Source: a virus. Taken from it: a stretch of 28,766 nucleotides of DNA. The notes under the pieces are model-generated. The model had not been told where the DNA came from. It was given only the letters and a program-made list of their open reading frames with translations, and made no database searches. The translations under genes were made by a program, and so were the position numbers. The DNA lies in the IMG/VR virus record IMGVR_UViG_3300034190_002235, positions 1 through 28,766 of that record; one strand, written 5' to 3'. This document shows positions 1 to 28,766 of the stretch, piece by piece (position 1 is the stretch's first letter; the number at the start of each line of letters is the position of its first letter).

Positions 1-156
1 ACCACGGCTGGGAACATCGTTGATTTTGCTAGCACCCGGATCGACATCGGGGACGTGAGTTATGGCGATCAAGACGGCATTGCGATGCTAAACATCCCAT
101 ACACCGCGATTCCATCAACGGCAGGGAATGATGAGTTCGTCTTGGTGTACACTTGA
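1..156 (+). CDS. Phage tail tube-like protein, C-terminal end (partial)
   Basis: The reading frame is open from the first base and stops at TGA 154-156, leaving 51 residues of a protein that starts upstream of the window. The tail end (…NIPYTAI…GNDEFVLVYT) resembles the C-terminus of siphovirus tail tube proteins. Its position just before the tail assembly chaperone pair is where the major tail protein sits in lambda-like phages. A strong terminator follows, which suits a highly expressed structural gene. The assignment rests on context and a short C-terminal resemblance; another virion protein is possible. Confidence 0.6.
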   Translation, partial: TTAGNIVDFASTRIDIGDVSYGDQDGIAMLNIPYTAIPSTAGNDEFVLVYT

Positions 157-229
157 TCTGTCACAGCTCTGCCCTAGGACGCTAGGGGCTCCATCTGTAC
201 TTGCACTCCCTGCAGGGGCCGCACCCGCC

Positions 230-260
230 AAGGCCCTCTTGGATATTCCAAGAGGGCTTT
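230..260 (+). terminator. Rho-independent terminator-like hairpin
   Basis: A perfect 11-bp stem pairs 233-243 with 247-257 around a TAT loop and extends outward by G-T and two A-T pairs to TTT at 258-260. The U-tract is short. A smaller dyad, CCCTAG (172-177) and CTAGGG (182-187), lies just upstream. The hairpin lies between the tail tube gene and the chaperone gene, where a partial terminator would lower expression of the downstream tail genes. The rest of 157-319 shows no ORF and no convincing promoter. Confidence 0.75.
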
Positions 261-319
261 GTGCTGCATAGTGCATAGGGATTTTATTGCTGTAAGCTAA
301 TTGCAGTTAAATTTGCTCA

Positions 320-646
320 ATGGCTTTCGTTCGCAAAAAGGTCAAAACTTTTAAGTGGCCTGTAAAAGTCGAAGAGCCTGCTGATGGCGGAGTTTTTGAG
401 ACTTCAACTTTTGATGCGGTGTTTAAGCGGGTGCCAAGGTCTGAGTTTCAGGAGCTTGCTGATAAAGGCGATTTTGATTTGTTTAAGTCGGTATTGATTG
501 GATGGGAGGGGATCGAGGACGAAGAAGGCAAGCCCGTTCCGTTTAGTCAGGCAACGATGAAAGAGTTTGCTGATGATGCTTACTGGATTCGTGGTGTTTT
601 GCAGGCTTACACCGAGACATTCGAGGGGGCCAAGCTGGGAAACTAA
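320..646 (+). CDS. Tail assembly chaperone, lambda gpG-like (zero-frame product)
   Basis: This is a 108-residue acidic protein. In lambda-like phages the gpG-type chaperone coats the tape measure protein during tail assembly and is absent from the virion. Length, position directly before the tape measure gene and a -1 slippery site on its last sense codons all fit that family. Translation starts at ATG 320, preceded by AAATTTGCTCA with no recognisable SD. The stop TAA (644-646) follows the slippery heptamer immediately, so ribosomes that slip bypass it and make the longer fusion. Sequence identity to gpG is not obvious by eye; the call is mainly architectural. Confidence 0.8.
   Translation: MAFVRKKVKTFKWPVKVEEPADGGVFETSTFDAVFKRVPRSEFQELADKGDFDLFKSVLIGWEGIEDEEGKPVPFSQATMKEFADDAYWIRGVLQAYTETFEGAKLGN
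637..643 (+). promoter_or_regulatory. Programmed -1 ribosomal frameshift site GGGAAAC
   Basis: The heptamer GGGAAAC is in the correct register (G GGA AAC) relative to the frame starting at 320, and the next zero-frame codon is TAA. A -1 slip re-reads GGG AAA and continues with CTA AAA GAT, which stays open to the stop at 985-987. This is the X XXY YYZ design of the lambda G/GT site (GGGAAAG in lambda). Confidence 0.85.
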
Positions 647-987
647 AAGATGCCGTCAAGTATTGGGCAAATGGCGGCAAAAGAGTAGAGGACAAGAGTG
701 CAGATGACGCAGCGGCGTTTGGATTGAAGCCGTTGCGTCAGACGGCCCCCGAAGAGGAGCATTTTGAGGTGTGGGAAGAAAATTGGGAAGCGTTGATGAT
801 GTTTTTGCGTATGCAAACGCAATGGACCGTCACGATGGGAGGTTACGTTGGTTTGAAGTATGAGGTTTTGCTTGGTGCGTCAGGACTGATGTCCCTTTAT
901 GATGTAGAGAATCCCCGTGAGATGCTGGAGGAACTTCAGGTGATGGAAGCCGCAGCCCTCTCAGAATTAAACAAGTCGGATAAGTAA
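643..987 (+). CDS. Tail assembly chaperone T extension (made only as the -1 frameshift G-T fusion)
   Basis: This frame has no good start of its own (an internal TTG at 724 is the best) but is open from the slippery site to TAA 985-987. It adds 114 residues to the 108-residue upstream product, giving a fusion of about 222 residues. In lambda the T part binds the tail tube subunit, while the G part binds the tape measure protein. The extension begins LKDAVKYWANGGK and ends in a helical, acidic stretch. Its stop overlaps the tape measure start (TAATG), so the two are translationally coupled. It should be annotated as one gene spanning 320-987 with a ribosomal slippage. Confidence 0.8.
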   Translation, partial: LKDAVKYWANGGKRVEDKSADDAAAFGLKPLRQTAPEEEHFEVWEENWEALMMFLRMQTQWTVTMGGYVGLKYEVLLGASGLMSLYDVENPREMLEELQVMEAAALSELNKSDK

Positions 988-3803
988 TGGCTAATAACGA
1001 GACCGTCCTAAAGATCAGGGCTGAGATTGATAACCTGCAGGGACTTAATCAACTTAAAACTGCATTGCGGAAGTCTTCAGCTGAAGCAAAAGGAGCTGAT
1101 AACGATTTTGGCTTGCTTGTCCGAAAGGTAAAGGAACTTCAGTCAGCATCCGTTAAATCAATTAATAATTTAAGCGCTCAGAGAGATGCGTTTGAGGCAC
1201 TTAGGCGTTCTGCTGATGTAACAAGTAAAGAGTTTAAAGAAGCTAGAGATGAGATTGAGAAAATAGACAGAGCATTGAAAGAGGCTAGCGGCACTGTCGT
1301 TAAATATTCCAAGAACTCAATTAATGCTCTTCGTGCGCAAAAAAATGAGCTGTTGGCTGTAAGGGACTCTGCAGACCTTATGAGCAAAGAGTTCAAGGAG
1401 GCGGGGGTTGAGCTTGCCAAATTGGACAAGAAGCTTGCCAAGGCGGAGGGCAGAGGTCGCGGGGGAAGACTTAGGGGTGCCGCTCAGATCGCAGGCACGG
1501 TTGCAGGCGCTGGTGTGTTTGGTGGGCCTGAAGGTGCGATTGGAGCCCTAGGCGGCGGCTTGGTGGGCGGAGTTGGAGGTGCAGTGCTGGGCGGTGCGCT
1601 TGGAGCACAAGTGGGACAGCTAAGGAAAGCGGCTGGCGGCGTTGCGGAATATGTGGCTGAATTGAACTTGGCAAAAGGTGCCCTTGGTGGGGTGTCTGAA
1701 GATGTTGTTGAGTACAACCAAAACCTTGACTTTGCTAGAGAGATCAGCAAGAAATACGCAATTAGGCTTACCGACGTAGTTAAAGGTTTGACGGGTGTAA
1801 CTGCTGCTGCAAAAGCAAATAACCTTACCGTCAAGCAAACTCAAGCGATTTACGAGGGCATTACCGTCTCTGGCGTTGCCGCAGGTAAATCTCAAGAAGA
1901 TTTGCAGGCTTTATTCCTTGCAACAACTCAGGTTCTGAGTAAGGGTAAGGCTAGTGCTGAAGAAATTTCTGGGCAAATCGGTGAACGTATTCCTGGAGCC
2001 GTGGCAAAATTCGCTGCTGCGAACAAGATCAGCCTTCAGGAGTTAACAGAACAATTCAAGAAGGGAGAGGTGACAATTGCAAAATTCGTCAGATTCACCG
2101 AGCAGCAGGGCGAGGATTATGCAGAGGTTGCTGAAGCTTTAGCCAGTGGTCCTGAAAAAGCAGGAGTGAGGCTTCAGGTTGCGTTAGATGAGATGCAGGA
2201 ATCTTACGGTAACTTGTTTCTATTCATAGGTGCAGGTTTTCAAGACAGCCTTAAGGAAACTATTGACTATGTGAATGGCAACAAAGAACAGTTCCAGCGA
2301 CTAATAGCAGAGACGGCTGCTTTTGCTGAAGCCGTTTACAGGATAACAGTGGGAACAGGTAGAGCAATAGGCGAGATACTTGCGCCAATAGTTAAAACTG
2401 TTATGTTTATTACTCAGGGTTTAGCAAACTTTGACGGAATACCTTTCCTAGGCCCAACGCAACTAGAAAAAAATATTCTGAGAGAGCAATACGGCAAACC
2501 TCAGGAGCAGGGCGCACCCTCTCGGGGAGTGCAAAAATTTTTGGATATTCTGAAATCATATTCCCCCCCTAAATTCGCCGGACCTAACACAATCACTCCT
2601 CCTACCGGCGGCCTAGACGGCGGCGGTGACGGCAAGGGTGACAAATCATCAGAAGCAGCTGAAAGAAGAATCGGAATCGCGATTTTAGGTATAGAAAAAT
2701 TAATGTCGAAACTGAAGAGCATGAATGTTGACCTGACACTTTCGACTAAAAAGGTTGGAGCAACTGTAGAGGAAGAGATAAAAATTAAATACGAGCGAAG
2801 CCTTCAAAAAGCAATTGACGTTACAGAGGGTTTAAATAATCAATTGATTAAGTACGAAGATACTATCGGCAGAACGGTGCCCGAAGTCAGAGAGGAACTG
2901 AATAAGTTGAGGATGGCGTATGTTGATTTAGCTGATGCTGAGCGTGCTGCTGCTTTGCAAGAGCTTGCAGACAAAAGGTTCGGTGAAAAGCTCAAAGGTT
3001 ATGGCTTTACCGGAGAAGCTCTTGATGCTGGGGGGAAAATTTTTGCAGCTGGGGCGCTTGATCAACAAGCCTTCCCTACTGGCATTGACAGCATTTTAAA
3101 CCCGAGCAAGATAAACGTAGCAATTCAAGAGCTAAAGAAGGACCTTGAAGAATTAATTAATCCAGCGAATCAGGTAATTGGTGCAGCAAACGCTATTGGC
3201 AGTGCATTCTCTCAGTCGTTCACCAATGCAATTACTGGTGCCACAAGCGCGAAGCAGGCATTAGCTGATTTCTTCAAGAGCGTCGGCAGCTATTTCTTGG
3301 ATATGGCGGCGCAGATCATTGCAAAGATGGTGACACTGGCAATTTTGAATTCTGTTGTTAATTTGCTGCCAGGGGGTGGGTTTAATCCCGGCGCACCAAG
3401 CATTACAGGTAACTCCCTCGGAGACTTTGGCGGCGGTACGCCTTTTGCTGGAGCGTTTAGAGCTAACGGCGGCCCAGTCAGCGCAAACCAGCCCTACATC
3501 GTGGGCGAACGTGGGCCGGAGTTGATGGTTCCATCCACCAGCGGCATGGTTCTATCTAACAGCGAAACCCGCGAACAGCTGAACAGGCAGCAAGCTCTTG
3601 CTAGCACTCGCGAACAGCAAGCCACAGCCAACACCATGCAACCGCTGGATATTCGCTATGAATCAACGGTCATAAATAACGTTGAGTACGTCACGGCAGA
3701 ACAGCACCGTAAGGGCATGGCACAAGCCGCAGAGCGTGGCCGAGCGATGACGCTGACGACGCTCCAGAATAGTCCTAGAACACGCAGCAGGGTTGGCATC
3801 TGA
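987..3803 (+). CDS. Tail tape measure protein
   Basis: A 938-residue protein that sets tail length and later leaves with the DNA. Residues 1-155 are helical and contain a duplicated ~43-residue coiled-coil unit (about 58-100 and 111-153, both with a SKEFKEA core). Residues ~165-215 are a Gly/Ala-rich hydrophobic stretch. Residues ~230-420 match the 'tape measure domain' found in many siphoviruses (AKGALGG…, GQIGERIPGAV). A second hydrophobic region lies near 770-800. The C-terminal end has the typical GGPV…PYIVGERGPEL motif at about 827-847, followed by SNSETREQL. With the usual ~1.5 Å per residue the tail would be roughly 140 nm (inference). The start overlaps the chaperone stop and the stop overlaps the next ATG. 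Confidence 0.95.
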   Translation: MANNETVLKIRAEIDNLQGLNQLKTALRKSSAEAKGADNDFGLLVRKVKELQSASVKSINNLSAQRDAFEALRRSADVTSKEFKEARDEIEKIDRALKEASGTVVKYSKNSINALRAQKNELLAVRDSADLMSKEFKEAGVELAKLDKKLAKAEGRGRGGRLRGAAQIAGTVAGAGVFGGPEGAIGALGGGLVGGVGGAVLGGALGAQVGQLRKAAGGVAEYVAELNLAKGALGGVSEDVVEYNQNLDFAREISKKYAIRLTDVVKGLTGVTAAAKANNLTVKQTQAIYEGITVSGVAAGKSQEDLQALFLATTQVLSKGKASAEEISGQIGERIPGAVAKFAAANKISLQELTEQFKKGEVTIAKFVRFTEQQGEDYAEVAEALASGPEKAGVRLQVALDEMQESYGNLFLFIGAGFQDSLKETIDYVNGNKEQFQRLIAETAAFAEAVYRITVGTGRAIGEILAPIVKTVMFITQGLANFDGIPFLGPTQLEKNILREQYGKPQEQGAPSRGVQKFLDILKSYSPPKFAGPNTITPPTGGLDGGGDGKGDKSSEAAERRIGIAILGIEKLMSKLKSMNVDLTLSTKKVGATVEEEIKIKYERSLQKAIDVTEGLNNQLIKYEDTIGRTVPEVREELNKLRMAYVDLADAERAAALQELADKRFGEKLKGYGFTGEALDAGGKIFAAGALDQQAFPTGIDSILNPSKINVAIQELKKDLEELINPANQVIGAANAIGSAFSQSFTNAITGATSAKQALADFFKSVGSYFLDMAAQIIAKMVTLAILNSVVNLLPGGGFNPGAPSITGNSLGDFGGGTPFAGAFRANGGPVSANQPYIVGERGPELMVPSTSGMVLSNSETREQLNRQQALASTREQQATANTMQPLDIRYESTVINNVEYVTAEQHRKGMAQAAERGRAMTLTTLQNSPRTRSRVGI

Positions 3804-4276
3804 TGTCTGCATTCGCCTTCGTCAACTACGTCCGCTTCAAAACTCAAGCTGATGCTTACACCGGCACGCCATACCAAAATTTCAGCGTTAATCAAACACG
3901 TACCTATAGCGGCATAACTTATAGTTTCGCGCCGTTCAAGGTTTCGTCTGGCGGCGGGGCTCTCGGCGGAGAACGCTCCAACGCTGCCCTGGTCGCTGGT
4001 ACTGACGCGATCTCTGTGAATTTGTTCGCGGAGGCGGTGCGAAATCATTACATACTAGAAATCAAGACAGTCAGCCTCGACCCATTGACGTTTGCAGACG
4101 AGGCATTGATTTCAACCGAAATATGGCGCATCGCGTCTTACGAAATGGACAGAATAACGATAACAATGCGCCTGACATCACCTCTTGATGCAGTAAAGTC
4201 TCAAATACCTCGACGAACTTTGAGCACAGAATTGGTTGGAGCATTACCAACCAGCGGCACATTGTTTATTGGCTGA
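3803..4276 (+). CDS. Minor tail protein (distal tail / gpL-gpM position)
   Basis: A 157-residue, beta-rich protein between the tape measure gene and the NlpC/P60-like gene, where lambda has gpM and gpL. It has no cysteines, so it cannot carry the iron-sulfur cluster seen in lambda gpL. The C-terminal part contains a basic …SQIPRRTL segment followed by GALPTSGTLF. It starts at ATG 3803 in a TGATG overlap with the tape measure stop, and its own stop overlaps the next ATG in the same way. A role as a tail-tip hub component is inferred from position; I do not recognise the family with certainty. Confidence 0.6.
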   Translation: MSAFAFVNYVRFKTQADAYTGTPYQNFSVNQTRTYSGITYSFAPFKVSSGGGALGGERSNAALVAGTDAISVNLFAEAVRNHYILEIKTVSLDPLTFADEALISTEIWRIASYEMDRITITMRLTSPLDAVKSQIPRRTLSTELVGALPTSGTLFIG

Positions 4277-4644
4277 TGTGGCATCGTTGGATTGGGCTTC
4301 CCCATAAGTTTCGAGCGGATCCTAATGACGGTCAAGGAGCTGATTGCCTGATCATGACCTGGCACGTTTTAGACGCTGCAGGTGTTCCACACCCTACGTT
4401 GAGTGCGAGGTGGCTGGACATGGCAGAGCGCGGTGATTACGAAACGTTGGCTACGCTGTATCAAGAAAGTACAATAGGCTTAGGCACGCCGGAAGAGTAC
4501 GCAGTGACAATGTTTCGGGCGGCAGATCATATCGGTATTGGCGTTGTTGCAGATGGGGGGCTCTTGCATGTGAACCGGCGAAAAGGCGTGCGCTGGATTC
4601 CGGTAGAGCGGTGTAAAAAAATGGAATACAGGAGGTTTAAATAA
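4276..4644 (+). CDS. NlpC/P60-like tail protein (lambda gpK-like)
   Basis: A 122-residue protein with the hallmarks of a small NlpC/P60 cysteine peptidase: GADC with candidate nucleophile Cys24, an HIGIGVV strand near 85-91 and His98 in GLLHVNR as the candidate general base. In lambda-like phages this protein sits at the tail tip and is thought to cut peptidoglycan during entry. The gene is coupled to its neighbours by a TGATG overlap at its start. An SD (AGGAGG) for the following gene lies just before its stop. The motifs are short, so activity is not certain, but position and Cys/His spacing agree. Confidence 0.75.
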   Translation: MWHRWIGLPHKFRADPNDGQGADCLIMTWHVLDAAGVPHPTLSARWLDMAERGDYETLATLYQESTIGLGTPEEYAVTMFRAADHIGIGVVADGGLLHVNRRKGVRWIPVERCKKMEYRRFK

Positions 4645-7600
4645 TGCTGCCATCTGATCGTTACATAGCTGAAATCCTTGGCCTTACAGAGGCGCAGTAT
4701 CGGCACTTCCAAATCGAAGCAAGGAAACGCGCAGCGGAGGGACCACAACCGGCTGTTGTGGGTGGGGCTGCCGCAGTAACGCTAGCAATCGTCAACCTTG
4801 TAATCGGCATAGGCTCGATTGCGGCTTCGTTACTGCTAAAACCTTCTGTGCCCAAGGCGCCGGGTGAGCAAGGCCAGCCAACTCAACGCCAAGAGGAAGG
4901 CAGCACAGTTCTGCGAAACAGTCGGTTTGCACCAAGATATGGCTTTGATTCGCAGCAAGATATTGCAACGTTAGGAAGCATTATTCCTATTGTTTACGCA
5001 CGCAAAGAAACCATATCTGGCACAAGTTACGGCGGCATCCGTATCAACATGCCGATGATCTGGAACCAAATCCTGAGCTTAGGCGGCGGCCAGATGATAC
5101 GCGGCGTATTTTTACTCAGTGAAGGCAATATCAGCAGCGTTGACCCAAATAACTTTGCAATCGGCAGCAGTACGTTGCAGGGCTATATTTTTGACAGCAA
5201 CGCTGCTACTGAAGCGGCATCACGAGTAACGCTTTACCTCAGCAAAAATGGCGGTCGAATTACTGGGGCTGACAGAGTAGCTGGTCGGTCAAATGCCAAT
5301 GATGATGGCAGCTCTATGAGTTCAGATGTTTTTAGGGTCTACTGGGACGGAAGAGACCAAAGAAGTTTTTGCTCATCCCACCGGCCAAGCACTCAGACAA
5401 CATTTGGTGTTTATGCACCGATTGGTAACGACCTGATGTACAAGGTCAATCCGGTAATCAGCCCAGGCGTTCGCAGCCAAGCAGGTCCAGGTGCTACGGG
5501 TGAAGTTACTGTTGATTGCCCTGTAGACGCGCCAAAAATGAACAAACGGGACAAATATCGAGCCAATTTTTCAACATTTAGTGGCGTCAACCAGATAAAT
5601 TCCACTACAGGGACAAGCCCTGGAACCACGACTTCAGTTAGTGTTGGGGATACCGTCAGTTACAGGCTCCATAACGGAAGTGACTGGGGCACAGTTTTTA
5701 GTGCCTACGGAAGCTCTGATGACGATGCTGAAGCAAAAGATGTAGCTTCAGCGGTTGCTTCGTTGCAAAAAACTTGGGATGATCGTTTGGTAGAGGGTGA
5801 GTTATACAAGATCGGATCGGCTTTATGTGTCTGTACAGACCGCACTCCAAAAGAGGAGTTTGTATCACAAGCTGAGCTAGGCGGTACTGGGGGGCAGGCT
5901 GTTGTTGCTAGCTTCACTGTTGTTGAGTCTGGTTTTATCAAAAATTTCTCTCCGTCGAGACTTGAAGACGCAGGCGGCGACTTAGGCGTAAGGGAAAAAG
6001 GCACGACAGGAGGACACTTGCTGCGCTACGCACGGGGGTCGGTGTCAACGTCCAGAGCATGTCAAGCCGTGGAAGTTGGCCTGAAGTCTACTCTTGGAAT
6101 AAGGATAAACAATCTTTGCAATTTCAGGGACGCAAAAACCTATGAATACGCAGATACGCAATGGTGCCAAACTTTTGAAAACAACCCCCCGGAGGATATT
6201 GTAAACAACTTTTACCAAAGTGGTGTCATTACAGCACCAGTGCAGCGATACTCGTTTTTCAAAATTAAATATAGAACGATTGGGGGCGGTAATTGGACGA
6301 CATTGAGCAACGCCTACGGGGCCAGAAGTGAAACGCAGCAATCTGTTTTTAACTACATTCGCTTTGAATTTAGCTCCATCAAAGTGCGTGAATTTATGTT
6401 TGAACCTCTTTCAGGGTTTGAGGTGCGGCAAGGCTACTACGGAAGCGCGTTATATGTACTTGACCCTAAAAAGGGTCGAGCTACCATCTCCGATGGCGGG
6501 ATAAATGTTGTTTTTAATGGTGAAAGCGTTGCACTTAATACAAACAACTTTGGCATTACTTTTGGCAACGCTGATTCTAATTTAAGTTCCAACTATGTTT
6601 ACGACGAAGACACGAACGGGGACGACCCTACTGTTACCCGAAATTACAGCGGCTTGCCTCTCGTAGACAATAGTACTTACATCGACGACTATGGGAAATT
6701 AGCCGAAGCTTTCGTTTACTCAGAGATCAGCAGCAGTGCAGATTCTGGGCCTGAACACAGCATCATTTATGTCAATGAAATCGTGCCGAATAGCACCGCG
6801 CCTTTGTATGACAATCTTGCGCTGGTTGGCATCAACATCCGTTCATCAGCTGAGTTTCAGCAATTCAGCCAGTTTTCTGCCTATGTCACCGGAGGTCAGG
6901 AATGCACCAGGCTTTTAGGTGGATGGGGCGCCACGCATCTTTTCCCAGATTTTTTGTATGACTTGATGACGAACGACCGCTTTGGGGCGGGATCATTCGT
7001 CAAGAGTTCCATGATTGACGTCACTGAGTTCACGGCTGCAGCGCAGTGGTGCCAAGATCGAAAGTATTTTTACGACGGCGGCGTTTCTAATCCTGTCAAC
7101 CTTAGGCAGTGGGTACCGGATTTAGCCGTCACGCATCTGCTGCAATTTGGCGAATCAAACGGTAAGTATTTCCTCCGCCCCGCGATTTCCTTTGCTGCTG
7201 TTCCAATTGCTGCGCTATTCACGGCAGGTAACATTGCCGCAGGGTCATTCAAGCTTCAATATTTTGATCCAGAAGACCGCGATCCCATTCAGGTGAGTGC
7301 TCGCTACCGCGAAGAGCGCACCGCTACGGATCCAACCAGCCCCGGACTATTTCCCGTGGTGCGTGAAGTGCTCGTTCGTGAGCACGAAGATATGGGCGGA
7401 TCAGCTACAGATCCAGTTGAACAGATTGACATGAGTTCTTTCTGCACAAGCAGGGAACATGCAATCGATGCGGCAAAGTTTATTGTCCGTATGCGTCGCA
7501 TACCTCAATATGTCATAAATTTCTCGACGACACACGAAGCAGTAATGTCTAACATTGCGCCCGGTGATTACATCAAGGTCGCAATGGACGAAACAGAATA

Positions 7601-7946
7601 TGACGAGTTCAACAATGGCGCAGTAACACCAGAAGGCGCGTTAGTAAGCACGAAAGCATTGACGGATGGAACACACAACGTGGTCGCATGGGATGGAACC
7701 GAAGGAACGCCACCCGCTGACGCGACGTTGACGGTCAGCAATAACGGGACAACCGCAACGCCATTGGGCATTGTGTTCACAGTGAAAATTGTAAGCACGG
7801 AAATCCGCGTTTATCAAATTGAGCGCATTACGTCAGGGGATGATGGATTGTTTACAATTGAAGCAATGCACATGCCTGTCAACAGCAGCGGCGTTTTAGA
7901 AGTCGCTGATGGCTTTGATACCGCTGAAAACTGGAGCATCACCTAG
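4644..7946 (+). CDS. Tail tip attachment protein (lambda gpJ-like)
   Basis: An 1100-residue protein in the gpJ position, the large central tip protein that contacts the host. Residues 37-66 form a Gly/Ala-rich hydrophobic segment typical of the gpI/gpJ region. The remainder is mostly beta-rich, with many NG/SG turns and aromatic residues. It starts at ATG 4644 with a strong AGGAGG SD eight bases upstream. Two stretches near the C-terminus, residues ~919-953 and 986-1006, have close homologues in a small minus-strand gene at 23295-23597 (see findings). No TMP-like or enzymatic motif was seen. Receptor binding is inferred from family and position. Confidence 0.85.
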   Translation: MLPSDRYIAEILGLTEAQYRHFQIEARKRAAEGPQPAVVGGAAAVTLAIVNLVIGIGSIAASLLLKPSVPKAPGEQGQPTQRQEEGSTVLRNSRFAPRYGFDSQQDIATLGSIIPIVYARKETISGTSYGGIRINMPMIWNQILSLGGGQMIRGVFLLSEGNISSVDPNNFAIGSSTLQGYIFDSNAATEAASRVTLYLSKNGGRITGADRVAGRSNANDDGSSMSSDVFRVYWDGRDQRSFCSSHRPSTQTTFGVYAPIGNDLMYKVNPVISPGVRSQAGPGATGEVTVDCPVDAPKMNKRDKYRANFSTFSGVNQINSTTGTSPGTTTSVSVGDTVSYRLHNGSDWGTVFSAYGSSDDDAEAKDVASAVASLQKTWDDRLVEGELYKIGSALCVCTDRTPKEEFVSQAELGGTGGQAVVASFTVVESGFIKNFSPSRLEDAGGDLGVREKGTTGGHLLRYARGSVSTSRACQAVEVGLKSTLGIRINNLCNFRDAKTYEYADTQWCQTFENNPPEDIVNNFYQSGVITAPVQRYSFFKIKYRTIGGGNWTTLSNAYGARSETQQSVFNYIRFEFSSIKVREFMFEPLSGFEVRQGYYGSALYVLDPKKGRATISDGGINVVFNGESVALNTNNFGITFGNADSNLSSNYVYDEDTNGDDPTVTRNYSGLPLVDNSTYIDDYGKLAEAFVYSEISSSADSGPEHSIIYVNEIVPNSTAPLYDNLALVGINIRSSAEFQQFSQFSAYVTGGQECTRLLGGWGATHLFPDFLYDLMTNDRFGAGSFVKSSMIDVTEFTAAAQWCQDRKYFYDGGVSNPVNLRQWVPDLAVTHLLQFGESNGKYFLRPAISFAAVPIAALFTAGNIAAGSFKLQYFDPEDRDPIQVSARYREERTATDPTSPGLFPVVREVLVREHEDMGGSATDPVEQIDMSSFCTSREHAIDAAKFIVRMRRIPQYVINFSTTHEAVMSNIAPGDYIKVAMDETEYDEFNNGAVTPEGALVSTKALTDGTHNVVAWDGTEGTPPADATLTVSNNGTTATPLGIVFTVKIVSTEIRVYQIERITSGDDGLFTIEAMHMPVNSSGVLEVADGFDTAENWSIT

Positions 7947-7948
7947 TT

Positions 7949-8356
7949 ATGGCAACGACGTTCCCCAGCATCACACCAACAAAACGCCGCTTCGTTGCGC
8001 CAACATGGCCGACCAAAACACAGATGTCAGAATCTGGTGTAATCACCCGCAGGCTTTGGGGCAGCAGGCCAAGTAGCGCAAAACTTAGCTTGACATTTGG
8101 CAACGTCAACGACACCGACACAGCGGCAATCCTTAGCGCACACAACGCAGCAAAAGGCTCAGTCGATAGCCTGACGTTGCCGGCGCAGATATTTGCCGGA
8201 GCGGATGCAAATTTACAGAGCTGGCTTGATGCCAGTGCAACTGGGGCTGGTTTATTGTGGTCTTTTAGTGAAGGATCGTCACCACAAGTCGAAAGCGTCA
8301 TCCTTGGCCGTTCCAATGTGACTGTTGAACTGACAGCAGAACTTAGAATGAGTTAA
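7949..8356 (+). CDS. Small structural tail protein
   Basis: A 135-residue protein immediately after the tip gene. It begins with an SITPTKRRF segment and is followed by a beta-rich body (SLTFGNVNDTDTAAIL…) of a kind common in siphovirus tail clusters. The gene starts three bases after the gpJ-like stop, with no SD, so expression probably depends on re-initiation. Likely a virion component near the tail tip; the exact role is unknown. Confidence 0.55.
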   Translation: MATTFPSITPTKRRFVAPTWPTKTQMSESGVITRRLWGSRPSSAKLSLTFGNVNDTDTAAILSAHNAAKGSVDSLTLPAQIFAGADANLQSWLDASATGAGLLWSFSEGSSPQVESVILGRSNVTVELTAELRMS

Positions 8357-8368
8357 CAGGAGTACGAG

Positions 8369-8755
8369 ATGACAGTCACCAGCACTACAGGCAATTTTGC
8401 GATCACCGGGCTTAACTCGACGGTCGTAGTTCGTAATGCGAACAACGACATTTCACGCGACATTTTGGAGACTACAGATTTAGGTGAAGCCAGTAAATCC
8501 TATGTGACGGGATTACGTGGCGCAACAGGTAGCGCAACATTGCTATATGAAAACAGTCTGCTTGATGATGTTTACGCCAAAATCAATACTGATTCGCAAG
8601 GTAGTATTGTCGCAACGCTGACGCTGACCACAGGCAAGACGATTTCAGGCAATGTGCTGATCACAAATGTAGGCTCAACCGTGACCGTGGGCGACGTTAC
8701 AAGTACAAACGTTGCATTTGCGTTTACTGGTGACCTGTCTATCTCCTCGACGTAA
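8369..8755 (+). CDS. Tail-tube-fold-like small structural protein
   Basis: A 128-residue Thr/Ser/Gly-rich beta protein without cysteine. The pattern GLRGATGSATLLYE in the middle and a C-terminal FTGDLSI strand resemble phage tail tube (gpV-type) subunits, but it lies downstream of the tip gene rather than before the chaperones. A clear SD (AGGAG) stands eight bases before ATG 8369. The stop overlaps the next ATG (TAATG). It could be a baseplate or fibre-adaptor ring built on the tail tube fold; this is inference. Confidence 0.5.
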   Translation: MTVTSTTGNFAITGLNSTVVVRNANNDISRDILETTDLGEASKSYVTGLRGATGSATLLYENSLLDDVYAKINTDSQGSIVATLTLTTGKTISGNVLITNVGSTVTVGDVTSTNVAFAFTGDLSISST

Positions 8756-9798
8756 TGGCAGTTTTAGGAACGTTTGGACGTATTGCAATTAAACGCTCTG
8801 CCCCTCAACCTGAGGTGATGGACTTTAGCGCAATAAATAAAGCGCAAAAAATGTACACACTGACTCAAGCAGGGTATAGAAACGGCGATCTTGTAGAGAT
8901 TGCATCAACAACTAACTGGCCAAACGCATCACCATCAGATGTTGGGTTGGTTCCTGCTTATGTTGCGGACATCCCCTATGAGTGGCGCAACAACTTGGAA
9001 ATGGTTGATTACACCGAGCCATATCCAGCGGCGCTGGGGAGCACTCCATATAAAAATCAACTTTATATCAGCGTTGATCAGCTTAACCGCGTTGCGTTCT
9101 ATCGAAACAGAAGCTCAGCTTTACAAAACGTTAGGGCAGACCGCGAAAGTCTTGACGCTATTGAGGCATCAGACACGCTTGAATTTCGCCTTGTGAATGA
9201 TTGGCGCATTGAATGCGACATGACAAAATGGGTGCTAAATATTGATTCGGCTGAAATTGACACAACGGGATTAGGAGACCAGTTCTTTGACGGAGTAAAA
9301 TCTATTATCAAGGGAAGCGGCACGTTTGATTTTCTAGTTGAACGCGAAACGATCGATCCAAAAAACAGCACTATCATCAGCCTTCCTAATTATCAAAACG
9401 CTGTTCTTTGGACTGGACCGAACGATGCGACGACGCTGATCAACGGCAGTATTACCGAAGGCTCTAATTCAGGCGGCGATTATGACAATGCTTCTGTTTC
9501 GGGCGTCGAGCCTGCCCCGACGATTTATAAAAAAGCCGCTCGATCAGGGACCAGTAACTTGATGCGGCTGCTTCTCGAAACCCAGAAACAAGCCGAAGCC
9601 GATGCGGAATTTTGGTTAATCTCTGAGGAAGCTGCTAGGGATCAGCATTCAAGCATCGTGAAAGAACCCGGAGATTTATACTATCGCGCCAAAATCATAG
9701 TTACATCAAATGCGATTAGCGCGGCTGCGACTGACATCATTACTGGATCAGCATCGTTCGTCACGGTGCAGGAGATTGAGCTACTTGAAGGGATTTGA
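8755..9798 (+). CDS. Structural tail protein with C-terminal tube-like domain
   Basis: A 347-residue protein. The C-terminal half (about 180-347) has a GSGTFDFLVER segment, a helical part (LLLETQKQAEADAEFWLI), then LYYRAKIIVTSN…ITGSASFVTVQEIEL. That succession resembles tail-tube-like domains of cyanophage structural proteins as I remember them. The N-terminal half is of unknown fold. Its start overlaps the previous stop, and the next gene begins 43 bases downstream. It is very likely a virion protein; the specific function is not known. Confidence 0.5.
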   Translation: MAVLGTFGRIAIKRSAPQPEVMDFSAINKAQKMYTLTQAGYRNGDLVEIASTTNWPNASPSDVGLVPAYVADIPYEWRNNLEMVDYTEPYPAALGSTPYKNQLYISVDQLNRVAFYRNRSSALQNVRADRESLDAIEASDTLEFRLVNDWRIECDMTKWVLNIDSAEIDTTGLGDQFFDGVKSIIKGSGTFDFLVERETIDPKNSTIISLPNYQNAVLWTGPNDATTLINGSITEGSNSGGDYDNASVSGVEPAPTIYKKAARSGTSNLMRLLLETQKQAEADAEFWLISEEAARDQHSSIVKEPGDLYYRAKIIVTSNAISAAATDIITGSASFVTVQEIELLEGI

Positions 9799-9841
9799 TA
9801 ACTAGAATGAAGACATCTGACAGGCAGGACCGGGGCCTAGA

Positions 9842-12505
9842 ATGACCAACATCATTAACGACTATTCGATCACACCTGGCGACATCCCGTTAGCGTCCGA
9901 GATCGACTTAGGTTCAATCGCGATTCAGGCTGCTGACGGCCATATCTACCTGAAGCGCACTGACGGCTCTGTAGTCCGGGTCACCATGTTGCCAGGTGGC
10001 AGCGCTCAGCAAGTTCTGTACAAAACCGGATCGGGGGACTATGCGCTGGGCTGGGGCACGATCAGCAGCACGGTACTTGGGAGCACCCTATGGGCTGAAG
10101 TAGTTGCGGAGGTTCAGCGTGTTTTTGATCTGGTCGAAGGCACCGCATCTGTTTTACTGTCAGCACCGGCAACGCTCCCCGCTGGGAGCACTGGCCCGCT
10201 TACTGTTAGCGTTGCTGATTCGTCATACTTGACGGCTGGAACCAGCATCAAGGGCTTGCTTGGCACCGTCTACGGGGTGCTCGCGCGCGCTGCTGACGGC
10301 AGCTACAGCTTTACCTCAGAGCAAAGCTACACGGGCAGTCTTACCTTGGGGGCAGGGACACGCTTTGCGGCGGCGCATACAGGGGCAGTGCTGCCCAATC
10401 AAATCAATCCGCTGCTTATTGGCGAATCATTACAGTCGTACTCTCCGATATATGTTGAAAAGTATTATTACGCATTAACAGACGCGAATGGTTCTATTGC
10501 GTTTGCCATCTTGCCAGATGGATCTTTTTATGCACCTAAGTACACTGGCGACTTCACTGGCAACTTAACAGGCACAACTCAGGCAGAGCACATCAACGCT
10601 CTGTCTATCACTACGCAAGCACTCACCGCCCCTGGCGGTAGCATCGATCTTGATTCGCTCAACACTCAAAATCTAGAGATTGGCTCTATTTACCAGGCCA
10701 AGGAGCAAAATATCTTTTTAGACCGATACGCATCGGCCACCGTCGATGGGCAAGGACGGCTTGTTGAAGCAATCCTGCCAGATGGCACTTGCTACACGGT
10801 AAAAGCAAAAGTTAACCAATTAAGTGCTGACACTATAACAAGCCCAACTTTAGACGCCAGTTATGACGTTTCAGCACATGGATCCTTTGGGGTTGTAACT
10901 GCTGAAGGCGGCCCAAGTGCATCACAGCTTTATCACTACAGAAACGGCATCAGGACTGCATTGACCAGCGGAGACATTGCCTTAAATCCTGTTGTGACAA
11001 GCGAAAGCCCGCAACGAGTCCTGTTTGTGCAGTCTGGTGAGCGAAAAGTAATCGATCCTTTAACGCAAGAAACTTATCCATTTACCTCAAGCAGAGATGT
11101 GCATTTATGGTCTGATAGTATGCTGCAAAATGTTGAGCACGGTTCTGGGAGGCTTGCGGCAGGATTCAACTCTGCTGGAGTTTCAATGGCAAATAGGGCC
11201 ATCCGAGATTTCAGCATAGGCACTCAATCCTCATTGCAGGTTGCGCTAAGAATGGATGCCATACCCTTAACAGCCACAGTTAGCGGCGGCCAAATCCCTT
11301 CAAGCGGCTCTGTTGAAATACTTGACGCTAAGACGCCAATTATGAGCGCAGTGTTTGCAGAAGATCCAGCTTACACGTCTCCGTATGGTGAAAATCCACT
11401 AGAAACAGGGGGCTGGATTTCCACTTTTTCCGACAGTAACCAAGTCAGAAATTATGTTGAAATACAAGGGGTAAAAGGCTCTCTAATTAAAACAAACTCC
11501 AGGTATTATTTTGAGCGCTTTACCGCTGGCAACGCAGTCGCGGTTCCGAATTCCGCGACCATTAGATTTGTTGGCGCAGACGCAGCAGGAAGCGCGGACG
11601 AGGTTGCGCTTCAAGACAACGCTCAAGCAACGTGGATTCTATGGCCCAATGGCCCACATACAGGCCAGGTAGAAAAAAGAGTTGAAATAGAACTTCAGGT
11701 GATTAACTCGATTCTCTCAAGGGCTCGCACAGTAGATAAAAAAATTCTACTTCTCTATCGCTTTGAAATTTATCCAGCCTATACTGGATCGACTTTTGTG
11801 CAAATAAGAGATCTTTTGCACTCAATGTACAAGGAAAATTTTCCAGAAATTTACTATGATTTTTCGCCTGACTTTTTCGCTGGGCTCCCGGCTTACGGCG
11901 TGCCAGACTACAAAACATGGCTGCTAACAAACCATCCCACTCTTTACGCTGATCCAGCAAAAGGGTGGAATGCTGAGCTGGCAACGCACCCTACCGGGCC
12001 GGTCAATACTCCAACCGAAACAGCCGCTGTAGCCTCCGTCAGCCTGTCGGCTAATGGGGGATCCGGCGTGACGACTCAGACATCGGTAGACACGGTGACG
12101 GTCAACCCATCGACACTTTGGTATGAGCAGGGCTACTACAAAAAAGGCTTAAGAGTTGGAGTCGAAGCAAGCAATGGAGTAGCCACGTCTCTATGGGTCA
12201 GAGAAGGCGGGCGTGGCTACGCATCCGGCGATACCTTTACAATTCCTGCGGGAACGATCGGTAATACTCAGGACATTACTGGGACAGTCAGTGCCGTCCA
12301 AAGTGAAACGCTTGGTACAGTTCGCAATTTAGACGGAACCGTAGACGTGGCAAATAGCTTTAGCCAGTGGGACTGGGCAAACGGGTACATTCCCCGCTGC
12401 AGTCGAATTGATGACGTTCATCCAGGCGCATTCAACGGAGGCAGCTCGGCGGAGTATCTTTCGCTATTGTTGGGTTACTACTTCAAAACACGAGGCTGGG
12501 AATGA
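9842..12505 (+). CDS. Tail fibre protein with probable SGNH-type esterase domain
   Basis: An 887-residue fibre. The N-terminal ~200 residues are a beta-rich shaft. Two related units follow near 208-230 and 295-318, each with AILPDG. From about 415 the layout matches an SGNH/GDSL hydrolase: HLWSDSML (candidate Ser426), LWPNGPH (candidate Asn603) and IDDVHPGAFNGG near the end (candidate Asp857 with His860). Between blocks III and V lies an inserted beta domain (about 728-830) with the GGRGYASGDTFTI pattern. Such domains in phage fibres usually de-acylate host surface polysaccharide; substrate and activity are inferred. The last bases overlap the next start (ATGA). Confidence 0.65.
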   Translation: MTNIINDYSITPGDIPLASEIDLGSIAIQAADGHIYLKRTDGSVVRVTMLPGGSAQQVLYKTGSGDYALGWGTISSTVLGSTLWAEVVAEVQRVFDLVEGTASVLLSAPATLPAGSTGPLTVSVADSSYLTAGTSIKGLLGTVYGVLARAADGSYSFTSEQSYTGSLTLGAGTRFAAAHTGAVLPNQINPLLIGESLQSYSPIYVEKYYYALTDANGSIAFAILPDGSFYAPKYTGDFTGNLTGTTQAEHINALSITTQALTAPGGSIDLDSLNTQNLEIGSIYQAKEQNIFLDRYASATVDGQGRLVEAILPDGTCYTVKAKVNQLSADTITSPTLDASYDVSAHGSFGVVTAEGGPSASQLYHYRNGIRTALTSGDIALNPVVTSESPQRVLFVQSGERKVIDPLTQETYPFTSSRDVHLWSDSMLQNVEHGSGRLAAGFNSAGVSMANRAIRDFSIGTQSSLQVALRMDAIPLTATVSGGQIPSSGSVEILDAKTPIMSAVFAEDPAYTSPYGENPLETGGWISTFSDSNQVRNYVEIQGVKGSLIKTNSRYYFERFTAGNAVAVPNSATIRFVGADAAGSADEVALQDNAQATWILWPNGPHTGQVEKRVEIELQVINSILSRARTVDKKILLLYRFEIYPAYTGSTFVQIRDLLHSMYKENFPEIYYDFSPDFFAGLPAYGVPDYKTWLLTNHPTLYADPAKGWNAELATHPTGPVNTPTETAAVASVSLSANGGSGVTTQTSVDTVTVNPSTLWYEQGYYKKGLRVGVEASNGVATSLWVREGGRGYASGDTFTIPAGTIGNTQDITGTVSAVQSETLGTVRNLDGTVDVANSFSQWDWANGYIPRCSRIDDVHPGAFNGGSSAEYLSLLLGYYFKTRGWE

Positions 12506-13539
12506 CGCTAGTTGTCAAGGTTTCCGAGGGGTTCACTGATCCAACGCTTCCCGTGCTCGTAGCCGACGACGCCTTGGCAAGCGCCAACGGTGGCGGAAGG
12601 TTTTTGCTGGACTTTAAAAACAGAGGCTCTTGGTCGTCCCAAGGAACAGCTATCACAAAAAGTGATCCGCTGTACTCTTTAACTGGTGCAGGCGCCACTG
12701 GAGTCGATTCGGGAACTTTTGAAACTTATGCGGCAACTTTTACTCAGGCAGGCAAAGATGCCGGTGGTGTTGATGGTATTTACCAAAATGCTGCTGTTTT
12801 CACTCCTGGGATGACGTACGACCCAGCGACTGGCGTTGCTGGGTTTTCTGACGTAACAGGCGTAGCTCCTTTTGATAGCTCTACTTTAAGCTATCGTGAT
12901 GTCATCGCAGGCAGATTTATTGAGCAAGAAAACGGACCTTACATTTTTGATGACCTTAGCGCCAACTATGCAATTTCGCTATGGGTCAAATGGGATTCAC
13001 TTAGCACGACTAGCGGGCACTTTTTCTGCAACAAGATTGATGGCAGCAACTCAAGGACCGGTGTGACTTTACTAAAGAGCGGCCTAAACGTTGGAATTCA
13101 GCACCGCTCCTACCCGGGCTTTCCTATTAACGCGACAACAACGCAAAGTGCCAACGAAATCAACTCGACCCTTATTACTCCCAATGCGACAGAGCTGCAA
13201 TCGCGCAATGGTATTTTACGAATTGGCTATGCTTGGAAAAAACAAGGCGCTGGCTGGCTAAGGCAAACCGCTCTTAATCAAGTAGTTAATAGCGAGCAAG
13301 CGCTTGTCGGATTTGATACTGCAGGAATTGACTGTGGCCAATCCACTCACGACGGGCCAAGGAACAGCCGATGGCTTTATGCATTGGGGCTTGGAACTAA
13401 CAACGACAACAACTTTTTCGGCTTTGCTCATACAAACGGAATTTGCAGGCTGTATATAGAAAACACAACGATTTCCGGTCGAAGTGCCCAAGAGGTTTGG
13501 GATGCTGATTGGGCTGTGGCAAATGATAGGTTCGGCTGA
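12502..13539 (+). CDS. Putative tail fibre / concanavalin-like jelly-roll protein
   Basis: A 345-residue protein overlapping the preceding fibre gene by four bases. The middle part (YAISLWVKWDSL, then GVTLLKSGLNVGIQHR) reads like the core strands of a LamG/concanavalin-type jelly roll. The end (SAQEVWDADWAVANDRFG) looks like a folded C-terminal cap. It probably works with the SGNH fibre in binding surface sugars. It is not certain whether it is a separate fibre, a fibre tip or a chaperone; the fold call is by pattern only. Confidence 0.5.
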   Translation: MTLVVKVSEGFTDPTLPVLVADDALASANGGGRFLLDFKNRGSWSSQGTAITKSDPLYSLTGAGATGVDSGTFETYAATFTQAGKDAGGVDGIYQNAAVFTPGMTYDPATGVAGFSDVTGVAPFDSSTLSYRDVIAGRFIEQENGPYIFDDLSANYAISLWVKWDSLSTTSGHFFCNKIDGSNSRTGVTLLKSGLNVGIQHRSYPGFPINATTTQSANEINSTLITPNATELQSRNGILRIGYAWKKQGAGWLRQTALNQVVNSEQALVGFDTAGIDCGQSTHDGPRNSRWLYALGLGTNNDNNFFGFAHTNGICRLYIENTTISGRSAQEVWDADWAVANDRFG

Positions 13540-13570
13540 TGCACCGCCTTCAGCCTAGTGAACAACAGCT

Positions 13571-13637
13571 GGCCACCCTAGGGCCACCCTGGGCGTGCGC
13601 GGGACGCACATTTATCCGCCTCGCGCTTGACGCGGGG
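13571..13637 (+). other. Structured intergenic stretch: tandem 9-mer and two hairpins
   Basis: Between the last fibre gene and the lysis genes there are two direct copies of GGCCACCCT (13571-13579, 13582-13590). A stem GTGCG/CGCAC follows (13595-13599 with 13605-13609), then a stem CCTCGCG/CGCGGGG (13619-13625 with 13631-13637, one G-T pair). Neither hairpin is followed by a T-run, so they are not classical terminators. They may be an RNA processing or stability element. Confidence 0.4.
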
Positions 13638-13656
13638 ACTAATTCCCGAATAACAG

Positions 13657-13785
13657 ATGGACCGTCGCACCTATTCAAATTGGGTCACGATTAAAGATGT
13701 GCTTGAAAAGGCTAAGAAGACCGATTCGTTTTTTTACCGCAGGGCGTGCGCCATTGTGGACGGCAAGCCGGATCCGCTAAAGTAA
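13657..13785 (+). CDS. Small hypothetical protein, 42 residues
   Basis: A short ORF starting ATG GAC CGT CGC with an in-frame TAA just upstream and ending at TAA 13783-13785. The peptide is basic and contains TIKDVLEKAKKTDSFFYRRA and a final VDGKPDPLK. It lies directly before the holin-like gene in the lysis region. The codon pattern looks coding and the 3' end abuts the next gene's SD (AGGAAGG). Function unknown. Confidence 0.5.
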   Translation: MDRRTYSNWVTIKDVLEKAKKTDSFFYRRACAIVDGKPDPLK

Positions 13786-13807
13786 TGAGGAAGGAAGCGC
13801 GTCAGCC

Positions 13808-14101
13808 GTGGTTGAAATCTTTGCCCCGCTGGCGGCAGCGTTTTTAGCGATTGTTGGGGATCGGGCTTTGAGCAGGCAGAACCGAGAACTGGCTAACACT
13901 CAACGCTCTCGCGACGAATTGAAAGAGACGATGATTGCGCTTGCCAAACTCACTGGGGCGGTGGAGCAAATTGGCAGCGCGTTGCAAGAGCTTCATTTGG
14001 ACATGAAAGCCGATCGATCTGCTATCTATGAACTGCTGACTGAACAAGGCAACCGCATTACAGCCCTAGAAGCCAAGGGGACTGGACTAAGACCAGAATA
14101 G
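13808..14101 (+). CDS. Small membrane protein with coiled coil (holin candidate)
   Basis: A 97-residue protein starting at GTG 13808, with AGGAAGG about 12 bases upstream. Residues 4-17 are a single hydrophobic segment (IFAPLAAAFLAIVG). The rest is a charged helix likely to form a coiled coil (residues ~20-90). This shape (one N-terminal membrane segment, long cytoplasmic or periplasmic coil) occurs in small lysis-cassette proteins such as class III holins and XhlA-type proteins. It sits about 230 bases upstream of the endolysin. A holin role is inference. Confidence 0.5.
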   Translation: MVEIFAPLAAAFLAIVGDRALSRQNRELANTQRSRDELKETMIALAKLTGAVEQIGSALQELHLDMKADRSAIYELLTEQGNRITALEAKGTGLRPE

Positions 14102-14158
14102 AGCCTGGTTCAATGAACGTTGAAAAGAAGTAGACTGCTTTCAGTTGCTTTTGTCGAA

Positions 14159-14320
14159 ATGGATACGCAGTCTGTAGGCCCCTGCGTTGGAGACACGCTT
14201 GCGATCATTGGCGGCGTTCTTTGGGTTTCAAGTGAACTCATTGGGATGTCTAGGCTTAAGAGCAACGGAAATATCCAGTTGGCACTAGAGATTTTGATGA
14301 AAGCATTTCCTAAGAACTAA
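14159..14320 (+). CDS. Small single-span membrane protein (lysis region)
   Basis: A 53-residue protein from ATG 14159. An upstream TTG at 14120 would add 13 residues; neither start has a good SD. Residues ~10-30 form one membrane helix (GDTLAIIGGVLWVSSELIGM), followed by a short polar tail. It lies eight bases before the endolysin gene, so it is a second holin or holin-partner candidate. No known motif was seen. Confidence 0.45.
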   Translation: MDTQSVGPCVGDTLAIIGGVLWVSSELIGMSRLKSNGNIQLALEILMKAFPKN

Positions 14321-14327
14321 TTGCTGT

Positions 14328-15536
14328 ATGGCGAACAGTAAACCGATCACGCTTGAGCAGCTTTTCAGGTTCTACAAAGGATTGCCGCATCAAATGGCGG
14401 CAATACAGATGCTGGAGGAAGACATCAAAGAAAACGGCTATGTCGTTGCCATGCGTCGAGACCGACCGTGGTTTGCGGTGTGGAGTCAGTCTGGGAAGCA
14501 GCGCGACTATCAAGCTGGGGTCGAGCTTATTAAGAAGTTTGAAGGATTTCACCATGACGCTTATCTCTGTCCGGCCGGGGTGTGGACGATTGGTTGGGGT
14601 AATACGGCAAAGGCTGACGGTTCACCCGTGATCCCTGGCGATCGGATTAGCCAAGAAGAAGGCGATGCACTGCTACAAAAAACAATTGATGGCATCGTCC
14701 TAAAGCTGGCTGGGTCCATTCCTTACTGGTCAGCCATGAAAGAGCATCAGCAATCGGCGCTGATCTCGTTTGCATATAATCTGGGAAGCTATTTCTATGG
14801 GCAAGAAAGCTTTGAAACGATCAGCCGCTGCCTGCGCGAGCGGACTTACAAGAGCGTTCCGGCGGCATTGCTGCTTTATTGCAATCCGGGCAGCAGCTTT
14901 GAAGCTGGTCTGACTCGCAGGCGGAAAGCAGAGGGCCAGCTATGGGCCGGTGAACAGGCTGCAGAAGAGAAACCACGCGAGACAGTAAAGCTAAGGCCCG
15001 GTGAAAACATCCTCGATGTGCCTTACGAGTACCAACTCGACAACGCCTCCGGCACCGGCTACCGCGAGTGCTTCAGCAGCACCTGCGCCATGATCGCTCG
15101 TTACCACGGCAAGATCGATTCTGACGATGAGTACAACATCATTCGTGCTCGGTTTGGCGACACCACCGTCCCGCACACTCACATCAAGGCGTTGCGCTTT
15201 TTAGGGCTTGACGCACGATTCCGAACTGACTGCTCCAGCACCACAATCAAGACCGAGATCGATGCTGGCCGCCCTCTTGGCGTTGGCTGGTTGCATCAAG
15301 GATTGATCCAGATGCCTGCTGGCGGTGGCCATTGGACATGCGTGGTTGGCTACACCGAAGAAGCCATCGTGCATAACGATCCGAATGGCGAAGCAGACAT
15401 GATCAATGGTGGCTACGTCAGCAACGCTGCTACAACCGGTCGTGGCGTGCATTACAGCCGCAAGAATTGGCTGCGACGGTGGGAAGCTGATGGCGCAAAT
15501 ACAGGCTGGGCTATTCTTGTAAGACCTGAATTTTGA
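14328..15536 (+). CDS. Two-domain endolysin: GH24 muramidase plus C39-like peptidase
   Basis: A 402-residue lysin. Residues 1-60 are a small helical N-terminal part. Residues ~62-205 are a T4/P21-type lysozyme (GH24) with the catalytic triad in the pattern E-x8-C-x5-T: Glu72, Cys81, Thr87. The Cys in place of Asp is a known variant in phage lysins. Residues ~228-400 look like a C39-like papain-fold peptidase: DVPYEYQLDNASG…YRECFSSTCAM with candidate Cys248, GGGHWTCVVGY with His335 and VHNDPNG with Asp351. It would therefore cut glycan and probably peptide bonds. There is no signal peptide, so a holin is needed for export. Confidence 0.85.
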   Translation: MANSKPITLEQLFRFYKGLPHQMAAIQMLEEDIKENGYVVAMRRDRPWFAVWSQSGKQRDYQAGVELIKKFEGFHHDAYLCPAGVWTIGWGNTAKADGSPVIPGDRISQEEGDALLQKTIDGIVLKLAGSIPYWSAMKEHQQSALISFAYNLGSYFYGQESFETISRCLRERTYKSVPAALLLYCNPGSSFEAGLTRRRKAEGQLWAGEQAAEEKPRETVKLRPGENILDVPYEYQLDNASGTGYRECFSSTCAMIARYHGKIDSDDEYNIIRARFGDTTVPHTHIKALRFLGLDARFRTDCSSTTIKTEIDAGRPLGVGWLHQGLIQMPAGGGHWTCVVGYTEEAIVHNDPNGEADMINGGYVSNAATTGRGVHYSRKNWLRRWEADGANTGWAILVRPEF

Positions 15537-15646
15537 AGTGTGATCTGGCCTGACTGGAAGATTGGAGCAGCCTGTGCAGCATCAAGGGGTTTCATACATT
15601 TGGGGCGCAGAGAAGGCGGGCCAAGAGTACGCTGGGATTACTGAAA

Positions 15647-16165
15647 ATGACTGTGCTTTGCGACTGGGAAATTAAATCGCTTTGCGACGGCGGAGCAATG
15701 GAAGACTGGTCCGAAGATCTAATCAACCCGGCCTCGCTTGATGTGAGACTGGGCAGTGGGCTGATGATTGAAGTCGCTGGGCAAAAAGACCTGCTCCATG
15801 TTGACATCTCGAACAGAACTGAAAAGAACCCTTATCGATTAACCCCTGGAGAGTTCTGTCTTGCTGAGACACATGAAACGTTTAAAAAAATACCTGATCA
15901 CATTTGTGCTCAGTTTGCATTGAAGTCAAGTAGGGCTAGGGAGGGATACGAAAATTTGCTTGCTGGTTGGATAGATCCAGGCTTTTGTAACAGCAAACTA
16001 ACTCTTGAGCTTACAAACGTAAGGCGTCATTGCGATCTACCGTTATACCCTGGCCTAAAAATAGGCCAAATTGTATTTATGAGAATGAGTGAAATTCCCC
16101 TTGATAGTTACTCAAAAACTGGTCGCTATAACGGTGACGTAACGGTTCAAGGCAGTAAAGGATAA
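15647..16165 (+). CDS. dcd: dCTP deaminase
   Basis: A 172-residue member of the dCTP deaminase/dUTPase family, converting dCTP to dUTP (and ammonia). Family motifs are in order: INPASLDVRLG (27-36), KSSRAREG (93-100, with Ser94 and Arg98 corresponding to E. coli Ser111 and Arg115), AGWIDPGF (106-113) and TLELTN with Glu121 (E. coli Glu138). Retention of this Glu suggests deaminase rather than pure dUTPase; a bifunctional enzyme cannot be excluded by eye. The start at ATG 15647 aligns with the usual N-terminus. It feeds thymidylate synthesis together with the ThyX encoded on the other strand. Confidence 0.85.
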   Translation: MTVLCDWEIKSLCDGGAMEDWSEDLINPASLDVRLGSGLMIEVAGQKDLLHVDISNRTEKNPYRLTPGEFCLAETHETFKKIPDHICAQFALKSSRAREGYENLLAGWIDPGFCNSKLTLELTNVRRHCDLPLYPGLKIGQIVFMRMSEIPLDSYSKTGRYNGDVTVQGSKG

Positions 16166-16209
16166 AGCAAGGTAGCTGGCTAGCATTAAAAAGCCTGATA
16201 ACGGCATGA

Positions 16210-16842
16210 GTGACAGCTGATTTTAGGCAATGCAGGAGGAGCAGTCTGTGCAGAGAATATCTGCCAACAGATCAAATGACGCATGGCAAAAGCGGCTGGG
16301 TCTGCGATCCACGGAAATGCCCAAAGCGAGTGCCAGAAAATAGCATTTCTTATCAAGTAGAAAAACGTTATTTAACCACCGCAACAATTATGTTTTTAAC
16401 TTCAGCCAAAGAAGACCAAAGCCCTGAAGAGTTTAGTGAAATATTTGCTTCAAGACTGGAGGAGCTAACAGAAGAAATAATTAGCTTTGAGATGGAAGTG
16501 TTGCCTCTAAACGGAGGCTTTATTGGACATGAAATCATAGGGTCCGAGCTTGTACCAAAGAAAACAAGCAAGCACAGGTTCAGGCGTCAAATACTTGATG
16601 AATGGGACAATAGATGTGCTTACTGCGGCCAACCCGGAGACACCTTGGACCACATCCTTGCTAGGTCAAAAGGAGGCAGCATGAGCGTTGTAAACAATCT
16701 CGTATGCTGCTGCAAGTTTTGCAATGGATCGAAGTCCGACCGGCCAATGCTTGAATGGTTCCGAGATCAACCATTCTGGAGCCAAGGACGAGAAGACTGC
16801 ATCAAATACTGGATGGAGCACGGAACCCTAGACGAAACCTAA
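16210..16842 (+). CDS. HNH endonuclease with extra N-terminal cysteine cluster
   Basis: A 210-residue protein from GTG 16210 (the overlapping ATG at 16206 runs into a stop at once). The C-terminal part (about 120-185) is a zinc-bound HNH nuclease: CAYCG (Cys136, Cys139), LDHILARSKGGS (Asp147, His148), VNNLV, and CKFCNGSKSDR (Cys168, Cys171). The N-terminal 40 residues contain four more cysteines (8, 14, 32, 37), in a C…C…GWVC…C layout like a small zinc finger. It could be a homing-type or DNA-packaging-associated nuclease; its place next to dcd and away from the terminase favours a free-standing endonuclease. Its stop overlaps the convergent minus-strand stop. Confidence 0.8.
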   Translation: MTADFRQCRRSSLCREYLPTDQMTHGKSGWVCDPRKCPKRVPENSISYQVEKRYLTTATIMFLTSAKEDQSPEEFSEIFASRLEELTEEIISFEMEVLPLNGGFIGHEIIGSELVPKKTSKHRFRRQILDEWDNRCAYCGQPGDTLDHILARSKGGSMSVVNNLVCCCKFCNGSKSDRPMLEWFRDQPFWSQGREDCIKYWMEHGTLDET

Positions 16843-17081
16843 GGGCTCATCATGTGATACAAATAAGTCTTTGCACGCCAAAAATCATCTGAATATCTGC
16901 AAATAGCTCCACCAGGACTGCAAGCCCTGTAGTAAACGCCTTGGGTGTCGTCATTCAATATCTCAATGTAAAAACCATTGCCGAAATCTATCGCCCAGCC
17001 AGGGACATCAGTCGTTGATCCAAAAGGCCGAGCATTGGCTGGCAAATCTTCCGCCACTTGATTTCCCCTCGGCAAAACCAA
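16839..17081 (-). CDS. Hypothetical protein, 80 residues
   Basis: The last gene of the minus-strand block, with stop TAG overlapping the convergent HNH stop. Its ATG at 17081 lies 74 bases inside the upstream gene and there is no later ATG before the hydrophobic middle (PGWAIDFGNGFYIEIL). The true start may be a downstream GTG or TTG. The C-terminal part contains YYRACSPGGAICRYSDDFW. No family recognised. Confidence 0.5.
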   Translation of the reverse strand: MVLPRGNQVAEDLPANARPFGSTTDVPGWAIDFGNGFYIEILNDDTQGVYYRACSPGGAICRYSDDFWRAKTYLYHMMSP

Positions 17082-17316
17082 GACTGCATTCTGATTGTAC
17101 TAACTTCCAATGCAGGCACTGCCAACAATACGGCTTCGGATTAGCAACTGCACGCAAATCAGCATAAAGTTGCTCGCCCTGCAATATTGCGCTTTCGACA
17201 TTAGTTGCATCTAAAGCTATCTCAAAAGTGTCGGAGTTAGTGGTGATGCTTGCAATCCATTCTCCGCTTTTGTCGGAAATGTTTAATTTGCCAGAATGAG
17301 AGCGATGACTTGTCAT
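17008..17316 (-). CDS. Hypothetical cysteine-cluster protein, 102 residues
   Basis: The first ~55 residues are beta-rich and polar. The second half carries CWQCLHW (Cys64, Cys67), then Cys77 and Cys95 before SAFW, a spacing that could bind a zinc or iron-sulfur centre. ATG 17316 overlaps the stop of the preceding small gene (ATGA), so it is translationally coupled. The family is not recognised; metal binding is inference from the cysteine pattern. Confidence 0.5.
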   Translation of the reverse strand: MTSHRSHSGKLNISDKSGEWIASITTNSDTFEIALDATNVESAILQGEQLYADLRAVANPKPYCWQCLHWKLVQSECSLGFAEGKSSGGRFASQCSAFWIND

Positions 17317-17486
17317 TTGAGGCGATCAAGAAAGAAAGCTTTTAGCTCTTGCGCTGACGCCCGTGCGTCTGACTCAGTTTGCTCTAGGTTGCCCCAATAG
17401 ACAACTTTCCCATCAAAATACCAAGGCTTGAAGTATGATTCCACCCCGTGTGCAATTAGTTTTATGCCTGTTTCGTAATTGTTCAT
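17313..17486 (-). CDS. Small hypothetical protein, 57 residues
   Basis: A short ORF beginning MNNYETGIKLI, with GVESYFKPWYFDGKVVYWG in the middle and a helical C-terminus (ARASAQELKAFFLDRLK). It fills the space between two coupled neighbours, and its TGA overlaps the next ATG (ATGA). No SD precedes ATG 17486. Likely a real early gene of unknown function. Confidence 0.5.
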   Translation of the reverse strand: MNNYETGIKLIAHGVESYFKPWYFDGKVVYWGNLEQTESDARASAQELKAFFLDRLK

Positions 17487-17512
17487 GGCTTGTGTTAGGT
17501 TTTGTTTTCAAC

Positions 17513-17593
17513 TCAACCAATAGGAGACGTGTTGTCCTGAGGTGTATGGGGATCACCTGAACCAAGCCATGCAGGCGCGAGAGCCGGTGGCAT
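17513..17593 (-). CDS. Pro-rich micro-ORF, 26 residues
   Basis: ATG 17593 follows a very SD-like AGGAGGGG but with only about two bases of spacing. The peptide starts MPPALAPAWLGSGD and ends with DNTSPIG. It fits neatly between genes, 12 bases after one stop and 27 bases before the next start. It is too short for a functional call and may be a leader or coupling peptide. Confidence 0.35.
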   Translation of the reverse strand: MPPALAPAWLGSGDPHTPQDNTSPIG

Positions 17594-17604
17594 CCCCTCC
17601 TAAT

Positions 17605-17901
17605 TCAGTCGTGATTCAGAATCAGGTCTTTCTCCAAGGAACTCAGTTCTGTGGCAGCGCATACTCTCATTTGGTCGTGCTCAGATGATGAGTTGAAGCC
17701 ATCCCAGCGCACAGCAAGATATTTGCGTTGATGGCCATCTTTTCTGGTCTTAGTCCTAAGCTCTGTTACCGTACCAACCCGCGACGAATAGCGGCGCTGA
17801 TTCTCTGGCTTAACAGCAATACCAAGGTGAATGCGAGGCTTTTCAGCAACTCTATCGCCAACGGCAAACTTGAATGGTGTGCGGCGTGATTCTTTTTTCA
17901 T
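17605..17901 (-). CDS. Small basic SH3/KOW-like protein, 98 residues
   Basis: The sequence opens with a basic stretch (MKKESRRTPFKF), then AVGDRVAEKPRIHLG, a turn at RYSSRVGTVTEL and YLAVRWDGFNSSSEH. 'GDRV…GTV…VRWDG' is the signature of small SH3/KOW-like barrels that bind nucleic acid or protein. ATG 17901 overlaps the thyX stop (ATGA), so the two are co-translated. The fold is inferred from pattern; the function is not known. Confidence 0.55.
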   Translation of the reverse strand: MKKESRRTPFKFAVGDRVAEKPRIHLGIAVKPENQRRYSSRVGTVTELRTKTRKDGHQRKYLAVRWDGFNSSSEHDQMRVCAATELSSLEKDLILNHD

Positions 17902-18623
17902 GGTGCTAAGCGGGCCTTGCCCCAGCGATTTTTTGTGTACCAGTTATGGACTGAGGGAATCCAGTGCTCAAAATGAGGCATCATCATCTGGCACATCTGA
18001 TGAATTTCTATCTGTGCATCGGCCTTGCCCCGTAGATCAAGGAAGTGCATCAAGCTGCGCAGGTTAAACGTCACAACAAAATGCTGCCGGTAGTCAAACG
18101 GCAGCACTCCTCTTGCATGTTCTTCTGATATGCCAGCATCAAGAGCCTCTTTGTAGCGTCGAGCCGAGTCCTCGCAATGCTGAAGATCCTTTGCCCTTAA
18201 ACGCTCGTCGTAGGTGTACTTCTTGCCTTGGCGGTTGGTGTAATCACCAACAGGCCGCAGATAAAAAGCTTCCTCTACATCAACAACTCCTTCAGCAACC
18301 GCAGCAACTCGTTTACCGGTATAGCGCATCGACTGGACATCCCAGCTAGTGCCAACCCTATGCGTCCGGGCTTGTTGAATCACCGAGTGAGGGAAATAGC
18401 CCACAGCAAATGTAATACTGGCGTGCTCCAGTGGCCCGTAATGGCCGCGACCTCCTAGAAGTAGGTGCTTAACGATGCGATCACCAGCGTCTGATTCGCT
18501 AAGCGATTCGTCGTAAAACACCCAGCCTTCTGAGTAATCCTGGTGCATTGCCTGCCAACACAGCGTGGCTGGATCCCTGGTCCGGCTTAAAACGCCAACC
18601 TGAAAATATGGATCAATTTGCAT
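17898..18623 (-). CDS. thyX: Flavin-dependent thymidylate synthase ThyX
   Basis: A 241-residue enzyme that methylates dUMP to dTMP with methylene-tetrahydrofolate, FAD and NADPH. Visible motifs are GHYGPLEHASITF (60-72), the ThyX signature as RTHRVGTSWDVQSMRY (86-101), a variant of RHRxxSxxxxSxRY, then ARGVLP (Arg171) and NLRSLMHFLDLR (187-198) near the C-terminus. An SD (AGGAG) stands seven bases before ATG 18623, inside the upstream 55-residue ORF. The downstream SH3-like gene overlaps its stop. With the phage dCTP deaminase it would raise dTTP for phage DNA synthesis. ThyX is common in cyanobacteria and their phages. Confidence 0.93.
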   Translation of the reverse strand: MQIDPYFQVGVLSRTRDPATLCWQAMHQDYSEGWVFYDESLSESDAGDRIVKHLLLGGRGHYGPLEHASITFAVGYFPHSVIQQARTHRVGTSWDVQSMRYTGKRVAAVAEGVVDVEEAFYLRPVGDYTNRQGKKYTYDERLRAKDLQHCEDSARRYKEALDAGISEEHARGVLPFDYRQHFVVTFNLRSLMHFLDLRGKADAQIEIHQMCQMMMPHFEHWIPSVHNWYTKNRWGKARLAP

Positions 18624-18780
18624 CTTTAAGCTCCTGTACTAATTTTTTCAGTTCTTCGTCCTCCATTGAATCTACAGCCGACAAAAAGCCAGCTGTTACG
18701 GCTTGCACAAGACGTTCAGGGCTGAATAAAGCAAGCAAAGCCCCTGTAAAGCGAGCGTAAATGCCAAATTTAATTTTCAT
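18613..18780 (-). CDS. Small protein with one hydrophobic helix, 55 residues
   Basis: A short ORF from ATG 18780 in an ATGA overlap with the upstream stop. The N-terminal half is basic-hydrophobic (FTGALLALFSPERLV) and the C-terminus acidic (SMEDEELKKLVQELKDAN). Its 3' end contains the SD for thyX and overlaps its start by 11 bases. It might be membrane-associated; no family recognised. Confidence 0.5.
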   Translation of the reverse strand: MKIKFGIYARFTGALLALFSPERLVQAVTAGFLSAVDSMEDEELKKLVQELKDAN

Positions 18781-18941
18781 TGGCCATGCATCTCCAGTAC
18801 ATGTTGAATGCCGCGAATGTAGCCATCCCAGTAACGGGAATCGCCTTGACGGCGTTGAAGGCTTTTTTCGTAATTGCTGTAGCCGTCAATCAGAAGACCT
18901 TTGACTGACTCAATACTGACTTCGAGTGGCTTTTCATCCAT
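18777..18941 (-). CDS. Small hypothetical protein, 54 residues
   Basis: ATG 18941 overlaps the end of the preceding gene by eight bases. The peptide (MDEKPLEVSIES… to …VLEMHGQ) contains YEKSLQRRQGDSRYWDGYIRG and looks mostly helical. The stop overlaps the next ATG. Spacing on both sides supports a real gene in this coupled operon; the function is unknown. Confidence 0.5.
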   Translation of the reverse strand: MDEKPLEVSIESVKGLLIDGYSNYEKSLQRRQGDSRYWDGYIRGIQHVLEMHGQ

Positions 18942-19323
18942 TGGATTCTGAGCGAGCGATTACCGAGGCTTCAGCTTGGATTTTTTTCAGTGAAACAGGC
19001 CCAAGTTCTTCTAAAAGAATGCGAAGGAAATGATCTTGGTACAGTTCGTCATAACTTTTCGGAAGCGGTTTGTTCATCGCTTCAATCTTGGCCGCAAATT
19101 GCGTCGAGATCCTTAGCTTTTTTTTGGCCCGATAGCACCATTCAGTGTCGGGCGCATAGCCATGCTTCTCTTCAAAGCTTGAAACCTCCGCCAAAGAGGC
19201 TGTGATCTCATTAATACAGTCAATAAGCTCATGGTAAAGCTTGCGAAGCTCATTCGTTCCGAGATGTGGAAGCTCTGTGGCGAGAATCGATCTGTCTAGC
19301 GAAATGCTGTTGTAAATTGCCAT
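18934..19323 (-). CDS. Helical hypothetical protein, 129 residues
   Basis: Predicted by pattern as mostly helix: a coiled-coil-like stretch (LRKLYHELIDCINEITASLAEV, about 26-47) and a second helix pair near 90-120 (DHFLRILLEELGPVSLKKI). ATG 19323 directly follows the U-tract of a terminator hairpin, so there is no room for an SD on that transcript. No alternative ATG lies nearby. Function unknown. Confidence 0.55.
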   Translation of the reverse strand: MAIYNSISLDRSILATELPHLGTNELRKLYHELIDCINEITASLAEVSSFEEKHGYAPDTEWCYRAKKKLRISTQFAAKIEAMNKPLPKSYDELYQDHFLRILLEELGPVSLKKIQAEASVIARSESNG

Positions 19324-19324
19324 T

Positions 19325-19354
19325 TTAAAATAAGGGGCAGAGTGACTCTGCCCC
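19325..19354 (-). terminator. Rho-independent terminator inside the minus-strand operon
   Basis: On the minus strand GGGGCAGAG, loop TCA, CTCTGCCCC (a perfect 9-bp stem, plus coordinates 19346-19354 and 19334-19342) is followed by TTATTTT. It stands ten bases after the stop of the SSB-like gene and ends two bases before the next ATG. This is the best terminator in the minus block. Confidence 0.85.
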
Positions 19355-19363
19355 GATAAGGGT

Positions 19364-19732
19364 TTAGAAGAGGTCGTCTACAACGTTGCCGTCAGTGGCC
19401 TTAGCCACAGACTGGGCAGCGTCATTGACAGCGCCTTCAGTGTTCTTTTCGTACTTGTAGTGAGGCTTGAAACTCAGACTGATGTAAGTCTTGCCGCTCG
19501 ATGATTGCTTCTTCCAGCCGCTGATAGCAAGAGGGATTTCATTGCGCTCACCAATTGGCTTGCCTTGCATGATGTACTCCGCCAAAGCGTAAGCTTGATC
19601 AGCAGGAATATTAACTATCCCGTCAACGGTAGGGTAGTTTTTAGAAGGATCGTACCTATCTTTCATTCGAGCCTTCATGTCCTCAGCGGTCTGAGGGAAC
19701 AAAGCCCCATTTACTGAAAATGAATCGGTCAT
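19364..19732 (-). CDS. Putative single-stranded DNA-binding (SSB-like) protein
   Basis: A 122-residue protein. The central part (VNIPADQAYALAEYIM, then EIPLAISGWKKQSSSGKTYISLSF, about 41-88) reads as an OB-fold-like strand pattern with basic and aromatic residues. The chain ends in a low-complexity linker and an acidic hydrophobic tip, DGNVVDDLF, as in SSB proteins that recruit partners through such a tip. A terminator right behind it suggests high expression, also fitting an SSB. Its start overlaps the previous stop (ATGA). Direct homology to known SSBs is not clear by eye, so the role is inferred. Confidence 0.55.
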   Translation of the reverse strand: MTDSFSVNGALFPQTAEDMKARMKDRYDPSKNYPTVDGIVNIPADQAYALAEYIMQGKPIGERNEIPLAISGWKKQSSSGKTYISLSFKPHYKYEKNTEGAVNDAAQSVAKATDGNVVDDLF

Positions 19733-20004
19733 GATTTTGTTTTGCAGATGATGTAGCAGCCGTTTTTGGCTGACTCGGACTGAACTGAATACTTGTACTG
19801 AGATGATTCCTTGGTCATACGACCAGTGATTTGAGCGATAGTGCTGGCTTTGAAGCCTTCATTGCTTTCCTTGTTGTAGTAAGAAACAAAAAGGCTAGTC
19901 TCAGGAGTCAAGGAAGAAATCTTCTCCCGTAGCGGGGTCGTTTTACTGTGTCGGCTTGTGCGTGCTGGAATGTCAGCAGCATTGACAACCTCAATGGAAG
20001 GCAT
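19729..20004 (-). CDS. Hypothetical protein, 91 residues
   Basis: A basic protein starting MPSIEVVNAADIPARTSRHS, with an alternating strand-rich core (ETSLFVSYYNKES…YKYSVQS) and a final KNGCYIICKTKS. A central …IAQITGRMTKES resembles a small DNA-binding helix pair, but I do not recognise the family. It is coupled to the SSB-like gene by an ATGA overlap, so a role in DNA replication or recombination is plausible from context only. Confidence 0.5.
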   Translation of the reverse strand: MPSIEVVNAADIPARTSRHSKTTPLREKISSLTPETSLFVSYYNKESNEGFKASTIAQITGRMTKESSQYKYSVQSESAKNGCYIICKTKS

Positions 20005-20031
20005 AAAAGGTCTTAGCTTGCGAGAAATACT

Positions 20032-20568
20032 TTAACTCAAGCTTGCGATTTTAGCAATAAGCTGATTATACTCCTCCTCCGAAAGATCGTTGGAAGCCCG
20101 TAGTTCCGAAATACGCTGTTGAATCGAATCAAGTTGCGATGGGTCAGCCTCGTCGATCTTTTTCATTGCAGGCTTGAATACATTGGTCGGGTGAAGCCGC
20201 TGCACAACCTTGCGGCGTTTAGGCGGTGTCCACTCGCAAGTAATTTCTTCGTCAATTTCAGGGGAGCCATAGACACGAATGCAAGGTTCGTCCTTGCGGA
20301 GCGGGTAGGGCATGACCTGATTGGTCGCGTAGAAAGTTACACGCCGTCCAGGCCACAACGCCACATCGTTACCCAAAAGCTTGATCAATGGAATGGCATT
20401 GATTTTGGCCAAGGTCAGTTCAGGGTTAATTTCCTGAAACGACATGATCGTTTGAAGCTTGGGCTCCTGATCATCAAAGGCCACCTCAGCTGTACGAACG
20501 TCTTTGACTGTCAGAGTCATGCGCCCGGAAGCCGGGAACATAAAAGCTTTTAGCCAAGGCTCATTCAT
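20032..20568 (-). CDS. Conserved phage protein of the recombination neighbourhood
   Basis: A 178-residue protein. I chose ATG 20568 because TAGGTGATCT places an SD just before it; ATG 20589 in a TGATG overlap with the upstream stop would add seven residues. The core (INAIPLIKLLGNDVALWPGRRVTFY, about 55-80) matches a conserved phage family that usually sits beside RecE/Cas4-like nucleases and SSB. Its biochemical role is not established to my knowledge. The C-terminus (LDSIQQRISELRAS…EEEYNQLIAKI) is a helical tail likely to mediate oligomerisation. Confidence 0.6.
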   Translation of the reverse strand: MNEPWLKAFMFPASGRMTLTVKDVRTAEVAFDDQEPKLQTIMSFQEINPELTLAKINAIPLIKLLGNDVALWPGRRVTFYATNQVMPYPLRKDEPCIRVYGSPEIDEEITCEWTPPKRRKVVQRLHPTNVFKPAMKKIDEADPSQLDSIQQRISELRASNDLSEEEYNQLIAKIASLS

Positions 20569-20588
20569 TAGATCACCTACAAATTCCA

Positions 20589-21419
20589 TCAAACTCCCTC
20601 CAATAAATCAGCAACGTCAGTGTCATTGGCTGGATCATCAACTTGAAACCAGCGTGGAGCTTCCATCGTATTAATGCCCCACGATGGCCACTCGTTAGCT
20701 CCGCGACAAGACTTGATGCCTTCAATCGCATCGTCACGACGCTGACGGCCAACCTCCAACAGCTCATCGCTGATGATATTCACCGAGTAATTGAACGGAT
20801 ACACCCACTCGTAAGCCAGCAACACGATCTGCTTTGGATAAGCGCCGTGGCGGTCTAAATAGCCCTCACGATAATGTACAACCTGAATATCGTACGCAAG
20901 CGCAAATGACTGCCTTGCGAAATCGCGTGGGTTTGCACTGCGAGCTTTTTTTAGATCCACTAGCAAGCCGTCTTCTGGTTGCTCTAAATCCGGCAGGTAA
21001 CGGCAATCAACATCGTTATCAGCGTCATGCCAGAAATGAGGCACCTGACCCGAACCCTGCAAAAACTCAGAGGCAATCGGATCATTCTTGAGCTTGCTAA
21101 CGATCAACTGGGCAGTGTGGTGCCACTCCTCAGTGATCAGATCTGCACACTTGGAGCGGGCAAGTTCTTGAGCCTCTGCCCAAATTTCTTTGCCTGCTTT
21201 TGTGCGACGGTCCGCTCTTGGGGCAACGACGTATTTATTGCTGAACTTTTCGGGCTCCGTGATCAAACAGTCAACCAATGAGCCCTGGCGCATTGCGTCA
21301 GATGGCACCATCGGCATACGGTCTGGATCTTCATGAGCAGCCCAAAAGTCAAGTGCTGTGCCGCAAGCGTATTTTTTAAGCTTGCTAGCTGATAATGCGG
21401 GATGATCGTGATAATTCAT
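20589..21419 (-). CDS. PD-(D/E)XK exonuclease, RecE/Cas4-like
   Basis: A 276-residue nuclease. It begins MNYHDHPALSASKLKKYAC, as many phage RecE/exoVIII-like proteins do, with a small-residue turn at RQGSLVDCLI (44-53). The catalytic core is PD (143-144) followed by VDLKKA (Asp155, Lys157), then RDFARQSFALAYDIQ with Gln170 and Tyr176, a QxxxY motif. Enzymes of this family degrade one strand of duplex ends to prepare them for annealing. The neighbours (conserved recombination protein, SSB-like protein, DEDDh exonuclease) fit a homologous-recombination module. No RecT/Beta annealase is visible in the window. Confidence 0.75.
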   Translation of the reverse strand: MNYHDHPALSASKLKKYACGTALDFWAAHEDPDRMPMVPSDAMRQGSLVDCLITEPEKFSNKYVVAPRADRRTKAGKEIWAEAQELARSKCADLITEEWHHTAQLIVSKLKNDPIASEFLQGSGQVPHFWHDADNDVDCRYLPDLEQPEDGLLVDLKKARSANPRDFARQSFALAYDIQVVHYREGYLDRHGAYPKQIVLLAYEWVYPFNYSVNIISDELLEVGRQRRDDAIEGIKSCRGANEWPSWGINTMEAPRWFQVDDPANDTDVADLLEGV

Positions 21420-21610
21420 TGGTTTGGTAATTGAAGGTCCATTTCAATCCAGTAATGGCGCATTTCGCCATCACCAAGCAGTAGCCGTGCATCCTCGATC
21501 AGGTCTTCATCAGTACCGCCGGGGTAGCCGATAACGCACCAACTGCCGTCTCCGGCGGATGCAGCCAAGGCTCGCACATTGACCGCTACGGGCACAGCTT
21601 TGCTTGTCAT
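21416..21610 (-). CDS. Small hypothetical protein, 64 residues
   Basis: Starts at ATG 21610, 47 bases after the DEDDh exonuclease stop, and its TGA overlaps the next ATG (ATGA). The sequence runs MTSKAVPVAVNVRALAAS, then WCVIGYPGGTDEDLIEDARLL and ends with WIEMDLQLPNQ. It has the strand-helix-strand rhythm of a small alpha/beta domain. A second open frame on the same strand (to 21707) is longer by three bases but poorly placed. Function unknown. Confidence 0.5.
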   Translation of the reverse strand: MTSKAVPVAVNVRALAASAGDGSWCVIGYPGGTDEDLIEDARLLLGDGEMRHYWIEMDLQLPNQ

Positions 21611-21657
21611 TCAAAAACGCAACGATGCTTGCAAGACAAACAATACCACTCTTTCGA

Positions 21658-22341
21658 CTAATCGGCAATAGAGACCGAGAAATCCAGTGCAGCGGCTTCA
21701 TGTTCATTCATCTTCTTTGCCCACATCTTTGGAACCAGATTGTTCCAAGTGAACCCAGCGTCTTTGCAGTGCTGGCGCTGTTCGTACCCCAAATTACTGA
21801 CGTAGACATGCCTTGGCAGCAAGGCATTCTCAATCAGCTGCTCTAGCTGGGGCTCACGCTTCATGACCTCGGCCAGATAAACGCAATCCGTGAGAGCACG
21901 GTGAGCGTTCCAAACCGGCACCCCGTAGTCGACGGAAAGCGACATCACGGACGGACGGCTTCGCTTGCTGCTCAATGGCCACTGAATATCGTCCATGGTG
22001 CAGATCCACCTCAAAGGCATCGCGGGCAGTGAGCCCCTCCCTCCAAACCATTGCTGGTCGAAAGCCGCATTGTGAGCTACCGCGTAATCAGCTTCAGCGA
22101 CCATCGCCCAAAACGATGCCGCCATTGGACTCGTCAGGTCAGGCGCTCTCATTGTTAAAGCAGGCTGTATCCGATTCACAAACTCAGCTTCGTTTGTCAA
22201 TGTCGGCAGCAGGAACGACACTTGGCAAATAATCGAACGCAACTCAACATCAAACAGCACAGCTCCCAGCTCAATCACCGCGCTGTCGGCTGGAGTCAAT
22301 CCAGTCGTTTCCGTATCGATGATCAATAATTTCATGGCCAT
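21658..22341 (-). CDS. DEDDh 3'-5' exonuclease (DnaQ-like)
   Basis: A 227-residue exonuclease. Exo I is IIDTETTG with Asp9 and Glu11; Exo II is AHNAAFDQQWF with Asp95; Exo III is AHRALTDCVYLA with His147 and Asp152. This is the full DEDDh set. After about residue 165 comes a C-terminal extension (LPRHVYVSNLG…FTWNNLVPKMWAKKMN) often seen in phage exonucleases of this type. It may act in proofreading or in trimming 3' ends during recombination; no polymerase is in the window. The start could be ATG 22341 or the second ATG two codons later. Confidence 0.85.
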   Translation of the reverse strand: MAMKLLIIDTETTGLTPADSAVIELGAVLFDVELRSIICQVSFLLPTLTNEAEFVNRIQPALTMRAPDLTSPMAASFWAMVAEADYAVAHNAAFDQQWFGGRGSLPAMPLRWICTMDDIQWPLSSKRSRPSVMSLSVDYGVPVWNAHRALTDCVYLAEVMKREPQLEQLIENALLPRHVYVSNLGYEQRQHCKDAGFTWNNLVPKMWAKKMNEHEAAALDFSVSIAD

Positions 22342-22423
22342 GGGGGTTCAATCTCCAGTGGTAAATTTCAAGTAATCGTTTGTCTGATTCTGCAATCAGA
22401 CGCTTGGCTTCAGCGTTAGTCAT
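22271..22423 (-). CDS. Small hypothetical ORF, 50 residues, overlapping the exonuclease start
   Basis: ATG 22423 overlaps the upstream stop. The peptide begins MTNAEAKRLIAESDKRLLEI and ends in a region that overlaps the first 71 bases of the exonuclease gene in another frame. The first half looks like a genuine amphipathic helix. The second half may simply be read-through into exonuclease sequence. A real gene is possible; confidence is limited. Confidence 0.35.
   Translation of the reverse strand: MTNAEAKRLIAESDKRLLEIYHWRLNPHGHEIIDHRYGNDWIDSSRQRGD
22382..22401. other. Perfect 8-bp hairpin
   Basis: GTCTGATT and AATCAGAC flank a four-base loop (CTGC on the plus strand). No T-run follows on either strand. 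On the minus strand it lies about 40 bases before the exonuclease start and could act as an mRNA structure. Confidence 0.3.
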
Positions 22424-22613
22424 CAACAATGCACAACGAAAGCAAAGCCTTGGACCTGCCTTTGAGCTTCTTTAACGCACCGTGATAGCTCATCGCGTTG
22501 ATGATTTCAGAGTGCTCTAATCCGCTTTTTTCGCGAAATGTTGCCTCAAACCGCAACATCTTGGAAGCCTCTTCCCTTCCGGGAGATTCTTCGATACCAG
22601 CATCACGCATCAT
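22416..22613 (-). CDS. Hypothetical protein, ~65 residues
   Basis: Stop TAA at 22416. I place the start at ATG 22613, an 11-base overlap with the zinc-ribbon gene; ATGs at 22628, 22634 and 22658 would extend it by 5 to 15 residues. The body is helical and basic (MLRFEATFREKSGLEHSEII, then HGALKKLKGRSKALL). No SD distinguishes the starts and no family was recognised. Confidence 0.45.
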   Translation of the reverse strand: MMRDAGIEESPGREEASKMLRFEATFREKSGLEHSEIINAMSYHGALKKLKGRSKALLSLCIVDD

Positions 22614-22854
22614 TTTGTTCCAATCCATGCGCATCGAGTGTCGAAAACACTGCATCAATCATCTTCGAGCTTGCATGATAATGACCGCCGCGACACTTAG
22701 CCAAATTGCGATCAATAACAAATTCAGATGTGAAGTAAAGAAAATTGCACGACTTACATTTGATCTGACGGGTGACAGTGCCGCGATAAGATTGCCGGGT
22801 TGAAAGAACCTTCTTAGTTCCCCTACCGGAAGCACCGCAATTAGGGCAGATCAA
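22603..22854 (-). CDS. Zinc-ribbon protein (NrdR/Ogr-type)
   Basis: An 83-residue protein with two Cys pairs, CPNC (Cys3, Cys6) and CKSC (Cys33, Cys36), separated by STRQSYRGTVTRQIK and followed by FLYFTSEF. This C-x2-C…R-R…C-x2-C…F-T-E layout is that of the NrdR N-terminal ribbon and phage Ogr-like activators. There is no ATP-cone domain, so it is not a full NrdR. The start is TTG 22854, supported by AGGAG eight bases upstream and by overlap with the preceding TGA. It may regulate transcription of phage or host genes. Confidence 0.6.
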   Translation of the reverse strand: MICPNCGASGRGTKKVLSTRQSYRGTVTRQIKCKSCNFLYFTSEFVIDRNLAKCRGGHYHASSKMIDAVFSTLDAHGLEQNDA

Positions 22855-23033
22855 AAGCTTCTCTCCTGAAACCTGACAACTGGCTCAGGAATCAATAGGC
22901 GATAATTTTTGTAGTTGCGATGAATTTTGGAAGCCTTGTGGATTGCCTGCTTTTCAGAAGCGGCCAAAACCTCGACGTATTGCCGGTCTTGTCCCGGCGA
23001 CTCGCAGGCAACGCAAAAATAAAGACTGTTCAT
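22851..23033 (-). CDS. Hypothetical protein, 60 residues
   Basis: ATG 23033 overlaps the preceding stop (TGATG). The protein begins MNSLYFCVACESPGQDRQ and continues YVEVLAASEKQAIHKASKIH, a strand-strand-helix pattern seen in many small phage proteins, then ends with VVRFQERSF. Its 3' end contains the AGGAG that serves the TTG start of the zinc-ribbon gene. Function unknown. Confidence 0.55.
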   Translation of the reverse strand: MNSLYFCVACESPGQDRQYVEVLAASEKQAIHKASKIHRNYKNYRLLIPEPVVRFQERSF

Positions 23034-23134
23034 CAATCCTCCGACCGAGACTCTTTGGCCTTAGCCTTTTGTTTTGCAATTCGCATCGCTTTGGCGTACT
23101 GCTCTTTCAGGTATCGAATGAATGCTGGTGTCAC
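23033..23134 (-). CDS. Basic micro-ORF, 33 residues
   Basis: GTG 23134 overlaps the preceding TGA by four bases (GTGA), with AGGAG 11 bases upstream. The peptide (VTPAFIRYLKEQYAKAMRIA then a Lys-rich KQKAKAKES) is one strongly basic helix. Its double stop TGATGA gives the next gene's ATG. It might be a small DNA- or RNA-binding peptide; this is inference. Confidence 0.45.
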   Translation of the reverse strand: MTPAFIRYLKEQYAKAMRIAKQKAKAKESRSED

Positions 23135-23298
23135 GAAAAGTTGTTCTCCTGTTGGGTGATTGGCGCTTGCTTGATAAGCTTTAGAAGCAGGTCGCGCTGA
23201 CGACGGAAAACGGCAACCGTGGCTGCATAGGCAGCTTCAGCTGCAGCAAACGGCCAACAGCAGTTGCGACAGGCCGGGTCATGCTGTCGCCTCTTCAT
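23131..23298 (-). CDS. Truncated member of the Ala-rich repeat family, 55 residues
   Basis: ATG 23298 overlaps the stop of the gpJ-fragment gene (ATGA). After a cysteine-containing start (DPACRNCCWPF) it has a short Ala-rich piece (AAAEAAYAATVAVF) and then FRRQRDLLLKLIKQAPITQQ, nearly identical to the C-terminus of the three full-length paralogues at 24702, 25455 and 26307. The N-terminal ~150 residues of the family are missing. It is a relic or a minimal version of the conserved C-terminal module, ending in the same glutamine-rich cassette. Confidence 0.55.
   Translation of the reverse strand: MKRRQHDPACRNCCWPFAAAEAAYAATVAVFRRQRDLLLKLIKQAPITQQENNFS
23132..23158 (-). promoter_or_regulatory. 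CAA/CAGGAG junction cassette (short)
   Basis: ATCACCCAACAGGAGAACAA encodes ITQQENN, the end of the truncated Ala-rich protein, and gives the SD for GTG 23134. Confidence 0.6.
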
Positions 23299-23597
23299 CG
23301 TCGCATACGGACAATATACTTTGCCGTATTAATTGCGCGTTCCCTGCTCGTGCAATAAGAACTCATGTCAATCCGCTCGATTGGATCTGTAGCTGATGCG
23401 CTTTCTGTAACAAACTCAAGCAATGCTTTCGGGCTTATTAACCCGTGTTGTGGTGTTACTGCGCCATTGTTGAACTTGTCATAGCGCCCCGCGATGATGT
23501 CGTTTTTGGCTAGTTCCAAAGAGCCTACGATCTCAATCACGCTGGGCCCTTCAGTTTCTGCGATCAGGTCGTCGAGAGCGTTAAGGAATTGTTCCAT
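23295..23597 (-). CDS. Small early gene built from two permuted gpJ fragments
   Basis: A 100-residue protein from ATG 23597 (AGGAGG 12 bases upstream). Residues 1-38 (MEQFLNALDDLIAETEG…) have no match in the window. Residues ~39-59 (YDKFNNGAVTP…SPKAL) match gpJ-like residues 986-1006, and residues ~67-100 (SATDPIERIDMSSYCTSRE…IVRMRR) match gpJ residues ~919-953. The order is therefore swapped relative to the tail gene, with the reading frame kept in both pieces. Identity is about 85-88% at the DNA level by eye. Function unknown; it may be a functional chimera or a relic. Confidence 0.55.
   Translation of the reverse strand: MEQFLNALDDLIAETEGPSVIEIVGSLELAKNDIIAGRYDKFNNGAVTPQHGLISPKALLEFVTESASATDPIERIDMSSYCTSRERAINTAKYIVRMRR
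23296..23397 (-). repeat. Diverged copy of J segment 7400-7501
   Basis: The reverse complement runs parallel to plus-strand 7400-7501, from ATCAGCTACAGATCCA to CGTATGCG, without gaps and with about 14 mismatches in 90 positions compared by eye. Many mismatches are at third codon positions. Confidence 0.85.
23421..23483 (-). repeat. Diverged copy of J segment 7599-7661
   Basis: The reverse complement matches plus-strand 7599-7661 over 63 bases, with a near-identical core AGTTCAACAATGGCGCAGTA and about 7 mismatches. It lies upstream of the other J segment in reading direction, whereas in J it is downstream. Confidence 0.85.
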
Positions 23598-23628
23598 GCT
23601 GCTACTTGTCCTCCTGTTGTTGTGAATT
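23595..23628 (-). promoter_or_regulatory. CAA/CAGGAGG junction cassette
   Basis: CACAACAACAGGAGGACAAG encodes the SQQQEDK end of the Lar-like protein and places AGGAGG before ATG 23597 of the J-fragment gene. Confidence 0.6.
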
Positions 23629-23823
23629 TGACTTGTGAAGTCTTTCTTGAGCGTTGTTCCAGCGACATATCGCGCGATGACGGCTGCCACAAGCTTTTGT
23701 GGCTGTGTGATTGTTGTTGCAAATAACTCTCCACCGAAAATCCAAATCGAAACATTTAGCTTTTGCACCGCACTTGGCACATAAAGCAATGGGTGGCGTA
23801 ATTGCCCTTTGTGTATTTCGCAT
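23602..23823 (-). CDS. Lar-like zinc-ribbon protein (restriction alleviation family-like)
   Basis: A 73-residue protein with CAKCGAKAK (Cys15, Cys18), WRVICNNN (Cys35), Cys45 and AICRWNNAQ (51-59). The order C-x2-C, 'W.V.C', a second Cys, and a final 'AI..WN' is the pattern of the small Lar-type proteins common in phages. Lar of Rac modulates type I restriction-modification; most homologues are untested. The ending SNSQQQEDK is encoded by the CAA-CAGGAG junction cassette, whose SD serves the next gene. Confidence 0.6.
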   Translation of the reverse strand: MRNTQRAITPPIALCAKCGAKAKCFDLDFRWRVICNNNHTATKACGSRHRAICRWNNAQERLHKSNSQQQEDK

Positions 23824-23829
23824 CAGTCG

Positions 23830-23898
23830 TCAGCCTTCGGGTCTTTTCATGAAGCTGACAAGTTTAAGCACTTGCTCAAGTGTGATTTTTTCAGTCAT
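23830..23898 (-). pseudogene. Truncated copy of the HGDV-repeat gene N-terminus (22-residue ORF)
   Basis: ATG 23898 follows a CAGGAG cassette. The peptide MTEKITLEQVLKLVSFMKRP ends after two more residues (EG). It matches the first 22 residues of the gene at 24379-24702 (MTEQLTLRQATELVSFMKRP) and then meets a stop where that gene continues into its tetrapeptide repeats. It may be a relic, or may survive as a coupling peptide for the Lar-like gene seven bases further on. Confidence 0.55.
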
Positions 23899-24379
23899 TG
23901 TTGTTCTCCTGTTGTTGTTGATGATAGATGTGCAAATCTCCAATCAACGTGTGCATTTCTAAAAACCAAGTAACATTCACGCCTTTTCCTGCTTCAATGT
24001 ACCTGCTAGCCGCTAACACAAGTTCATGCAACCTTTTGGTTTTCCAAATATAATCAGGTTCGATACCAATAGGGGGACGAAAAGATTTTTGTTCGGTTTC
24101 TTGTTGTGGGCGCATTGAGTTTAATACTTCGCCGAAGGCAAAGATTTTTGGGTACTTAGCGGCAAGCTCTTTAGCAGCTTTATCATTTAGCGATCTAACG
24201 CCATGTTCAAGATCAGACTGAAAAGCGTCTTCCCATGCGTTCACCACCTCCTCCAATTGCCAATCTGCGGCAGCACGCATGTCGTCATAGAGGTAGACGA
24301 CATCGCCAATGTCGCCAGACCATATATTTTCGGTGGCGATCACTTCGCACATTTCATCAGTCAGTCTGTGTTCAGTCAT
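23891..24379 (-). CDS. Acidic hypothetical protein, 162 residues
   Basis: Starts at ATG 24379 in a TAATG overlap with the HGDV-repeat gene. Content is helical and acidic: MTEHRLTDEMCEVIATENIW, a middle part VYLYDDMRAAADWQLEEVV, and a second helical block near 110-145 (LHELVLAASRYIEAGKG). The C-terminus HQQQQENNND is written by the repeated CAA-CAGGAG junction cassette and overlaps the next ATG. No domain recognised; it is probably an early accessory protein. Confidence 0.6.
   Translation of the reverse strand: MTEHRLTDEMCEVIATENIWSGDIGDVVYLYDDMRAAADWQLEEVVNAWEDAFQSDLEHGVRSLNDKAAKELAAKYPKIFAFGEVLNSMRPQQETEQKSFRPPIGIEPDYIWKTKRLHELVLAASRYIEAGKGVNVTWFLEMHTLIGDLHIYHQQQQENNND
23896..23922 (-). promoter_or_regulatory. 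CAA/CAGGAG junction cassette (SD plus poly-Gln codons)
   Basis: CAACAACAACAGGAG then AACAACAATG: encodes QQQQENN and supplies a full AGGAG SD, nine bases before ATG 23898. Confidence 0.65.
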
Positions 24380-24393
24380 TAGTTGTTCTGATG
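24377..24393 (-). promoter_or_regulatory. Degenerate junction cassette
   Basis: CATCAGAACAACTAATG keeps the AACAACTAATG part but has lost the GGA core. It couples the xGDV gene to the acidic 162-residue gene. Confidence 0.45.
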
Positions 24394-24702
24394 TAGTTGA
24401 TTAAATGCTTCAATTAGTTCTTGATCTCCAGACTCCAGGATTAAACGCTCAAGCTTTTCTTGGGGAGTTTCAACGGACTCCCACCTTCTGCCACTGATTC
24501 TGCCACGGACATCACCACGGACATCACCAAGGACATCACCATGGACATCACCATCGACATAACCAAAGACATCACCATGGACACCACCATGGACATCACC
24601 ATGGACATCACCATGGACAGTCAGCACCTTCCAGTTACCTCCGGGTCTTTTCATGAAGCTGACAAGCTCAGTCGCTTGCCTAAGTGTGAGTTGTTCCGTC
24701 AT
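24379..24702 (-). CDS. Tetrapeptide (xGDV) repeat protein, 107 residues
   Basis: ATG 24702 overlaps the upstream stop (TAATG), with the cassette SD (CAGGA) before it; a longer open frame upstream lies over the Ala-rich gene and is not used. Residues 1-28 are a helical head (MTEQLTLRQATELVSFMKRP). Residues ~33-72 are about ten GDV-type tetrapeptides (HGDV, LGDV, RGDV) encoded by a 12-bp tandem repeat. Residues ~75-107 are a helical tail (EKLERLILESGDQELIEAF). Such repeats often form small beta-solenoid-like structures and are common in phage hypothetical proteins. Function unknown; the repeat number is probably variable. Confidence 0.65.
   Translation of the reverse strand: MTEQLTLRQATELVSFMKRPGGNWKVLTVHGDVHGDVHGGVHGDVFGYVDGDVHGDVLGDVRGDVRGRISGRRWESVETPQEKLERLILESGDQELIEAFNQLHQNN
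24503..24620 (-). repeat. 12-bp tandem repeat, about ten units
   Basis: On the plus strand the unit is GGACATCACCAT with small variants (CAC, CAA, one CGACATAAC, one GGACACCAC). Roughly ten units run head to tail and all keep the frame of the xGDV protein. The most uniform units are at the right-hand (N-terminal) end. Confidence 0.85.
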
Positions 24703-24735
24703 TAGTTGTCCTGTTGTTGTTGTTGTTGGGTGATT
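24700..24735 (-). promoter_or_regulatory. CAA/CAGGA junction cassette (SD plus poly-Gln codons)
   Basis: Same cassette ending CAGGACAACTAATG. It encodes the QQQQQQDN end of paralogue A and is the SD of the xGDV-repeat gene. Confidence 0.65.
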
Positions 24736-25391
24736 GGCGCTGCCTTGATGAGATTTAAGAGAAGGTCGCGCTGACGACGGCAAGCGGCAAACCTGGCAGC
24801 CAATGGTCCCAAGGCTGCATCGTCGTTGATACCGTCGGCGGCGTTGGCAGCAGCCTTGGCAGCCCAGTCAGTATCACTGGCTCCCCTGTCATAAGCAGCA
24901 GTGGCTGCCCAGTAAGCAGGCCAAACAGTTTCGTCGGCTGCATTGGCAGCAGCTTTAGCATCTTCTTCAGGCCACTCCTTACCCTCCGCCAGTAGGTCCA
25001 TCCCGTCGATAACGGTATCGATAATTGCCTGCATTCCTGGCTCGACTGGTGGGAGCGAACGCAGCTCCGCCGCAAGGAATTGCCACACAACGCGGCTGAG
25101 GTCTTTCCCGTCAGACTCAATGGCATCAGGAAACGCCGCAAAGAACGCAGGCGCTTCGTCTGGCGGAAGCTCTTCAAAAATTATTTCAGCGATGCGGCTT
25201 ACCGCCAAAGGGATGCCGTACTCACTTTCAATGAAATCAGGGAGATCCTTTCCTCCAGCTAAACAACCAATGAAGCCAGTCTTGTAGCTGCCTTGCGCAA
25301 CCTGATCGGCTGCAACGTGAGCAGAAACTTCGGTCTGTAACTGATGAAAGTTTTTGGTAAGCATTAGATTGGGTTGATTACTTAAAGCCAT
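24702..25391 (-). CDS. Ala-rich repeat protein, paralogue A (229 residues)
   Basis: The first of three full paralogues. The start may be ATG 25391 (MALSNQ…) or ATG 25364 (MLTKNFHQ), the latter matching the relic at 26193. Residues ~10-55 form a head with FIGCLAGGKDLPDFIESEYG, then a conserved domain (SRIAEIIFEELPPDEAPAFF, KDLSRVVWQFLAAELRSLPP, VIDGMDLLAEGKEW). An Ala-rich helical stretch with W/D spacers (about 135-200) follows, then RRQRDLLLNLIKAAPITQ and a poly-Gln end. The Ala-rich part is the shortest and least regular of the three. I know similar phage and bacterial proteins but no tested function. Confidence 0.65.
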   Translation of the reverse strand: MALSNQPNLMLTKNFHQLQTEVSAHVAADQVAQGSYKTGFIGCLAGGKDLPDFIESEYGIPLAVSRIAEIIFEELPPDEAPAFFAAFPDAIESDGKDLSRVVWQFLAAELRSLPPVEPGMQAIIDTVIDGMDLLAEGKEWPEEDAKAAANAADETVWPAYWAATAAYDRGASDTDWAAKAAANAADGINDDAALGPLAARFAACRRQRDLLLNLIKAAPITQQQQQQDN

Positions 25392-25459
25392 TGATTCCGC
25401 CCCAGACGATTAGGACAAAACCAATAACGAAGACTGTTGCGATTAGAAAATCAATCATG
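25367..25459. repeat. 93-bp perfect direct repeat, copy 1
   Basis: Identical base for base to 26223-26315 when compared by eye. It contains the whole 26-residue membrane ORF plus 11 bases beyond its stop. The flanks differ. Confidence 0.95.
25378..25458 (-). CDS. 26-residue membrane peptide, copy 1
   Basis: ATG 25458 overlaps the stop of paralogue B (ATGA) and follows the cassette SD. The peptide starts MIDFLIATVFVIGFVLIVWG and ends INGFK: one membrane-spanning helix with an acidic start and basic end. An identical copy exists at 26234-26314. Position and perfect conservation suggest it is made. The role could be membrane targeting, superinfection exclusion or inhibition, but nothing in the sequence decides. 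Confidence 0.55.
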   Translation of the reverse strand: MIDFLIATVFVIGFVLIVWGGINGFK

Positions 25460-26090
25460 AGTTGTCCTGTTGTTGTTGTTGTTGGGTGACCGGCGCTTCT
25501 TGGATGAGCTTTAGAAGCAGGTCGCGTTGACGACGGCGAGTGGCAACCCTGGCAGCTTCGGCAGCAGCTTCGGCAGCAGCCCAGCCAGCATCGGCAGCAG
25601 CTTCGGCAGCAGCCCTGGCAGTAGCCCAGCCAGCATCGGCAGTAGCTTCGGCAGCAGCCCTGGCAGTAGACCAGCCAGCAGCCTGGGCAGCCCTGTCAGC
25701 AGCACTGGCAGCAGCCCAGCCAGCCCAGTTAGCAGCCCTGCCAGCATCGGCTGCGGCCCAGTCAGCAGTCCTGGCAGCAGCCCAGCCAGCAGCCTGGGCA
25801 GCACTGGCAGCAGCTTCGGCGTCTCCTTCGGACCATTCCTTACCCTGTGCAAGCAGGTCAATCCCGTCGATGACGGTATCGATAGCTGCTTGAACCTCTG
25901 GCGTTCCTGGTGGCAGTGAACGCAGCTCCGCAGCAAGGAATTGCCACACAACGCGGCTAAGGTCTTTGCCGTTGCACTCGATAGCAGCAGAGAATGCCGC
26001 AAAGAACGCAGGCGCTTCGTCTGAAGGCAACCCCTCAAAAATTGATTCAGCAATGCGAGATACCGCCAAAAAGTTTTTAGTAAATAACAT
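25455..26090 (-). CDS. Ala-rich repeat protein, paralogue B (211 residues)
   Basis: ATG 26090 (MLFTKNFLAVSRIAESIF) overlaps the 38-residue relic ORF; a GTG five codons earlier is less likely. The conserved domain (ESIFEGLPSDEAPAFFAAF, KDLSRVVWQFLAAELRSLPP, IDGIDLLAQGKEW) is followed by the longest Ala-rich stretch (about 95-185), which includes a near-perfect 15-residue tandem unit (W-TARAAAEA-ADAG). It ends RRRQRDLLLKLIQEAPVTQ plus a poly-Gln tail from the CAA cassette. Compared with paralogue A it has lost the N-terminal head, now stranded as the separate ORF at 26077-26193. Confidence 0.65.
   Translation of the reverse strand: MLFTKNFLAVSRIAESIFEGLPSDEAPAFFAAFSAAIECNGKDLSRVVWQFLAAELRSLPPGTPEVQAAIDTVIDGIDLLAQGKEWSEGDAEAAASAAQAAGWAAARTADWAAADAGRAANWAGWAAASAADRAAQAAGWSTARAAAEATADAGWATARAAAEAAADAGWAAAEAAAEAARVATRRRQRDLLLKLIQEAPVTQQQQQQDNS
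25456..25490 (-). promoter_or_regulatory. CAA/CAGGA junction cassette (SD plus poly-Gln codons)
   Basis: Minus strand: ACCCAA, a CAA run, CAGGACAACTC, then ATG. The CAA codons encode the QQQQQQ tail of paralogue B, and the AGGA acts as SD for the 26-residue membrane ORF. Confidence 0.6.
25588..25677 (-). repeat. 45-bp tandem repeat, two units
   Basis: Units 25588-25632 and 25633-25677 differ at two of 45 positions. A shorter related piece precedes them at 25564-25587. In frame they encode a 15-residue Ala-rich unit of paralogue B. Confidence 0.85.
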
Positions 26091-26193
26091 TGATTCCGTA
26101 CTCACTTTCGATAAACTCAGGGGAATCCTTTTGCTTGGCTAAATAACCAATGAAGCGGGTGTCGTATGGTTGGTGGAAATTTTTGGTAAGCAT
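26077..26193 (-). pseudogene. Detached N-terminal head of the Ala-rich family (38-residue ORF)
   Basis: ATG 26193 follows a degenerate CAA cassette (AACAACAAAAAGAGAACACC then TAATG). The peptide MLTKNFHQPYDTRFIGYLAK…SPEFIESEYGI ends NVIY. It matches the first part of paralogue A (MLTKNFHQ…TGFIGCLAGGKDLPDFIESEYGI) with a deletion in the middle, then runs off frame at the point where paralogue B begins with MLFTKNF. It is most simply a split remnant of an originally longer gene. Confidence 0.6.
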
Positions 26194-26223
26194 TAGGTGT
26201 TCTCTTTTTGTTGTTATTGGGTG
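26191..26223 (-). promoter_or_regulatory. Degenerate, non-coding junction cassette
   Basis: CACCCAATAACAACAAAAAG then AGAACACCTAATG: the same layout, but the SD core has decayed and the CAA run is no longer in a gene. It precedes the relic ORF at 26193. Confidence 0.5.
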
Positions 26224-26315
26224 ATTGGGTTGATTACTTAAAGCCATTGATTCCGCCCCAGACGATTAGGACAAAACCAATAACGAAGACTGTTGCGATT
26301 AGAAAATCAATCATG
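26223..26315. repeat. 93-bp perfect direct repeat, copy 2
   Basis: Second copy of the unit at 25367-25459, 856 bases away, with no mismatch found. It contains the second 26-residue membrane ORF. Confidence 0.95.
26234..26314 (-). CDS. 26-residue membrane peptide, copy 2
   Basis: Identical in DNA and protein to copy 1 (25378-25458). ATG 26314 overlaps the last eight bases of paralogue C, but no CAGGAG cassette precedes it here, so its translation would rely on coupling only. Perfect identity with a neighbour whose flanks have diverged points to a recent duplication or to gene conversion. Confidence 0.5.
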   Translation of the reverse strand: MIDFLIATVFVIGFVLIVWGGINGFK

Positions 26316-26909
26316 GGTTTCATTCACCAGGAGAGCAACTGATGACACGCCCACTGACTGGGTGATTGGTGCTTCTGCAATGAGCTTTAGAAGTAGGTCG
26401 CGCTGGCGACGGCGAGTGGCAACCTTGGCAGTAGCCCAGTCAGCCCTGTCAGTAGCCCAGCCAGCACTGTCAATAGCCCAGGTAGCACTGTCAGCAGCCC
26501 AGCCAGCAGTCCAGCCAGCAGCACTCTCAGTAGCACTGGCAGCAGCCCTGGCAGCAGCCCAGTCAGCAGCCCTGGTAGCATCCCTGGCAGAGGCAACCCT
26601 GGCAGCAGCACTGGCAGCAGCACTGGCAGCAGCACTGGCATCCTCTTCGGACCACTCCTTACCCTCCGACAGGAGGTCCATCCCGTCGATGACAGGATCA
26701 ATAACTGCCTGAATTTCTGGCTCAACTGGTGGGAGCGAACGCAATTCAGCAGCAAGGAATTGCCACACAACGCGGCTGAGGTCTTTGCCGTCAGACTCAA
26801 TGGCAGCAGAGTATGCCGCAAAGAACGCAGCCGCTTCGTCTGAAGGCAACCCCTCAAAAATTGATTCAGCGATGCGGCTTATCGCCAAAAAGTTTTTAGT
26901 AAATAACAC
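26307..26909 (-). CDS. Ala-rich repeat protein, paralogue C (200 residues)
   Basis: Starts at GTG 26909 (MLFTKNFLAISRIAESIF). The conserved domain (EGLPSDEAAAFFAAYSAAIE, KDLSRVVWQFLAAELRSLPP, IDGMDLLSEGKEW) is close to B. The Ala-rich part has W-A-x-D/S-x spacers (AADWAAARAA, then GWATDRADWATAK). It ends RRRQRDLLLKLIAEAPITQ, but instead of poly-Gln continues SVGVSSVALLVNETHD, because the junction cassette here appears replaced, perhaps inverted. It overlaps the second membrane-peptide start by eight bases. Confidence 0.6.
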   Translation of the reverse strand: MLFTKNFLAISRIAESIFEGLPSDEAAAFFAAYSAAIESDGKDLSRVVWQFLAAELRSLPPVEPEIQAVIDPVIDGMDLLSEGKEWSEEDASAAASAAASAAARVASARDATRAADWAAARAAASATESAAGWTAGWAADSATWAIDSAGWATDRADWATAKVATRRRQRDLLLKLIAEAPITQSVGVSSVALLVNETHD

Positions 26910-26983
26910 TGATTTCGTAAAAAATTAGAATAATGGGTCGAACGCAAATCCAAAAGGAAGTCAAAAGCGATTGCGTTGTCCAT
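26879..26983 (-). CDS. Possible 34-residue ORF between nuclease and Ala-rich gene
   Basis: ATG 26983 overlaps the VRR-NUC stop (TAATG), the usual junction in this operon. The peptide MDNAIAFDFLLDLRSTHYSN continues 14 residues into the start of paralogue C in another frame. It may be a leader that brings ribosomes to the GTG start of paralogue C. There is no other evidence. Confidence 0.3.
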   Translation of the reverse strand: MDNAIAFDFLLDLRSTHYSNFLRNQCYLLKTFWR

Positions 26984-27363
26984 TAGCTTAGCAGTATAAG
27001 CCTCGCTTCGTCAACTGATCTAGCAACCCCTGCGATTCCGCCTGCGTTTCGGATGTGCTCAATAAATGCCTTCTGCTGTTCAGTGGCCTTGCCCTTGGCA
27101 GCCTTAACCTCGATTGCCGCGAATACTGGCACCTCTGTTCCCACCATCTCCGGCGTGACCGTCACCCTCCGATACCCAATAAGGTCCGACCCGCCAGGGC
27201 TGCCCACACCGAATTGCACATATCTGCCAGTCCTCGGATCTGGCAAGCTGCCGCTGTTATTTCTCCACAACCTTACCGGGCCGCGACTGCACGCCAGTCT
27301 GATCTCTTGCTGAATGCTGGTTTCGCTCAAAAGTGCCGCGATGCCATTATTTTCTTTGCCCAT
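26983..27363 (-). CDS. VRR-NUC nuclease
   Basis: A 126-residue protein of the virus-type replication-repair nuclease family, usually associated with phage SF2 helicases and thought to cut branched DNA. Motifs: IQQEIRLAC (17-25), LWRNNSG (32-38), FGVGSPGGSDLIGY (51-64, Asp60), AAIEVKAAKGKATEQQKAF (82-100, with Glu85 and Lys87). This gives the G-SD…E-V-K core. ATG 27363 lies 37 bases inside the helicase gene, a tight coupling that supports joint function. Confidence 0.9.
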   Translation of the reverse strand: MGKENNGIAALLSETSIQQEIRLACSRGPVRLWRNNSGSLPDPRTGRYVQFGVGSPGGSDLIGYRRVTVTPEMVGTEVPVFAAIEVKAAKGKATEQQKAFIEHIRNAGGIAGVARSVDEARLILLS

Positions 27364-28721
27364 GGTACTGGATATTTATAGCCTCGACTTTTGCCTAGCT
27401 CGATTAATTGCTCCAACGTTTTAGCTCTGCCCTGTTCCGCACGTTTAGCAATATGCGCTTTTTGTTTTTGAAGCCTCTCTAACGCTGCTGCCTGCCTTGG
27501 ATCAATCTCACCCAATTCGCCATCAACCTCAGCTGGGCCGCCACGAGTCGGAGCCGGATACCGATACCCGCATTCAGGGCAAACCGGCGCTGGAACATGA
27601 GCACAAAAACACGCAGGACACTGCCTGACGGGAGGCGCCTGTTCACCACGTTTCTTCCGGCCCTCCAGGCTCCACTGCCGTTCCATGTCCGGTGGGCCAT
27701 GCTCGAAAATCGAACCGGCATGATCCAGAACGGTCAAATGCTGCTTGCCACTATCCGGCGATGTTCGCAGGCCGCGACCAATTGATTGCAGATAGAAAGT
27801 CAAGCTCTTTGTCGGTCTGAGCAAAATGATGCACTCGATCTGAGGTACGTCAACACCGGCCACCCAAAGCTGGGCATTGCATACAACCTGCAAACTGCCA
27901 TCCCTAAGACCAGTCAAGGCCGCGACTCTTTCTGATCGTTTGCTCTTGCCTGAAATTGCAACAGCCTTGTAACCCTGGGCCTGGAACTCAGCAGCAACAT
28001 GCTCGGCATGGCTAATCGACGTGCAGAATGCCACCGCTCTTTTGCCGTCACAATGCTTCTGATAATGCTTGATCACATCACCCGTGATGGTTGAACGGTC
28101 CATCTCACCATCAATGTCTGATTGTCTGTAGTCACCGGCCTGCACCCTTAACCCGGTCAGGTCCGGTCGATGCGGCGCGAAATACTTGATCGGGGCCAAA
28201 AGCCCCTCTTGAATTAGTGCGTTGGTGCTGCATGTTGGCACGATCTCGTCAAAGATCTCGCCCAATCCCTTGCCGTCCAGTCTGCACGGGGTGCCGGTCA
28301 GCCCCAGCAGCGGTGGGTTGCCAATCTTGCCCATCACCTTGAGATAGGTCGTGGCCACCGCCAAGTGACACTCATCCACAATCACAAGATCCGGCGGCGG
28401 GAACCCATCACGCCTCGCAGCAGTTTGCACGCTCACAACCTGAACCCGGCGGTGATACTCCATTGGCTTGCCAGCAGCAATCTCACCGAACGGGATCTGC
28501 ACCGAACGCAGACGGTTGGCCGTGTCATCCAAGATCTCGCGCAGGTGGGCAAGGAACCAAACAGTCTTGCCCTTGTCGAGCGCAGACTGGATAATCGCTG
28601 CACTGGTATGGGTCTTGCCGAACCCCGTAGCAGCACACAAAATCGGTGCCCGATACCCAGACCGATACGCAACCCTAATGTCATTGATCGCCTGAACTTG
28701 GCGGGGGCGGAGAGATTTCAT
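27327..28721 (-). CDS. SF2 DEAD/DEAH-type helicase with C-terminal zinc finger
   Basis: A 464-residue helicase. I take the second ATG (28721) because GAGGG stands seven bases before it; the first ATG (28727) is too close to that SD. Motifs from this start: I ATGFGKT (31-37), II VDECH (115-119), III TGTP (142-145), VI QSIGRGLR (312-319). After the helicase core a CPAC…CPECG zinc finger (Cys368, 371, 381, 384) is followed by a helical C-terminus. It resembles the type III restriction/UvsW-like helicases of phage replication modules and overlaps VRR-NUC. No promoter can be placed in the 45 bases upstream that are visible. Confidence 0.9.
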   Translation of the reverse strand: MKSLRPRQVQAINDIRVAYRSGYRAPILCAATGFGKTHTSAAIIQSALDKGKTVWFLAHLREILDDTANRLRSVQIPFGEIAAGKPMEYHRRVQVVSVQTAARRDGFPPPDLVIVDECHLAVATTYLKVMGKIGNPPLLGLTGTPCRLDGKGLGEIFDEIVPTCSTNALIQEGLLAPIKYFAPHRPDLTGLRVQAGDYRQSDIDGEMDRSTITGDVIKHYQKHCDGKRAVAFCTSISHAEHVAAEFQAQGYKAVAISGKSKRSERVAALTGLRDGSLQVVCNAQLWVAGVDVPQIECIILLRPTKSLTFYLQSIGRGLRTSPDSGKQHLTVLDHAGSIFEHGPPDMERQWSLEGRKKRGEQAPPVRQCPACFCAHVPAPVCPECGYRYPAPTRGGPAEVDGELGEIDPRQAAALERLQKQKAHIAKRAEQGRAKTLEQLIELGKSRGYKYPVPWAKKIMASRHF

Positions 28722-28766
28722 TTCCATACCCTCACAGGATTAAAGCCTTTCAACCTTTCTTTTGCG

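Follow-up and report, generated by a model that had tools for sequence, protein, structure and literature searches.

How did a short gene in the early region of a phage come to carry, in a single reading frame, two pieces of the tail-tip hub gene J in an order opposite to that found in J itself? The window analysed here is the whole stretch of 28,766 nucleotides (positions 1 to 28,766 of virus record IMGVR_UViG_3300034190_002235). Among named phages its J is nearest to those of the Synechococcus siphophages S-LBS1, S-CBS1 and S-CBS3, and because of this resemblance, distant as it is (26-30% identity), a cyanobacterial host is probable for this siphovirus. The composite at its early locus [Table 1] is genuine, has a clear anatomy and is best read as a relic of recombination. 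In our judgement, the chimeric ORF is probably a patchwork left behind by illegitimate, template-switching recombination between the late genes of related siphoviruses and is now drifting without any J-like function. A previous, sequence-only reading of this locus was right about the two J fragments, which are in frame and have changed places; the head that it called unrelated is not so, and the selection on the protein that it suggested lacks support.

Table 1. Features of the composite, its neighbours and its J source family in the window.
Feature	Position	Strand	Remarks
J, tail-tip hub protein, source family of blocks A and B	4644-7946	+	phrog_27845, phrog_31; lambda tail-tip fold
55-aa ORF	23131-23298	-	Downstream neighbour of the chimeric ORF
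3' end of 53-aa gene and start of 42-aa neighbour	23234-23302	-	81-92% identical to intact loci
Chimeric ORF, 100 aa	23295-23597	-	ATG start at 23597, stop at 23295
J block A (J residues 921-952)	23299-23402	-	Counterpart 7396-7498 (+); 103 nt, 85% over 23299-23401
Filler between B and A, 18 nt, CTTGAGTTTGTTACAGAA	23403-23420	-	
J block B (J residues 986-1006)	23421-23483	-	Counterpart 7599-7661 (+); 63 nt, 89%
5' part of 53-aa gene	23486-23603	-	DNA identity to intact loci up to 91.5%
73-aa ORF	23602-23823	-	Directly upstream of the chimeric ORF; phrog_6308, E = 0.002

Translation of the minus strand yields one uninterrupted frame that leads from a head of 37 residues through block B to block A, the protein being composed of MEQFLNALDDLIAETEGPSVIEIVGSLELAKNDIIAG, R, YDKFNNGAVTPQHGLISPKAL, LEFVTESAS and ATDPIERIDMSSYCTSRERAINTAKYIVRMRR, in this order; in J, block A precedes block B and about 100 nt of other sequence lie between them. 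A repeat search recovered the same inverted pairs that had been reported earlier, and the window has no other inverted pair of 30 nt or longer. The E-values of the matches of the two blocks to J (2.5e-27 and 1.8e-16 by blastn; 5e-14 and 9e-7 by tblastn) are so low that chance is excluded. The filler that joins the blocks is unmatched, with up to three mismatches allowed, in all fetched loci and in the rest of the window. Homology breaks off abruptly inside genes at 23486/23483, 23421/23402, 23302/23299 and 23234/23227, with short or no homology at the breaks, which is the pattern of a product of illegitimate phage recombination.

The whole composite measures about 370 bp and lies within a minus-strand, repeat-rich early region, in an array of small genes that includes three paralogous Ala-rich genes and fragments of these, one of which (23227-23140) adjoins the composite on its downstream side. 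AGGAGG is found 12 nt upstream of the chimeric ORF, whose start lies 5 nt past the TAG of the 73-aa ORF, a gene without clear family to which it is probably translationally coupled. At the other end, the TGA of the chimeric ORF and the ATG of the 55-aa ORF overlap; the latter ORF traverses the end of the 53-aa gene out of frame and then a C-terminal fragment derived from the Ala-rich paralogues.

The head, previously described as unrelated, is in fact the N-terminus of a conserved protein of 53-57 amino acids encoded by an intact gene in more than 40 IMG/VR contigs, and the same gene resumes after the J insert. Its order in G003 and L091 is terminase, a 329/340-aa gene, the 53-aa gene, a 42-aa gene and a 453-aa gene, and the 69 nt that follow the J scraps comprise the last part of the 53-aa gene and the first part of the 42-aa gene. 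In intact copies (e.g. those of L004 and L093), only 26 bp separate the two flanking stretches, so that J-derived DNA (23485 to ~23303) has replaced 26 bp within one gene. That both flanks of the insert trace to one intact gene in this way argues for a relic of recombination. The insert of approximately 184 nt consists of 2 nt, block B, the 18-nt filler and block A; the net change in length is not a multiple of three and, therefore, the original C-terminus falls out of frame and an immediate TGA stop ensues. With the family defined by a full protein of 53-57 amino acids ending in EEATA and followed by the 42-aa gene, the chimeric ORF lies outside of it, as it keeps the N-terminal 37 residues, has its C-terminus replaced and leaves the remainder out of frame. 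Three of its head residues are novel at sites that are invariant among 24 distinct intact sequences of the family. Neither the chimeric ORF nor the 53-aa protein matched any Pfam family or had a significant hit in PHROGs, and a search of genome contigs returned no relatives of the 53-aa protein.

Which J provided the two blocks? Block B is nearest to the window's own J (7/63 nt differ), whereas block A is nearest to the J's of L036 and L045 (12/96 nt differ) and is led in by SASATDP, as in L036-type J's, where the window's own J has HEDMGGSATDP. Aligned with an L036-type J, block A also reaches some 5 nt further into the chimeric ORF (23299-23406, 89%). Because of this lead-in, and because the two blocks are nearest to different J's, the donor was probably a J allele of the group to which these belong, and not the one that the genome carries today. 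Of the three origins put forward earlier, a remnant of another phage's J is thus the one that fits best. None of the phages compared contains near-identical pieces that would mark it as the donor, a point against the relic reading. G003 carries a J of this group as well as the 53-aa gene, which means that single phages hold both sources. The sister phage L036 itself matches the window at about 90% identity over 15610-22451 and then in parts beyond, lacks 23234-23833 and hence has no composite at its early region. The absence of the composite from a phage that is 90% identical over the adjacent early sequence likewise favours a relic, as does a comparable event in L036, where a 73-aa in-frame copy of fibre-gene sequence sits inside J.

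We favour a scenario in which two patches templated by an L036-like J allele were inserted and the sequence then drifted under relaxed selection. A broken end inside the 53-aa gene would have been extended by copying J, giving block B; copying would then have slipped back by about 250 nt on the same J template, giving block A, before the end was joined to the 53-aa gene again through a microhomology of a few bases within CGACGATG. A single template copied with a backward jump would explain why the blocks share one orientation and stand in swapped order, no separate inversion being needed. Before or after the insertion of J sequence, the repaired gene end would have been relocated to its place beside a ribosome-binding site of the early region and a fragment of one of the Ala-rich paralogues. 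The resulting 100-aa protein would be translatable and, with selection on its J residues gone, would be drifting. We infer this mechanism from the end product: the common orientation of the blocks, their swapped order, the 18-nt filler, the 26 bp lost and the resumption of the interrupted gene are all in keeping with it. A tandem duplication of J followed by a deletion is another possible route to the swapped order, but no tandem J was seen.

The divergence of the blocks from J had been taken, on account of frequent third-position changes, as a sign of selection on the protein. The differences between the chimera and the window's J are in fact distributed 8/6/8 over codon positions 1/2/3, and all seven nucleotide differences in block B are nonsynonymous, with none at third positions. 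Since about 75% of sites are nonsynonymous, such a pattern has a chance of ~0.13 under neutrality and is not evidence of positive selection. The two synonymous differences in the CGA CGA that ends block A are probably not substitutions but sequence of the 53-aa gene where it resumes (GACGATGAAG). In pairwise counts against a set of 48 J's, blocks A and B together are separated from the J's closest to them by 21-22 changes in 159 nt and by 11-13 in 53 residues; the 192 (non-independent) J-J pairs that are 14-24 nt apart differ on average by 3.2 residues and by 8 at most. Seven residues of the chimera occur in none of the 48 J's, several of them at invariant sites, and H, D, A, G and T at invariant or near-invariant J positions have been replaced. 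The dN/dS of the two blocks is 0.36-0.55 relative to L036, L045 and the window's J, compared to a median of 0.055 and a 95th percentile of 0.17 among J's. These values and the broken J residues lend no support to the proposed selection and favour a relic; part of the divergence of A and B may predate their capture. With 0.05-0.11 changes per site and over a range of indel rates, the probability of an intact frame under pure drift is ~0.007-0.65, which allows drift but does not prove it.

The survival of the frame through all three pieces, and the neat packing of the ORF in its array behind a Shine-Dalgarno sequence, nevertheless count against a mere relic and raise the question of whether a new early gene has been born, in the form of a selected protein with a head hairpin and a J-derived tail whose function is unrelated to that of J. 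A frame that stays open over 100 codons, the AGGAGG motif, the tight coupling to both neighbours and a dN/dS below 1 are consistent with such a protein, although the last of these could be explained by evolution prior to capture. The substitutions strike conserved positions in all three pieces, the predicted fold is not confident (pLDDT 60 for a poor single-sequence model), and no relatives of the chimeric ORF were found in IMG/VR or in phage GenBank (tblastn and blastn for the latter). We consider a selected new gene unlikely.

Structure prediction bears on whether the J-derived part could still behave as J. A model of J residues 697-1100 built from 37 relatives (pLDDT 78) matches the lambda tail-tip hub with an E-value of ~1e-17; in this model, block A forms one strand and a long helix, and block B a short hairpin. 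The core strands that join them (model residues 260-284) are missing from the chimera, and A plus B is not a J domain. The chimeric ORF descends in part from a hub protein of the lambda gpJ type (8xcg, 8iyk, 8k35) but differs from it in having only B followed by A, some 53 permuted residues devoid of core strands, with a best PHROG match of E = 0.083, and is not a J protein. This makes improbable the decoy or mimic proposed by the sequence-only reading. Such an early protein would pose as a piece of J and might, for instance, poison the assembly of J in a co-infecting phage or block superinfection. In-frame J peptides encoded outside of the late region are what such a decoy would consist of; yet invariant J residues are lost along with the strands between the blocks, and no conservation is apparent, homologous chimeras having been found neither in IMG/VR nor in phage GenBank. 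We regard a decoy as very improbable. Only marginally more credible, and still a long shot on the sequence at hand, is a new early protein in which a permuted hub piece grafted on a packaging-side protein would impair J assembly or adsorption of related phages. Antisense regulation of J was rejected, as the early transcript holds the J pieces in the sense of the J mRNA.

A further suggestion, that the locus serves as a donor for J variation, whether by gene conversion or as the template of a pair resembling that of a diversity-generating retroelement, draws on the presence of homologous inverted segments within one genome. It calls for J alleles that bear the private changes of the chimera; none of the 48 J's carries the seven private residues. 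The fragments are also interrupted by filler and foreign gene sequence, and the mismatches between block B and the window's J (G/A, G/C, C/G and A/C) are not restricted to adenines as they would be in a diversity-generating retroelement. A donor cassette is, in our view, the least credible of the explanations discussed here.

The junctions are known from one contig only, which also counts against a relic and leads to the question of misassembly. When the head-B and B-A junctions were sought in IMG/VR as degenerate patterns, no second contig came up, in a search from which the records nearest to the window's genome may be left out. L006, which belongs to the same species, independently confirms positions 1-16301 of the window, the composite locus being beyond its reach. 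A single metagenomic contig with junctions seen nowhere else is what an assembly chimera would look like. Mis-joined reads of a real J and a real head would, however, not be expected to give three junctions in about 200 nt, nor private substitutions at sites invariant in J as well as at sites invariant in the head. An assembly chimera accordingly appears improbable, if somewhat less so than a decoy.

Comparisons of phage genomes indicate that exchanges mostly preserve gene order, since broken combinations are lost. Templated insertion by template switching during break repair is an established concept, mostly from eukaryotes. The composite resembles its products, in which a break receives short patches of sequence from other places, together with small losses, filler and microhomology, and differs in that it occurs in a phage and is known from its product alone. 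Small gene fragments are reported to be exchanged between phages far more often than complete modules (PMC3945230), and phage recombinases are tolerant of diverged DNA (PMC3945230; PMC2327257). The composite is akin to phage mosaicism by illegitimate or relaxed homologous recombination (PMC3945230; PMC2327257), in which sub-gene fragments are exchanged between related phages. An exonuclease VIII-like protein (phrog_412, DUF3799) is encoded at 20589-21419 of the window; the ORFs scanned included no recognisable annealing protein. Unlike classic mosaicism, in which synteny is kept, it is non-allelic, with two permuted J patches in an unrelated small gene outside of the late operon, and an event of this kind needs illegitimate joining. 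What the locus preserves is a non-allelic, multi-patch event with both flanks readable, so that the steps of illegitimate recombination (the 26-bp loss, the two J patches, the backward jump, the filler and the microhomology) can be followed. It shows a possible route for the birth of chimeric small ORFs in repeat-rich early regions and is a warning not to take fragments of structural genes for functional mimics just because they are in frame.

We also note a number of other features of the window and its relatives. Searches of Rfam revealed no RNA family, and promoters and terminators were in no excess over shuffled sequences. An HNH endonuclease ORF (16210-16842; Pfam HNH_5 and HNH over cut-off) adjoins a dCTP deaminase-like gene. 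The three Ala-rich paralogous early genes on the minus strand (24702-25391, 25455-26105 and 26307-26909) belong to no assigned family, contain long 12-bp repeats of the AAxAGWAA type and are represented by a single copy in L036; a repeat pair associated with them in position (D8; 25367-25463 and 26223-26319) is 99% identical, which points to recent duplication. Within ORF 24379-24783, positions 24479-24631 form a 12-bp repeat array coding for GDVHGDV repeats, and the corresponding array of L036 is shorter and varied. The J of L031 (L031:4220-4801) extends about 200 residues beyond the usual end of J and is apparently fused to the following ORF. Finally, the J insert of 73 amino acids in L036, which duplicates part of this phage's own tail-fibre gene at 87% DNA identity (L036:12174-12396 and L036:15357-15579), is absent from the other J's examined and represents a second, apparently productive, case of copying from one tail gene to another.
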